DNA of 57,255 nt from contig CAIRGO010000278.1 in the NCBI GenBank assembly GCA_903878115.1, positions 1 through 57,255 of the forward strand, given 5' to 3'. The position numbers and the translations under genes are program-made. Shown here in pieces: positions 1 through 57,255 of the stretch. The stretch's first letter is position 1. Each line of letters begins with the position of its first letter. The stretch comes from Akkermansiaceae bacterium. GTDB taxonomy: Bacteria > Verrucomicrobiota > Verrucomicrobiia > Verrucomicrobiales > Akkermansiaceae. The notes under the pieces are model-generated. The model was not told where the DNA came from, did not search any database, and worked only from the letters and a program-made list of their open reading frames with translations.

Positions 1-330
1 ATTCATCTGTGATACTCTCTGACATCCGTCGTGCGATTCCGCACAGAAAGATTTAAACAAGTGCATGATTTGTACGAGCTTTATTTTTAGAAATTTCCAT
101 TTTGCATAAATACCAAGGGAAAACGGCGTGTGAGATGTGTATAAAGATCAGGGTTTCACCTACGGCTACTAACGGATCATCCCGTCGGGATGTAGGAATG
201 CCGTATAGAGCCTAAAAAAATGAAACTAGAGAAAGACTAAAAAGAGACAGGTGAAGAAAACATATCGATAGACAAAAAAACGCCCGCTGTTTTCACGGCG
301 GGCGTTTTTTGTTAGTCTAACGAAGAATGA
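1..330. other. Left-edge intergenic region with REP-like palindrome
   Basis: No convincing complete gene lies here. A minus-strand ATG at 23-25 (reading MSESITDE outward) could be the start of a gene running off the left edge, but only eight codons are visible. A perfect 6-bp inverted repeat with a three-base loop (CATCCC-GTC-GGGATG) sits at 178-192, inside a stretch (about 150-205) that looks like a dispersed intergenic repeat. The ppdK terminator follows at 274-310. Confidence 0.4.
274..310. terminator. Bidirectional Rho-independent terminator
   Basis: A seven-base GC-rich stem (281-287 pairing with 298-304) is flanked by seven A on the left and six T on the right, so it works as an intrinsic terminator on both strands. 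On the minus strand it lies 20 bases after the stop codon of the pyruvate phosphate dikinase gene and would end that transcript. Confidence 0.85.
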
Positions 331-3159
331 TTATTTCTTCGCAGCTTTTTTGGCTGGTGCTTTTTTGGCTGGTGCTTTGCTGGCATTAGCGCGTTTTTCC
401 ATAATGGCAGCTTGGGCTGCGGCAAGGCGGGCTACTGGCACGCGATACGGCGAGCAAGAAACGTAGGCGAGGCCGACATTGTGGCAGAATACCACGGAAT
501 CTGGATCGCCACCGTGTTCACCGCAGATGCCGAGTTTGATGTCGGGGCGAGTCTTGCGGCCTTTAGCCACGGCGGTTTCGATCAATTGACCAACACCGAC
601 GGTGTCGAGAGTTGCAAACGGGTTCTTAGCGAACACGTCGTTCTCAACATAAGGCAACAGGAATGCGCCCATGTCGTCACGGCTGATGCCAAGCGCTGTC
701 TGGGTGAGGTCATTGGTGCCGAAGCTGAAGAACTCTGCTTTTTCCGCGATCTGGTCGGCGGTGAGAGCTCCGCGTGGAACTTCAATCATGGTGCCGACTT
801 GATAGTCGAATTTGATTTTCTTCTCAGCCATGACTTGCTTCGCAACGCGATGAACGATTTCGGCTTGGAGATCGAACTCCTGCTTGAATCCGACGAGCGG
901 GATCATAACCTCTGGCTTCACTTTAATCTTCTTCTTCGCCACGTTAGCGGCGGCTTCGAAGATAGCGCGAGCTTGCATCTCGGTGATTTCTGGATAGGCG
1001 ATGCCGAGACGGCAACCACGGTGACCAAGCATCGGGTTGAACTCGTGCAGGTCATGAACGCGTTGGATGATAGTTTCTACTTTTACGCCGAGTTTTTTTG
1101 CAAGATCGAGCTGTTGCTCTTTGGTGTGCGGAAGGAACTCGTGAAGCGGTGGGTCCAGCAGACGAATGGTTGCAGGAAGGCCCTTGAGCACGGTGAAAAT
1201 GCCAGTGAAATCCTCACGCTGATAAGGCAGGAGTTTTGCTAGGGCGGCTTTGCGAGCTTCGAGGGTGGTAGCGAGAATCATCTCGCGCATTGCGTCGATG
1301 CGGTCGCCTTCGAAGAACATGTGCTCGGTGCGGGTTAGTCCGATGCCTTTCGCGCCGAATGCCAATGCGATGCGCGTTTGCTCCGGAGTGTCAGCATTCG
1401 TGCGGACGGCCATGCGAGTGGCTTTTTCGCACCATTGCATCAGCTGTTGGAAACCTTTGAACTTCTCGGTCGCCATGGCTTTTTTGTTGCCGCTGACGAT
1501 GCCGGAAATGATTTCCGAAGGAGCCGTTTTTAGCTCGCCGCCGAAGACCTTGCCGCTGGTGCCGTCGATGCTCATGTAGTCACCTTCTTTGAAAACTTTA
1601 CCAGCTGCGGTGACGGTGAGTTTTTCGTAGTTGATATCAACTCCGCCTGCTCCGCAAACACAGACTTTGCCCATTTGACGGGCGACGAGCGCCGCGTGGG
1701 AGGAAACTCCACCTTTGGAGGTGAGGATGCCTTCCGCCGCGATCATACCACGGAGGTCTTCCGGGCTAGTCTCGGTGCGGACGAGTAGAACTTTTTCACC
1801 GCGTGCTTCAGCGAGTACGGCGCGGTCTGCGTTCAGGTAGATTTTGCCAGAAGCTGCACCAGGACCGGCGGGAAGGCCAGTGGCGAGTGTTTTGGCTTTT
1901 GCCACGTCGGCTAGGTCGAAGATCGGAGCGAGGAGTTGCTCCAACTGTTCGGCAGGGTTGCGCAGAATCGCGGTTTCCCAGTCGATAAGTTTTTCCTTCA
2001 CCATGTCCATCGAGAACTTGAGCGAGGCGGCGGCAGTGCGTTTGCCGTTGCGGGTTTGCAACATGAACAGCTTGCCTTCCTGCACGGTAAACTCGATGTC
2101 TTGCACGTCTTTGAAATGCGACTCAAGAATTTTACGAACTTTCATCAGTTCCGCGTAAGGCTTAGGCAGGGCAGCTTTGAGAGTGCTTACATTTTCAGGC
2201 GTACGGACACCAGCGACAACGTCTTCGCCTTGAGCGTTGATGAGGTATTCACCCCAGAATTCATTTTTGCCGTTAGCAGGGTCGCGGGTGAAAGCGACGC
2301 CAGAACCAGAAGTATTGCCAGTGTTGCCATAAACCATGGCTTGCACGTTAACGGCAGTGCCCCAAGCTGCAGGGATGTTATATTTGCGGCGATAGACGAT
2401 CGCGCGGTCATTCATCCAAGAACCGAACACAGCACCTGCGGCGCCGCGAAGTTGATCCCATGGATCACTTGGGAATGTTTTGCCCGTGCGCTTTTTCACG
2501 AGGGCTTTGAAGCGCTTGACCAGTTCTTTTTGGTCATCCGCCGTGAGGTCGGAGTCAATAATGTCCTTGCCATATTTGGCGTGTTTGAAACTTTCGATTT
2601 CGACTTCAAATGGCTCGTGGTCTTCGCCTTCAGCCTTCTGCACACCGAGAACAACGTCGCCATACATTTGTACGAAGCGGCGATAGCAATCCCATGCAAA
2701 ACGCTCATTTTTGGTGACGGAAGCGAGAGAGAGAACGGTTTGGTCGTTTAGACCGAGGTTAAGAACGGTGTCCATCATGCCGGGCATCGAGTCACGCGCG
2801 CCAGAGCGCACCGCAACAAGGAGAGGCATTCCTGAGGTGCCACCGAACTTGCAGTTCATGATTTTTTCCATGTTCTTTACGCCAGCTTCCATCTGTGCTT
2901 GCAGAGAAACAGGATACGTTTTCTTATTCGCATAGAAGTAAGTGCATACTTCCGTGCTAATGGTAAATCCTGGAGGAACAGGGAGACCAATGCGGGTCAT
3001 TTCTGCTAGGTTAGCGCCTTTACCACCGAGCAAAGCTTTTTGGCTGCCATCACCATCGGCCTTACCGGCACCCCAGGTGTAAACATACTTTGCGGACTTG
3101 GCACCTTTTGCAGGTGCTGACTTCTTAGCGGCCTTTGCGGCCTTCTTTGGTGTTGCCAT
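331..3159 (-). CDS. ppdK: Pyruvate, phosphate dikinase
   Basis: Interconverts pyruvate, ATP and phosphate with phosphoenolpyruvate, AMP and pyrophosphate in the cytoplasm, either as a glycolytic step or in gluconeogenesis. The 942 residues contain the N-terminal nucleotide-binding domain ([10 protein letters not shown] near residue 45), the swivelling phosphohistidine domain (GGVSSHAA, His488) and the C-terminal pyruvate/PEP barrel with its catalytic cysteine in [10 protein letters not shown]. The family is usually 870-880 residues. The excess is a Lys/Ala-rich head (about residues 4-24) and a tail of about 18 residues made of AKKAP-like repeats, unlike typical members. ATG start, with no Shine-Dalgarno sequence. 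The gene is divergent from acetyl-CoA synthetase across 203 bases and is followed by a strong terminator. The identification is secure; the role of the basic tails is unknown. Confidence 0.97.
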
Positions 3160-3362
3160 AGTGCTTCTTGGTATTTGTGAGATAGAAATAATCGAACGCT
3201 AAAACTGCTTGTTCACGCCTTCGATGCGCGCGGAGACTAGCAGTCATTTGTTGTCTGTCAACTAGTCTGTTGTAAAAAAATTATTCCTTAAAGAGACATT
3301 TAGTATTTACCTAAGCATTACCGCTCACTATACCTTGCCGCGCCATTAAAGATATTGAGTCC

Positions 3363-5309
3363 ATGAGTAAAAATATTGAGAGTCATTTGATCGAAGATCG
3401 AGTCTTCACACCACAGAAAGAATTTTCGTCAAAAGCGAGGATCTCTTCGCTGGCGCAGTATAAAAAACTTTACAAAGAATCGATCGAGAAACCACACATT
3501 TTCTGGGCTCGCGAAGCGAAAGAACTACTCTGGCAAAAGCCGTGGTCAAAAGTTCTCGAGTGGAAAGCACCCTTTGCCAAGTGGTTTGTCGGCGGCAAAC
3601 TCAACGTCGCTGAGAACTGTGTGGATCGCCACGCTAATAGCGATCGCCGCAACAAAGCGGCGATTATTTTTGAAGGAGAACCAGGCGACAAACGAGTGAT
3701 TACCTACGGTGAATTGCAACGCGAAGTTTGCAAATTTGCCAATGTGTTAGAAAAAAATGGCGTCAAGGCCAAGGATCGCGTGTTGATTTACATGCCAATG
3801 ATTCCCGAAGCTGCGATTGCGATGCTTGCCTGCGCCCGCATTGGAGCTGTTCACTCGGTGGTTTTTGGCGGCTTTTCTGCCGACTCGATTGTAGATCGTT
3901 TGGAAGACTCTGGCGCCACCACTATCGTCACAGCTGACGGTGGTTGGAGACGCGGCAAAGTAGTACCGCTCAAAGAAAACGTCGATGCCGCATTAGAGAA
4001 ATTTTCCCAAATCCGCAAAGTGATCGTGCACAAGCGTTGCGGCAATGATGTCACAATGAGTATCGACCGCGATGTCTGGTGGCACGATGAGGTGGCGACA
4101 GTTTCCGCAAAGCACACTGCGAAAGCATTTGATTCCGAGCATCCACTTTTCATTCTCTATACCTCTGGATCCACGGGCAAACCAAAAGGAATTCTGCACA
4201 CCAGCGGCGGCTATTTGACGGGAACGTACAGTACTTTTAAGTATGTTTTTGATATTCGTGAAAACGATGTTTATTGGTGCACCGCAGACGTAGGCTGGAT
4301 CACCGGACACTCCTACATTGTCTATGGTCCGCTAGCTAACGGTGCCACTCAAGTGATGTATGAAGGTGCTCCTAATCAACCAGACTTTGGCCGATTCTGG
4401 AAAATCATCGAAGAAAATAGTGTTTCTATTTTCTATACTGCACCTACCGCAATTCGCGCATTTATTAAAGCGGGCGACCATTTCCCTGCCAACTACGATC
4501 TCTCTTCGCTGCGTCTGTTAGGCTCCGTAGGAGAACCGATCAACCCAGAAGCGTGGATGTGGTATCATGAGAAAATTGGAGCTTCTCGTTGCCCTATCGT
4601 TGATACGTGGTGGCAAACCGAGACGGGATCCATCATGATCACTCCCCTGCCCGGTTGCACACCTCTCAAACCAGGCACCGCAACGTTGCCATTTTTTGGT
4701 GTAGATGCAGCAATTCTTGATGAAACAGGCCGCGAGTGCAAAGCCAACGAGGGTGGTAAATTAGTCATCCGCAAACCATGGCCAGCAATGACCCGCGCAA
4801 TCTATGGAGATAAAACACGCTATGCGAAAACCTATTGGTCCGACTACAAAGGAATTTATACTGCAGGCGATGGCGCACGACGCGATAAAGCGGGCAATTT
4901 TTGGATTGTTGGGCGTATTGACGACGTTCTCAACGTTTCTGGTCATCGACTAGGCACTGCTGAGGTCGAAAGCTCCTTAGTGTCACATCCTGCGGTCGCA
5001 GAAGCTGCGGTCGTCGGTCGACCTGACGAATTGAAAGGTCAAGGAGTCGTAGCATTTGTGACCTTGAAGGAAACGCACACTGCCTCGGAAAGTTTACGCA
5101 ATGAAATCCGCAATCATGTCGGTAAAACCATCGGTGCGATTGCAAAGCCTGATAATGTGTACTTTGCTCCCGCATTGCCGAAAACTCGATCAGGTAAAAT
5201 TATGCGTCGCTTGCTCAAAGAGTTGGTCACCACAGGTGACATTACTGGCAACATTACTACACTTGACGATGCCAATGTTATCATTAATCTTAAAGCAGCG
5301 ATGCAATAA
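3363..5309 (+). CDS. acs: Acetyl-CoA synthetase (AMP-forming)
   Basis: Activates acetate with ATP and CoA to acetyl-CoA through an acetyl-adenylate intermediate. The 648 residues match the usual family length. The adenylate-forming signature [11 protein letters not shown] is at residues 266-276, the WWQTETG motif at 416-422, and the conserved C-terminal lysine in RSGKIMRR at Lys612. This lysine is the one commonly controlled by acetylation in the family. ATG start at 3363, without a recognisable ribosome-binding site. The gene is divergent from ppdK, and a coiled-coil protein gene begins 21 bases downstream on the same strand, so the two may be cotranscribed. Close relatives include propionyl-CoA synthetases, but length and motifs favour acetate. 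Confidence 0.95.
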
Positions 5310-5330
5310 CTCTGCACTGCTCAATTTTTC

Positions 5331-6200
5331 ATGACTCCCACTGGATACTTTTTCGCTCTCATTGCAAAATCGTTCGGATTAGAACGACGCAACAAACGCA
5401 TGCTGGAAGCATCAGCGGAAATGGGCCTTTTGCGTGAAGCTGAATTACAGCTTGGCATGCGGATTTGGGAAAAAATTGAGCCCATTGAAGAGTTAGCTGT
5501 CGAATACTGGAACCTGCGGAAACTGTCCAAAGATCTTCTGAAATATCAAGAAATCATGGATGGTCTGAATCAGTCATTAAATGAGTATCACCTCGAACGG
5601 ACTCAGATTCTTACCAATGTGAGCGAAGAACAAAACGCGGTAGAGCAAGAACGAGTAAATCTGTTGCTGCGTCTCGAGAAACTTGCCAATGAGCGAGACG
5701 AGATTGTTAGACGTGCAAAAGACATTCGTAGAACCCACGAAGGCTTGCTAACAAAAATTGAAGTCATTCAACGCGACTCACTACACGAAGGAGAAATCAC
5801 CATCGCTAATATATCGATTGAAGATCTTAAATTAGAATTCAAGGAACTAAAACTTCGACGTCAACAAGTAGCGCAAGAACTAGAAGACGGAGATAGAACT
5901 GTCGATGAACTCGATGCAAAACTTAATGCTTTTCGCCAGGAAAAACGCGATCGCGCAGCCATAGTTTTTCAAAAAACAGGGGAAATTAATCGTGATCTCT
6001 CAACCAGTCGCGGCGAAGTAGGTATCCTCGAAACACAGATTCGCCTGCTGCAATCAGAAGTCGGCCGCTACGTCAGCCGCTACAGCAAACGCAATCCAGC
6101 TTGCGAAAAAATCATCACCGGCGAGCGCACGATGGTAGAAGTGATGCGTATGCTGCGGATGTCGATTGCGATGAATCACAAATTGGCCGACTTCAAATAA
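5331..6200 (+). CDS. Coiled-coil protein of unknown function
   Basis: Not a family I recognise. The 289 residues have a short hydrophobic N-terminus (GYFFALIAKSFGL) followed by about 200 residues of charged, heptad-like helix rich in Glu, Arg, Leu and Gln, with no Pro in the long central part. This predicts an extended coiled coil. No catalytic motif and no clear signal peptide are visible. It starts 21 bases after the acetyl-CoA synthetase stop, so it is probably in the same transcript. Its last 25 bases overlap the end of the convergent metal ATPase gene. The reading frame is clean and codon use resembles its neighbours, so it is very probably a real gene. Confidence 0.8.
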   Translation: MTPTGYFFALIAKSFGLERRNKRMLEASAEMGLLREAELQLGMRIWEKIEPIEELAVEYWNLRKLSKDLLKYQEIMDGLNQSLNEYHLERTQILTNVSEEQNAVEQERVNLLLRLEKLANERDEIVRRAKDIRRTHEGLLTKIEVIQRDSLHEGEITIANISIEDLKLEFKELKLRRQQVAQELEDGDRTVDELDAKLNAFRQEKRDRAAIVFQKTGEINRDLSTSRGEVGILETQIRLLQSEVGRYVSRYSKRNPACEKIITGERTMVEVMRMLRMSIAMNHKLADFK

Positions 6201-8098
6201 GAAGTTTTCATCCACAAAATTCGCAACGAATTTAGGACCACAATCACCGTCGAACCCTCGTGCCCTAACACCCCCACAGGCAAAGGAATCGCAAAGCCCA
6301 ATGTACCCAGCGCCAAGATCAGCAGAACACCTAACGAAATCGCCAGATTCTGACGAATGATCGCACGGCAGCGCTTGCTCAACGATAACGCCGTAAGCAC
6401 ATTGCCTAACTGATCATTGAGCAAAATCACATCCGCTTGCTCTAACACGGCATCAGATCCACGCAGACCCATTCCCATCGAAACATCGGCGACCGCCAAC
6501 GAAGGAGCGTCATTCACACCATCTCCTACCATCGCTACAATTTCCCCTTGCTCACGCCATTGTCGAATCGCCATCACTTTATCCTCAGGTGATAAACCGG
6601 CCCGCGTATCATCAAGCCCCAGTTCGCCCGCCAGCAACGCTGCTGATTCAGGGCGATCACCCGTAAGCATCGCCACCTTGACTCCTAGAGCTTGCATTTC
6701 AGCGATCAGTTGTTTGCTTTCTGGCCGCGGTGCGTCGCGTAACAAAATACGTCCCGCTAAGTTCGGTGTTTCCACTAACACTTCAGTGAGGCCAACCGGT
6801 GGATCTGCTAGATCATTGAGCCATTTTGAGTTAGGGAAAAGACTACGTCGCCCCTGTGCTACCGCTTCCCCGTCAATTGTTCCTTTCACACCTTTTCCTG
6901 CCAGCGATTCATAATCCGCTGCATTAGCGGCGAGCTTACCATTCTTCTGCAACCACGCAGCAGCAATCGTCCGCGATAATGGATGAGTGGATTGTTGAGA
7001 AAGAGATGCGGCCTTTACTAGCAATTCATCTTCGCGCCCACTTGGATTACTTTCAATACTAACAATTTCGAATTCGCCCTTTGTGAGAGTTCCGGTTTTA
7101 TCGAGAGCTAAGCGATTGATCGTAGCGAGGTTTTCAAGAGCTATACCACCACGAAATAAAATCCCCCGTTTCGCCGCTGCAGCAATCCCCGCTAAAATCG
7201 CACTAGGAATCGAAATCACCAAGGCACAAGGAGAACAGACCACCAGAAATGTCATGGCCCGATACATCGCCGATGGTGTATGCTCATCACCCTGCCATGC
7301 AGGCAATCCTTTCACAAAATACCACCAACAAAAAGCGAGCGCACTAAGCCCGAGAATCCCTAACGTGTATGGCGTACCAAAACGATCCGTAAAACGCTGC
7401 GATGGAGCCTTGCTAGCCTGAGCATCGCGGATCAAGCGAATGATACGCACATGAGCGCTCTCCGAAGGTGGTCGCAAAATTTCGGTATCCACCACACCCC
7501 AGGTATTCAAAGTGCCGCCAAATACCGTGTCGCCTGGAAGTTTATCCACCGGCAACGATTCTCCGGTGAGCATTGATTCATCAGCCGCCGTCTGACCGGT
7601 TTGCACTTTTGCATCAACTGGATACTGCGCACCAGGCAGCACTCTAACAATCTGACCTTTCACTAACGAATCAACAGCCACTTCGCTGACTGAGCCATCC
7701 GCAGCTAATAATTGTGCCACTTTCGGCGAATCACGAAAGAGTGATTTGATCTCTTTTTCTGTTCGCGCCATCGCCATCGCTTCCAATGCTCCACTCAATG
7801 AAAACAAAAACAACAAGGCGGCCCCTTCCCACCAAGCACCAATACTAGCAGCTCCAATAGCCACCGTAATCATCAGAAAATGGATTTCTAAAATCCCCTT
7901 GGTGAGTTTCTCCCACGTAGCAATCAAAGCATCCCAACCACCTAACAAATAAGCGATCACATAACACCATATGGCATAGTGATGCATGTCATGCTGCCGG
8001 TCTAACAAAATCGCCAATACTAAGAATAACCCACATAAAATGGCCGACCATAAAAGCCATGGCCAGGAAACTTCTTGATGCTCTTCTCTATCACTCAC
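6176..8098 (-). CDS. P1B-4-type heavy-metal translocating ATPase
   Basis: An ATP-driven exporter of a divalent transition metal across the inner membrane. In 640 residues it has the actuator motif TGES (178-181), the phosphorylation motif DKTGTLT (333-339) and a GDGVNDAP hinge. The metal-site motif in the sixth membrane helix is SPC (289-291), not CPC, and a HEGST motif lies in the last membrane helix (His613 onward). SPC with HEG-x-T is the signature of the P1B-4 subgroup, known for cobalt, ferrous iron or zinc export. There is no N-terminal metal-binding domain, as is usual in that subgroup. The start is GTG. Its 3' end overlaps the preceding convergent gene. The exact metal cannot be told from sequence. 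Confidence 0.92.
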   Translation of the reverse strand: MSDREEHQEVSWPWLLWSAILCGLFLVLAILLDRQHDMHHYAIWCYVIAYLLGGWDALIATWEKLTKGILEIHFLMITVAIGAASIGAWWEGAALLFLFSLSGALEAMAMARTEKEIKSLFRDSPKVAQLLAADGSVSEVAVDSLVKGQIVRVLPGAQYPVDAKVQTGQTAADESMLTGESLPVDKLPGDTVFGGTLNTWGVVDTEILRPPSESAHVRIIRLIRDAQASKAPSQRFTDRFGTPYTLGILGLSALAFCWWYFVKGLPAWQGDEHTPSAMYRAMTFLVVCSPCALVISIPSAILAGIAAAAKRGILFRGGIALENLATINRLALDKTGTLTKGEFEIVSIESNPSGREDELLVKAASLSQQSTHPLSRTIAAAWLQKNGKLAANAADYESLAGKGVKGTIDGEAVAQGRRSLFPNSKWLNDLADPPVGLTEVLVETPNLAGRILLRDAPRPESKQLIAEMQALGVKVAMLTGDRPESAALLAGELGLDDTRAGLSPEDKVMAIRQWREQGEIVAMVGDGVNDAPSLAVADVSMGMGLRGSDAVLEQADVILLNDQLGNVLTALSLSKRCRAIIRQNLAISLGVLLILALGTLGFAIPLPVGVLGHEGSTVIVVLNSLRILWMKTSYLKSANL

Positions 8099-8231
8099 GT
8101 AATTAGTCTAACACGGATAGCGAAACAAACCAGCAAAAGACGACTATTCCACTTCGCCGATCTACGCAAATGCTGTGCAGCAATTATCAATTTCTTGCTA
8201 ATCATGACAATCAATCGCATTATGCCAGCGT

Positions 8232-8678
8232 ATGAAAACGATTATTACTGCACTCGACTTTTCTGATGCCTCTACAGCAGTGCTTGAGGCGGCGATCAAC
8301 ATGGCAACCAAACAACAGGCGACATTGCACATCATGCATGTGTTAGAACCTTCACCTAGCTACACCGCTTATGGAATGACGCCAGAGGAATTCCCTGCGA
8401 TTCAAGTGTTTCAGCAAGAAAGCCAAAAGCGTGCGGAAGCGAAATTAAACGACGCTGTGAGCCAAGCAACAAAAGTGCTGGTTGATGTTCGTGCGGAATT
8501 AGCCCTTGGCTCACCGCTGACTGCAATCATTGACTATGCGAAAAAAATTAGCGCGGATCTTATCGTCATCGGCACTCATGGTCATGGCGCGGTCGCCGCG
8601 CTACTAATCGGAAGCGTGGCTGAGGGACTAGTGCGCAAAGCCATTTGCCCCACACTGGTGATTCCGTGTAAGTCGTAA
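8232..8678 (+). CDS. Universal stress protein, UspA family
   Basis: A single-domain cytoplasmic Usp of 148 residues. The ATP-binding signature G-x2-G-x9-G-S is complete at residues 114-128 (GTHG to GS), which places it with the nucleotide-binding Usp group rather than the UspA type that does not bind ATP. ATG start. It is divergent from the metal ATPase gene across 133 bases, and its stop lies 7 bases from the stop of the convergent ribBA gene. Such proteins help cells survive starvation and stress; the partner is not evident here. Confidence 0.93.
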   Translation: MKTIITALDFSDASTAVLEAAINMATKQQATLHIMHVLEPSPSYTAYGMTPEEFPAIQVFQQESQKRAEAKLNDAVSQATKVLVDVRAELALGSPLTAIIDYAKKISADLIVIGTHGHGAVAALLIGSVAEGLVRKAICPTLVIPCKS

Positions 8679-8685
8679 AAAAAAA

Positions 8686-9891
8686 TCAAGTCGTGTGGCC
8701 CATTTGCTGACGCTTGGTTTCCATGTATTTTTCATTATGCGGATTGCTATCAATACGGATTGGCAGCTGCTCTGTGATGGTCAATCCATAGCCTTCTAGT
8801 CCGACAACTTTTTTGGGATTATTGGTGAGTAAGCGGATTTTTTTCAATCCCAGATCGGCGAGAATTTGAGCACCCATGCCGTAATCGCGCAGATCAGCGG
8901 CGAATCCTAGTTTTTCATTTGCTTGAATGGTATCCAATCCCTGTTCTTGCAGTTTGTAGGCATGAATTTTTGCCGGTAGGCCGATACCGCGTCCCTCTTG
9001 TCGAAGATAAAGTAATACTCCGCCCTCAGAGCCGATACGCTGCATCGCGGCGGCGAGTTGCTCGCCGCAATCACAGCGTTTTGATAGAAAAACATCACCC
9101 GTGAGACATTCGGAATGCACTCTAACAAGTGTTGGTTTTTCTGGATCAATTTCGCCCATGACCATCGCAATGTGATGGGTGCCATCAGTATCGATTTGAT
9201 AGAGGTGACAGCGAAAATCACCATAATCGGTGGGCATTTGCACTACTTGATCACAATGCACTAGTTTTTCTGAACGACGTCGATGTTCGATCAAGTGAGC
9301 AATCGTGCAGGCCTTGAGACCATGTTTTTGTTGATAAGCACCGAGTTCGCCGACACGAGCCATGGTGCCATCGTCGTTCATGATTTCACAAATCACACCT
9401 GCGGGGGGTAACCCTGCAAGTCGAGCGAGATCGACAGCCGCTTCGGTATGGCCGGCGCGGCGCAACGTTCCACCCTTCATGGCTTGCAGCGGAAATACGT
9501 GGCCTGGCTGAACGAAGGCATCTGCGTTGGCAGAGGCATCCGCCAATAACAACAGTGTGCGACAGCGGTCCGCAGAAGAAATTCCTGTGGAAATGCCTGA
9601 AGCCGCATCGACAGAAACGGTGAATGCCGTGCGTTGCACCTCGCGGTTGCGACGCGTCATCGGCGGTAAATCTAACGTTTCCGCGCGCTCTCTGGTGATC
9701 GGCGCACAGATCAATCCGCGAGCATGAACCGCCATGAAAGTGACATTTTCTGGTGTGCAAAGCGACGCGGCACCGACCAAATCCGCTTCATTTTCCCGAT
9801 CAGGATCATCCGCCACAATGACCAAACGGCCCGCTGCGATTTCAGCGATGATTTCTTGAATAGGACTAAATTCTAACGAAAATGATGACAT
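8686..9891 (-). CDS. ribBA: 3,4-dihydroxy-2-butanone-4-phosphate synthase / GTP cyclohydrolase II
   Basis: A bifunctional enzyme supplying both precursors of riboflavin. The N-terminal half (RibB) turns ribulose 5-phosphate into dihydroxybutanone phosphate and carries the acidic DDPDRENEADL motif. The C-terminal half (RibA) opens GTP and has the zinc-ligand cysteines in CLTGDVFLSKRCDCGEQL and the QEGRGIGL motif. The frame could begin at a TTG at 9918, but the ATG at 9891 (MSSFSLEF) fits the family N-terminus better and gives 401 residues, the usual size. It stands alone, convergent with usp. I see no FMN riboswitch in the 120 bases upstream. Confidence 0.95.
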   Translation of the reverse strand: MSSFSLEFSPIQEIIAEIAAGRLVIVADDPDRENEADLVGAASLCTPENVTFMAVHARGLICAPITRERAETLDLPPMTRRNREVQRTAFTVSVDAASGISTGISSADRCRTLLLLADASANADAFVQPGHVFPLQAMKGGTLRRAGHTEAAVDLARLAGLPPAGVICEIMNDDGTMARVGELGAYQQKHGLKACTIAHLIEHRRRSEKLVHCDQVVQMPTDYGDFRCHLYQIDTDGTHHIAMVMGEIDPEKPTLVRVHSECLTGDVFLSKRCDCGEQLAAAMQRIGSEGGVLLYLRQEGRGIGLPAKIHAYKLQEQGLDTIQANEKLGFAADLRDYGMGAQILADLGLKKIRLLTNNPKKVVGLEGYGLTITEQLPIRIDSNPHNEKYMETKRQQMGHTT

Positions 9892-10011
9892 GGTGGATGG
9901 AAAATTCTTGCCCACCAATGAAGCGCATCACAGGCGAATAGCAAAGCTTTTTCGCAATTAAGCCAACGTGCGAGACAACAAAAATGGCCAATCAGCAGGA
10001 ATCAACCAAGA

Positions 10012-12861
10012 TCAACGACCTCTGCGAAGATCGCGCGGCTGTTGTTGTTGCGATTGTTGTTGCTGCTCTTGTCTTTTTTGCTCACGAAGTTGATTTTGCT
10101 GTGACTCCCGGGCGGAGTCTTGCTGCTGGCGTATGAGCTGTTGTTGTTGTCGAGCTGCTTCTTGCTGTTGCTGACGCATTTGTTGTTCACGGGCTGCCTC
10201 TTGTTGCTGCTGACGCATTTGTTCTTGCTGAGCTTGTTGCTGTGCCTCACGAGCGGCCTCCTGCTGCTGACGCATTTGTTGTTCGCGAGCAGCCTCCTGC
10301 TGTTGGCGCATCTGCTCTTGCTGTGCTTCACGTGCTGCTTCCTGCTGCTGGCGCATTTGTTGTTCACGTGCAACCTCCTGCTGTTGGCGCATTTGCTCTT
10401 GCTGTGCTTCACGTGCGGCTTCCTGCTGTTGACGCATTTGCTGTTCGCGTGCAGCCTCCTGCTGTTGGCGCATTTGCTCTTGCTGTGCTTCACGTGCTGC
10501 TTCCTGTTGCTGTGCTTTCATCTGCTCTTGCTGCGCTTCACGAGCTGCTTCTTGCTGTTGCTGACGCATTTTCTCTTGCTGAGCTTCTAGTTGCTGAGCC
10601 TCACGTGCAGCTTCTCGCTGTGCTTTCATTTGCTCCTCACGTGCAGCTTCATTCTGCGCTTTAATGCGATCTTGTTGCTGAGCCTCACGCGCAGCTTCCA
10701 GTTGCTGTGTTTTCATTTGCTCTTGTTGTGCCTCACGTGCGGCTTCTTGTTGCGCTTTTATTTGCTCCTTCTGCGCTTCAGTTGCAGCTTCTTGTTGCTC
10801 ACGCATTCTTTTCTCGGATTTCTGGGCGAGTTCAGCCTCTTCCTGCATACGTTTTCTTTGTTCTTTACCATCAGCAGATTCTTGACTGTCTTTCATTTTT
10901 TCTGCCCGCGCTTGCTCTTGGGCCATTTTTTCCGCCGCTTGTTCTTGGGCTTTGCGCTGTTCTTTTTCCATCTCAGCAGCAACCTTTTCACGCTCACGCA
11001 TGATTTTCTCTTGTTCTTTGCTAACGGCTTGACGCTCTTTTTCTGACATCGCTGCTTGCTCTTGCTGTTGACGCAATTCTGATTCTTTTTGCTCGCGCTG
11101 CTTTTGTAAAAGTTCACGTTGTTGCTCAAGACGACCTAAGCCACCGCGATCAGGTTGCGGAGTTTCTCCACGGTCGGGAGTATTGGGACGATCTTTCATC
11201 GTGGTTTCGGAAGGCACAGTTGGCTCGACTGGAGCAACAGGAACTTGCTCACCCTTGGGTTGCACATCTGTAGGTTGCACATCTGTAGGTTGCACATCTG
11301 TAGGTTGCACATCTGTAGGTTGCTCATTTCTTGGTTTTTCACCTTTCATCTTTTCGCCTACAATCTGACCTTCTTTGACTTGATCACGATCCTTAGAAGG
11401 TCGAGAAGGTCTGCCTTTCAATCCTGCGGCAAGGTCTTTTTTCTCATCTTCTACCGAGGTATCTTTCAATGGTTCTACTACAGGAGGCAATAGTTCCGTG
11501 CGTTTCTCCTTAGGTTTATTTTTACTTTCGGCTAGCTCACCGCGATGTTCTGCAATTTTTTCTTCTAACTCGATGCGTTTTGTCATTTTTTGCGCAAGGC
11601 CACCACGCAGAGAGGTGTCTGCTACTTCGCGATCACGCTTACGAGCAGAGGAAAATCCAGTCAACACTCGTTCATTGATGTTCGCTTCACGCACGACTTG
11701 GTCGTTATCTAACGATTTTTCAAATTTCTTAGGGCGTAGTGCGCTATTCCAAGCACTACCCATCGACGGTGCATTGAATTCCAAACGATTGCCACGAGTG
11801 GCCACATAACGCAACGGATCGAGAGTTGTCGGCGGACGTCCGTTAAATTCGCATTCGTAGCGCGGCAAGTCGCGACCGATTGATTGACAAGCAAATTGAT
11901 ACGATATTCCCGTGCAAATCACTTGATTTCCTGAATAACGATAGCCACCAATATACGTGGTTTGAGAATAGATTTGCACACAATCACTCACAGAATAAAC
12001 ATTGCTATAAATAGAACTACCAAAATGATTATTGCGCACGAAGGTGAAGCATCGAGGACTGATCCCACATGCGTCGCCGTAGTAACTCGACCATTCATTG
12101 TTGGAAAAATACAGTGTTTCTGGAGGCAACGGCGCCCAACCGACATAGTTTCCATTATTTCTCCAGGCAACCCACGCAGGTGCCCATTGATTTCCTGGAA
12201 CCCAACACCAACCGGTATTGCGTAGCAACACCCAGCGGCCATAATGATAGGTAGCCCAACCAAATGGTTCTGAAGAAACCCACGTCCAACCTAAGTTCGA
12301 ATACACCCAATGCCCATTGGTATATGGGCGCCAATCGCGCGATGCCTGATAGTTACTAGGCTGCCAAATATAGCCGTACTGGGGCGAATTAAACCATGAA
12401 CCGTAGGAAGACAATCGATTGTAAAACACGCTATAATCATAGTCGTTCGTATTCACCGACACTGGTTGATTATAGCTCGGTGATTGGCGTTCTGGCAGAT
12501 CCACAGGTTCTGCGCGTAGAGGAGTTTTGCTATCTTTGACTTTATCTAGCGCATCATTGACACGTTGTTCCGCCAACTCCGTTTTTTTTCTTTCCAGTGC
12601 TAATTCTTCTACACTTAGATTGCGACTTTTTGCTTCTAGTTCCTCGCGCTGGCGGCGCAGGTCTTCACGCTCCATGGCGAGTTTTTCCAATTCAATTTCA
12701 CGACGCAGTTTTTCCTCTTGCTGCTCCATGTCCTTAATCTCCGCTGCGATTTGCTCAGCTTTGATCGCAGCAGAATTATCTACGGCAACAGGTATTGGAG
12801 TTTTCTTCTGACATGCAGAACTAGCGACGATAGCGATGAGCAACAATGCGATTTTTTTCAT
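10012..12861 (-). CDS. Gln/Glu-rich repeat lipoprotein with Trp-rich domain
   Basis: A 949-residue predicted lipoprotein: the signal peptide ends in the lipobox ASSAC, so Cys17 would be acylated. Residues about 30-110 form a charged coiled coil. Residues 141-250 are rich in Trp, Tyr and Gly (GHWVYSN, GWTWVSS and YVGWAPLPP segments) and resemble the DUF6600 domain. Then follow a disordered Pro/Thr/Lys segment with four exact PTDVQ repeats and, from about residue 560, a very long Gln/Glu/Ala/Arg helix. Its second half is a degenerate array of AREAQQEQMRQQQE-type units. It would anchor in a membrane and extend a rod into the periplasm or to the surface. Its function is unknown. A terminator-like hairpin lies just upstream, separating it from the helicase gene. 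Confidence 0.85.
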   Translation of the reverse strand: MKKIALLLIAIVASSACQKKTPIPVAVDNSAAIKAEQIAAEIKDMEQQEEKLRREIELEKLAMEREDLRRQREELEAKSRNLSVEELALERKKTELAEQRVNDALDKVKDSKTPLRAEPVDLPERQSPSYNQPVSVNTNDYDYSVFYNRLSSYGSWFNSPQYGYIWQPSNYQASRDWRPYTNGHWVYSNLGWTWVSSEPFGWATYHYGRWVLLRNTGWCWVPGNQWAPAWVAWRNNGNYVGWAPLPPETLYFSNNEWSSYYGDACGISPRCFTFVRNNHFGSSIYSNVYSVSDCVQIYSQTTYIGGYRYSGNQVICTGISYQFACQSIGRDLPRYECEFNGRPPTTLDPLRYVATRGNRLEFNAPSMGSAWNSALRPKKFEKSLDNDQVVREANINERVLTGFSSARKRDREVADTSLRGGLAQKMTKRIELEEKIAEHRGELAESKNKPKEKRTELLPPVVEPLKDTSVEDEKKDLAAGLKGRPSRPSKDRDQVKEGQIVGEKMKGEKPRNEQPTDVQPTDVQPTDVQPTDVQPKGEQVPVAPVEPTVPSETTMKDRPNTPDRGETPQPDRGGLGRLEQQRELLQKQREQKESELRQQQEQAAMSEKERQAVSKEQEKIMREREKVAAEMEKEQRKAQEQAAEKMAQEQARAEKMKDSQESADGKEQRKRMQEEAELAQKSEKRMREQQEAATEAQKEQIKAQQEAAREAQQEQMKTQQLEAAREAQQQDRIKAQNEAAREEQMKAQREAAREAQQLEAQQEKMRQQQQEAAREAQQEQMKAQQQEAAREAQQEQMRQQQEAAREQQMRQQQEAAREAQQEQMRQQQEVAREQQMRQQQEAAREAQQEQMRQQQEAAREQQMRQQQEAAREAQQQAQQEQMRQQQQEAAREQQMRQQQQEAARQQQQLIRQQQDSARESQQNQLREQKRQEQQQQSQQQQPRDLRRGR
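10090..10830 (-). repeat. Degenerate tandem repeat encoding Gln/Glu/Ala helix
   Basis: About 740 bases of imperfect units, with periods near 33 to 57 bases, alternate CTGCTGTTGGCGCATTTG-like and GCTTCACGTGCTGC-like blocks on the plus strand. They encode AREAQQ, EQMRQQQ and EAAREQQ blocks of the lipoprotein. Near-identical units sit at about 10290-10500, suggesting recent expansion or contraction by recombination. Confidence 0.85.
11258..11317 (-). repeat. Four exact 15-bp tandem repeats (PTDVQ)
   Basis: Four perfect copies of a 15-base unit (GGTTGCACATCTGTA on the plus strand) lie in frame within the lipoprotein gene, followed by a fifth decayed copy. Because the unit is a multiple of three, copy-number changes would lengthen or shorten the linker without breaking the frame. 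Confidence 0.95.
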
Positions 12862-12892
12862 ACGATCAGAGGAGTGACTAAAGCGTATGACG

Positions 12893-12931
12893 AAAAAAAA
12901 GGAGCCCTATTCAAAAAATAAAACTCCTTTT
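12893..12931 (-). terminator. Probable Rho-independent terminator of the helicase gene
   Basis: On the minus strand AAAAGGAG (12931-12924) can pair with CTCCTTTT (12904-12897), with a 19-base loop, and the stem runs into a T tract ending at 12893. It lies 21 bases past the helicase stop and 32 bases before the lipoprotein start. The long loop and A/T-rich stem base make it weaker than the terminator at 274-310. Confidence 0.5.
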
Positions 12932-12951
12932 ATGTAAAAATGGATGCTGAA

Positions 12952-14619
12952 CTACAGTTGTTTATCGCGATTGATGCGGAATGGTTTTCCGCGAAGTTTT
13001 GATTTGCCTAACGCGCGCATGGTTTTTTCCACGCATTCTTCAGGAACTTCTACGATCGTGTGACGAGGGAAAAGTTTGATATGACCGAGTGTTCCATCTG
13101 GCACTTGGCCTTCACGATAGAACATACCGACAAGATCTTTTGCATTGATTCCATGGGTTTTGCCGAGGTTGATGAACAATTTTGCCATTTCACCCGCATA
13201 CGATGACGAACGATCTTGGGTATTATCAGGACGATGAGGACGTGTGTCACCACGATCAAAGTTGTGAGCGTTGCCTGGACCATTGCCTGGTCCGTTACCA
13301 TCTTCGGCAATACTTTGATTTTCGCGACCTGTAGCTTCGCGCAGAAGTGTAAACAAGGCACCAGCAATATCGGTAGCGGTATGACCTTGATCAAGTAGAC
13401 GCTCCACTTGTGATTCGTGACCTTGGAAACTTCCTGCTTCTAGGCGATCGCGCACAGCGTCGTAAAGTGCATCAGCACGACGATCCTCGACTTCTTCTTG
13501 TGAAGGCACGCGGTGGCGGGTAATTTTTTGACGAATGGTGCGTTCGATGTTTTGCAGACGATAGAGATCACGGCCAAACACAAATGTCACAGCGCGTCCG
13601 GATCGGCCTGCACGTCCCGTCCTACCAATACGGTGAACGTAATCTTCTGGATCTTGCGGCACATCGTAATTGAAAACAATATCGATTTCCTCGATATCGA
13701 TTCCACGAGCGGCGACATCAGTGGCAATAAGAACTTCTACTTTTCCTTCACGGAAACGAGTCAAGACGCGCTCACGCATTTGTTGAGTGACGTCACCATG
13801 CAAACGATCCGCTGGATAGCCGCGGGCCAGCAACGCTTCGGTGCATTCATCCACTGCTTTTTTCGTATTGCAAAATACAATCGCCAAGCGCGGGTCTTCC
13901 AAATCAAGTAATCGGCAGAGAACTTCCACTTTCGAACGCTCACGCACTTCATAATAGCGCTGTTCAACAGATTCGACAGTGAGTGCTTTGCGCTCGATTT
14001 GTAGCATTTGTGGATTTTTTCCGAAACGCTTGATCAATGTCTCCACACCACGGTTCATGGTGGCAGAGAAAAACATTGTTTGGCGAGTAGCCGGCAGCAA
14101 CGCGAGCATTTCCTCCATTTCCTCGCGGAATCCCATATCGAGCATGCGGTCCGCCTCGTCGAGAATGGTCATTTTAATCTCTGCTGGATTAAAAGAACCA
14201 CGGCGCAAATGATCTAGCAAGCGGCCGGGAGTGCCCACGATCAAATGTGCACCGTCTTCAAGAGCGCGGAACTGACGACCGATCGGAGCGCCACCGTAAA
14301 CCGGTACCGCGTGAAGTTTTGGCAATTTCGCACCAAGGCGATGCACTTCTTCGCACACCTGAATGGCTAATTCCCTAGTAGGGCAGAGGATCAGAACCTG
14401 CGGCTTGCGCTTATTGATTTCGATTTTTGCCAAGGCAGGCAGCACAAAAGCGGCGGTTTTCCCCGAACCAGTTTGGGAAAGACCGACAAGGTCATGACCT
14501 TCCATCGCCACCGGAATGGCAAGCGCCTGAATGGCGGAAGGCTGCTCATAACCGAGATCGGCAATGGCTTGTAATAAAGGGGCAGGAAGCCCGAGCTCAG
14601 TAAAAGGCGGTGTGTTCAT
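12952..14619 (-). CDS. DEAD-box ATP-dependent RNA helicase with DbpA-type RNA-binding domain
   Basis: Unwinds RNA, probably in ribosome assembly or cold adaptation. The 555 residues show the Q motif (ending near residue 31), Walker A GSGKT (51-55), DEAD (154-157), SAT (185-187) and [11 protein letters not shown] in the second RecA domain. A linker with GNGPGN repeats follows. The last 80 residues, from about 476 ([20 protein letters not shown] onward), match the DbpA RNA-binding domain seen in DbpA, DeaD/CsdA and YxiN. DeaD is the nearest guess, but I leave the symbol blank. ATG start at 14619, with no Shine-Dalgarno sequence. It is a single gene transcribed after aroG on the same strand, separated by a possible terminator. 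Confidence 0.94.
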
Positions 14620-14660
14620 AGTACGTCGTATTCAATAGCCGTTCAGATAACCCACAAACA

Positions 14661-14689
14661 CAAATAAAACTGAATCCGGGCGCGGATTC
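14661..14689 (-). terminator. Possible terminator after DAHP synthase gene
   Basis: A seven-base stem GAATCCG/CGGATTC with a four-base loop (14672-14689) is followed on the minus strand by the T-rich stretch AGTTTTATTTG. It lies about 55 bases beyond the aroG-type stop codon and 50 bases before the helicase start. The T run is interrupted, so the call is moderate. Confidence 0.45.
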
Positions 14690-14744
14690 CATAACGGGTG
14701 ACGAAACTACCACAATAAATGTGGGGAAAGCAAGAAAGAACTTC

Positions 14745-15788
14745 TTATTTTAACGCATCTGCCGCGCGCAGAATCAATTCTTCGGTGGTTTCCCAGTCGA
14801 TGCAAGCATCGGTGATGCTCTGACCAAAGACCAATTGGTCACGTGCTTGTGGAAATTTTTGGGCCCCAGCCACCAGATTACTCTCGAGCATGGCACCAAT
14901 TAACGAATCATCCCCTGCGGCTCGTTGGCGGATGATTTCTTGAAACACGGCGGGCATGGCTTGATGATTTTTGCCACAATTCGCATGGCTGGCATCCACC
15001 ATAATTGCCGCAGGAAGTTTGGCTTTGGCTAAAAACTCCCGAGCCAATGAGATATCGCTTTCACTAAAATTGGGACCATTTTCGCCACCGCGCAATATCA
15101 AATGGCAATCGGGATTCCCCGAAGTTGTCACCGCTGAGGCTCGACCATCCATGCCGACACCTAAAAACGTTTGCGATTGAGTCGCTGCTTTGATGGCATT
15201 CACTGCGGGTTCAAGATTACCCATGGTGCCGTTTTTAAAACCTAGAGGCATAGACAGGCCACTGGCCATTTGTCGATGTGTCTGCGATTCAGTAGTCCGT
15301 GCACCGATAGCTGACCAGCAGATCAGATCAGCAATGTATTGTGGAGTAATCGGATCAAGTAATTCCGTGGCGGTGGGCACTCCCATGCGAATCATTTCCA
15401 ACAGAAATTTTCGCGCCAATTGCAGTCCGTAATCAATGTCATTGCTGCCATCGAGATGCGGATCCATGATCAATCCTTTCCAGCCAACAGTGGTACGCGG
15501 CTTTTCAAAATAAACGCGCATTACTAACAACATTTTATCTTTCACGCGATCTGCAAGCTTGGCAAATCGCTCAGCGTACTCGCGCCCTGCATCCACATCA
15601 TGGATGGAACATGGACCGACGATGGCCAAAAAACGTGGGTCATTTCCAAAAATAACTTCGCGAATGCTCACACGTGACTGATGAATAAATCGCTGATCAT
15701 ACTCATCAGTTGGCCAGCCATCGCAAAATTCTTGCGGCGATGGCAACACTCGATTGGCGGTAATGTGGATGTCGTTGATTTCTAACAT
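14745..15788 (-). CDS. 3-deoxy-7-phosphoheptulonate synthase, class I (DAHP synthase)
   Basis: Condenses phosphoenolpyruvate and erythrose 4-phosphate in the first step of the shikimate pathway. The 347 residues have the class I (AroF/AroG/AroH) layout: GPCSIHD near residue 60, KPRTTVGWKGL near 95, RGG near 225 and DASHANCGKNH near 255. The isozyme type and feedback amino acid cannot be decided from the sequence, so no symbol is given. ATG start. It is divergent from the unknown gene at 15991 over about 200 bases that hold both promoters. Confidence 0.95.
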   Translation of the reverse strand: MLEINDIHITANRVLPSPQEFCDGWPTDEYDQRFIHQSRVSIREVIFGNDPRFLAIVGPCSIHDVDAGREYAERFAKLADRVKDKMLLVMRVYFEKPRTTVGWKGLIMDPHLDGSNDIDYGLQLARKFLLEMIRMGVPTATELLDPITPQYIADLICWSAIGARTTESQTHRQMASGLSMPLGFKNGTMGNLEPAVNAIKAATQSQTFLGVGMDGRASAVTTSGNPDCHLILRGGENGPNFSESDISLAREFLAKAKLPAAIMVDASHANCGKNHQAMPAVFQEIIRQRAAGDDSLIGAMLESNLVAGAQKFPQARDQLVFGQSITDACIDWETTEELILRAADALK

Positions 15789-15990
15789 GCTTGTGAAGGG
15801 AAACTTTGTCGTTCCGTTCTCCGCTAGTCAACACCTGAACTCATAAAAAAATCTTATCTGTCATCAATCGAACATGAAACATATATCGTGATTTCTAACA
15901 TTTCCGACTATTTTCTCATTTATTTTAAAAAAATCTCCCTTATCGCTTGAATGTTTGAATCAAATCATCTTGCATAGCTCCAACAACATC

Positions 15991-16986
15991 ATGAGCCTCC
16001 GTAAGCAATTAAATGAAATCTTGATCGCCCTACTCCCCACAAATCCTGTGGATGCGATCAAAGGCACCGAACTGATTCGTCTGGTAAGGCTGCAGCTCGA
16101 CGGAAATTATTCTGATGCTTCGTTGCGCTATCACTTTTCGATCATGTCCTGCGATCCCACTTCGCCGATCGCCAAAGTGGAAAAAGGGCAAGGTTATTAC
16201 CGCCGCAGCGCGCCGGTCCCTGCACTATCAAGCGCTCAAGAACTGCTTTCTTTAACCCAAGGGCGACTGGATGACTTCAATACCGATCAATCGTCAGTGG
16301 ACATTGCGATGCTGCGCATTCGTAAATTCCGCGCGATTGTGCATCGCTACTACGAGGTAAATGGTCGCTTTCCGTTTGTTTTTCGTGATGCCTTTACCCG
16401 AGAATCTCCGCTTGGTAATTTATGGAAATACCCAGAACTCATCCTCATCGATTGGGAGACTGGCGAAGCACCTGATGAGGAAATGACCCTAGACCCAGCG
16501 ATGCTAGCGCTCAAACAACGCTTGGGACTATCACCCTTCGGCCTGCACGCCGCGCGTCTGCGCATTCAGCCATCACTCCAAACATATCGCGAAGATTTTT
16601 TTCAAACTCTCGCAATTTCCCAATGGGCCCAGGCCGGTGAGCTTATTTACGCTGCGCCGATCATTGATGAGGCATTAGCCGATGGACTGCGTCGTTTGAA
16701 TTCCACTTTCGGCATCGGCGTCACTTCGTTTGGTCTGACTTCGGAAATGCTCGACGATTTACCACGTCCCGCACAAATTCTCAATGCCCACCCGCGCGAA
16801 ACAGAAGCGATCATGGGACGTCTCGAAATCAACCGCATCGCGGCACCGTCTATCCGTCCCCATATTGACTGGCATGGACTCAACAGCTTACGTGGCGAAA
16901 GTGAAGAAGCTGAGAAACTTGTGCAGTGGTTGACGAATTGCCTTGTAAACGGACGCGCTGAGCAATACAAAGCCGAAGACTCATAA
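15991..16986 (+). CDS. Unknown protein with N-terminal winged-helix-like region
   Basis: No family recognised. From the ATG at 15991 it has 331 residues; the frame stays open to a TTG at 15955, but MSLRKQLNEIL looks the better start. Residues 1-75 (LIRLVRLQLDGNYSDASLRYHF, then a GQGYYRR turn) resemble a winged-helix DNA-binding fold. Residues 100-331 are globular and mixed, with conserved-looking charged segments (GNLWKYPELILIDWETGEAP; FGIGVTSFGL). There is no signal peptide or membrane segment. The arrangement of DNA-binding head plus acidic/beta core could be a regulator or a nuclease-like protein, but this is a guess. It is followed by the yqgE-type gene on the same strand after 73 bases. 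Confidence 0.75.
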   Translation: MSLRKQLNEILIALLPTNPVDAIKGTELIRLVRLQLDGNYSDASLRYHFSIMSCDPTSPIAKVEKGQGYYRRSAPVPALSSAQELLSLTQGRLDDFNTDQSSVDIAMLRIRKFRAIVHRYYEVNGRFPFVFRDAFTRESPLGNLWKYPELILIDWETGEAPDEEMTLDPAMLALKQRLGLSPFGLHAARLRIQPSLQTYREDFFQTLAISQWAQAGELIYAAPIIDEALADGLRRLNSTFGIGVTSFGLTSEMLDDLPRPAQILNAHPRETEAIMGRLEINRIAAPSIRPHIDWHGLNSLRGESEEAEKLVQWLTNCLVNGRAEQYKAEDS

Positions 16987-17059
16987 GCGGGAATCGTGAG
17001 GTAAAAGATTGCTCTTTTTTCTCCCTAGACATTTTTAAAACCTATCACAGATTCTTCGA

Positions 17060-17623
17060 ATGAACCTACCCGAACCCACGAATGATATACCCGCTTTGGA
17101 AGGCAGCCTTTTACTCGCCGATCCCTCGCTCCACGGCGGAGCGTTTGATCACTCGGTGATTCTCATTTCCCAACATTCACCAGACCAGGGCGCTTTCGGA
17201 TTGGTTCTCAATCATCCTACAGGAAATGTAGTGGGAGATTTACTCAAGGATGATCAATTTCATCACCTCCGTCACATTGCAGTGCATCAAGGAGGTCCAG
17301 TGAATCCTCACAATTTATTTTTTTCGGCACTTTGGTGGGAACCGAAAACGGGCATTCGCATCGTCAATCAAATTTCCGCTGAAGAAGCCACGAAACATAC
17401 CCAAAAGCCAGGCACTCTGGTGCGAGCATTCGTTGGTTACTCTGGTTGGAGCCCGGGGCAGTTAGAAAATGAATTGAAACGCAATAGCTGGATTGTCACG
17501 CAGCCATCCACTAAAATCATGTCGCTCAATCATGACCGTAGTCTCTGGGCAGATACCCTTCGGGGGATTTCGCCCTACCATAAGTTATTGGCAGAGGCTC
17601 CAAAAAACCCTTTCAATAACTGA
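17060..17623 (+). CDS. YqgE/AlgH family protein (UPF0301)
   Basis: A small cytoplasmic protein of 187 residues from a widespread family of unsettled function (AlgH was named for an effect on alginate production). The family signature near the N-terminus is clear: LLADPSL, then FDHSVILI, then GAFGLVLNHPTG. The GGPV and GYSGWSPGQLE segments follow in the expected order. ATG start. It ends 28 bases from the convergent L,D-transpeptidase gene. Confidence 0.93.
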   Translation: MNLPEPTNDIPALEGSLLLADPSLHGGAFDHSVILISQHSPDQGAFGLVLNHPTGNVVGDLLKDDQFHHLRHIAVHQGGPVNPHNLFFSALWWEPKTGIRIVNQISAEEATKHTQKPGTLVRAFVGYSGWSPGQLENELKRNSWIVTQPSTKIMSLNHDRSLWADTLRGISPYHKLLAEAPKNPFNN

Positions 17624-17651
17624 GTTTAATAGCTCTAGGTTAGGGAAAACC

Positions 17652-18275
17652 TCACATCACCGTCACATTGACGGGAGCTGGAACAGGCGCATCTGATTTT
17701 CCATACTCAATCGTCACGGGTGTGCCGACTTTAGTGACTTCATAAAGCAAAGGAGCAAACTCCTTGGGCATGCGAATGCATCCGTGCGAAGCTGGCTGAC
17801 CTGGAGTAGGGATATTTCCCACATGCATACCGATTCCATAACCGGTAATTCGCTGCCAATAGGGCATTGGCGCAGGATAATATTTTTCGCCTGGACCAAC
17901 CCGCACACCTGGATGCGCATCAGAATTCGTTACCTCACCCGCATCGTTTTGCACCCAGCCATATTTGTTTGAATACTTATCGGCTATTTTTTCCATTACA
18001 TAATATTTCCCCGGTGGAGTCCCCCGCCCTTCTTTGCCAGTAGAGACGTAACACCAAGCAATTTGACGATCGCCACGTTTGACAATGGCTTTTTGGCTGG
18101 TCAGATTAATTTTTACAGACACTGGCTCAGGACCACCGTCGTCGTGCCATTCATAAAGCACATGTGTCGCCTTCTTTGGCGGCTCGGCAGGACCAGTAGC
18201 ACACGAAGGAAAAACAATAACAACACAGGCAGCGGCCAAAATGATGGTTAGTCGCTTTAATAGGGAGAAGTTCAT
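17652..18275 (-). CDS. L,D-transpeptidase (YkuD/ErfK family) lipoprotein
   Basis: Probably cross-links peptidoglycan or attaches a protein to it in the periplasm. From the ATG at 18275 it has 207 residues. A hydrophobic signal with lipobox VFPSC makes Cys25 the likely acylated residue. The catalytic YkuD motif is intact: His151 in HVG and Ser163-His164-Gly165-Cys166, with Cys166 as nucleophile. The frame extends 17 codons upstream, but those residues would spoil the signal peptide, so I use 18275. There is no LysM or other wall-binding domain. It is convergent with the yqgE-type gene and followed upstream by mutY on the same strand. Confidence 0.93.
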   Translation of the reverse strand: MNFSLLKRLTIILAAACVVIVFPSCATGPAEPPKKATHVLYEWHDDGGPEPVSVKINLTSQKAIVKRGDRQIAWCYVSTGKEGRGTPPGKYYVMEKIADKYSNKYGWVQNDAGEVTNSDAHPGVRVGPGEKYYPAPMPYWQRITGYGIGMHVGNIPTPGQPASHGCIRMPKEFAPLLYEVTKVGTPVTIEYGKSDAPVPAPVNVTVM

Positions 18276-18365
18276 AAATGGAAATATTGGGGCGCACATG
18301 CTGACTGCCACGCATAAATTAGTCAATACAATTCAACTGATTATGAAAAACCCGCATGCACTGTC

Positions 18366-19388
18366 TCAATCAAACAACTGCCGGAGTATTTTACGATAAG
18401 GTGCTGCCATCGGCAACGATTCAGCCTCATCGCGATGAAACCAACATTCTCCACCACGCAACCTAGGAACGCCAGGTGGACGATACACACGGAGCGTAAC
18501 TCGATAGCGCGTGATCGCATACTTGCTTTCCGCTAAAAAATGATAATCACTGCGCACATCATCGGCAATCTCTGGCAGCCGCCATAGCCCAATACGCCGT
18601 GTTCCCTGCTCTGGCGCTAGCAATATTTCACCTCGTTCATTGATGACAAATACGACCGACTCAGCAACCTCAGTGATCGTAGTTTTTTTATCCTTCACCG
18701 GCAAACGTTCGGGTTCTTTAGCTTTACAGAATTGAGCCACCGGGCACGATTGACAATCCGGAACGCCGACTTTGCAAATCTGTTGTCCAAGTTCCATCAA
18801 AGCTGAATTGAACAAACGCGGACGCTTTTGATCCAGTAACTCGCCAGCTAAGTGCCAAGAATTTTTGATCCCTGGTGAGCTATCAATCGGCGTTGGGTCA
18901 TTAAAAATCCTTGATAAAACGCGCATCACATTGCCATCCACAATCGGAGATGGCAAATCAAACGCAAAACTCATTAGCGCTCCTACAGTGTATTTTCCCA
19001 GACCCGGCAGAGCGAGTAAAGCGGCTTCATCTTTGGGAAAGATTCCATCATGCCGATCCACAATCATCCGCGCCGCGGCTTGTAACATGCGCGCTCTACG
19101 ATAGTAACCAAGTCCCTCCCATACTCGCAGCAATTCACTTTCGTCAGCATCTGCTAACACAGTGACCTCAGGAAAACGGATCATGAAACGATCAAAATAC
19201 CCTTTTCCCAAGACCACTCCTAAGCGCGTTTGTTGCAGCATGATTTCTGAAACCAGCACCGCATAAGGATCACGCGTTCTGCGCCATGGATAATCTTTCC
19301 CTTTCTCCTCAAACCACGCCACCAAGGCATCACGAAATGCTGGTGATTTTTTTCTAGGATCAAATAGATAACGTGGCTTTAGCATCAT
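18366..19388 (-). CDS. mutY: A/G-specific adenine DNA glycosylase
   Basis: Removes adenine mispaired with 8-oxoguanine in DNA repair. It has the helix-hairpin-helix glycosylase core with SEIMLQQT (catalytic Glu) and PGLGKYT, then VDGNVMRVLSR (catalytic Asp). A complete [4Fe-4S] ligand set follows (C-x6-C-x2-C-x5-C in CKVGVPDCQSCPVAQFC). The C-terminal MutT-like domain that recognises 8-oxoguanine fills the last 120 or so residues. The frame opens with a TTG at 19400, but the ATG codons at 19388 and 19385 are likelier starts. It is divergent from rnhC over about 110 bases. Confidence 0.95.
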   Translation of the reverse strand: MMLKPRYLFDPRKKSPAFRDALVAWFEEKGKDYPWRRTRDPYAVLVSEIMLQQTRLGVVLGKGYFDRFMIRFPEVTVLADADESELLRVWEGLGYYRRARMLQAAARMIVDRHDGIFPKDEAALLALPGLGKYTVGALMSFAFDLPSPIVDGNVMRVLSRIFNDPTPIDSSPGIKNSWHLAGELLDQKRPRLFNSALMELGQQICKVGVPDCQSCPVAQFCKAKEPERLPVKDKKTTITEVAESVVFVINERGEILLAPEQGTRRIGLWRLPEIADDVRSDYHFLAESKYAITRYRVTLRVYRPPGVPRLRGGECWFHRDEAESLPMAAPYRKILRQLFD

Positions 19389-19499
19389 CGGCAGCACCAA
19401 CCAATCTTTCTCTGCTCACTTGGGCAAATCATTTATGACGAATGCAAAAAAAATCTATCATTTTCACGCCAATCTGACAAGGTTCGCACATTACCGCCT

Positions 19500-20414
19500 A
19501 TGACATCGTACACGGCACCGCTGACAACTCTCCAAACGAAAAAATTGCAGGATCTTCTCACTTCGTTAGGCTTTGAGTTTTTCGACAAAGAATACACCCT
19601 TTTTGCGGCGAAAAAGGGTAAACTTAACATTAGCGTCTATCAAAAAGGACCGAAGGTTTTTATCCAAGGCAAGGACACCAGAGACTTTATCGAATTTCAC
19701 TTAGAGCCCAGCGTCCTCGGCAAAGCAACACTCGGCTACGAAGAGGTCAATGATCCACAGATGTTTTCACCACATTTTGGCATCGATGAAAGCGGCAAGG
19801 GTGATTACTTCGGTCCGCTGGTGATCGCTGGCGTTTACACCAATAGCGAGATCACCCACGCACTCATGAATGCAGGCATCATGGACTCGAAAAAAATCAA
19901 TACGCCCGAAAAAATTCGAAAACTTGCAACGATCATTCGTGCTACGCCTGGAATTCATCATCACGTCGTTTGCATTACCCCTACTCGCTATAATTCGCTC
20001 TACCATGATTTCGGCAATCTAAACAAACTTCTCGCGTGGGGACATGCGGCGGTCATTGAAAATTTACTTCAGCAAGTTCCCAGTTGCCCGCGCTCCCTGA
20101 GTGATCAATTCGCCAAAGAATTTGTCCTGAAAAAAGCGATCAGTGCAAAAAAAATTGATATAATCATCGAACAAAGGACCAAAGCTGAGTCGGATATCGC
20201 CGTTGCCGCAGCCTCCATCATCGCCCGCGAAAAGTTCATCGATTGGATGGACAAAACATCGATCGCAGGCAAAGTAAAACTCCCATTAGGCGCTTCATCA
20301 TCAGTGATTAGCGCCGCAAAAAAGGTCATCGAAACTCACGGTCAAGAGGCACTTGAAAAGGTCGCGAAATTGCATTTTAAAACCACTTCACAAGTGCTCC
20401 CAGACTTGCTCTAA
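19500..20414 (+). CDS. rnhC: Ribonuclease HIII
   Basis: Cleaves the RNA strand of RNA:DNA hybrids. It has 304 residues, the usual size. The N-terminal TBP-like substrate-binding domain covers about residues 1-85. The catalytic RNase H2-like domain starts with the hallmark GIDESGKGDYFGPLV (Asp96, Glu97), which with the length separates HIII from the shorter HII. A Lys-rich segment near residue 215 and an EQRTKAESDIAVAAASIIAR segment close the active site. ATG start. An HU-family gene follows on the same strand after 101 bases. Confidence 0.95.
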   Translation: MTSYTAPLTTLQTKKLQDLLTSLGFEFFDKEYTLFAAKKGKLNISVYQKGPKVFIQGKDTRDFIEFHLEPSVLGKATLGYEEVNDPQMFSPHFGIDESGKGDYFGPLVIAGVYTNSEITHALMNAGIMDSKKINTPEKIRKLATIIRATPGIHHHVVCITPTRYNSLYHDFGNLNKLLAWGHAAVIENLLQQVPSCPRSLSDQFAKEFVLKKAISAKKIDIIIEQRTKAESDIAVAAASIIAREKFIDWMDKTSIAGKVKLPLGASSSVISAAKKVIETHGQEALEKVAKLHFKTTSQVLPDLL

Positions 20415-20515
20415 CAAATTATTATCGCGATTTGTGATTATTTAAGCGACAAATCAAAAGGAAATCGTTAGACTGTGCGCCCCCTATCCATTAGTAACCT
20501 AAATTCCCTCACAAT

Positions 20516-20842
20516 ATGCCAACATTCACCAAGCGAAATATCATCAGAGAAGTTACTAACAAACTTAGTCATAAAGAAGCCACGCAGGCATTTGTCTCCG
20601 ACGTGTTAGACTGTTTTGTCGCTGCCATCACTGAGCAATTGTGCACAGGTGAGAAAGTTGTCATTCGTAATTTTGGCGTGTTTCAAGTGAATGAAATCAA
20701 ACCAAAAGTAGGTCGCAACCCGCGCAAGCCAGAGCAAGCCATCAACATCCCTGCAAGTGCTGTTGTCAAATTCAAACCAGGCCAAGAATTGAAGGAAAAA
20801 GTCGCCAAGATCCTGCCCGTCATTCGCGAAAAAAAACGCTAG
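20516..20842 (+). CDS. HU/IHF-family DNA-binding protein
   Basis: A nucleoid-associated, DNA-bending protein of 108 residues that would act as a dimer. The N-terminal helices are followed by the conserved stretch GEKVVIRNFGVF. The beta arm has GRNPRKPEQAINIPA, corresponding to the arm tip with its DNA-intercalating Pro, and VVKFKPGQELKEKV ends the fold. A short basic tail (IREKKR) extends past the usual 90-95 residues. ATG start. Whether it behaves as HU or IHF cannot be told. Its stop lies four bases from the stop of the convergent agmatine deiminase gene. Confidence 0.94.
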   Translation: MPTFTKRNIIREVTNKLSHKEATQAFVSDVLDCFVAAITEQLCTGEKVVIRNFGVFQVNEIKPKVGRNPRKPEQAINIPASAVVKFKPGQELKEKVAKILPVIREKKR

Positions 20843-20846
20843 TCGT

Positions 20847-21902
20847 TCAGCAACCTGCCGCTGGTTGCTGCTGAGAAATACAGTGCAATGTCCCTCCTTC
20901 TTCAACTAGATCTAGGCAATCTATGGCTACGATTTCACGATCAGGGAAAATTTCCTTGATGACGGCAAGCGCGCGTTGATCGTTTTTCTTTTGTCGAAAT
21001 TGCGGCACCAGCACCCCATCATTCACCAATAAGTAATTCACATAAGACGCTGGTAATACAGGCAATCTCCATCCTGGCACTTCACATGCCTGTGGCATCG
21101 GCATCTCTAACATGTCAAAAGACCCACCCGCGACCGTGCGAAACTCACTGAGATCGTTCCAGTTATCTAACAAGATTTTATGATTGGTAGAACTGGAATC
21201 CGGATCAACACATGCGAGCAATGCTCCATCACTGACAAAGCGCACCAAATCATCAATATGACCATCTGTGTCATCGCCCTCGATTCCACCACGCAACCAG
21301 AGAATTTCTTTCATACCTAAGCCATCGCGCAGGAGTTGTTCCACCTCTTGACGTCCAAGTTGTGGATTCCGATTCTGATTCAGTAACACCGCTTCAGTGG
21401 TCAGCAGTTGCCCGGCAGCATTAACCTCAATCGCACCGCCCTCCAGAATCATGCCACCAGGAAAACAGCGAATGCCTAACTGTTCCGCAATGCGTTGTGG
21501 AATCGCATCATCCAAATCCCATGGCGGAAATTTACCGCCCCACGCATTAAATCCCCAATTTGTCACCGCCACTTCTCCCGTCTGCGGATGCTTGACAAAA
21601 ATCGGGCCATGATCACGACACCACACGTCATTGTTAGGATGATCGAAAAGATGAAGATGTCGTTCATTGATCTTGGCGCGCAGACAAGCAGCGCGAATGG
21701 ATTGGTGATCACGATGCGGAGCGTTGATACAAACATTTTCAAAGTGCGAGATCGCCGCAGCAATTTCCGCAAACTTCGCCTGCATCAATGAATGTTTAGC
21801 CCCAGCCCAATGTCGTTCATCAGCCACCGGCCAAGAAAGCCAAATTGCCTCCTGCCGTGTCCATTCTGCCGGCATGGCAAACCCCATTTCTGCTACTGTC
21901 AT
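20847..21902 (-). CDS. Agmatine deiminase / peptidylarginine deiminase-like protein
   Basis: A guanidino-group-modifying enzyme of the Porphyromonas-type peptidylarginine deiminase family. By length (351 residues) and motifs it most likely hydrolyses agmatine to N-carbamoylputrescine and ammonia for polyamine synthesis. Diagnostic segments are NDVWCRDHGP near residue 90, GGMILEGGAIEVN near 150, EGDDTDGHIDD near 210 and the catalytic cysteine in GGTLHC (Cys341). ATG start at 21902. No carbamoylputrescine amidohydrolase gene lies alongside, so the next step must be encoded elsewhere. Confidence 0.92.
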   Translation of the reverse strand: MTVAEMGFAMPAEWTRQEAIWLSWPVADERHWAGAKHSLMQAKFAEIAAAISHFENVCINAPHRDHQSIRAACLRAKINERHLHLFDHPNNDVWCRDHGPIFVKHPQTGEVAVTNWGFNAWGGKFPPWDLDDAIPQRIAEQLGIRCFPGGMILEGGAIEVNAAGQLLTTEAVLLNQNRNPQLGRQEVEQLLRDGLGMKEILWLRGGIEGDDTDGHIDDLVRFVSDGALLACVDPDSSSTNHKILLDNWNDLSEFRTVAGGSFDMLEMPMPQACEVPGWRLPVLPASYVNYLLVNDGVLVPQFRQKKNDQRALAVIKEIFPDREIVAIDCLDLVEEGGTLHCISQQQPAAGC

Positions 21903-22013
21903 GCACCTGTCATAAAAACAATTCCCCTGTTAGGAAAGCTAAAAATATGTGTAGGTTTGCCTTTGATATTTTCTTAGGAGAGGAATTCACCTAAAGGAAA
22001 AATTACTTGTCAC

Positions 22014-25000
22014 TTAAGGTCTAGGTCCCACAGCTCGCCATCGCATGAATTGGCGTTGGGAATTAGGTGTAGCGATTCGCCACGTCTCTTCGCCATTTGA
22101 TTTGCGATTGACGAGCACCGCTGGGGTCCAATTTACGAGATCTGTGCTAGACTCGAAGATGGCATCCACAGCATCGGCGCCCAGAGCTCGCGTGATGGAG
22201 ATGGCGAAGTGTGGCAGGAACGGTCCTCCTACGTTATTCTGAACCATCACTTGCGACGTGACCGGCGTGTGAGGTGAATTGGCGGAAGAGTCGCTAGTTC
22301 CAAGGATATATTCGATGAGATTTTGTCGACCATCGCCATCGATGTCATCTAGCGCATTTCCCGTAAATGGAACGCTGTCGCTGGTCCCGGGAGTTCCGCC
22401 CACGGCAACGCTCGGACGCCATGAAGAAGCATCTCCATGAGGAGGATTGGCGAGAGGATTGATCAACACGATCGATCGCCCAGAACCAGTGCCACCCGGC
22501 CACGGAGCACTTGTTTGGTAAATAAAATTTTTGATTTCAGCATTGCTCGCATCGCGCAGCGTTAGCCTTTCACCAGAGTTGTCCAATCTACCGCTGAATT
22601 GATTGGCAGCCGCAGATGTCCCTGATACAGAGCCATTGATGACGGTTCTTTGGCCTGGAGTGAGAAGTGTACCAGTAGGAAAGGTATAGGTGATGCCTGC
22701 GTCAAACTTCACGTTCGTGAGATCAATCGTTTCGTTAGAGATGTTCATCAACTCCAAGTATTCGCCTGCGTTTCCGCTAGCTGGCTCCATAAGAATTTCA
22801 CTGATCACTAATGAGCTAGCACTGGCAGGAACACCAACGATAAATGTGGCTTCGGTTAGCGCACTCCAAACTGTACCATTGAGCACTCGTAATTTCACAG
22901 AACCCGTTTGCGTTAGGGTGATGCCCCCTGAGTATGCTGTGCCCACGACATTTCCTGTGATTTCTTGGCGAGGGTCCTGGCCATTGGTGGTGTAGTAAAT
23001 CATACCTGTAGCAGCACTGGCGTGCAACAAAAAGCCGTTCGCTACGATTCTGTTAGGCTCGACAAAACTTGCAGGCTCCGTTGTGGGCCAGAAACCATTT
23101 GCAGGAACTGCAAAGCGGTTGATGGTGGCGTTTGTGTTGGTGCGATTGTGTAGATAAGGCATCCAAGTATCACGAACGTAGCTTCTCTGGTTGGTCCAGT
23201 CTGGATCACGGAGGTAAGGATCTTTAATCGGCACCCCAGGACGACTGGTTTTGGTGCCATAAGATGTCTCCATCGCAGTATCGCCCCATCGAGCACTTTC
23301 GGCGACGATGGCTTTATCTAATGTGCCGCAAACAGCATCCCAGCGAATTTGTGAATTTGCGAGTGAGAGTTGTCCGTTGTTATTGAGCAGAGCATTCAAG
23401 CGATCCGCCACTAACAACCGCCATTCAGCATTAGTACGCAGTCGTTGCCACAAGAATCCGGGAGTGCGATTGGTTGCAGTATTAACAGCACCCAAGGAAA
23501 TACGATCCACATTATGCCAAGCGTTTGCCGATGAAGTAGCGTCTTTGAAAGCATTTTCTTGATCCCACAAGATCCATCGATATTTGGTATCAAATCCGGG
23601 AAGGTTGATGTTTTTATAGACGGCGCAGTTGTGGTGCGGCCAATCTTCAGTCTCGCCGTATTGGTGGAGGATGTAATAGTCAGCAAAATTTTTGATATCG
23701 ATCAATCCTTTGATTTGATTGTATGCAGTAGATGTCGATAGATCGGTGGCTGCCAGAGTAAAAACTTCGTCCCATCCTACGGTTGAAGTGCCACTATTGA
23801 TGGCATCGAAGTCAGAGATCAACTCCCAATTTTCTGGTATGCCACCAAGTTGCCCAGCGACGAAGTTTTCTTCAATGTGTTCCGTGGCATCGTAAACACC
23901 CCAATAAACGCCATTGATGACGAGATGCACGAATCGACTATTGGGTGCAATACCACCAAGATCACGCCACGATTTCCGCATGTAAACATCCCTAGTCATC
24001 ATGGCATCATCGGGACGATAACGACCCGAATCCCAAGTGACGCCACCCCAGCCATCGGTGAACGTAGCGCGCAATACCATTTTATTGAGTTCGTCCTGTC
24101 GAGAACCTGGAAAAAACCGATATTTTAAGGCAGAAGACCCATCACCGCCTTTGAATGAAAGTCGCAAAGAGTGCTTCTGCATCCGCCCAGGACGACGAGA
24201 GCTATTTCCGTGAACTTCGATGCGGCAGCGCTCATGAAACCCAGGTTCTAATGCCTTTGGATCGATGAGTTCTACGGAACAATCACGCTCCCAAGTATCA
24301 CCCTTCAAACGTGGATTTTGATAGATACCATTTGCTCCGAGAAAATCACTAGGGGCCATCGCCAGCGATATCGTAGGAATATCATTGAGAGCATCATTGA
24401 TCGTATAACCAATGTTGCTTGCAGCACCAGTGACGACTCGTTGATCCATGCTGTAGTTCGCTGGCACAGTGCCGTTTCCTGTGCCGTCGATACCATTAAC
24501 TTCGCTATCGATGCCCCATGTGCTTGGCCAACTACTCAGCGGCGCAGGGGTAGCACTTTGGCCAATTATGTCGGCAAAACGAAGATAACTTTGCGTATCG
24601 ACGTTCGATGGAATCCATCCGGGAAAAAATGCAGCCGCGCGGAGAATCGTCTGTGAGTTAAAAGTCAGTGGTGCTGCATAAACCGTGCCGGTAGTAGCGG
24701 TTGGTTTTGATCCATCGATGGTATATCGAATTTGTGCTCCTGGAGTAGAGCATGAAAGAGACGTCGTAACACTGGTGGTGAAAAACTGACGATCAATAGT
24801 AAAACTGACGTCTCTAACAAGTCCGCTGAAAGGGGTTGAGTTCGCAGTAGCTGGAGTAGGTGTCGCATAATAATCGAAACTACTAGGAAGAATGCCATTA
24901 GCATCGAGAGTGACGGAGATTAGCGCATCGGAATCGCTTGAAGATTGCTTGAGTGTCTGAATGGCAAGCACGTTGTTTCCCGTGGTGAGTATCCCAGCAG

Positions 25001-26501
25001 CAATGGGGATGGTAATCGTTTCAAAAGCTAAACCAGAGTTTTTTGGTTGATCGGCCGTTGCGGTAGAATTCCACAATGGAGATCCAGGCGCGTTTCTGGA
25101 GGTTAGAAGTTGCCCATTCAGATAAGCGATAAATCCGTCATCATATCGTACTTTTAAGATGATCGAGTTAATACCCGTTGGGTTAGTTACATTAAAGGCG
25201 TGGCGACTGTAGAGTGATGAGTTATTGTTATTTAGTTGAGATTCGACATTCGTAGAAATAACGCTGGAGTAGGAAGGAGCTCCGACTTGGATTGCATTGA
25301 TGAAAACGTTATGCGTGGTGGTACTTCCTGTAGCTTCTGCGAGACCTTGAAGGATTAACTGACCATTCGCATTAGTGGTAGCGTTAAAACTAACAGATTT
25401 ACTATTGAATGCGCTATCGTTATTCAGTGTCGTGCCGCCGATAAAACTAAGTATGGCTGAGTTTCCTGATATAGCATTACTCCAAATGGCAGAACGTGTT
25501 GTCGTGCTTAATGAATCGTAAGCCCATAGTTTTACAAGATAGCTGGTGTTTGCTGTGAAACCTCCTGAGATCGTAACATCGACTCCTCTTGCTGTGCCTA
25601 TCGCATAACTGCTGTTACTACCGATGACATAATCTTCTGCCACATTGTGCAATGAACCGCTGCCGTCGAGCATATTTTGCGTAGTGGCAATCTGGCGGTT
25701 ACGGCTACCAAATGTGCAGTTCACGGCATTCAACTGAATCGTGTAAGGACCTGAAGTGGTTGAGATCGGATTGGTTGCAGTACTGCCAGTTTCAGATAGA
25801 CCAGAGAAAGAAACAGAGTTCCAACCGTTAGGGACTGGGAGTGAAGTGGCTGTTGTAACCGTTTTAAAATCAAAACTTGCGAGCAATCCATCATCGAAGC
25901 CAATTCCTTGAGCACCACTAGACCAATTACTATCGTTGAAAGTTTGACTTGTCCACGACGTGCCCAAGCTGCCATTTGTGGGAACAAAATACTTAGCGGC
26001 AGCCCCTTCCGTAATCAGAGGTAAGGAAAATGATGACGAAGTTATGCCATAAGAAATGTTTTGGCGAAGTTTGGGAAAGGGATTGAAAGCGCTGACAATA
26101 TTTCCAGAAGGATTGATGAGAGCGAGGTATTCTCCGTCTGCATCAAGAGTGAAATTAGTATGCATTACATCTCCATTCACTGGGGACCGACGATTTTTTC
26201 CCGATGCAAATACGATGACCCTTGCCCCAGGTGCCATAGTTTTCGCGGGAAATACCCATTTGGAAGTCAACAGCGGATCATCCGTTAGACGCCACCCTTC
26301 CAGATTCACTGTGGTAGCAGTTTCATTATAAATCTCAATCCAATCGGGCGATGAGAAATCTTCATCATTCAAACCACCTACATTTTCTGACAAAATCTCT
26401 GTAATTTGCAGAGCTTGGACTGGTGAAGTGAAAGTTGTTAGGATGAATAAAACAAAGAAAGTCAAAGGCAAGACTCTCAAAGATTTAATGATTAAGTGCA
26501 T
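22014..26501 (-). CDS. Secreted lamin-tail / CotH-kinase-like protein
   Basis: A large exported protein of 1495 residues with an N-terminal signal peptide ending near residue 30. Order: lamin-tail domain (30-140); beta-rich repeats (about 170-540); a chitobiase/hexosaminidase C-terminal-like domain (570-640); a CotH kinase-like domain (about 705-1080) with IEVHGNSSR, the long KMVLRATFTDGW region and an acidic WDQENAF motif (Asp980, Glu982); a second chitobiase-like piece (about 1180-1230); a second lamin-tail domain (about 1240-1340); and a C-terminal module with ESSTDLVNWT and RQFMRWR. CotH of Bacillus phosphorylates spore-coat proteins, so a role in protein phosphorylation outside the cell is possible but unproven. 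ATG start. No neighbour clarifies its task. Confidence 0.9.
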   Translation of the reverse strand: MHLIIKSLRVLPLTFFVLFILTTFTSPVQALQITEILSENVGGLNDEDFSSPDWIEIYNETATTVNLEGWRLTDDPLLTSKWVFPAKTMAPGARVIVFASGKNRRSPVNGDVMHTNFTLDADGEYLALINPSGNIVSAFNPFPKLRQNISYGITSSSFSLPLITEGAAAKYFVPTNGSLGTSWTSQTFNDSNWSSGAQGIGFDDGLLASFDFKTVTTATSLPVPNGWNSVSFSGLSETGSTATNPISTTSGPYTIQLNAVNCTFGSRNRQIATTQNMLDGSGSLHNVAEDYVIGSNSSYAIGTARGVDVTISGGFTANTSYLVKLWAYDSLSTTTRSAIWSNAISGNSAILSFIGGTTLNNDSAFNSKSVSFNATTNANGQLILQGLAEATGSTTTHNVFINAIQVGAPSYSSVISTNVESQLNNNNSSLYSRHAFNVTNPTGINSIILKVRYDDGFIAYLNGQLLTSRNAPGSPLWNSTATADQPKNSGLAFETITIPIAAGILTTGNNVLAIQTLKQSSSDSDALISVTLDANGILPSSFDYYATPTPATANSTPFSGLVRDVSFTIDRQFFTTSVTTSLSCSTPGAQIRYTIDGSKPTATTGTVYAAPLTFNSQTILRAAAFFPGWIPSNVDTQSYLRFADIIGQSATPAPLSSWPSTWGIDSEVNGIDGTGNGTVPANYSMDQRVVTGAASNIGYTINDALNDIPTISLAMAPSDFLGANGIYQNPRLKGDTWERDCSVELIDPKALEPGFHERCRIEVHGNSSRRPGRMQKHSLRLSFKGGDGSSALKYRFFPGSRQDELNKMVLRATFTDGWGGVTWDSGRYRPDDAMMTRDVYMRKSWRDLGGIAPNSRFVHLVINGVYWGVYDATEHIEENFVAGQLGGIPENWELISDFDAINSGTSTVGWDEVFTLAATDLSTSTAYNQIKGLIDIKNFADYYILHQYGETEDWPHHNCAVYKNINLPGFDTKYRWILWDQENAFKDATSSANAWHNVDRISLGAVNTATNRTPGFLWQRLRTNAEWRLLVADRLNALLNNNGQLSLANSQIRWDAVCGTLDKAIVAESARWGDTAMETSYGTKTSRPGVPIKDPYLRDPDWTNQRSYVRDTWMPYLHNRTNTNATINRFAVPANGFWPTTEPASFVEPNRIVANGFLLHASAATGMIYYTTNGQDPRQEITGNVVGTAYSGGITLTQTGSVKLRVLNGTVWSALTEATFIVGVPASASSLVISEILMEPASGNAGEYLELMNISNETIDLTNVKFDAGITYTFPTGTLLTPGQRTVINGSVSGTSAAANQFSGRLDNSGERLTLRDASNAEIKNFIYQTSAPWPGGTGSGRSIVLINPLANPPHGDASSWRPSVAVGGTPGTSDSVPFTGNALDDIDGDGRQNLIEYILGTSDSSANSPHTPVTSQVMVQNNVGGPFLPHFAISITRALGADAVDAIFESSTDLVNWTPAVLVNRKSNGEETWRIATPNSQRQFMRWRAVGPRP

Positions 26502-26668
26502 GGGTTGTTTTGAGAAAGCAAATCGCTTGAAGTCATGCTAATGGAAAATTTTGACTTAGACAGCCCGAATTTCAAAAGTTGTGTGATGCGATTGCTTTTC
26601 TATTTTACAAAAAAATTTCCCATAAAAAATGCTTCGCTATCATCCAAGCAAGTTTATCAGGATAATGC

Positions 26669-28222
26669 TCATTGCCCCGTATAAGCTGGATCGAACGGAG
26701 CGAGAGCGGAGCGACTGACTCGATAAAAACGACGATCGCTGTTGCTGGAATGCAAATAAGAAGTCTGCGTAGCGCTGGAGGCCGCAGGCACGGCAGGATT
26801 TAGCGTACTCCATGATTGCAGCGTAGTGGAAGTTTCCATCAGATAGGAACCACCTTCCACACTGCGCCAGCTGAGTGTGACATTGCCAGAAACTTTGTCC
26901 ACAGAAGGACTGTTGGACCACGACACAGGCACCGCCGGACCTCCGGTGAAAAGAGTGGTCACAGCTTCGGTGATATTGCCATTCACAACGCGCCCACCGT
27001 TACTAACTCCACGCCAGTAACGCCCGATGGAGAAGGGAAAAGCAGGAGCACCAACGACATCGATAGGAATGAAGTAAGCATAAGTGCCCCCCGGGAACTC
27101 AGGTGTCACACACTGGCGCCCGTTGGGTTTATCGAGATCGAAGTCCACACCCTGAAAGTATTTTGCCCCTGTGGCAGGTGTTTTCACCCGGTCACCAAGA
27201 TAGTCAAAGTCCTCGGCATACCACCCAAGCGGAAAACTTGCTGAGACATCGGGCCCCCAACTGGTGCTGGCCAAAGAATAATCCACACTAGCCAGTGTAG
27301 TGGTATAGGTGTGAAAGAAGGCCGCCCAAGGAGCAAGTGATTTGCGACCTGCAGTATTCAAATTGCTAGTGCCATATTGTCCATCCCGAGGGACATGACC
27401 AGAAACCATGCGCCGCACTGGGCTGGTGGCGTCATTAGCGATCGAGTAGGCATAAGGCCCATAGATCGGATAACCATCGTAAGCCCAGCCGATGATAGGA
27501 GAATGTCGCAGGTTGGTCGTATTCTCGGTATAACTGTCGCTCACGGCATTGTAGGTAAGATTATCACCGAGTTGATAACGCAGGGCGCGGGGATTCGCGT
27601 GATAGTGGTAGCCGCCGTCCGGTGCTGGATGACCGAAACCGGCATCTAGTATCGGTCCCTCAGCACCAGTAGCACAACGGATCCACACATTCGATTGATT
27701 ACCTGGGACACCGCCGCCGGTGATTCCTCCATCTCTAGCCAGAGATGTGTTGTAACCAGAACCGTCTCCCAGATTAGCAATCGTTACGCCATTGACCATT
27801 ACCCCCACTGGCCCCTGCGCAACCTGCACGAGTCCAGTGCCCGCGACCGGATTGCGCGGAATTTTCGAAGTCAATGCTCTGTTCTGGGGCCACAGACCAT
27901 TCACGGTGGTCTTCGTATATTCCTTATACCATGGTCCCATGCGGTGACTCGCCAAATCGGCGGACTTCACATAGACATAGTTATTTGAGTAAAGAATCTG
28001 CTGCACGTCGGCGTAAGCAGGAGCATCTTGCGTCGGGCTCATGGCGTTTTTGGGAATGCCTACCGAGGGCCAGGTCGCCACTGGTGAAGTAGTCGTCGTT
28101 TCGGTGACACGCGCGTATTTGGTTGAGTTAGAGGTCAACCAAGTCGTCAAACGCGGATCGGTCTGAGCGTAAACACTGGAAAAGATACAGAGCAATAAGA
28201 GTGGATAGCGGAAAAATATCAT
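26669..28222 (-). CDS. Secreted YHYH-domain protein (second of tandem pair)
   Basis: An exported protein of 517 residues. The frame opens at 28339, but the ATG at 28222 begins a clean signal peptide (cleavage near residue 19, after VYA). That ATG lies 7 bases past the stop of the upstream paralogue, so the two form an operon. The YHYH motif is at residues 205-208, followed by NPRALRYQLGDN and PIIGWAYDGYPIYGPY, conserved in the family. The last 85 or so residues form a separate beta-type module (METSTTLQSW, RRFYRVSR). The YHYH domain has no established activity. The metal-ligand-like histidines hint at metal binding, which is only inference. Confidence 0.88.
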   Translation of the reverse strand: MIFFRYPLLLLCIFSSVYAQTDPRLTTWLTSNSTKYARVTETTTTSPVATWPSVGIPKNAMSPTQDAPAYADVQQILYSNNYVYVKSADLASHRMGPWYKEYTKTTVNGLWPQNRALTSKIPRNPVAGTGLVQVAQGPVGVMVNGVTIANLGDGSGYNTSLARDGGITGGGVPGNQSNVWIRCATGAEGPILDAGFGHPAPDGGYHYHANPRALRYQLGDNLTYNAVSDSYTENTTNLRHSPIIGWAYDGYPIYGPYAYSIANDATSPVRRMVSGHVPRDGQYGTSNLNTAGRKSLAPWAAFFHTYTTTLASVDYSLASTSWGPDVSASFPLGWYAEDFDYLGDRVKTPATGAKYFQGVDFDLDKPNGRQCVTPEFPGGTYAYFIPIDVVGAPAFPFSIGRYWRGVSNGGRVVNGNITEAVTTLFTGGPAVPVSWSNSPSVDKVSGNVTLSWRSVEGGSYLMETSTTLQSWSTLNPAVPAASSATQTSYLHSSNSDRRFYRVSRSALAPFDPAYTGQ

Positions 28223-28229
28223 AACCGTC

Positions 28230-29783
28230 TTATGGATCGTAAGTCGCGGTCGCCGTGCGAGTAGCCCGATAGAATCGCTTTGGGTTGGCAATCGTAGCAC
28301 CATTTTCCGTGATGCTGGTTTGGGTAGTATTGGCCGCACCTTGCACAGAAGCGTTCAGCGTGGTCCAGTTCTGTAGGTTGTTAGAGGCTTCCACTTTATA
28401 GGTGCCGCCCTCCACACTACTCCAGGTGATAGCGACATTGCCTGTCGTCGGATTCGTGACCAAAGGCAGCATGGTTTCCTGGGTGTTCGGACCACCATTG
28501 AAAGTCTCGATAGCATTTGTAGGAATCGTCGTGGCGTTACCTGCATTGGGTGTGCCGTAATACTGCTTGCCTAACATGTGAGGAAAAGCGGTATTGCCAC
28601 TGGCATCGATTGAGACAAAGTAGGCGTATGTGCCCAGTGGAAAATCAGGAGTCACACAGGTGCGACCGTTGTATTGATCGAGATCAAAACCTACACCTTG
28701 CGTCTGCCCGAGATCGCCAAGGAAATCGTAGTCGCCGCAGTATCGACCAAGAGAATAAGTCGTCGTTCCTCCTGGACCAGTCGTCTGATAGGTCGTCGTA
28801 GGACCGTATTGCGTGGCCGGAAGAACAACAGGATTGACATTGGTAGGATTCGAGATGCCGAATGTTGCAGCCGCCCATTTCGCCATCGTAACGCGACCCG
28901 TGGATCTCAGGTCCTGCGTGCCGTTCTGACCATTACGCAATACAAAACCAGTGCGCATCCTACTTATACCGCTGGCTGCATTCATAGCAGTTGTATATCC
29001 ATAGGGTCCGTAGATTGGGTAACCGTCGTATGCCCAACCAAGGATCGGTGAGTGATGTAGGTTTGTAATATCCTCCGTGTAAGTATTGGTATTAGTGGAA
29101 GCGTTGTAAGTAGCCTTCATGTTATCCCCGAGCTGATAGCGCAACGCTTTCGGTTCGGCGTGGAAGTGGTATTGCCCATTATTCCCCGGCTGATGCGCAA
29201 ACCCCGGATCGAAGGTCACCACTTCTACCGCCAGCGCATCGCGGGACCACCAACCATCGCCCGTCGCACCCATGCCATCGGTGCCGGTCACGGATGGCGA
29301 GTTCGCCGTTTGATGAAATGAGAAGGCATCGCCTAGATCATAAATCGCTACTCCATTGACCATCATGCCTATCATGCCGCCTGGGTGACGTGTTTTTGTC
29401 GCCGCCGGCGCAGGTGTTCGCGTGATCCGCACCTGATAATCCCGCGACAAGGGCCAGAAACCAAATAGGCCTCCCGAATTAGTAAACCAGGGACCCATGG
29501 TATAAGAGGCAAGTCCGTTGGCATTGATATAAACATCCGTCGTCGTATAGCGGATGCGCTGCACGTCGGCATAGACAGGCAGTGTCTGCGCAGCTCCGCC
29601 AGTGTTGTTATTCGTCACTCCAGCATCAGGCCACGTGGTCTTAGGAGTCGTAATCGCACTGCTCTGAATCACCCGTGCATAAACGCCTGACTGCTTAGTA
29701 TACCATGACGTGATGATGGGATTCGCCTCAGCAACCAAGGGACATGCCAGCAGCAAAATAAGAAGGAGTTTTTTGAATTTCAT
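28230..29783 (-). CDS. Secreted YHYH-domain protein (first of tandem pair)
   Basis: A 517-residue exported protein, the same length as its downstream paralogue. The signal peptide ends near residue 20 (VAEA). The motif is YHFH at residues 205-208, the same position as YHYH in the partner, with a His-to-His spacing that keeps both histidines. The PIYGPYGY and GRTCVTPDFPLGTYAYF segments are shared with the partner. The C-terminal module (KVEASNNLQNWT, RFYRATR) is also shared. ATG start without a Shine-Dalgarno sequence. A 13-base palindrome (29807-29819) lies 23 bases upstream. Probably the first gene of a two-gene transcript from duplication. Confidence 0.88.
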   Translation of the reverse strand: MKFKKLLLILLLACPLVAEANPIITSWYTKQSGVYARVIQSSAITTPKTTWPDAGVTNNNTGGAAQTLPVYADVQRIRYTTTDVYINANGLASYTMGPWFTNSGGLFGFWPLSRDYQVRITRTPAPAATKTRHPGGMIGMMVNGVAIYDLGDAFSFHQTANSPSVTGTDGMGATGDGWWSRDALAVEVVTFDPGFAHQPGNNGQYHFHAEPKALRYQLGDNMKATYNASTNTNTYTEDITNLHHSPILGWAYDGYPIYGPYGYTTAMNAASGISRMRTGFVLRNGQNGTQDLRSTGRVTMAKWAAATFGISNPTNVNPVVLPATQYGPTTTYQTTGPGGTTTYSLGRYCGDYDFLGDLGQTQGVGFDLDQYNGRTCVTPDFPLGTYAYFVSIDASGNTAFPHMLGKQYYGTPNAGNATTIPTNAIETFNGGPNTQETMLPLVTNPTTGNVAITWSSVEGGTYKVEASNNLQNWTTLNASVQGAANTTQTSITENGATIANPKRFYRATRTATATYDP

Positions 29784-29806
29784 TGGTAGCTTAAAATGTT
29801 ACCGAC

Positions 29807-29819
29807 TATCACCGTGATA
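29807..29819. promoter_or_regulatory. Palindrome upstream of YHYH operon (possible operator)
   Basis: TATCAC and GTGATA flank a single C, giving perfect dyad symmetry of 13 bases, 23 bases upstream of the first YHYH start codon. Such short palindromes are typical of repressor sites, but no regulator can be named. Confidence 0.3.
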
Positions 29820-30010
29820 AATATTTGGGAACGATCATCGTATCAATTCCCCATTTTTTATTCATCAATAGTGGTTGCGTCACAATCATAGTAAAACATA
29901 GCAACGTAAAGATTTGATGTGGATTTGGGATTTTTTTGTAAAGATTTTGTTAAGCAAATATCTGACGCTGTTCTTGTGCGCTAAGCCTCACTCACTTATC
30001 TATTTTAAAC

Positions 30011-30044
30011 AAAAAAATCCTGCCTCATTTTTCTCAGAAAAATG
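30011..30044 (-). terminator. Weak terminator-like hairpin at end of BMC operon
   Basis: An eight-base inverted repeat CATTTTTC/GAAAAATG with a three-base loop (30026-30044) is followed on the minus strand, after six bases, by seven T. It lies about 40 bases after the aldolase stop codon. The stem is A/T-rich, so the call is tentative. Confidence 0.4.
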
Positions 30045-30084
30045 CAAGAACTCGTGACGCGGATGGCTAAAAAGCAAACGAAAT

Positions 30085-31152
30085 TTATTTCAATCCGGCG
30101 ATGATTTGATCGGTGATGGCTTTGACCAATGCTTCAGCCTCGGCATTGCTCGATGCACTTGCAACCGCTGGTGTGCCGATATTGCAGACGGTGCCTGGAT
30201 GGAAATCGGCGTTGTCGCAGAGTTGGCATTCTTTCCAGTTGGCGCGTTTGTCATCCATGCCTAAAACTTTGCGTAGGGCAATGAGTTCTTTCGCTTGGCC
30301 ACCCGTGATGGTGAGCAGATTTCCACCGTTGAGTTGGCTAGCCACCCATACAGTTTTGCAATAGGACTCGACGTTTTCCATTTTCCAATAGGCGTCTTCA
30401 ATGTCTTTACCCCAGGTGATGACACCGTGATTGACCATCAACACGGCCATGTGATCGACGGCTGCATTGCCGACTACTTCTGCATTCGCAGGAGTGCCAG
30501 GGGTACGGTATTCCGCCATACCGATTTGACCGAGGAATACTTCTGCTTCTGGAATCATGCAAGTAGGAGGCTGCACACCAGCAACGGCGAATGCAGTGCC
30601 ATGTGGTGGGTGGGCGTGGCAGCAGGCTTTGGCTTTTGGCTGGCGTTTCATGATCGCAAGGTGCGTCATGCACTCAGAAGTGCGTTTGAATTTCCCAGCA
30701 AGTTGATTGCCTTCTAAGTCCACGAGACCCATTTGCTCCACGGTCATGAATCCTTTAGAGACTAATGTAGGCGTGCACAGAACGAGATTGTCACCGACAC
30801 GAATTGTTAGATTGCCACCATTGCCGTCGGTGTATTCACGGGCCCACATGCGTTGGCCGATTTCGACCATGCGCTCTTTGAGTTTTACGATCGCAGGAGA
30901 ATGGAAAAATGCGTGAATTTCCTGTGGGGTTTTCGGATCTTTTCCTGGTGTCCAATGAAATTCATAGTTCGGCAAAATCGGCTCTTCTTTTGTCAGCGTA
31001 GGAACGGCAGCAGATAATGAGACACCGAAAGTTTTCGTGAGGCCACTGAATACGTCTTGTGCCGCTGGGGTAACAATGACTCCTTTAGGAATGGTAGTAT
31101 TGCCACTACGGATCATGGCTTCGGCGTCGGCGGCGGTGATGACTTTTTTCAT
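30085..31152 (-). CDS. BMC-associated class II aldolase (fuculose/rhamnulose-1-phosphate type)
   Basis: Last gene of the BMC operon. It should split L-fuculose- or L-rhamnulose-1-phosphate into dihydroxyacetone phosphate and lactaldehyde inside the compartment. The class II aldolase/adducin domain spans about residues 85-300: GNGGNLTIR, the zinc-ligand histidines in CCHAHPPHG, and NHGVITWG. There are two additions. The N-terminal 70 residues (ITAADAE and KGVIVTPAAQDVF segments) are not part of the aldolase fold. The C-terminus ends, after an Ala/Ser linker, in an amphipathic helix (AEALVKAITDQIIAGL) that looks like a lumen-targeting peptide. ATG start, 42 bases after the BMC-P stop. Substrate is inferred from the PVM-type locus, not proven. 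Confidence 0.9.
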   Translation of the reverse strand: MKKVITAADAEAMIRSGNTTIPKGVIVTPAAQDVFSGLTKTFGVSLSAAVPTLTKEEPILPNYEFHWTPGKDPKTPQEIHAFFHSPAIVKLKERMVEIGQRMWAREYTDGNGGNLTIRVGDNLVLCTPTLVSKGFMTVEQMGLVDLEGNQLAGKFKRTSECMTHLAIMKRQPKAKACCHAHPPHGTAFAVAGVQPPTCMIPEAEVFLGQIGMAEYRTPGTPANAEVVGNAAVDHMAVLMVNHGVITWGKDIEDAYWKMENVESYCKTVWVASQLNGGNLLTITGGQAKELIALRKVLGMDDKRANWKECQLCDNADFHPGTVCNIGTPAVASASSNAEAEALVKAITDQIIAGLK

Positions 31153-31194
31153 GTGTTTGTTAGAGTAAATGGTTATAGTAAAAAAAATGCGTGA

Positions 31195-31491
31195 TTAAGG
31201 CAGGTAATTAATTTGGTCGAAAATTGCGATGCATAACGCATCGATAGGAATAGGATTTGCAAACGGCGCGGTGGCCTCTGCGCCTTCGGAAAAGCCAATG
31301 ATATCGCCCTCTCCAGCGCCTATATTGTCAAAAACAATCAGCGATGATTGCGCGCTCACGGCTTGTTTTTTCTGACATGCATTCTGAAGTTGCGAGCCAT
31401 CGAGCGGGCTAACGATAAGCCATCGACCACCCACCAGTGCCGGGTCTTGCACACTGAGGACTGTTTTTCCGATGACTTGACCGATGCGCAT
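31195..31491 (-). CDS. BMC-P pentameric shell vertex protein (EutN/CcmL family), copy 3
   Basis: A 98-residue shell protein of the pentamer class that caps the vertices of the microcompartment. It begins MRIGQVIGKTVLSV and carries the family pattern GRWLIVSPLD then IVFDNIGAGEGDIIGFSEG. The frame runs 26 codons further upstream, inside the preceding BMC-P gene. The ATG at 31491, one base after that gene's stop, is the natural start and implies translational coupling. Confidence 0.93.
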   Translation of the reverse strand: MRIGQVIGKTVLSVQDPALVGGRWLIVSPLDGSQLQNACQKKQAVSAQSSLIVFDNIGAGEGDIIGFSEGAEATAPFANPIPIDALCIAIFDQINYLP

Positions 31492-31492
31492 G

Positions 31493-31771
31493 CTAGAGAG
31501 ATGTGCTAAGGATTTCTTCGTCGATGATGCCTTGCACAAACATACGAATCGGCGAGCTATCGTCGTCAACTAGATGACGAGCACCAAGGCCATCTGTGCT
31601 CACGAGCACTCGCTCATGCAGACCGGCACCAAAAAGATCAATCGCAACGAACGGAGCACCAACGTTCACATCAGCATCACCCAATTGCTGACAGAGCAGC
31701 AACTTTTTCCCGCTCAGAGAACGGTGGCAATGAGTGGCAACAGCGTTGCCTACGATGCGACAAATGAGCAT
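31493..31771 (-). CDS. BMC-P pentameric shell vertex protein (EutN/CcmL family), copy 2
   Basis: A 92-residue vertex protein: MLICRIVGNAVATHCH at the start, KKLLLCQQL in the first half, and VAIDLFGAGLHERVLVSTDG in place of the usual D-x-x-GAG-x-G-x-x-V block, so the second glycine of that block is replaced by His. It sits 5 bases downstream of the aldehyde dehydrogenase and one base upstream of the next BMC-P gene. Three BMC-P genes in one locus is a hallmark of the planctomycete/verrucomicrobium compartment. Confidence 0.92.
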   Translation of the reverse strand: MLICRIVGNAVATHCHRSLSGKKLLLCQQLGDADVNVGAPFVAIDLFGAGLHERVLVSTDGLGARHLVDDDSSPIRMFVQGIIDEEILSTSL

Positions 31772-31776
31772 ATACG

Positions 31777-33249
31777 TTAGATAATGCGGAGGTTATCCAC
31801 CAAAACACAGCGGCGGACGCGGGTAAATGTTTTAGGTGTTGTAATTCCTTCGCCAGTAGTCGTGGCGATCGAATAGGAAAGGTAGCCCTCGCCACCAAGT
31901 CCTAGGCCAGCGGTACTTGGACCATTTTTTACGAAAATTGTAGTGTCCATTTCTTTCGCCATGTAGGTCATATTGTCTACATTGCGTGTATGAATCATCG
32001 CGGAGTGACGATAATTGTGCTCTGCTTGTTTTGCGTGTTTCACGGCCGTGACAAAATCGGGACAAGCGACGATAGGAATCATCGGCATCATTTGCTCTTC
32101 CTGCACGAAGGGATGATCGGCACTTGTTTCGCCAAAAAGAATCGGCGCGTCAGCAGAAACAGAGGCACCAGCATGACGAGCCAGCACAGCTGGATCAGCA
32201 CCGATGAGATCGCGATTAACGGCAGCATGTGAGCAACCGCCGTCGGTTTCCTTGTAGGTAAATGCCGCTTTCGATAGCGCATCAACCTGCCCAGCGTTTA
32301 GTCGAGCGGCACCGGCTTTTTCTAGCTCCTCCATGAAGCGATTAAATACTGAACCAACGACGAACACTGCTTTTTCACCAATGCAAAGAAGATTGTTATC
32401 AAAGCCACCACCTTCGATGATGCTTCGTGCAGCTTTCGCCAAATCAGCGGAGTCATCAACTACGACCGTAGGATTTCCAGGACCAGCACAAATGGCACGT
32501 TTGCCAGATTTCATCGCAGCACCGACCACAGCAGGTCCGCCGGTGATGGCGAGCAGAGGAATTTGCTCATTTTTGCAAATCAGATTGAACGAATCCAATG
32601 TTGGCTCCTCGATGCATGTGATCAAATTCGAGATGCCCAACTCACGTTCGATCGCTTTGTTGTATTCGCGCACCGCCATGCAAGCACTACGAGCTCCACC
32701 TGGATGCGGATTAAAGACAATCGCATTTCCAGCAGCCACCATACTGATGATGTTTCCTGTTAGAGTAGGAACCGAGTGAGTCACTGGGAGAATCGCACCG
32801 ATCACGCCGAAGGGAGCAAACTCCTCCATCATGATACCGCCGTCGCCGCTCATCGCGTCAGGACGAAGAAATTCTACACCGGGAACATTTTTGGTAATCA
32901 GCAACTTGCCAATCTTGTGATCAACACGACCGATTTTTGTTTCATCCATCTCGAAACGACCCCAAGGTTCTGCATTGGCAACAGCAAGTGTTTTCACTAT
33001 TTCTATCACCTTCATGCGGGCACCAACACCGGCTTTTTTCAGTTTCAAATGGGCATGGTGTGCAGCATCGGCGGCTTTATCCACACAAGTGAACACGCCG
33101 TAGTTGCCATCGGAACCACTGCATCCACAACCGCAGTTACCTTTACTAGCAACGGCCGCAGCGGCAGCAGCAACAGGAACATTCGCCGCGGCGAGACGCG
33201 AAAGCACGCTTTCAACAACGGATTGGATTTGCTTTTGATCGAGAGTCAT
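31777..33249 (-). CDS. BMC-associated CoA-acylating aldehyde dehydrogenase (EutE/PduP type)
   Basis: Oxidises an aldehyde (lactaldehyde expected here) with NAD+ and CoA to the acyl-CoA inside the compartment. It has 490 residues. An N-terminal amphipathic helix (IQSVVESVLSRL, residues about 8-19) matches encapsulation peptides. An Ala-rich linker follows and then a short Cys-rich stretch (NCGCGCSGS, about 38-46). The dehydrogenase body contains GGPAVV, GPGNPTVVVD and the catalytic cysteine in NNLLCIGEK. ATG start. A 92-base gap with a strong hairpin separates it from the BMC-P gene upstream, the largest gap inside the operon. The CoA-acylating type is inferred from its resemblance to EutE/PduP and the neighbouring PduL. 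Confidence 0.94.
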   Translation of the reverse strand: MTLDQKQIQSVVESVLSRLAAANVPVAAAAAAVASKGNCGCGCSGSDGNYGVFTCVDKAADAAHHAHLKLKKAGVGARMKVIEIVKTLAVANAEPWGRFEMDETKIGRVDHKIGKLLITKNVPGVEFLRPDAMSGDGGIMMEEFAPFGVIGAILPVTHSVPTLTGNIISMVAAGNAIVFNPHPGGARSACMAVREYNKAIERELGISNLITCIEEPTLDSFNLICKNEQIPLLAITGGPAVVGAAMKSGKRAICAGPGNPTVVVDDSADLAKAARSIIEGGGFDNNLLCIGEKAVFVVGSVFNRFMEELEKAGAARLNAGQVDALSKAAFTYKETDGGCSHAAVNRDLIGADPAVLARHAGASVSADAPILFGETSADHPFVQEEQMMPMIPIVACPDFVTAVKHAKQAEHNYRHSAMIHTRNVDNMTYMAKEMDTTIFVKNGPSTAGLGLGGEGYLSYSIATTTGEGITTPKTFTRVRRCVLVDNLRII

Positions 33250-33286
33250 AGAGAAATTAAAAAATGAAAATTATGAAGATAAAGAT

Positions 33287-33327
33287 GATCCGCCAGATCT
33301 GATCTGATTGGTCAGATCAGTCGGATC
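33287..33327 (-). other. Intercistronic hairpin with five GATC sites
   Basis: Between the BMC-P and aldehyde dehydrogenase genes, CTGATCTGA (33299-33307) and TCAGATCAG (33312-33320) form a perfect nine-base stem with a TTGG loop. GATC occurs five times in 41 bases. No T tract follows on the minus strand, so it is not a classic terminator. An mRNA-processing or stability element is more likely. Confidence 0.6.
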
Positions 33328-33341
33328 AGAGATTTTTACGC

Positions 33342-33650
33342 TTAGCTCGTCTTGTATACAGTTTTCCCCAGCACCTCCACGCGGTCAACAATGGCTACCA
33401 CGGCAGCGTCCACTGGGACGGGCTTGAGGTCGCCAGCTTGGCGGGCACTGCTGCCTTGACAAAATAATACCAATTCCCCCACCCCGGCACCTACGGTGTC
33501 GATCGCGATGATGGTGTTTTGACCATCCTTGAACTTGGTGTTATCTTTATCGTCGACGAGTTTAGGGCGCAGAACTAACAGCTTGCGTCCGGTGAGATGC
33601 TCGTCTTTTTTTGTCGCCACTACTTGGCCGATGACTTCTGCGAGAAACAT
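33342..33650 (-). CDS. BMC-P pentameric shell vertex protein (EutN/CcmL family), copy 1
   Basis: A 102-residue vertex protein: MFLAEVIGQVVATKK at the start, KLLVLRPK, then IIAIDTVGAGVGELVLFCQGSS, the core family motif in its most complete form among the three copies, and a C-terminal VVAIVDRVEVLG. ATG start without a Shine-Dalgarno sequence. It follows a BMC-H gene after 56 bases containing a small hairpin. Confidence 0.94.
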   Translation of the reverse strand: MFLAEVIGQVVATKKDEHLTGRKLLVLRPKLVDDKDNTKFKDGQNTIIAIDTVGAGVGELVLFCQGSSARQAGDLKPVPVDAAVVAIVDRVEVLGKTVYKTS

Positions 33651-33671
33651 AAGTGTTTTCCGTTAGATGAT

Positions 33672-33696
33672 TAGCGCGCCGCGTGACGACGCGCTA
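33672..33696 (-). other. Small intercistronic hairpin in BMC operon
   Basis: TAGCGCG (33672-33678) and CGCGCTA (33690-33696) form a seven-base stem with an eleven-base loop between the third BMC-H gene and the first BMC-P gene. It lacks a T tract and would lie 21 bases before the BMC-P start codon in the mRNA. Confidence 0.4.
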
Positions 33697-33706
33697 TGAC
33701 ATCGGA

Positions 33707-34015
33707 TTATTTGCGAGGAGCGCGAGCGGCGGCCGATGTATCCTTGGGAAGAACACCGTCGATGGAATCATCAGGGCGCGCAATCACGTGAGCGCTGACG
33801 ACTTCACCACATGCACTAGCTGCTGCGGCGCCAGTGTCGATGGCCGACTTCACAGCGGCTACATCACCGGTGATGACGGCATTGCATAATGCACTACCGA
33901 CTTGTTTCATCGGTCCTGCGAGTTCCACGTTTGCGGATTTAAGCATCGCGTCAACTCCGACGACGAGGCATGCGAGTCCGCGAGTTTCTAATAGTCCTAC
34001 TGCTTGTTTAGCCAT
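33707..34015 (-). CDS. BMC-H hexameric shell protein, copy 3
   Basis: A 102-residue shell tile with the single BMC fold: AVGLLETRGLACLVVGVDAM at the start and VITGDVAAVKSAIDTG after the pore loop. The pore loop reads QVGSALC. It carries a longer C-terminal tail (SIDGVLPKDTSAAARAPRK) than the other two BMC-H proteins, which could cover the outer face or bind a partner. ATG start 39 bases after the acetate kinase stop. Confidence 0.95.
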   Translation of the reverse strand: MAKQAVGLLETRGLACLVVGVDAMLKSANVELAGPMKQVGSALCNAVITGDVAAVKSAIDTGAAAASACGEVVSAHVIARPDDSIDGVLPKDTSAAARAPRK

Positions 34016-34054
34016 ATATTTTGTTTGTTGGTTGTTAGATTGTTTGAGAGAAAA

Positions 34055-35242
34055 TTAATTTTTCGTATGAGAAAGTTTGCGGAAGACTTCGCGAGCAAGC
34101 ACGAGTTCTTCATTGGCGGGGATGACAAAAATTTTTGCCTTTGAATTTGCGCTGCTTAGTTCCCCTTCTACAGCGCGGCATGCGAGATTGCGTTCTTGAT
34201 CGAAGACCAAGCCAAATTCTTCTAGTCCTTCGCAAACAGCTTTACGAATGGCATGGTCATTTTCGCCAATTCCGGCAGTGAATACTAAAGCATCGATCCC
34301 GCCCATTTGCCAAGCGAACGCCCCTACCCAATGGCGGATTGAATCGATCAAACTACTAAGTGCAAGAGCTGCATCAGCATTGCCTTCTTTAATGGCAGCG
34401 TGGATATCGCGGATATCATTACTCACTCCAGAAACACCTTGAAGGCCTGACTCTTTGGTTAATTGTCGCTCGGCTTCTTCCAAAGAAATACCGAGAGTTT
34501 TCATCGCGTATGGCAGCGCCCCAGAGTCGAGATCGCCAACGCGGTTATTTTGCGGAAGTCCACTTTGCGGAGAAAACCCCATGCTGGTGCCGATCGCTAC
34601 GCCATTATAAATTCCAGTAACGGAGCTACTGCCACCTAAGTGACAAGAAACCACGCGCAATGCTTTTCCTGAAATTGGTGCAGGACCATTTTGATAGAGT
34701 GACGCGGTGCTGAGGGCGACATCATCACGACCTAACAACTCAGCAGATCGTTCCGCCACAAATTTGTGACTCGCGCCATGGAAACCATAACGACGGATGC
34801 CGATATCACGCCAAGATTTTGGCAACGCATACGTAGCGCGTTCTTCGGGAACCCATTGATAAAATGCAGTTTCAAATAAAGCCACTAGGCGCGCCTTGGG
34901 CAATGATTTGGCAAACTGACGAATGCCATTTGCATAAGGAGGATTGTGCGCAGGTGCTACGGCAGAAAAATCTTCTAACGCTTTAACACAGATGTCATCT
35001 GCGATCACGCAGCCGCTGAGATCTTTGCCTAAGACAGTTTTAAATCCGACCGCATCGATTTCATCAGCGGACGAAATAACACCCTCGGTTTGCAAATTTG
35101 CTAACGCCTCATCGATCACCGCTGCATAATCACTCACCCGCTCAAAGCCGCCCTTGGCTAATACCTCCTGACCGCTCTGATCCATACGGTAGAGTCGGTA
35201 TTTGAAGGAAGTAGATCCAAGATTGGCGATTAGGACTAACAT
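34055..35242 (-). CDS. ackA: Acetate/propionate-type kinase of the BMC operon
   Basis: Transfers phosphate from an acyl phosphate to ADP, giving ATP and the free acid (lactate expected from lactyl phosphate here). It has 395 residues. The N-terminal signature ANLGSTSFK and the later CHLGGSSSVTGIYNG and FTAGIGEND motifs are all present. No targeting helix is visible at either end, so it may work outside the shell. Its place between BMC-H genes links it to the compartment pathway rather than to general acetate metabolism. The acetyl-CoA synthetase at 3363 is far away and unrelated to this operon. Confidence 0.93.
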   Translation of the reverse strand: MLVLIANLGSTSFKYRLYRMDQSGQEVLAKGGFERVSDYAAVIDEALANLQTEGVISSADEIDAVGFKTVLGKDLSGCVIADDICVKALEDFSAVAPAHNPPYANGIRQFAKSLPKARLVALFETAFYQWVPEERATYALPKSWRDIGIRRYGFHGASHKFVAERSAELLGRDDVALSTASLYQNGPAPISGKALRVVSCHLGGSSSVTGIYNGVAIGTSMGFSPQSGLPQNNRVGDLDSGALPYAMKTLGISLEEAERQLTKESGLQGVSGVSNDIRDIHAAIKEGNADAALALSSLIDSIRHWVGAFAWQMGGIDALVFTAGIGENDHAIRKAVCEGLEEFGLVFDQERNLACRAVEGELSSANSKAKIFVIPANEELVLAREVFRKLSHTKN

Positions 35243-35284
35243 GAGTCGAGCAGTTATCTAACGAAAAGACGATGTGCCTGGTGA

Positions 35285-35563
35285 TTAACCAATCCAAGTG
35301 CCGAGCTTGCTGAGATCGTCGTGCGGACGTGCGATCACTTGCACAGAGGTCACAGTGCCTACGTTGGAGGCGGCTGCGGCGGCTGCATCGAGACCAGCTT
35401 TCACAGCGGCAACATTGCCGGTGAAGAATCCAGTCACGAGACCAGAACCGATTTTATCCCAGCCAGTCATTTGAATGTCGGCGGATTTTAGTGCGGCATC
35501 TGCTCCTTCGATCAATGCGATGAAACCTTTGGTTTCCAGAATTCCGATTGCTTGTTTAGCCAT
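35285..35563 (-). CDS. BMC-H hexameric shell protein, copy 2
   Basis: A 92-residue hexamer-forming shell protein. It starts MAKQAIGILETKGFIALIEG, very like copy 3. The pore-loop motif KIGSGLVTG is the same as in PduA-type shell proteins, where a serine lines the pore. GNVAAVKAGLDAA follows and VIARPHDDL ends the fold. ATG start. It lies 36 bases after copy 1 and 42 before ackA. Confidence 0.95.
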   Translation of the reverse strand: MAKQAIGILETKGFIALIEGADAALKSADIQMTGWDKIGSGLVTGFFTGNVAAVKAGLDAAAAAASNVGTVTSVQVIARPHDDLSKLGTWIG

Positions 35564-35599
35564 AATAGTAATATGTTAGATTGTTAGATTTGTGAAAAA

Positions 35600-35872
35600 T
35601 TATGAGATTCCCAATTGCACGAGCAAGTCATTGTGCGGACGTGCAATGACGTGAGAACCTACCAGCTCGCCTACACGACCAGCGGCATCAGCGCCAGCTG
35701 CAACAGCAGATTTCACACTGCCTACGTCGCCCTTGACGATCACGGTGAGGAATCCCCCGCCTGTTTGAATTTGTTTAACGAGTTCGACATTAGCCGCTTT
35801 CGTCATGGCATCGGTAGCCTCTACGCTGCCGACATATCCTTTGGTTTCGATGAATCCGAGTGCTGCACTCAT
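35600..35872 (-). CDS. BMC-H hexameric shell protein, copy 1
   Basis: A 90-residue hexamer-forming shell tile: ALGFIETKGYVGSVEATDAM, pore loop QTGGGFLTV and VIARPHNDLL near the end. The pore loop differs from the other two copies, with glycine where copy 2 has serine. ATG start without a Shine-Dalgarno sequence; 45 bases downstream of pduL. Confidence 0.95.
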   Translation of the reverse strand: MSAALGFIETKGYVGSVEATDAMTKAANVELVKQIQTGGGFLTVIVKGDVGSVKSAVAAGADAAGRVGELVGSHVIARPHNDLLVQLGIS

Positions 35873-35917
35873 AATAGTATGTTGTTGATTGGAATTGTTA
35901 GTTTGTTAGATGAAAAA

Positions 35918-36592
35918 TTATTTGATTAGTTCACAAAAAGTATCGGCTTTTAGTCCACAGGCATTGCCTTCATCGGTATCGATGTGGACTTCTAGTTTGA
36001 AAGATGGATCGACGCGGACGACGAGGTTATCAAAAGTCATACCCAGTGCGCCATGGACTTTGAGCTTCATCACGTCGAGATGTTTTACTCCGTAAAAAGC
36101 AGCATCATCTGGATGCATATGCACGTGTGGTTGAGCGCGAATGATTCCCTCTTTCAGTTCAAAATAACCATGCGGCCCCATGAGCATTCCGCCCTGAGTT
36201 CCGACGATATCGCCGGACATGCGCACTGGAATATCGAAGCCTAACGCGATGGCATCTGTGTAAGCGAGTTCCACTTGATTCAGATTACGACAAGGACCGA
36301 GAATTCGCAGATTGGAAATCATGCGACTGCGAGGACCGATCAGAGTGATGGATTCTTTTGCGGCAAATTGACCATGCTGATAGAGGCCTTTCATTGGCTC
36401 TAATTTATGACCAGGCCCGAACAGTGCTTCCACTGCTTCTTGTGTCAAATGACAATGGCGCGCACTAATATTAACCAACAGTTGGTTCGGTGCTTGGCTC
36501 GGCGCAGATAAGCCCATCTTAAGGTAAATCTGCTCACGAACCAATTGCTCGATCACATTTCTGGGTGTTTGGGAATTGATGGAAGTGGACAT
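35918..36592 (-). CDS. pduL: PduL-type phosphate acyltransferase (phosphotransacylase)
   Basis: Converts acyl-CoA and phosphate to acyl phosphate and recycles CoA inside the compartment. From the ATG at 36592 it has 224 residues. The frame is open further upstream, but those residues would precede the targeting helix and cover the promoter. An N-terminal amphipathic helix (RNVIEQLVREQIYLKMGL) and a Ser/Pro/Gln linker form a typical encapsulation peptide. The two PTAC half-domains carry the metal-binding histidines in SARHCHL and PHVHMHPDDA, with MSGDIVGTQGG between them. First gene of the ten-gene BMC operon, with a palindrome and -35/-10-like boxes directly upstream. Confidence 0.95.
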   Translation of the reverse strand: MSTSINSQTPRNVIEQLVREQIYLKMGLSAPSQAPNQLLVNISARHCHLTQEAVEALFGPGHKLEPMKGLYQHGQFAAKESITLIGPRSRMISNLRILGPCRNLNQVELAYTDAIALGFDIPVRMSGDIVGTQGGMLMGPHGYFELKEGIIRAQPHVHMHPDDAAFYGVKHLDVMKLKVHGALGMTFDNLVVRVDPSFKLEVHIDTDEGNACGLKADTFCELIK

Positions 36593-36601
36593 CGACACGG
36601 C

Positions 36602-36635
36602 AAATATCTTTGTTTTTTCGCTTTTGTCAACAAAA
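36602..36635 (-). promoter_or_regulatory. Promoter and possible operator of the BMC operon
   Basis: On the minus strand TTGACA (36630-36625) and ATATTT (36607-36602) are spaced by 17 bases, a good sigma-70-type pair. The -35 box lies inside the perfect dyad TTTTGT-CA-ACAAAA (36622-36635), a plausible repressor site. Transcription would begin only a few bases before the pduL ATG, giving a nearly leaderless mRNA. Confidence 0.5.
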
Positions 36636-36739
36636 ATCCAATTATTTCCAAAAAAAACCAGAATCTTCATTACGCAGCCAGAAATTTACGGCAATTAAGT
36701 GCTCTATTTCCCTTGGAATGATAACAGAAGTAAATCGTT

Positions 36740-37384
36740 TTACTGTTTTTTCTCAGACTCCAGTCCTGCGACGATCGCCTTATGAAACGCCTCCGTTAAT
36801 GGGGCAGTCGGAGCCCCATTTTTGGGATTAGCGCTCCCGAGCACATACATATCATTCAATATAACACTTTGTGCTGCCATGACTTTGGCGGCGATTTTGT
36901 TGTATTCGACTTCCGATCCTAGATCATAATTGATAAAACCGCCCCCAGGGGAAACAGGGGGGATGGAGCTTGCCCAGATTATTTTTGCGCCAGTCGCCTT
37001 CAATCGCCGGACTAACTCGTTCAGGTTTTTTTCATAGAGTTCCGGCGAGCTCACCCGCACGCCGCCAGCGGCTTTGCTCAATGCCCGGACACCCTTGAGG
37101 TTCGGATGTTTATAACACAGATCCGCGATACCGAAGCTGAAGTAAATGACGCTCCACTTGTCTTTGCCTAACAACTCATCGAGATGCGCTAGTGCGTAGG
37201 ATGAGTCGCCGGGATTGGCATAGACGACTTGCGCGCGCTCCTTAAATTCTTGAACCGCCGAATTGGTCAAGTTTTGATAAAAACTATCGCCAAGGATCAA
37301 CACCCGCGGCAAGGGCTCTGCTGCGAAAGCTTTGATTCCAAGCAATAGCAATCCCCCTAAAATATGTAGCTTAAGCCGTGGCAT
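36740..37384 (-). CDS. Secreted SGNH/GDSL-family hydrolase-like protein
   Basis: An exported protein of 214 residues; the signal peptide ends near residue 22 (AFAAE). It has the block I motif ILGDSF with the nucleophile serine, the G-x-x-D segment FGIADL and a later WASSIPPV block. The usual C-terminal D-x-x-H pair is not obvious: the nearest is TEAFH, so either Glu replaces Asp or activity is altered. It may be an acetylesterase acting on polysaccharides. It starts two bases after the DUF1552 gene stop and is the last gene of the four-gene operon. Confidence 0.82.
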   Translation of the reverse strand: MPRLKLHILGGLLLLGIKAFAAEPLPRVLILGDSFYQNLTNSAVQEFKERAQVVYANPGDSSYALAHLDELLGKDKWSVIYFSFGIADLCYKHPNLKGVRALSKAAGGVRVSSPELYEKNLNELVRRLKATGAKIIWASSIPPVSPGGGFINYDLGSEVEYNKIAAKVMAAQSVILNDMYVLGSANPKNGAPTAPLTEAFHKAIVAGLESEKKQ

Positions 37385-37386
37385 AC

Positions 37387-38754
37387 TTAGATTCTCAATT
37401 CTGTCATTTCCCCGGTGCTGTCAGCGAACTTACTCGTCGGCGCATCGACAGCGTTGAGCATCGATACGAAAAGATTCGCCAACGGCTTTTTCTTCGCCCC
37501 TTCGAACGCATGCAAGTTGCCGTGCTTGAAGCCCAGCGCGTTGCCGCCCGCGAGATGGATCGGGTAGTTTTTCGTACCGTGTCCGGCGTGCGAGTGGGCG
37601 GAGCCCCAAAGCACAACGGTGCGATCGAGCATGTTGCCATCGCCTTCCTTGGTATCGCGCAGGCGCTGCAGGAAGTAGGCGTGTTGTTCCGCGCGCCACT
37701 TGTCCCATGGGCCGTTTTCTGGGGCGCGGCCGTGGGAGAAGTCATGCGAGGATGCTTTGCAACCAGGGAGCACGTAGGTCGGGTACTGCATGGTGGGATG
37801 TGAATTTGACGATTCACTCTCGAGCATGAGCGTGGCAAAGCGCGTCGAATCAGTCAGGAATGCCAGATAGATCAGGTCATACAGGCAGCGGGTATATTCC
37901 TGCGCTTCGGTGTATGCGACTTCGAGGTTAAGCCCCTTGGTATCCACGTTGGGCAATGGCTCATGAGTCCACTGACTGGAGCGTTCGACCCGTTGCTCGA
38001 GCGCACGCACCGTGTCCAGATACTCAGTCATCTTTTGCTGGTCCGCCTTGCCCAAACGGTTATTCAGGCTTTTGGAATTATCCAGCATAACATCCAGCAC
38101 ACTGGCGTCCCGCTTCAACCGTGTACGGACTTGTTCCGGACTGGATCCCGCATACGGCTGAAACATTCGATTGAAGATTTCCTGCGGTTTCTGCATGGCG
38201 GGGATCGGCCGGCCCGGGCCGTAATGGGAAAGCGTTTTGGCGTTTCCGTAAGAGCCAGTGCCGCCCTCGGTGCCGAGCACGAGGGATGGGAAGCGAGTCT
38301 TGCTACCACTGATCTTTGCTGCGAATTGATCGATGGAGATGTTATTGGTCTGCTCAGTACTAGCCATTAACGCCCCGGTGCCAAAGACATCGCCACTGCT
38401 GTGGCCGCCCATCCCGTAGCCGCCGACATGATCGAGACCACGCAGATAGCTGACGTATTCCTTGAGTGGAGCGAACGGAGCCGAAGATTTATTGAAAGTC
38501 AGCGGACCGGGATCCATGCACGGAAACCAGTTCCACTCGTGATGCGGCTTGCCCGCAATCGGGATGCCTTCAAGGGTATCGGGCATGTAAGCGCCGTAGG
38601 CGAAATAGCTAATCATCATCCGCTTGGGCAGCGCTTTGCCGGCATCAGCAGCCTTTGCCGATCCCATCATGCCTTCGAGAAACGGCAAGGCCAATGCCAT
38701 GCCGGTACCCCGAAGAAATTCACGCCGATCAAGATGCCAGGATTTTTGTTTCAT
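37387..38754 (-). CDS. DUF1552 family protein with Tat signal
   Basis: A 455-residue protein of a family found mainly in planctomycetes, verrucomicrobia and myxobacteria, with unknown function. The ATG at 38754 gives MKQKSWHLDRREFLRG followed by a hydrophobic stretch, a twin-arginine export signal, which suggests the protein folds with a cofactor before export. The frame is open to 38832, but that start would bury the signal. A histidine-rich SHAGHGTKNYP region lies near the C-terminus. It follows the DUF1592-type gene by 37 bases, the usual pairing of these families, and is much richer in GC than the BMC genes. Confidence 0.9.
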   Translation of the reverse strand: MKQKSWHLDRREFLRGTGMALALPFLEGMMGSAKAADAGKALPKRMMISYFAYGAYMPDTLEGIPIAGKPHHEWNWFPCMDPGPLTFNKSSAPFAPLKEYVSYLRGLDHVGGYGMGGHSSGDVFGTGALMASTEQTNNISIDQFAAKISGSKTRFPSLVLGTEGGTGSYGNAKTLSHYGPGRPIPAMQKPQEIFNRMFQPYAGSSPEQVRTRLKRDASVLDVMLDNSKSLNNRLGKADQQKMTEYLDTVRALEQRVERSSQWTHEPLPNVDTKGLNLEVAYTEAQEYTRCLYDLIYLAFLTDSTRFATLMLESESSNSHPTMQYPTYVLPGCKASSHDFSHGRAPENGPWDKWRAEQHAYFLQRLRDTKEGDGNMLDRTVVLWGSAHSHAGHGTKNYPIHLAGGNALGFKHGNLHAFEGAKKKPLANLFVSMLNAVDAPTSKFADSTGEMTELRI

Positions 38755-38791
38755 AGATGTTGTTACTTTAGTCCGATGGGGTTTCTTACAG

Positions 38792-41323
38792 CTAGGGTTT
38801 GCCCCGAAAGGTGTCACTCTGACAAATGGCAATGATTATGTCTTGAAAGCGATAGTCATTTTTCTCGGTCTGACTGCCTATTTGTTCGACGAGGAGAAAA
38901 TCTTTATAAGTAAGACTCCGTCCCAAGCTATAACTGAGAAACCTTCGTATTACGTTTTCAGCGATGTCGTCCTTGCGTTCCGCGAGCAGAAACGCCTTGA
39001 GCGGCTCCATCCCGTCGATCGTCGGACCGCGTGGGACGCGGGCGTCAGCATGGATTTCTACCGTGTTGACCGTCTTGAGGTAAGCTTCGTACCCCGCCAG
39101 ATCTTTGTCGATTTTTTCGATGAATCCCCTGACGTTGACGCCCGCTTTAGGAACCATTGGCTGATATTTTCCGATCGCATTGTATTTTTCAAAAGGGATT
39201 CCCCAAGGGTCGAGGCTTGCATGGCATACGTTACAAGTTTCTTCCTTCCGGTGCTGGCGCAGCATATCCTTGATGGTCACAGCTTTCTCCGCTGCTGCGC
39301 CGACGGTGTCCGCCAGCGCCGGCACCTCGGCTGGCGGCGGCTTCACATCTTCGCCGAGGATCGCCTCGCGCAACCACACCGCGCGATAAATCGGATGCGG
39401 CGCCGAGCCTGTCGATTTTGCCACCAGCACCGAGCCCTGAGTGAGCAACCCGCCCAGCCGATGTTCCGGCTTGATCGGCACAGCACGCAACTCGTTGCCT
39501 TGCACCCCATCTACCCCGTAATGTCCCGCAAGCGGTTGATTCAGTACGGCAAAGTTAGAATCCACCAAGTTGGTGATGCTGGCATTTTTCCCAATTAATT
39601 CAGCGATGAAAGCCACGGTCTCACTCTCCATGTAATCGCGAATCGTCGGACGATTTGGCACTTCCCGTCCCTTCGCTTCACCGCCTGCAGCAAACAGAAA
39701 CCGGGGGAACAGCTGCAGGTTAATGTTCCGCGTTTTCGCCTTCGAAATACTCAGCCATTGCAGGGTGAAATTCTTAATAAAATCACCGGATCGTTTGTCT
39801 GCGAGCAACCTGCGCACTTGCGTTTCAATCGTAGCCGGATCATCCAGCTTACCCTGCGCAGCGAGTGCAAGCAGCGTGTCATCCGGCATGCTTCCCCAGA
39901 GGAAATAGGACAGCTTGGAAGCCAGTTCATATTGGCGTGTGGTGACTCCGTTTTCGGCAACTGTATGATAGAGGAATTGCGGCGCAGTGAGCACCAGCGC
40001 CAAGGTTTCGCGGATGGCGTCTTCCAACGTCGGGGAATCACCCTCCAAAATATTGTAAACCGTCACGAACCGATCAACCTCTTCCGGCAACACCGGCCGG
40101 CGAAACGCCCGTGTCATAAAACGACTGATGACTTCCCTTACATACGCCGGCTTATTGGTTTCACGTAACGGTGAGGCAAACATGATACGAGTGTGATGAT
40201 CCGGCGGCCACACATCAGCAATCGGCGCTTCAAACTCAATCGATTCAACGGATACCCGTGGCCCGGAGACGTCCCATCCTCCACCATTGTCATTATAGTC
40301 GTTGAGGTGGCCGTTGTCCCAGAGATTCACTGGCTTGACGCACAGTGCCGGAGGCGACATCCCACCTTTTAGCGAAATCGGGGGGCGGACCGGAAAATTT
40401 TCAATGCGGCCGCGCATCTCAAACATTTGAGGATTGTCCGTGGTGTTGGTCAGTCGCAGGTTGCCGACGGGCTCAAGTAGAAAGAGCGCTTGAAACCCAG
40501 GCGGATAACCCATCACCATTTGCAGTGGAACGCTATCAACTCCCGGCGGCAAGATCGCCGATGCCTTAAACCGGATGCGGAATTCGCCCGTTTTCGGCCA
40601 GCTTTTCAGATTTAGGCCCTCGCTTGCGGCGTTGCGACCAGCGCCACGATAGACACCAATCTCGTCCGCATTCTTACCAGCGGCAGACGGAACTTTTGTG
40701 ATCCACTTAGCCTCAGAGCGATGGATCTCCGGCTTGCCTGGATCCACGATTGCCGAAGTCATCGCGCGCTGGGCGCACTCCAAGTAACGATCCATCTGTT
40801 CGGGACCGATCAACATGAACTCGGCTGTGTTATTGAAGCGGTAAGATTTTTCCGGATCCACAGGCAGGCCGCCAGAGAGCTTCCAGTCGAACCCAAGCAG
40901 ATCGCGCATGGTGTTCTCATATTCAAAGTTGGTGAGACGACGGGCCGTAGGAACCGCGGCCTCCAAATCAGGGCTGCTGGCGAACTGGCGTATGCCGGTC
41001 TCAATCCATGCGATGACCGCCTTGCGGTCCGCGTCGTCCGGCTGCTCCTCATCCTCTGGCGGCATCTCACCGCTTCTGAGTTCCTTGAGAATTTTTTCCC
41101 AACGCACCAGATCGCGTCCTACCGCCAGACCGCCATCTAGATCGTGAAGGGTGATCTTCCCTTTGCTTTTTTTCGGGCCGTGACAGGAAACACAGTTGGC
41201 TTCGAAAACCTTGCCGATAATAGAGGGAACAGTTGTTGCGTCTACCGGAGCAGCCAAAGCAGAGTATTGCAGCCCTGAAAACAACAGGCAACCAGCGGCG
41301 AAAACAGTTATGCGTGCCTTCAT
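38792..41323 (-). CDS. Planctomycete-type cytochrome c / DUF1587-1595-1592-1588-1585 protein
   Basis: An 843-residue exported protein with the standard domain chain of this family. A signal peptide ends near residue 24 and is followed by a planctomycete cytochrome C domain with one haem-binding motif (CVSCH). Next come DUF1587 (RRLTNFEYENTMRDLLG), DUF1595 (FMTRAFRRPVLPEEVDRFV), DUF1592 (YELASKLSYFLWGSMPDDTL), DUF1588 (with GSVLVAKSTGSAPHP and a second CNVCH) and DUF1585 (IRRFLSYSLGRSLTY). The role is unknown, presumably a periplasmic redox function with the DUF1552 partner encoded next. ATG start 11 bases after the esterase stop. Confidence 0.93.
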   Translation of the reverse strand: MKARITVFAAGCLLFSGLQYSALAAPVDATTVPSIIGKVFEANCVSCHGPKKSKGKITLHDLDGGLAVGRDLVRWEKILKELRSGEMPPEDEEQPDDADRKAVIAWIETGIRQFASSPDLEAAVPTARRLTNFEYENTMRDLLGFDWKLSGGLPVDPEKSYRFNNTAEFMLIGPEQMDRYLECAQRAMTSAIVDPGKPEIHRSEAKWITKVPSAAGKNADEIGVYRGAGRNAASEGLNLKSWPKTGEFRIRFKASAILPPGVDSVPLQMVMGYPPGFQALFLLEPVGNLRLTNTTDNPQMFEMRGRIENFPVRPPISLKGGMSPPALCVKPVNLWDNGHLNDYNDNGGGWDVSGPRVSVESIEFEAPIADVWPPDHHTRIMFASPLRETNKPAYVREVISRFMTRAFRRPVLPEEVDRFVTVYNILEGDSPTLEDAIRETLALVLTAPQFLYHTVAENGVTTRQYELASKLSYFLWGSMPDDTLLALAAQGKLDDPATIETQVRRLLADKRSGDFIKNFTLQWLSISKAKTRNINLQLFPRFLFAAGGEAKGREVPNRPTIRDYMESETVAFIAELIGKNASITNLVDSNFAVLNQPLAGHYGVDGVQGNELRAVPIKPEHRLGGLLTQGSVLVAKSTGSAPHPIYRAVWLREAILGEDVKPPPAEVPALADTVGAAAEKAVTIKDMLRQHRKEETCNVCHASLDPWGIPFEKYNAIGKYQPMVPKAGVNVRGFIEKIDKDLAGYEAYLKTVNTVEIHADARVPRGPTIDGMEPLKAFLLAERKDDIAENVIRRFLSYSLGRSLTYKDFLLVEQIGSQTEKNDYRFQDIIIAICQSDTFRGKP

Positions 41324-41334
41324 TGTTTTTATAC

Positions 41335-42663
41335 TTATTTACTGCGGGGATGCTCTACCTCCACGGGAAAGGGACGGGTCTTCGGAACAGGATTCACCGC
41401 AATTTCGTCGACAAACAGCCACGGACTCTCGGTGACAAGCTTGACTTTAATATATCGGCCATTCGCCTTGTTGGTTTCAGCAAGTATCAGCAAGGGCTGA
41501 CGTTTCAATTCCACGGGCTTCTGTCGTCGCACATGGGCTGAGTGACCAACCTTAAATGATTTACCGGGCACGTCTTCGAATTTGGCGCTGTCATTGGAAA
41601 CGAAAATGGTTGTTTGCTTGGGAATGATGGCACCGAGCACTGGATCCACCAAGATACTGATGGCAACACCGTTGACATCTTGCGACTGACCGAGATCAAT
41701 CACAAATTCCACACCATCCGGCGCCGAGGCAAAACCGAGCCACTGTTTGCCGGGTTGATCGGTGGCACCGTATTTACCATCGACCAGCGAAGTTAATCCT
41801 GACTTTTCATCAGTATATTTTTCATCAGGCTTACTGCCGGTGATGGCTTTGCTCACTGCGGCGTGGGTCTTGATGTTGACTGTCGAATCAAAAAAAACCG
41901 CGTCAAAAAACTGTTCATCCAACTTCAATTGCGGGTCGATGATCTGGCAGGCTTTGCGAGCAAAACGCTGCCCCAACACTCGGTAACCCGCTGGAGGAAA
42001 GTGACCTGAATCTAACTCAAAGCCTCCCCAAGGATTTACCCCTTTATTCAAGTCATCGGTATCGACCCATGCCCCATTTTCATTGGCCTCGCCTATCTTC
42101 ACCTCCTTAGCGCGCACGATGTCACCATCGACAATCCCCTTGCTCGGCAGCCAATAATCGTTGATTCTACCAATGACAAAATTGATCTTTTGCAGATCGA
42201 GATCCTTTTTAAACTGGTCCAGGATTCCGTAAAAGCTTTGTTCGTAAACACTCCCCCAACCGCCTTCTGCATCCGCTTCGCCCTGCATCCATATAAACGT
42301 CACCGAGGCGATTTTTTCGCCTTTTATCTTATTTTTTAAGATTTGCAGGAGTTGATCATAGAGTTGGCCATTGGTGCTGATATCGACCGGCTTGGAATCT
42401 GCGGGAGCCGCCCAAAGTTTATACCATTGTCTAATTGGCTGGCTGGGTTTGCCATATGTCACGACCAGAACATTGTCTTTACCAAACACCTGCGACACCG
42501 ATTCGGTAAAAGAGCCGGGCAACGGCTCGCGCATGTTCGACTGCCCTGAGAGTATGAACAGATGCTTGCCTTTTTCTGCAGACGGCTCCGCAGCCATCAC
42601 CATGCCGCACAGGAATAGTAACATACCACAAATCGCACTCCAACGTTGCCATTGATGTTTCAT
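41335..42663 (-). CDS. Secreted SASA-domain esterase (sialate O-acetylesterase-like)
   Basis: A predicted exported carbohydrate esterase of about 442 residues. The start could be the ATG at 42684 or the one at 42663 (MKHQWQRW); the latter sits directly before the signal peptide and is preferred. The catalytic elements of the SASA/SGNH fold are visible: nucleophile serine in GQSNM, the WMQGEAD oxyanion block, and DSGHFPPAGYRVLG with the Asp-x-x-His pair. The C-terminal 170 residues look like a beta-sandwich of the discoidin (F5/8 type C) kind. First gene of the four-gene operon. It is more A/T-rich than its downstream partners. Confidence 0.87.
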   Translation of the reverse strand: MKHQWQRWSAICGMLLFLCGMVMAAEPSAEKGKHLFILSGQSNMREPLPGSFTESVSQVFGKDNVLVVTYGKPSQPIRQWYKLWAAPADSKPVDISTNGQLYDQLLQILKNKIKGEKIASVTFIWMQGEADAEGGWGSVYEQSFYGILDQFKKDLDLQKINFVIGRINDYWLPSKGIVDGDIVRAKEVKIGEANENGAWVDTDDLNKGVNPWGGFELDSGHFPPAGYRVLGQRFARKACQIIDPQLKLDEQFFDAVFFDSTVNIKTHAAVSKAITGSKPDEKYTDEKSGLTSLVDGKYGATDQPGKQWLGFASAPDGVEFVIDLGQSQDVNGVAISILVDPVLGAIIPKQTTIFVSNDSAKFEDVPGKSFKVGHSAHVRRQKPVELKRQPLLILAETNKANGRYIKVKLVTESPWLFVDEIAVNPVPKTRPFPVEVEHPRSK

Positions 42664-42684
42664 ATTTATTATTTTCGTTTCCAT

Positions 42685-43052
42685 TAGGTATTTCTACTTT
42701 GTATCCAGCAGTTTCATTCGATTTTATACGAATGCTGGGGACTTGCTCTATCACTCTGAGCGGACAAGCCCCAGATAGACAGGCCTGAGGAAGAGTAATG
42801 GCTAGTTCCCGGGATTTGATGGCAACTATCATGCGATACAAATGTAGCTTTCCAGACCGTTCTGGTAAGATTTTACTCGGCAGCATTTATTTGAAGTTGG
42901 AAATCAGACGTCACGGCCAGTGCACCCTTTCTTAAGTGTATTGGAGAACAAGAGTCCAACCGTCATTCGAATGAGTGGGTTTGGTTTGCGTTTGAAAACT
43001 GTCGAATGCATCTATGCTTGCCTCTGCTCAGGCGAGCTGCTAGGTATCCGTT
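42685..43052. other. Intergenic region between esterase operon and DeoR regulator
   Basis: About 370 bases with divergent promoters for the esterase operon (minus) and the regulator (plus). No gene is supported. A small hairpin (CCAGA-CCGT-TCTGG, 42852-42865) is visible. The palindrome found before pduL is absent here. Confidence 0.5.
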
Positions 43053-43811
43053 GTGTTACCGCTCGAACGACAGCAAAAGATTCTGCAGCAATTGCAGGAA
43101 AATGGCAACATCCGCACGATGGAAATTGCGGCGATGCTGGATGTCACCGACGAGACAGTGCGCAAAGATTTCGAAGCATTAGAGAAACGTGGTTACTTAA
43201 TACGTGTGCATGGTGGAGCGACGCGCCCGTTGAAAATCCGCGAAGAAATTTCTCTCACTGAGCGGCAACTGACCAATCGTGAGGAAAAAACCGCCATCGC
43301 GCGGGAAGCGGCGAAGCGCATTCAACCAAACGAAACCATTTTTCTCGATGCCTCCTCCACCGCGCTGACACTGACCGAGTTTTTGCCTGACTATCCGCTT
43401 ACGATTTTGACGAATGCCCTTAATGTGTTTACCGCACTGGAAGGCCGCCCTAACCTCGATCTTATCTGTACAGGAGGTCTATATGATGTTCGTTCACGTT
43501 CCTTCATCGGCCTGATCGCGGAACAATCGCTGCGTCGATTCAATATTCATCGCATGTTTTTTTCAGGAAGTGGACTGCATCTCACTCGCGGAATTTCCGA
43601 AACGAACAATCGCCAAGCAGTATTCAAAGAGCGCGTCGTGGCCTGTGCCGAGGATGTTGTCTTTCTTGCCGACCACACCAAGCTTGGGCAAAAAGCCGCA
43701 TTTTTCTTCGCGCAGATCAGCGACCTAACTTGCATCATTACTGATTCCCATGCCGACAAAAGAATTCTCAGCGATCTCTCTGGCAGCGGTGTCGAGGTGA
43801 TCGAGGCGTAA
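43053..43811 (+). CDS. DeoR/GlpR-family transcriptional regulator
   Basis: A 252-residue sugar-phosphate-responsive repressor. The N-terminal DeoR helix-turn-helix is clear: RQQKILQQLQENGNIRTMEIA, DVTDETVRKDFEALEKRGYLIRVHGGA. The C-terminal effector domain has IFLDASSTALTL, LTNALNVF, TGGLYD and DHTKLGQKA. The start is GTG (43053), with no Shine-Dalgarno sequence. PVM-type microcompartment loci commonly carry such a regulator, and a phosphorylated deoxysugar would be the expected inducer. Here it is separated from the operon by the four-gene esterase/DUF1592 operon, so control of the BMC genes is inferred, not shown. Confidence 0.9.
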   Translation: MLPLERQQKILQQLQENGNIRTMEIAAMLDVTDETVRKDFEALEKRGYLIRVHGGATRPLKIREEISLTERQLTNREEKTAIAREAAKRIQPNETIFLDASSTALTLTEFLPDYPLTILTNALNVFTALEGRPNLDLICTGGLYDVRSRSFIGLIAEQSLRRFNIHRMFFSGSGLHLTRGISETNNRQAVFKERVVACAEDVVFLADHTKLGQKAAFFFAQISDLTCIITDSHADKRILSDLSGSGVEVIEA

Positions 43812-44089
43812 GTTTTTTATAAGACGTACTAAGACTACTGCGGAATTATGTCACAATAAAACTGCTTCTTTATTCCGAAATGACCTTGCTATTTTCTAAA
43901 GCAAGTGCCATCATCACTTCACTGCTGTGTGCGTTCGTTAAGGTTGCAAGCCCGATCCGATGCATTATATCCGGGGCTCGAACCGTGGGTCAATGTCATG
44001 CCTTCACTGGAAGACAGCGATTCACGTTAGGCCCCACTTTGGAGAGCTTACAGGAACGTGGCTCTTTGCACCTGAACGGCACAGCGGTA

Positions 44090-45802
44090 CTAATTTTTTC
44101 TGGTCGTAATGCGGTATCTAACGAAAAATACCACCCATGCCAGCAGGCCAGCCATTATCACTGGAATATCGCCCCATATCTGATACGTTGAGATCGCTGC
44201 TTGACGAGGTACTTTCACTTCAAACAAACCTGAACCACGCATAAAGTGGCTGCCTTTTTCATCTAACAAAATGGTGCTGTGCCCACTAATCGATACGACT
44301 CCCGTTACGCCAGTATTTGAACAACGGATCATCGGACGACGCAATTCGATTGCTCGGAATTTAGCATTGGCGAAGTGCTGCGCAGCTGCCGCAGTTTGCT
44401 TAAACCAACCATCATTCGTTACATTGACGATAACTTGAGGTTCTTGACGTAAGAACGAGCGGGTCTCGCGTGGAACAGTGTCTTCGAAGCAAATCGATGG
44501 GATGATAGAGAGCTTCTCATTCCTCACTGTCATCGGCAAAGGAGCGGTAGCGGTTCCCGCAGAAAATGCCCCATCAAACGTAGCACCGGCTTGCTGCTCA
44601 TAAATCTGCTTAAGCCAAGGCAATTCATCAACGAGCGGAATGTATTCGCCAAACATCACCAAATGCTTTTTCCGATAGGATAACAACGGGGAACCTTGTG
44701 GCAACACTACGAGTGAGTTCCACGCCTTTGGATCTTCTGCAATGGTGAGATTTGAGCCATTGCTCACGGCTTCTAACTCTGCCATTCCTAACAAGATATC
44801 AAAATTACCCGCTTGGCGAAATGCCTCGATGCTAATTTCATTTTCCATCCACATTCCATGCTCGTTGTTAGCTGTGGTCATCAATCGCCCAGTAAGCGCA
44901 ACTTCAGGCAGCACTAACCAATCGGGATAAATAAGCGGCATCTCCTTTTCTTGCGCTGCTGATTTTTCTAACGATAGTTGATTGTTCGCTTCAACATTCG
45001 TCATCGCTTTCGCGACTTCTTCCTCGTATGCTTGATGTATTTCTTCTGCAGTCCAGGTTTGTCGGGCCGCTTCCTGTGGCACATTGAGTTGAACTAACAA
45101 AACATTAATGCCAAAGCATTCTTTGTTGCCACATATCGATAACTGCCTAACACCATAGAGGAACGCGGCGGTAACAAGCATCGCCGTGATGCCAAAATCT
45201 GGATGCGCACGTTTTTTTCCAAGTTGAGCCTCACCGTGCATACGTCGCCCTAACTGAACCAGCACTGCTTGCACCATCAACATCAAGCCAGAAAGACCAG
45301 CAACGCCGAATACATCCGCACACTGCGCCATGACAGCTTGATCATGCATTGCTACGCCGAGACCATTCCACCCAAAGCCCGTGAGCATCCAGCCGCGCAG
45401 CCATTCAGAAAATGCCCACAATGCCGCATTGCCGAACGCGTAACTAAGGGCGCGAAAAGATTGTCGCCACAAGCCACCAACCTCTGGTTGCAGCCAAGGA
45501 TTTAGCCAGACCGCCGAGCACATCGCCCACAACGCCGGATAAAGCGCTAGATAACCAGCTAAGACAACTACACCCAACCAAGAAACGGAAGATAACCAAA
45601 AAAGATTGATCGCAAAAAATGTAAACCCAAACAAATAGCCTAACAAAAAACCATTTCGTTTGCGCTTAGGGCCCTTAATCGTCCACACAGCAATCATTAA
45701 TGGCATCAGCGCTATCCATGCCATCACGCCCCAGTCAACCTGCGGGAAAGCTAAACTGAGAATAATTCCACCTGCAAAGGCGAGTAATATCTTACGTATC
45801 AT
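44090..45802 (-). CDS. lnt: Apolipoprotein N-acyltransferase
   Basis: Adds the third acyl chain to the N-terminal cysteine of lipoproteins in the inner membrane. From the ATG at 45802 (MIRKILLAFAGG) it has 570 residues. The frame runs to a TTG at 45832, a less likely start. The N-terminal half has about six membrane helices; a C-N hydrolase domain follows. The catalytic triad is visible: Glu in LPEVALTG, Lys in YRKKHLVMFGEY and Cys in SICFEDT. A last membrane helix is near the C-terminus. It is slightly longer than the E. coli protein because of an insert around residues 245-300. Its presence agrees with the predicted lipoproteins in this window. Confidence 0.94.
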   Translation of the reverse strand: MIRKILLAFAGGIILSLAFPQVDWGVMAWIALMPLMIAVWTIKGPKRKRNGFLLGYLFGFTFFAINLFWLSSVSWLGVVVLAGYLALYPALWAMCSAVWLNPWLQPEVGGLWRQSFRALSYAFGNAALWAFSEWLRGWMLTGFGWNGLGVAMHDQAVMAQCADVFGVAGLSGLMLMVQAVLVQLGRRMHGEAQLGKKRAHPDFGITAMLVTAAFLYGVRQLSICGNKECFGINVLLVQLNVPQEAARQTWTAEEIHQAYEEEVAKAMTNVEANNQLSLEKSAAQEKEMPLIYPDWLVLPEVALTGRLMTTANNEHGMWMENEISIEAFRQAGNFDILLGMAELEAVSNGSNLTIAEDPKAWNSLVVLPQGSPLLSYRKKHLVMFGEYIPLVDELPWLKQIYEQQAGATFDGAFSAGTATAPLPMTVRNEKLSIIPSICFEDTVPRETRSFLRQEPQVIVNVTNDGWFKQTAAAAQHFANAKFRAIELRRPMIRCSNTGVTGVVSISGHSTILLDEKGSHFMRGSGLFEVKVPRQAAISTYQIWGDIPVIMAGLLAWVVFFVRYRITTRKN

Positions 45803-45925
45803 GATGTTTTTGCTCGCCGATGATAAATCCAATCATGATCGTTGACCAAGATAATTCGGAAAAATGAGACTTTGCTGCTCTTTTTTCTCTTCATTTTGTC
45901 CGATGGCTGCTATGAACTTCGCAGC

Positions 45926-48520
45926 GTGAATGGCTGTGATAAAAATGCGAAACGACTTGATCACCTTTTGTTAAGGTGCTCTCTGTTCTGTATTTTCGCG
46001 CTTTTTTGCTTGCCCTCAATGGCACAGCGAAAATCTTATGCCGAAAAACAAGGCATCGAGGCTCTCTCCTCGCACCTTCCCGATGTCGCAGCATTGAGAT
46101 TTCAAAATGCGTTGGAGCAAAAGAACAACACATCTATCGACATCGATCGCTTGCGCCTCTTACTAGCAGAATCGCTAATCCGCGCGGACCAAGCTGAAAA
46201 GGCATTACTGATCCTCAGCGAACCATCACTGGCCAGCTTGCCTGTTGCCATCTTTTGGCGCGCGCAAGCACTTGCCTCCCTTGGCAAATTCAAAGACGCA
46301 ATTGCTTTGTTTGATCAAGCCATTGAGATCAAAAATTTTCCCTTTTATGCGGAAGCAATTCTCACTCGTTCACGTTTGTTATCATTGATTGGTAACCATC
46401 GTGATGCGATCGCAGGACTGAATTTACTCACACAAAGCAAATCACCCTACACCACACGCGCACAGTTAGATCAAACAGAACTTTTGCTTCTGACAGGGAA
46501 ATTTGCCGATGCCCGCAAGGCTTTGCCACTTAGCAAAAACCTGAAAGGCCAAGAACAATTCGAAGCTAAATTGTTAGACGCGCAATTGCTGTTAGCGGAG
46601 GAACAACACTCAAAAGCGATCGATGCATTTACCTCATTGATCAAATCATTTCAGAACGCAGACGAACAATTACCGCAAGTGTTACACCCTGCTGCGATTG
46701 GCATTGCCAAAGCACGAGCTTCACTGAATCAAAAGACGGAAGCCACCGATGCTATACTCTCATTCATCCAAAACTATCCTGAATCAAACTATCTAATTCA
46801 GGCATTTTCCTTGCTGCAATTTCTTCTTTCCGAGCAGCCCGATCCGCAAGATCCTGTGCATAGCAGAATACTCGAACGGCTCGAACAATGGTCGCCAGAG
46901 AATTCGCAAAAACAAAACATCATGGTCCCTGAGTCGGCGGATACGATCGCAAGCATCGCTCCCATCGTCGCGACGTTTGATCACCCACAACTCCATGTGC
47001 AATCGCTCTACCTGCGCGCTATCTCTTTGCAAAGTAGCAAAGCCGCAGATCAATTGCTGCAACAACGTATGTTGATCACGCGGTTGCGTATCGAGCACCC
47101 AAATAACCCTCTCGCTCAGACTGGCCAGTTACTTTATGCGCGCTCGCTTTTTCAACAAAATCAAAATGACAAAGCTACCAATTTGTTAGAAAATATACTG
47201 GCCTACGAAAATCGTGGCACCACCCATCAACAAGCGCTTTTGCTGTTAGCAGCCGAGTTCTATCGAAATAATGACTTCATCAAATCAGCTCAGTATTTCA
47301 CCAAAGCAGCGGAAGAACTGGCGCCAACCCCTAGAAGTTCTGCGCTCTACAATGCAGGGTTGTCTAACCTACAATCTGGCAACATAAAGGAATTCGATCT
47401 CATCATCAGCACTGGCACGGCAAAGCTAAAAGCCAGCTTGCAATTAGAGAAAGCACTCTACATAGCAAGTGAAACCCCCACCGCAGCACTTGCCTTGCTA
47501 GATCAGTTTTTGTTAGAAAACCCGAATCATCCGCGCATCGTAGAAGCCCACCTCGCGCTTGCTAAATGCGCACTACTGCAACAACCAGCCAATTTATCTC
47601 TCGCGATTGCACAATTGGATTCATTAGACGCCACTAATCCCTTTGCTGAAAAAACACTACTCACGCGAATTCAATACACTCTTGCCGCAAAGGATCTTCA
47701 GCAAACAATTTCTCTCACGAAAAAATTTCTCGAAGATTTTCCCGATTCACCACAGGTGCCAGCAACAACCCTCACTCTCGGCTCTGCTTTATACCAAAAT
47801 GGCGACCTCAGCGAATCCTATGCTGTCTTGAAAAAGCTAGCAGGGACACATCCAGGTCAAGCATCCCCTGCATTATTGATAGCTGCGCGTGCCGCAGCTA
47901 GGACAGGAACACCGCAATCACTAGCTGATGCCATGACATTATTTGATCAAATTATCCAATCCGATTCAGGTCTTTCGGCCTACGCGACTTTGGAAAAAAA
48001 TCGCACTCTGATTGACACCAAGACTCCCGTGAACTTGCAACGCGCAGTGAAAGATTTAACAGATTTATTTGCGAAAATAGAACCCGATTCTGAACTCTAC
48101 AGTTCTGCAGGGATCATGCTGATGGAAGCTTTATACGCGACCGGAGGCTCTGACCCTACGCAATATTCAGCGGCATTACTCGTGCAAGAAAAGCTACTCA
48201 GCCAGGAGTCGATTTCGCCGATCAATAAAAATCGTATCAGCTATTTCCGTGGTCTCACATTAGAGCAACTCAAACGCCCCAATGAAGCGTTAGATGTCTA
48301 TTATCAAGTCATTGAAAACGCCAGCAAAGAAGCCCCCACAGAGTGGAATTACATCGAGCGCTGCGGCTTCAATGCCATTGCCTTGTTAGAAAAAAATGCC
48401 CGCTGGGAATCAGCCATAGAACTAGCAAAAAAAGTCGCAAAGTTTCCCACCCCGCGCGCCAACGAAGCCGCAGAAAGAGCCAAAAATCTTGGCCTCGAAC
48501 ACATGATCTGGGAGGACTGA
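45926..48520 (+). CDS. Secreted tetratricopeptide-repeat protein
   Basis: An alpha-helical repeat protein, about 865 residues, likely periplasmic. The start is uncertain. The frame opens with a TTG at 45842; a GTG at 45926 or a TTG at 45968 gives a good signal peptide (SLFCIFALFCLPSMAQ) for export. The rest is Ala/Leu-rich TPR-like repeats (for example KALLILSEPSLASLPVAIFWRAQALASLGKFKDAIALFDQAIE), with no catalytic motif. Such proteins serve as scaffolds or as partners for envelope assembly. It is divergent from lnt and ends 11 bases from the stop of the convergent ilvD gene. Confidence 0.85.
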   Translation: MNGCDKNAKRLDHLLLRCSLFCIFALFCLPSMAQRKSYAEKQGIEALSSHLPDVAALRFQNALEQKNNTSIDIDRLRLLLAESLIRADQAEKALLILSEPSLASLPVAIFWRAQALASLGKFKDAIALFDQAIEIKNFPFYAEAILTRSRLLSLIGNHRDAIAGLNLLTQSKSPYTTRAQLDQTELLLLTGKFADARKALPLSKNLKGQEQFEAKLLDAQLLLAEEQHSKAIDAFTSLIKSFQNADEQLPQVLHPAAIGIAKARASLNQKTEATDAILSFIQNYPESNYLIQAFSLLQFLLSEQPDPQDPVHSRILERLEQWSPENSQKQNIMVPESADTIASIAPIVATFDHPQLHVQSLYLRAISLQSSKAADQLLQQRMLITRLRIEHPNNPLAQTGQLLYARSLFQQNQNDKATNLLENILAYENRGTTHQQALLLLAAEFYRNNDFIKSAQYFTKAAEELAPTPRSSALYNAGLSNLQSGNIKEFDLIISTGTAKLKASLQLEKALYIASETPTAALALLDQFLLENPNHPRIVEAHLALAKCALLQQPANLSLAIAQLDSLDATNPFAEKTLLTRIQYTLAAKDLQQTISLTKKFLEDFPDSPQVPATTLTLGSALYQNGDLSESYAVLKKLAGTHPGQASPALLIAARAAARTGTPQSLADAMTLFDQIIQSDSGLSAYATLEKNRTLIDTKTPVNLQRAVKDLTDLFAKIEPDSELYSSAGIMLMEALYATGGSDPTQYSAALLVQEKLLSQESISPINKNRISYFRGLTLEQLKRPNEALDVYYQVIENASKEAPTEWNYIERCGFNAIALLEKNARWESAIELAKKVAKFPTPRANEAAERAKNLGLEHMIWED

Positions 48521-48531
48521 GATTGGGGAAA

Positions 48532-50238
48532 TTAAAGCCCTTTATCGGTCACGGCTCCTTCGGAGGCACTGGTTACTAGCTTGGCGTATTTGGCTAAAAC
48601 ACCGAAACGATAACGTGGCTCTGGTTGAACCCAGGCTGCGCGGCGCGTTGCTAGCTCAGCTTCCGAAAGACTGACATCGATGCGGTTAGTCGCTGAGTCG
48701 ATGATGATTTCGTCACCGTCCTGCAGGAGTGCAATGTTGCCGCCCACAAATGCTTCCGGGGTAATGTGACCTACGACAAATCCATGACTGCCACCAGAGA
48801 AACGCCCATCAGTAATGAGTGCTACATCTTTGCCTAGTCCAAGGCCCATGACGGCGCTGGTAGGTCCTAGCATTTCACGCATCCCAGGACCGCCTTTCGG
48901 CCCTTCCATACGGATCACGATGATATCACCTTTTTGAATTTTACGCGCTAAAATGGCTTTCATCGCATCGTCTTCTGATTCGAATACACGTGCTAAGCCC
49001 TTGAAGGATTCACCTTCTTTTCCTGAAATTTTTGCCACGGCACCATCTTGCGCAAGATTGCCGCGGAGAATGCGTAGGTGACTGTCTTTTTTGATCGGAT
49101 TGTCCAATGAACGAATGATTTGTTGTCCTTCTGGATAATAGATTTTCGATTTTTCCAAATTCTCCCGCATGGTGCGACCAGTGACCGTCATACAATCTCC
49201 GTGGAGCAATCCAGCTTCTAACAACATCCGCATCAAAGGTATGGTGCCGCCGATGCGCACCAAATCTGCCATAACGTATTTTCCACTCGGTTTCAAATCT
49301 GCGAGCACGGGAACGTTAGCCCCGATGCGCGCGAAGTCATCAATGGTGATTTCAACACCCGCTGAATGAGCCATCGCTGGAATATGCAAACAGGCATTGG
49401 TAGAACCGCCGAGCGCGATCAGAACAGTGATGGCATTTTCAAATGCCTCCTTGGTCATAATATCGCGTGGCTTGATGCCTAGATGAATCAAATTCAGTAC
49501 CGCAGCGCCGCCATCGAAACAATCGCGCATCTTGTCATCGCTAATCGCGGCCTGCGCAGAACTGTTTGGCAAACTCATACCCAGTGCCTCGATCGCACTA
49601 GCCATGGTGTTAGCGGTGTACATCCCGCCGCAGGAACCTGGGCCAGGAATGGCGCATTTCTCTACGGTTTCAAGCTCATCATCAGAGTATTCACCTCCAG
49701 CATGTTTACCCACGGCTTCAAAGACCGAAACGATATCGAGGTCTTTTTCTTCGCCTTTGATCGTAGCGCAACCGGGCAAAATCGTGCCGCCATAAACGAA
49801 AACTGATGGACGATTCATGCGGCCCATCGCCATCACACATCCTGGCATGTTTTTATCACAACCACCAATCGCCACAAAGCCATCCATGCCCTCGCAGCCG
49901 ACTACGGTTTCGATCGAATCCGCGATGACTTCGCGCGATACGAGACTATATTTCATGCCCTCAGTGCCCATCGAAATACCATCTGAAATCGTAATGGTGT
50001 TAAAAATCACTGCTTTACCGCCCGCGGCATTGATGCCATTCGCTGATTCACGCGCCAGTTTGTCGATGTGAACATTACAAGGTGTCACTTCACTCCACGT
50101 GGAGGCAACGCCAATTTGCACTTTGGCAAAATCCTCTTTTTTAAAACCGACAGCATAAAGCATCGCACGACTCGGCGCGCGATCAGGACCGTCTAACATA
50201 GGGCTAGAAAACTTACGAAACTCAGAAGAATCACTCAT
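48532..50238 (-). CDS. ilvD: Dihydroxy-acid dehydratase
   Basis: Makes the 2-keto acid precursors of valine and isoleucine. The 568 residues are the standard length. The iron-sulfur-linked cysteines sit in [16 protein letters not shown] and [14 protein letters not shown], as in the [2Fe-2S]/[4Fe-4S] IlvD family. The C-terminal [19 protein letters not shown] motif is complete, which separates it from phosphogluconate dehydratase. ATG start. It stands alone between two TPR-type genes, with no other ilv gene nearby. Confidence 0.96.
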
Positions 50239-50310
50239 GCGCGGGAAACTTCACTGATCTCAGGGAAAAGGTCAAGAACGCAGAGAAAATATGTCACGCG
50301 AATATGAAGA

Positions 50311-52248
50311 TTATTCCATCACCACGCCACCAAGGATTTTTTTGCCACCCTCAGGGACGGCGATTGTATTGTCTTGATATATCTTTTCCTCAACGCCTTT
50401 TTCTAACATAAATCCAGGGCCTTGATTCGCTTCTAACTGATTTTCATTTACCACGGCATCTCCCGCTTTGGCAGCAATCACGATCCCGCCCATCGCATTT
50501 GCGACGATTCGGTTGTTATTGATCTCTCCTTTGCCTGATTGGCGAAGCACCAAGCCGTATTCGCGATTGCCACGCAGGGTATTGCCTTTGATCGAAATGA
50601 CGGCATTGCTATCGATCAAAATGCCATTGCGACTATTTTCTTCACAACGATTATTTTCCAAAATAGCAGTCGCATTTTTCCAGACATCGATCCCCTGCTC
50701 GAAATTCCCAGTGCTCACAGAATCAATGATGTGAGCTTTTGTTTGGGCATCGAACACCGAGAGCCCATCCCAGCCATTGGCCTCGAACCGGCATTGTTTG
50801 ATTTCAATTACGGCACCCTCCATCACGGCGAGACCGTGTCCCGCCGCCTCGCGGAAAACACATTGCGAGAAGGTGACTGCCGCGCCACGCGCTTGCACAG
50901 CCGGGAAACGTTCCAGAGCGTGATCAAAACTCGAATGTTTGAAAATCACCCCATCAACGCGTATCCCTTGCGCATTCGGACCGAAGGTCATCACGGCTCC
51001 TTGGTCAGCAGCGCACGATAGAATCACATCGCCAAATTTTGCTTCAATGGTAACGGCTAGATCAATTTGAAACGGCCCTTTATAGTCACCTTTATCTAAC
51101 ACAATGCGGTCATTCGCTTTGGCAGCTGCTACAGCCGCATTGATTGTAAGAAATTCCGCAGGCACCCTCAAGGTTCTCGCATAACTAGCTACGACTTGAT
51201 AAAAAGACTCAATTTCAGCCTGATCGGGCGCTAATAGTTTTGCCTCAGTCATCCACGTGAGCACTTGTTGATCAAAAACACCTTTGTGCCGACTTTTCGC
51301 TTTGTCGAATAATAGCTGAGCTTTTGCCGTCTGTTCGACTTGTAATTTTCTGCCACTTTCCACTTCTTGTTTCAGAGTAATCGCGTCTTGCTGTTGTGGA
51401 TTTACTTTGAGGATTAACTCGATTGAATCGAGCGCCTGCTGCCAATTTCGCTGTCTCATGGCATCACGCGCCACATTGAGCAGCCTTGTCCGTTCACCTT
51501 CAGATTGCATCAACGCGATTTTTTCACGCAAGGCTAACATTTCGTTGTTTACTGGAATTTTTTCTAACACCTTAGCAATGGCCGCTTTAGAATCATCCCA
51601 ACGCATTGCCTCAAAGGCTGATTGCGCTTCACCAGTCCAATAGCCGATGTATTGTTCCTGTTCTTCTAACATTCCGGCTTCAATGCTGCGTTTTCCTTTC
51701 ACCACAATCGGGCTATTCGGCTTCGCCAATTCGATTTGATCGTATAAATTGAGCGCATCATTCCACTGGCGCTTTGATACATGATCTGCGGCTTGCGATT
51801 CCCACTCGGCACATTGCAATTGCGATTTGCGATCTTCATAACGCAGCCATTGCTGGTAAGCAAAATAACCACAAACACCGAAAAATAAAACCACGGTTGA
51901 CCACACCAACACACTACTTTTGCGCGACTTTTTAGTGCTTATGGTTTCTATCGGCACCTCCTCATCTCGAGCAGATGAAGTCGGCTGTTCCTCTGGCGTA
52001 TCAGCCTCAGCGAGAGGTTTCATTTCTCGTTCTGCTAGAAGTTCTGCGGCCTCTTGTTCACGAAAAAATGCGAGCGCTTTATCAAACTCCATCAATCCCT
52101 CTTGATAGCGTTGCGATAGCGATTCTGTGGGCGCGCTGCGCACCAAATTCGCCATACCATCTCGCGCCGCCATGAATGCAAGCTGATGATCGCGCCAATC
52201 CTCTCCGGGACGCAATCCCAATACTAGCCTTGCCTGCTTTGCATCCAT
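50311..52248 (-). CDS. Membrane-anchored TPR / parallel beta-helix protein
   Basis: A protein of 645 residues from the ATG at 52248 (MDAKQARLVLGL). The longer frame to 52401 would overlap the start of the divergent glycosyltransferase gene. Residues 1-65 are helical and resemble a J domain that lacks the HPD motif. A Glu/Ser-rich linker and basic stop-transfer (KKSRKS) precede one membrane helix at 112-131. Residues 140-370 are TPR-like helices. Residues 370-645 are a right-handed parallel beta-helix of Asn-rich coils (NNRCEENSRNGILI, GNTLRGNREYGLVL). The J-like end would be cytoplasmic and the repeats periplasmic. I know no named family for this architecture. Confidence 0.85.
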   Translation of the reverse strand: MDAKQARLVLGLRPGEDWRDHQLAFMAARDGMANLVRSAPTESLSQRYQEGLMEFDKALAFFREQEAAELLAEREMKPLAEADTPEEQPTSSARDEEVPIETISTKKSRKSSVLVWSTVVLFFGVCGYFAYQQWLRYEDRKSQLQCAEWESQAADHVSKRQWNDALNLYDQIELAKPNSPIVVKGKRSIEAGMLEEQEQYIGYWTGEAQSAFEAMRWDDSKAAIAKVLEKIPVNNEMLALREKIALMQSEGERTRLLNVARDAMRQRNWQQALDSIELILKVNPQQQDAITLKQEVESGRKLQVEQTAKAQLLFDKAKSRHKGVFDQQVLTWMTEAKLLAPDQAEIESFYQVVASYARTLRVPAEFLTINAAVAAAKANDRIVLDKGDYKGPFQIDLAVTIEAKFGDVILSCAADQGAVMTFGPNAQGIRVDGVIFKHSSFDHALERFPAVQARGAAVTFSQCVFREAAGHGLAVMEGAVIEIKQCRFEANGWDGLSVFDAQTKAHIIDSVSTGNFEQGIDVWKNATAILENNRCEENSRNGILIDSNAVISIKGNTLRGNREYGLVLRQSGKGEINNNRIVANAMGGIVIAAKAGDAVVNENQLEANQGPGFMLEKGVEEKIYQDNTIAVPEGGKKILGGVVME

Positions 52249-52317
52249 GCGCAGGAGTTGGTAGCAGCTTTTGCGCGATTGACCAATGTAGATTTTTAGA
52301 ATATTCTGCAACGCCCC

Positions 52318-53607
52318 ATGACACATGTTTTTGTTCATTACCATCTCCGCACCGGTGGGGTGAATCGCGTGCTGCACGCAGAAGCGGATTACTTTGCGCA
52401 ACAGGACTATCCTTTTGCGATCCTATCCTCTGGTCTACCACCAAACGAAACATGGCCGTTTTTTCCTTCACTAGCGCTTGATTACAGCGGTGATCAGAAG
52501 CATGACCTAGCGGAGCTTTATCGCTGCTTTGAAAAAGTACGACAATCCATCGCTGAACCGATCATTTGGCATATTCACAACCCCACTCTCGGATGTCATC
52601 CTGTTTTCAGCAAGTGTTTGCATCAATTGTTTGAAACAAACGAACGATTGATTTTTCATATTCATGATTTTGCCGAGGATCATCGACCAAACAATCTCCG
52701 TGCGTTAGCTGACACAACCCATCTTTATCCTTTCACACAGTGCACTCATTACGTTGTCCTCAGTTCGCGCGATCGTGACATCTTGCTGCAGGCTGGATTG
52801 CCAGAGAGGCAAATCAGCATCATTCCCAATCCAGTAGTCCCCCATGCTCTCGCCGCATCTCAGCGATCAAAAGCACGCATTGTCTGTCCTGTGCGTGGCA
52901 TTGACCGCAAAAATCTCGGCGAAATGGTCTTACTTGCAGCACTGGCTCCTTCCTGCGAATGGGCGACGACTCTCGCACCGGGAAAATCTTTACATCAAAA
53001 GAATTATCCTCATTGGAAACGATGGGCCCAGCAATGGAAAATTCCGATCGAATGGGAAATTGCGGAAAAAAATAACGCAATGAGTAATCTAACGGAAATC
53101 ATCAGCGATTGCACACACATTCTCAGCACGTCTCAACAAGAAGGTTTTGGCATGTCATTTCTCGAATCCATCGCCTGGCAACGCCCAATGCTCGGGCGCG
53201 CCATTCCTCATATACAAAGAGATTTAGCGCAACAGGACATTTTCCACCCATTTCTTTACGATCGAATTTTTTCCGTGAAGAATCCCGCACTCGACTTCTG
53301 CCAGATGAGTTTATCGGCGCAAGAAGCCATGATCAAAGAAGCCATCGAAAAACCTGAAAACATCATGGTCGAGCAACAAGGGGAAATCACCCCAGCCGCT
53401 AGCTGGCTGCATGCGGCATTAGAAAATAGGCAAGCTGTTTCACTCGAAAGACTCAGTCACTATTCGCCGAGCTGCCATGGAGAAATGTTGCGACGTATTG
53501 ATGAAATGCTGATGACTCAAGCAGCGTCACCGATCCGATATCTCAATGCAGATGTTGTTCGCAAAGCCTTTTCGCACGAAAATTCATCATTGCTAGATCA
53601 AGCATAA
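52318..53607 (+). CDS. Glycosyltransferase, GT-B fold (family 4-like)
   Basis: Probably transfers a sugar from a nucleotide sugar to a surface polysaccharide or glycolipid. It has 429 residues. The N-terminal Rossmann half opens with HYHLRTGGVNRVL and contains the HIHNPT and HIHDFAEDH segments. The C-terminal half carries the donor-site pattern STSQQEGFGMSFLESIAWQRPMLG, equivalent to the E-x7-E region of GT4 enzymes. No membrane helix is seen. ATG start. It is divergent from the beta-helix protein gene over 69 bases. The sugar specificity is unknown. Confidence 0.85.
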   Translation: MTHVFVHYHLRTGGVNRVLHAEADYFAQQDYPFAILSSGLPPNETWPFFPSLALDYSGDQKHDLAELYRCFEKVRQSIAEPIIWHIHNPTLGCHPVFSKCLHQLFETNERLIFHIHDFAEDHRPNNLRALADTTHLYPFTQCTHYVVLSSRDRDILLQAGLPERQISIIPNPVVPHALAASQRSKARIVCPVRGIDRKNLGEMVLLAALAPSCEWATTLAPGKSLHQKNYPHWKRWAQQWKIPIEWEIAEKNNAMSNLTEIISDCTHILSTSQQEGFGMSFLESIAWQRPMLGRAIPHIQRDLAQQDIFHPFLYDRIFSVKNPALDFCQMSLSAQEAMIKEAIEKPENIMVEQQGEITPAASWLHAALENRQAVSLERLSHYSPSCHGEMLRRIDEMLMTQAASPIRYLNADVVRKAFSHENSSLLDQA

Positions 53608-53661
53608 ATATTCGTCGTTGTAATTCTTGCGTGCCCCATGCCAGACCGCTAGAGTGCACCT

Positions 53662-55878
53662 GTGCCTCACGCCCGTGTCTTAATCGACGGCCCATCCGAG
53701 CTTGTTTTTGATTATTCGTTTCCTGATGAACTTCCCGTTCTCCCAGGTTGCCGAGTTCGTGTACCATTGCGCAATCGCCCTGCAACAGGTACCGTTCTCT
53801 CGATCGCAGCCGCAGAAGATTTAGGCTTTGCGCTGCGCCCACTCACTGATTTGATCGACCCTTCACCACTGATCACCAAGGAGCTGTTGCAACTGGCTGA
53901 ATGGATCGCACATTATTACGGATCTAGTATGGAATCAGTGATTCGTTCGCTACTACCTGAATCCGTTCGATCGGAGGAAAACTCCGCTAAGCTGCAAAAA
54001 TTTGTGCATTTGGTCGAAATGCCAACGACTGAAAAATTGGCCAGTATTGAAAAAAAAGCTCCCAAGCAATACGCCATTCTTTTCCTACTTCAATCAGCAT
54101 CCGATCAAAAAATGCTACTTAGCGAATTAGGACAAGGCGCGCATTCCTCGGCAAAAGCGCTAGAAAAAGCTGGCTTTGTAAGCATCGTCGAAGAAGAAAT
54201 CAGACGCATCCCTGATGCCGATATGTTAGAGGAAATCATCGAGTCATTTCCACTCACTCTGAACGCCGAACAAAAAAATGCGTTAGATAAAATATGTGAG
54301 CACATCGACCAGCCAAGCAAACCGTCATTATTGCTAGGCGTGACGGGTTCAGGCAAAACGGAAGTTTACCTGCAAGCCGCTCGTTATGCACTGAATCAGA
54401 ACAAATCCGTGCTAGTGTTAGTTCCCGAAATTTCACTCACTCCGCAAACGGTTAGGCGTTTCAAGGCCCGCTTTGCAGCGCTCAACGATCAAGTTGCCGT
54501 GCTCCACTCACACCTTTCCCAGGGCGAACGCTTCGATGAATGGCATCGCATTCGTCAAGGCAAAGCAAGCATCGTGATCGGTGCCCGTTCAGCTATTTTT
54601 GCCCCATTGCCAAATCTCGGATTGATACTAGTCGATGAGGAACATGAGAATTCTTACAAACAAGATTCGGTGCCACGTTACCACGGTCGTGACGTAGCCG
54701 TTCTTCGCGCTCATATCGAATCATGCGCGATCGTGCTCGGGTCTGCGACACCATCGCTTGAATCGTTTCAAAATTGCCTCGATGGCAAATATGAACTACT
54801 TCGATTGAACCAACGCGCCGATGCTCACTCGCTGCCGCTAGTGCGTGTGCTCGACATGCGACTGGAGCAACAAAAGCAAAAAAATTCTAATACGATTTTT
54901 TCCGATAAATTGCGCATCGCGTTAGAATCTCGTTTGGAAAAAGGCGAACAATCGATCCTATTTCTCAATCGACGTGGCTTTGCCCGCTCGTTGCAATGCC
55001 CAGCTTGTGGTGAAGTATGCCAGTGCCCACACTGCGCTGTTGCTCTCACTTATCATCGCACCGATGAGCGCCTGATCTGCCACGTCTGCGGGCACACCGC
55101 CATCGTGCCGCGCAAATGCCCTTCCTGCAAGGATCCAGCCATAGCTCTACAAGGATATGGCACCCAAAAAGTCGAAGACGTTCTCGCAAAATTATTGCCT
55201 AAGGCAAAATTTGCCCGCATCGATGCGGATGCCATGCGCAAAAAAAATTCCCTGCGCGATATCCTAAATGCCTTCAAAGCGAAGAAGCTCGATATCCTCA
55301 TTGGCACTCAGATGATCGCCAAAGGATTGCATTTTCCTAACGTTACACTTGTCGGAATCCTTAATGCCGACATCGGCCTGCATGTGCCAGATTTTCGTGC
55401 GGCAGAGCGAACATTTCAATTGATTACCCAAGTAGCAGGTCGCGCTGGTCGCGGCGAACTAGAAGGAGAAGTGATCGTGCAAACCAGCACGCCCCATGCT
55501 CCCGCCATTCAATTTGCCCGACGCCATGACTTCGATGGCTTCGCTGAGCAAGAATTAGAATTTCGCAAAGAATTCCACTTCCCGCCCTACGGTCGCTGCG
55601 CCGTGCTGACAGTGCGCTCCACGCATGAGCGTCGTGCCGAATTCACGCTGCAAACACTACATCGCAGGCTGTGCGAAAATCAACCCAAAGGAATGCAAAT
55701 CAGCGAACCACTGCCCAGTCCATTGACTCGCTCCCACGGACAATTCCGTTTTCAAATTACCCTGCGTTCGCCACAAGCAAGACCCTTGACCAATCATGTA
55801 CAAGCAGTGTTGCAAAAAACGTCATTACCAGAAGACGTGATCGCCACGTTTGATATGGACGCCATCAATTTTTCCTAA
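53662..55878 (+). CDS. priA: Primosomal protein N' (replication restart helicase)
   Basis: Reassembles replication forks after collapse. The 738 residues start at a GTG with no Shine-Dalgarno sequence. An N-terminal 3'-DNA-binding domain (about 1-100) is followed by the helicase core with Walker A GVTGSGKTE (about 225-233) and DEEH (about 325-328). The zinc-binding module has the expected cysteine pairs (CPAC, CQCPHC, CHVC, CPSC, about 452-490). QVAGRAGRGELEGEV is helicase motif VI. It follows the glycosyltransferase by 54 bases on the same strand. Confidence 0.96.
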   Translation: MPHARVLIDGPSELVFDYSFPDELPVLPGCRVRVPLRNRPATGTVLSIAAAEDLGFALRPLTDLIDPSPLITKELLQLAEWIAHYYGSSMESVIRSLLPESVRSEENSAKLQKFVHLVEMPTTEKLASIEKKAPKQYAILFLLQSASDQKMLLSELGQGAHSSAKALEKAGFVSIVEEEIRRIPDADMLEEIIESFPLTLNAEQKNALDKICEHIDQPSKPSLLLGVTGSGKTEVYLQAARYALNQNKSVLVLVPEISLTPQTVRRFKARFAALNDQVAVLHSHLSQGERFDEWHRIRQGKASIVIGARSAIFAPLPNLGLILVDEEHENSYKQDSVPRYHGRDVAVLRAHIESCAIVLGSATPSLESFQNCLDGKYELLRLNQRADAHSLPLVRVLDMRLEQQKQKNSNTIFSDKLRIALESRLEKGEQSILFLNRRGFARSLQCPACGEVCQCPHCAVALTYHRTDERLICHVCGHTAIVPRKCPSCKDPAIALQGYGTQKVEDVLAKLLPKAKFARIDADAMRKKNSLRDILNAFKAKKLDILIGTQMIAKGLHFPNVTLVGILNADIGLHVPDFRAAERTFQLITQVAGRAGRGELEGEVIVQTSTPHAPAIQFARRHDFDGFAEQELEFRKEFHFPPYGRCAVLTVRSTHERRAEFTLQTLHRRLCENQPKGMQISEPLPSPLTRSHGQFRFQITLRSPQARPLTNHVQAVLQKTSLPEDVIATFDMDAINFS

Positions 55879-55930
55879 CAAAAAAGTAGCTCGATAACAA
55901 TTCCCGCAGAACGTGAATTCACCGTCGCGC

Positions 55931-55958
55931 AAAAAATAGAACGTGATCGTCGTTCTAT
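55931..55958 (-). terminator. Minus-strand Rho-independent terminator-like hairpin
   Basis: ATAGAACG (55936-55943) pairs perfectly with CGTTCTAT (55951-55958) around a seven-base loop. On the minus strand the stem runs into six T. No minus-strand gene is known immediately to its right, so what it would terminate is unclear. Confidence 0.5.
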
Positions 55959-55980
55959 CACTGCGCACTCTCCCCACAAG

Positions 55981-56029
55981 CGCACCAACGGTGCAATGCT
56001 ATAGCAGCCCAGCCCAACGGGCTGGGTAA
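55981..56029. repeat. Pair of short REP-like palindromes with AAC loops
   Basis: GCACC-AAC-GGTGC is followed about ten bases later by CCCAGCCC-AAC-GGGCTGGG. Both are perfect stems with the same three-base loop, the second of eight base pairs. The spacing and shared loop are typical of dispersed intergenic REP-type elements. Confidence 0.55.
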
Positions 56030-56314
56030 AAACAGCGCCTCAGCAAAAATCAACGCGCCTCATTCATGGAGCTAGCAAAAACAACATTCTACAACATGCG
56101 AAATACCGTGCGTATATCAACCCTGCTATCCTTCTTACGAAAATTACGTAAAAACAAACTGGTATGCAATCGCGTGAGGCAAAGCCTTTTACGCGAAATA
56201 CGATTCTGTAAAAAATCCTTGCAATAAAAAGAGAAATCGGCCATTTCTACTTCCGATATGCCTGTGTGATATAACACTCGGGGATCCTACTAATAAATAC
56301 TGTTGGGCAATAAA

Positions 56315-56860
56315 ATGAAATACGACTACCGTGCGATCATGGAGACCATTCGCGCAGCGGATTTCGCGGCGATGGAGGAGCTTGCCAAGTGTTGGGACGA
56401 GTTTCCGAGCGGCAAGGATGACTTCATCGGAAGGCACTGGATCACCAACGCTATCGACTGCGGTAGCGTAGAAGTCATATCGTGGATGCTTTCACATGGC
56501 GCGTCCGTCCCGATTGAAGTCGATGACGGTTATACAGTGCTCCACAGCGTGATTGAGCGCAGCAATGAAGACAAATATGAGATGATGAGTATTTTGATCG
56601 ATGCGGGCGCTGACGTGAACGAGATCGGGATTCATGGATATGCTCCAGCCCATCATGCCGCTGTAAGGAATGATGTCGAATCTCTCAAGATCCTACACGA
56701 GCACGGAGCCGATTTTAGCCTCCGGACAAGCGTCGATGATTACGCGACACCGCTAGAAGAAGCCCGCTCCATGACCCAACGACGCCCCACTGATGCCATC
56801 TACTTTCTCCAGGCACTCGAAGAAGAAGCCCAACAAGTCATGGATGTCAACCGCCCATAA
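56315..56860 (+). CDS. Ankyrin-repeat protein
   Basis: A small cytoplasmic protein of 181 residues from the ATG at 56315; the frame extends to a TTG at 56303. Three to four ankyrin repeats are readable: ITNAIDCGSVEVISWMLSHGA, DDGYTVLHSVIERSNEDKYE with LIDAGADVNE, and GYAPAHHAAVRNDVESLKIL with HEHGADFSL. They end in a capping helix (DAIYFLQALEEEAQQV). There is no signal peptide or other domain, so it probably binds a protein partner. It differs from the surrounding housekeeping genes and lies in an accessory-looking segment after the palindromes. Confidence 0.85.
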   Translation: MKYDYRAIMETIRAADFAAMEELAKCWDEFPSGKDDFIGRHWITNAIDCGSVEVISWMLSHGASVPIEVDDGYTVLHSVIERSNEDKYEMMSILIDAGADVNEIGIHGYAPAHHAAVRNDVESLKILHEHGADFSLRTSVDDYATPLEEARSMTQRRPTDAIYFLQALEEEAQQVMDVNRP

Positions 56861-56930
56861 GCTATTAAATTTCAACTCAAACTCATCGCAATGACGCGGT
56901 GACATCACATCAAACGTTCGGTAAGAAATT

Positions 56931-57255
56931 GTGACGATACTATCCTTCAAGCTATGGATTAAACTTTGCGCTATTGGGCAACTGTTGTTTCTTGCCATAT
57001 TCATTGGTTTCGTCTTCCCCAATTCGACGACCGCAAATGTGATATTTTTGACTGGAATCTCCCTATTAATTCCGCTTTGTGCTGTAGGTACCGTAATGGG
57101 GATCCTGCTTGCTATGAACCGTCTTTTCTTCAGATGCCCATTCTGTTCAACTAGCTCTCCAGTTGTAGCAGGTAATAACAAGCGTATCTGGATCGAGTGT
57201 CCTACATGTGGGCTAATTTCGGGAACATATTCAAGATTTCCACCGCTTACTTATC
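56931..57255 (+). CDS. Partial membrane protein with zinc-ribbon-like tail (cut by window edge)
   Basis: An open frame from the GTG at 56931 to the end of the window (108 codons, no stop). It begins MTILSFKLWIK and has two hydrophobic segments likely to cross the membrane (about residues 12-30 and 36-60). A cytoplasmic part follows with CPFC and, 20 residues later, CPTCG, a typical zinc-ribbon spacing. It starts 70 bases after the ankyrin gene and may be its cotranscribed partner. The start is not certain and the C-terminus is missing. Family unknown. Confidence 0.6.
   Translation, partial: MTILSFKLWIKLCAIGQLLFLAIFIGFVFPNSTTANVIFLTGISLLIPLCAVGTVMGILLAMNRLFFRCPFCSTSSPVVAGNNKRIWIECPTCGLISGTYSRFPPLTY

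Follow-up and report, generated by a model that had tools for sequence, protein, structure and literature searches.

Apparent insertion of a four-gene operon for probably exported proteins between deoR and the pduL promoter of a PVM-type microcompartment locus

Bacterial microcompartment (BMC) loci of the PVM type (Planctomycetes-Verrucomicrobia, fucose/rhamnose) are described, in the portion of the source available, with a DeoR-family regulator nearby (PMC4207490). Fucose/rhamnose compartments are known from marine Verrucomicrobiota, in a paper available in part, in whose main text a word search for DeoR, DUF, cytochrome and esterase gave no hit (PMC8857213). For DeoR-family rhamnose regulators, the predicted sites are direct repeats with a 10-11 bp periodicity, according to the accessible part of that study (PMC3870299). 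A further system of relevance is that of the PSCyt3 genes, which, in the sections at hand, usually adjoin a family of unknown genes and often have sulfatases near (PMC5615132); we take the constant neighbour of that description to be DUF1552. No paper naming both DUF1552 and DUF1592 was found within a limited literature collection.

The window, i.e., the whole stretch of 57,255 nucleotides analysed here, carries a BMC locus that resembles the PVM type, as far as described in the available text (PMC4207490), in its BMC-H/BMC-P shell genes, class II aldolase, PduL, aldehyde dehydrogenase and acetate kinase; unlike in that description, a lactate/malate dehydrogenase gene is absent among the ten genes at 30085-36670. 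The DeoR-family regulator is present in the locus, but it lies 6.4 kb from pduL with other genes in between.

The compartment operon and the genes that separate it from deoR

The features discussed below are:

about 30085..36592 (ten-gene span to 36670), minus strand: PVM-type BMC operon (Pfam; same order in genus relatives)
36603..36663, minus strand: conserved pduL control element (alignment of nine genus sequences; promoter scan)
about 36685-43034, no strand: apparent inserted segment (joined window flanks aligned to uninterrupted intergenic regions)
36740..37384, minus strand: SGNH/GDSL-like hydrolase, signal peptide by eye (Pfam Lipase_GDSL_2 below cut-off; N-terminus)
37387..38754, minus strand: DUF1552 (HXXSHH) protein (Pfam PF07586, E 1.8e-68)
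38792..41323, minus strand: PSCyt1-PSD3-PSD5-PSD4-PSCyt3-PSD2 protein, DUF1592 group (Pfam)
41335..42684, minus strand: SASA-type carbohydrate esterase (Pfam PF03629, E 3.2e-16)
42685..43052, no strand: newly formed spacer between the divergent SASA and deoR genes, lacking the pduL element
43053-43811, plus strand: deoR, putative regulator of the BMC operon, apparently displaced by the insert (Pfam HTH_DeoR, DeoRC)

The BMC operon comprises pduL, two BMC-H genes, ackA, BMC-H, BMC-P, aldehyde dehydrogenase, two BMC-P genes and class II aldolase, with Pfam matches to PTAC, Aldedh, Aldolase_II, Acetate_kinase, three BMC (PF00936) and three EutN_CcmL (PF03319) domains. Four minus-strand genes forming one tight operon (36740-42684; intergenic gaps of 11, 37 and 2 nt) separate pduL (35918-36670) from deoR, and the gene coordinates thus confirm the original prediction that this operon lies exactly between the compartment operon and its likely regulator.

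The products of the four genes are probably exported. The SGNH-like protein scored 31.5 bits against Lipase_GDSL_2 (cut-off 32.9), and the DUF1552 protein has by eye a twin-arginine-like signal at its N-terminus, its ORF reaching upstream to a TTG at 38832. Two CXXCH haem motifs (residues 44 and 697) were found in the DUF1592-group protein, and the C-terminus of the SASA protein gave an F5/8-type match (PF00754) of 21.3 bits, below the cut-off of 28.2. In a sequence comparison with the PDB, the SASA protein matched an acetylxylan esterase-related enzyme (E 0.0051) and a hexosaminidase (E 0.0096), the DUF1592 protein matched only cytochromes, and weakly so (E 0.1 and 0.16), and no relative with an E value of 1 or less came up for the DUF1552 protein. 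A single-sequence structure prediction of the latter reached a mean pLDDT of 35.8 and was left unused.

Synteny, junctions and phylogeny

In the two closest relatives (G002 and G006) as well as in two further congeners (G004 and G007), pduL and deoR are adjacent and divergent, and G002 and G006 carry no insert. Adjacency was also seen in 59 of the 75 PVM loci from named genomes whose length allowed a judgement (80 loci were compared in all); it is the usual state in the loci compared, not a published requirement for a PVM-type BMC. None of the 80 loci matched the four proteins in the flanks covered (tblastn, E 1e-4). When the joined window flanks were aligned to the intergenic regions of G002 and G006, the best cut points were 36684/43035, and with G007 as reference they were 36694 and 43043, so that the ends of the segment, determined with three of the four adjacent congeners, are accurate to about 10 bp. 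Given that the closest relatives have pduL beside deoR and that the segment ends at a definable junction, the comparison of loci supports well that the four genes represent a lineage-specific insertion. The insertion proposed originally is therefore borne out by synteny, not by GC content, and close relatives do not share the arrangement.

The compartment tree groups this genome with G002 and G006 (support for the trio 99/98), as does the AlaRS tree (100/100); the two trees agree on the trio and differ on its position within the genus. RpoB was dropped as a marker, since the family search did not detect it in this genome or in G006. Relatives of deoR within the genus show 88-94% identity in seven genomes and 76% in one more, with 92-94% identity to the clade of G001, G003, G005 and G009 vs 92/90% to G002/G006, and the DeoR tree did not resolve the branching. 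In the four genomes of that clade deoR is separated from pduL as well, which makes a second separation in the genus. Because of this second separation and of the DeoR tree, a history more complex than one insertion is possible. An ancestral separation shared with that clade was considered because of the slightly higher deoR identity and because, by eye, the letters of the proximal promoter resemble those of the G001/G003/G005/G009 clade. It was set aside, since this genome falls beside G002 and G006, in which the genes are adjacent, in two trees.

An erroneous assembly, in which a contig with the esterase operon was wrongly joined to the pduL promoter, has to be considered for a metagenome-assembled genome of 331 contigs (95.3% complete, 0.86% contamination), but a single pduL and a single deoR were found in the genome, both on this one contig, and we regard such a misjoin as very improbable.

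The element upstream of pduL and the control of the two operons

Upstream of pduL, three TGG direct repeats with a 10-bp period (36631-36663) are followed by a TTGACA box (36625-36630) and a -10-like GATATT (36603-36608). One strong match per genome to this element, always upstream of pduL, was found in all nine BMC-bearing genomes of the genus. The segment stops just outside the conserved element, so that the complete TGG-repeat/TTGACA element stays beside pduL. We infer from the repeat pattern that DeoR may bind the TGG repeats. The element is intact in G001, G003, G005 and G009 although deoR is unlinked there, and because these four congeners keep it with deoR far away, DeoR would still control the BMC operon of this genome in trans.

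A model search at E up to 10 gave no match to the element in the insert or in its promoter, and the best profile score in the SASA-deoR intergenic region was -8.6, vs a shuffled mean of -9.1. Since the element was found once in the genome and is absent from the insert and its promoter, there is no support for control of the insert through the same operator. A cluster of five CATTCG/CGAATG words at 42715-43003 resembled an operator, but is recorded only as a side observation: some 6-mer is as frequent in 33 of 2096 windows of equal size, and the inverted form recurs at two further sites of the genome. The insert would be transcribed from a promoter of its own between the SASA gene and deoR, outside the control of DeoR.

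We thus favour, with a probability of about 0.75, that on the branch leading to this genome four genes for exported proteins (a SASA esterase, a dihaem cytochrome of the PSCyt/DUF1592 group, a DUF1552 protein and an SGNH-like hydrolase) entered as one operon between deoR and the operator-promoter of the BMC operon, that DeoR acts in trans and that the insert is independent of the compartment. Its likeliest job would be exported redox and hydrolytic carbohydrate processing, as suggested for PSCyt3 genes and their neighbour.

Origin of the inserted genes and their relation to the compartment

The original prediction had also proposed a functional merger, in which exported esterases prepare acetylated fucose- or rhamnose-rich polysaccharide for the pathway; in the form considered here, the PSCyt/DUF1552 proteins would act with the esterases on such polysaccharide outside the cytoplasm, and all would be co-induced with the compartment and feed it. 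The SASA match is clear and the SGNH match weak, and since the gap that separates the SGNH gene from pduL showed no intrinsic terminator, transcription may read through into pduL. Among 57 relatives, the gene set occurs in 7 of 18 BMC genomes vs 3 of 39 others (Fisher p 0.0075), but this co-occurrence is driven by one genus (five of the seven). Neighbouring genes may also speak for a merger: two sulfatases and an esterase come after the set's copy on contig C257, elsewhere in this genome; sulfatases occupy the slot beside pduL in G003, together with a SASA esterase and an alpha-L-rhamnosidase; and the copy in G574 is followed by an amidohydrolase that is weakly L-fuconolactonase-like (114 bits vs a cut-off of 400). 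In each of the 16 loci in which deoR does not adjoin pduL, a single ORF upstream of pduL was scanned (a longer, farther one in L228, L235 and L299). A sulfatase-modifying-factor (FGE) domain was found in two and GDSL in one, but the other 13 are unrelated or unassigned: eight encode a Mur ligase, EF-P, an ATP synthase subunit, Lnt, a transporter permease, CbiX, DsrE and another BMC gene, and five gave no match. Recruitment of polysaccharide genes beside pduL was therefore rejected as a general trend, G003 being an exception; in G009 the gene upstream of pduL encodes a GntR-type regulator.

Against a merger speak further the lack of the compartment operator in the insert and its promoter, the lack of the inserted proteins from the flanks covered of all 80 PVM loci, and the near-full-length SASA relatives in eight other genomes, three of which also carry the pair, though not on the same contig. 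The DUF1592-DUF1552(-SGNH) set recurs, unlinked to pduL, elsewhere in this genome and in relatives, and it is also present in genomes without this compartment. That the newcomer genes work with the compartment thus appears unsupported by the genomic comparison, and we consider the merger unlikely. Less likely still is a rewiring of the compartment, in which deoR and an exported polysaccharide-processing operon would share a newly formed divergent promoter region, pduL would receive a second input by read-through from that operon, and fucose- or rhamnose-containing sugars would be oxidised or de-esterified by the PSCyt/DUF1552 proteins before they enter the BMC pathway.

With regard to origin, the inserted DUF1592 and DUF1552 pair groups with that of G574, a genome of another family (support 100/100), and not with the second copy of its own genome or with the same-genus copies in the tree. 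This placement comes from the second version of the pair tree (23 rows), from which G004 and G028 were dropped for long branches (the G004 DUF1552 being partial in the piece used) and to which G574, G542 and G374 were added; in the first tree (22 rows, without G574) the window copy was unplaced. Because the inserted copy groups with one from another family, its transfer is plausible, and since the nearest relative found belongs to another family, the insert would probably be of horizontal origin or an old paralogue. A horizontally acquired island is a tentative reading to which we give somewhat less than an even chance: the nearest relative is only 67/78% identical, and an old paralogue moved within the genome fits the tree equally well. 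Moreover, no recombinase or transposase was found among the four genes (Pfam), no tRNA gene in the window, and no terminal repeats or target duplication at 36600-43100 among the largest repeats listed (20 of at least 60 direct families, 25 of 61 inverted pairs), where only short, chance-like pairs of low identity were seen.

The GC content is mildly raised, yet within the genome's range. Whole-gene GC is 56.4% for DUF1552, 54.6% for DUF1592, 50.1% for SGNH and 48.8% for SASA, and 52.5% for the insert vs 49.0% for the window. A GC content at least that of the insert was observed in 9 of 130 overlapping 6.34-kb windows on contigs picked by number (six of them common to the first sample; 8 of 26 contigs wholly N), and in 94 of 281 windows of the first sample (with L070), which is biased to contigs with other PSCyt/DUF1552 genes (14 of 20 contigs and C257 were selected for such matches); PSCyt-bearing contigs are thus often equally GC-rich, which argues against an island. 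In its favour, DUF1552 and DUF1592 stand at the 94th and 91st GC3 percentile among 89 ORFs of the by-number sample, with SGNH at the 84th and SASA at the 82nd. The compositional contrast claimed originally holds as a mild rise over the whole insert, while the 57-62% given for SGNH and the 40% for the esterase do not apply to whole genes; in the sliding-window GC and GC3 check, values were raised and none lay outside the genome's range. Against two samples of the same genome, GC is a weak sign of foreign origin.

These results suggest that the adjacency of regulator and operon in PVM compartments may be broken while a short control element stays with pduL, and they provide, in this element, a concrete candidate DeoR operator, a putative binding site, for a widespread organelle. 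The direct-repeat periodicity of the candidate site matches that of the sites predicted for RhaR-type DeoR-family regulators; unlike the RhaR sites, as given in the available part of that study (PMC3870299), the putative operator consists of three TGG-centred repeats directly before a TTGACA box. The insert itself is a further instance of the common PSCyt/DUF1552 gene pair: it resembles the planctomycete-specific cytochrome pairs (a PSCyt3/PSD gene beside DUF1552) in its PSCyt/PSD domains and its DUF1552 neighbour, whereas, unlike in the other PSCyt3/DUF1552 copies examined, a SASA esterase gene precedes the pair and a BMC operon adjoins it. Unlike in the usual PVM loci, a four-gene operon here parts deoR from pduL.

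A probable insertion between pduL and deoR

The window belongs to a MAG of 4.41 Mb (331 contigs, 95.3% complete) and carries a microcompartment operon, a four-gene operon and a deoR gene in the following order.

Features of the locus
30085-36670, minus: PVM-type microcompartment operon (three BMC-H, three BMC-P, PduL, acetate kinase, aldehyde dehydrogenase, class II aldolase)
36740-37384, minus: SGNH-like hydrolase; signal-like N-terminus by eye
37387-38754, minus: DUF1552 protein; twin-arginine-like signal at the N-terminus by eye
38792-41323, minus: PSCyt/PSD protein of the DUF1592 group; two CXXCH motifs, signal-like N-terminus by eye
41335-42684, minus: SASA-type esterase; signal-like N-terminus by eye
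43053-43811, plus: DeoR-family gene, beyond the SASA gene

From the SGNH to the SASA gene, the spacers of the four-gene operon are 2, 37 and 11 nt. Between the SASA gene and deoR lie five CATTCG/CGAATG words (42715-43003), one pair of which forms an inverted repeat; once the choice of word is allowed for, this cluster is weak evidence. Elsewhere in the window we observed two adjacent YHYH-domain genes downstream of the compartment operon (26669-29783), a 6S RNA match between deoR and the apolipoprotein N-acyltransferase gene (43916-44094; Rfam RF00013, 47.6 bits vs a gathering score of 46.4), an IlvD/Edd-family dehydratase (48532-50238), a 90% identical relative of which directly adjoins deoR in the congener G001, and an extreme AT skew (to -0.6) at 10001-11500, inside the ORF 10012-12861.

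The named relatives of the window's PduL are almost all from Akkermansiaceae and other Verrucomicrobiota, and strong PduL matches (E below 1e-100) were found in 18 of 57 related genomes, the window's own being included in the 57. Within the genus (10 genomes), pduL and deoR are divergent neighbours in G002, G004, G006 and G007, whereas in G001 and G003 more than 100 kb separates them and in G005 and G009 they lie on separate contigs; a PduL match was not found in G008. Named genomes supplied a further 581 confirmed loci, of which the best 80 were compared. Five of these are too short upstream to judge, and deoR adjoins pduL in 59 of the remaining 75, a count that is not independent of that for the G-numbered relatives since several records are shared. 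In the 16 loci without this adjacency, 13 of the scanned upstream genes were unrelated or had no assignment, two carried a sulfatase-modifying-factor domain and one encoded a GDSL protein. A tblastn search for the four inserted proteins (E up to 1e-4), over 3.4-20.8 kb per locus, gave no match in any of the 80.

When the window's flanks were joined, the best match came at cut points 36684 and 43035 against the uninterrupted region in G002 and in G006, and at 36694 and 43043 against that in G007. A tree of six compartment proteins and an AlaRS tree both join the window's genome to G002 and G006, but they disagree on the position of this trio in the genus; the DeoR tree was unresolved, and deoR identity leans slightly toward the clade of G001, G003, G005 and G009. 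The simplest history would be an ancestor with adjacent pduL and deoR, followed by insertion in the window's lineage, the separation in G001, G003, G005 and G009 being a different event. Relative to these genomes, synteny and junctions support the original prediction of an insertion between compartment operon and regulator.

Composition, distribution and predicted function of the inserted genes

That prediction had been argued partly from a GC contrast, which was overstated by small hand-counted samples: whole-gene values are 50.1% (SGNH), 56.4% (DUF1552), 54.6% (DUF1592) and 48.8% (SASA), and the inserted segment has 52.5% vs 49.0% for the window. Overlapping windows of equal length were at least as GC-rich in 9 of 130 cases on contigs taken by number, and in 94 of 281 on contigs with other PSCyt or DUF1552 genes. 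All four genes are raised in GC3 (percentiles 84, 94, 91 and 82 for SGNH, DUF1552, DUF1592 and SASA among 89 ORFs of the by-number contig sample) and none is an outlier, so that composition is a weak argument for insertion.

The DUF1592-DUF1552 pair, often with an SGNH gene, occurs also on another contig of the same genome (C257) and in relatives, whether or not these carry the compartment. Of 244 sampled family genomes, 28 contain a close DUF1552 relative (E at most 1e-120), the window's own counted. Near-full-length SASA relatives were found in eight other genomes, three of which have the pair too, on other contigs, a linkage count limited by fragmented assemblies. A tree built from 23 pairs groups the window copy with that of G574, from another family of the same class (support 100/100; identities 67 and 78%), and sets it apart from the C257 copy and from the congeneric copies included; this position would fit either transfer or old paralogy. 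The gene set occurs in 7 of 18 genomes with the compartment and 3 of 39 without (Fisher p 0.0075), where presence was read by hand at identities of roughly 50% and above, which excludes a 41% set of G028, and, outside the family, judged on DUF1592 alone; the co-occurrence is weak because five of the seven genomes belong to one genus.

Two sulfatases and an esterase come after the set on C257; in G574 it is followed by an amidohydrolase (L336:10714-11658, on the G574 locus) weakly similar to L-fuconolactonase (L-fucono-1,5-lactonase). In freshwater Verrucomicrobia, PSCyt3 genes have been reported beside a constant neighbour of unknown kind, frequently near sulfatase genes, with no function assigned (PMC5615132). 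The inserted genes are best read as a putative set of exported proteins for redox and hydrolytic processing of carbohydrate.

The TGG element and putative control of the compartment operon

Adjoining the left junction of the insert, on the pduL side, is a block of three TGG repeats at a 10-bp period followed by TTGACA, which is conserved in all nine genomes of the genus that carry the compartment. The TTGACA box falls downstream of the listed pduL start (36670), and an internal ATG (36590-36592) is the likely start; with TTGACA as the -35 box, this start would imply a nearly leaderless transcript. A model of the element recovered one strong site per genome in 9 of 9, upstream of pduL (32.9-44.1 bits); as it was made from these nine sites, their scores are expected and the absence of other sites is the informative part. 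Outside these nine, no site scored above 15.0 bits in the ten genomes, and G008 peaked at 13.6 bits (150 of 359-1442 candidates scored per genome). Half of the named loci (40 of 80) were also searched with the model, which matched 22 times (E up to 1) in 21 of them, each time no more than about 100 bp from where the pduL match starts; five of the 21 are records of model members.

No copy of the element was found in the insert or in the region upstream of the SASA gene, and a link between insert and compartment is suggested by position alone; the functional merger of esterases and compartment, proposed earlier as the alternative to insertion, is a possible reading but an unsupported one. A better candidate for true coupling is G003, in which a divergent cluster (L339:7688-18124, on the G003 locus) takes the slot beside pduL that deoR occupies in other species. 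This cluster encodes two sulfatases, a SASA esterase, an alpha-L-rhamnosidase, a DUF6288 protein and one protein without assignment, and the TGG element separates it from pduL.

Since the four congeners whose deoR lies far from pduL keep the element, control of the compartment operon by DeoR in trans is plausible. We infer that DeoR binds the TGG element at pduL; for DeoR-family rhamnose regulators, the predicted sites have been described as direct repeats with 10-11 bp periodicity (PMC3870299).
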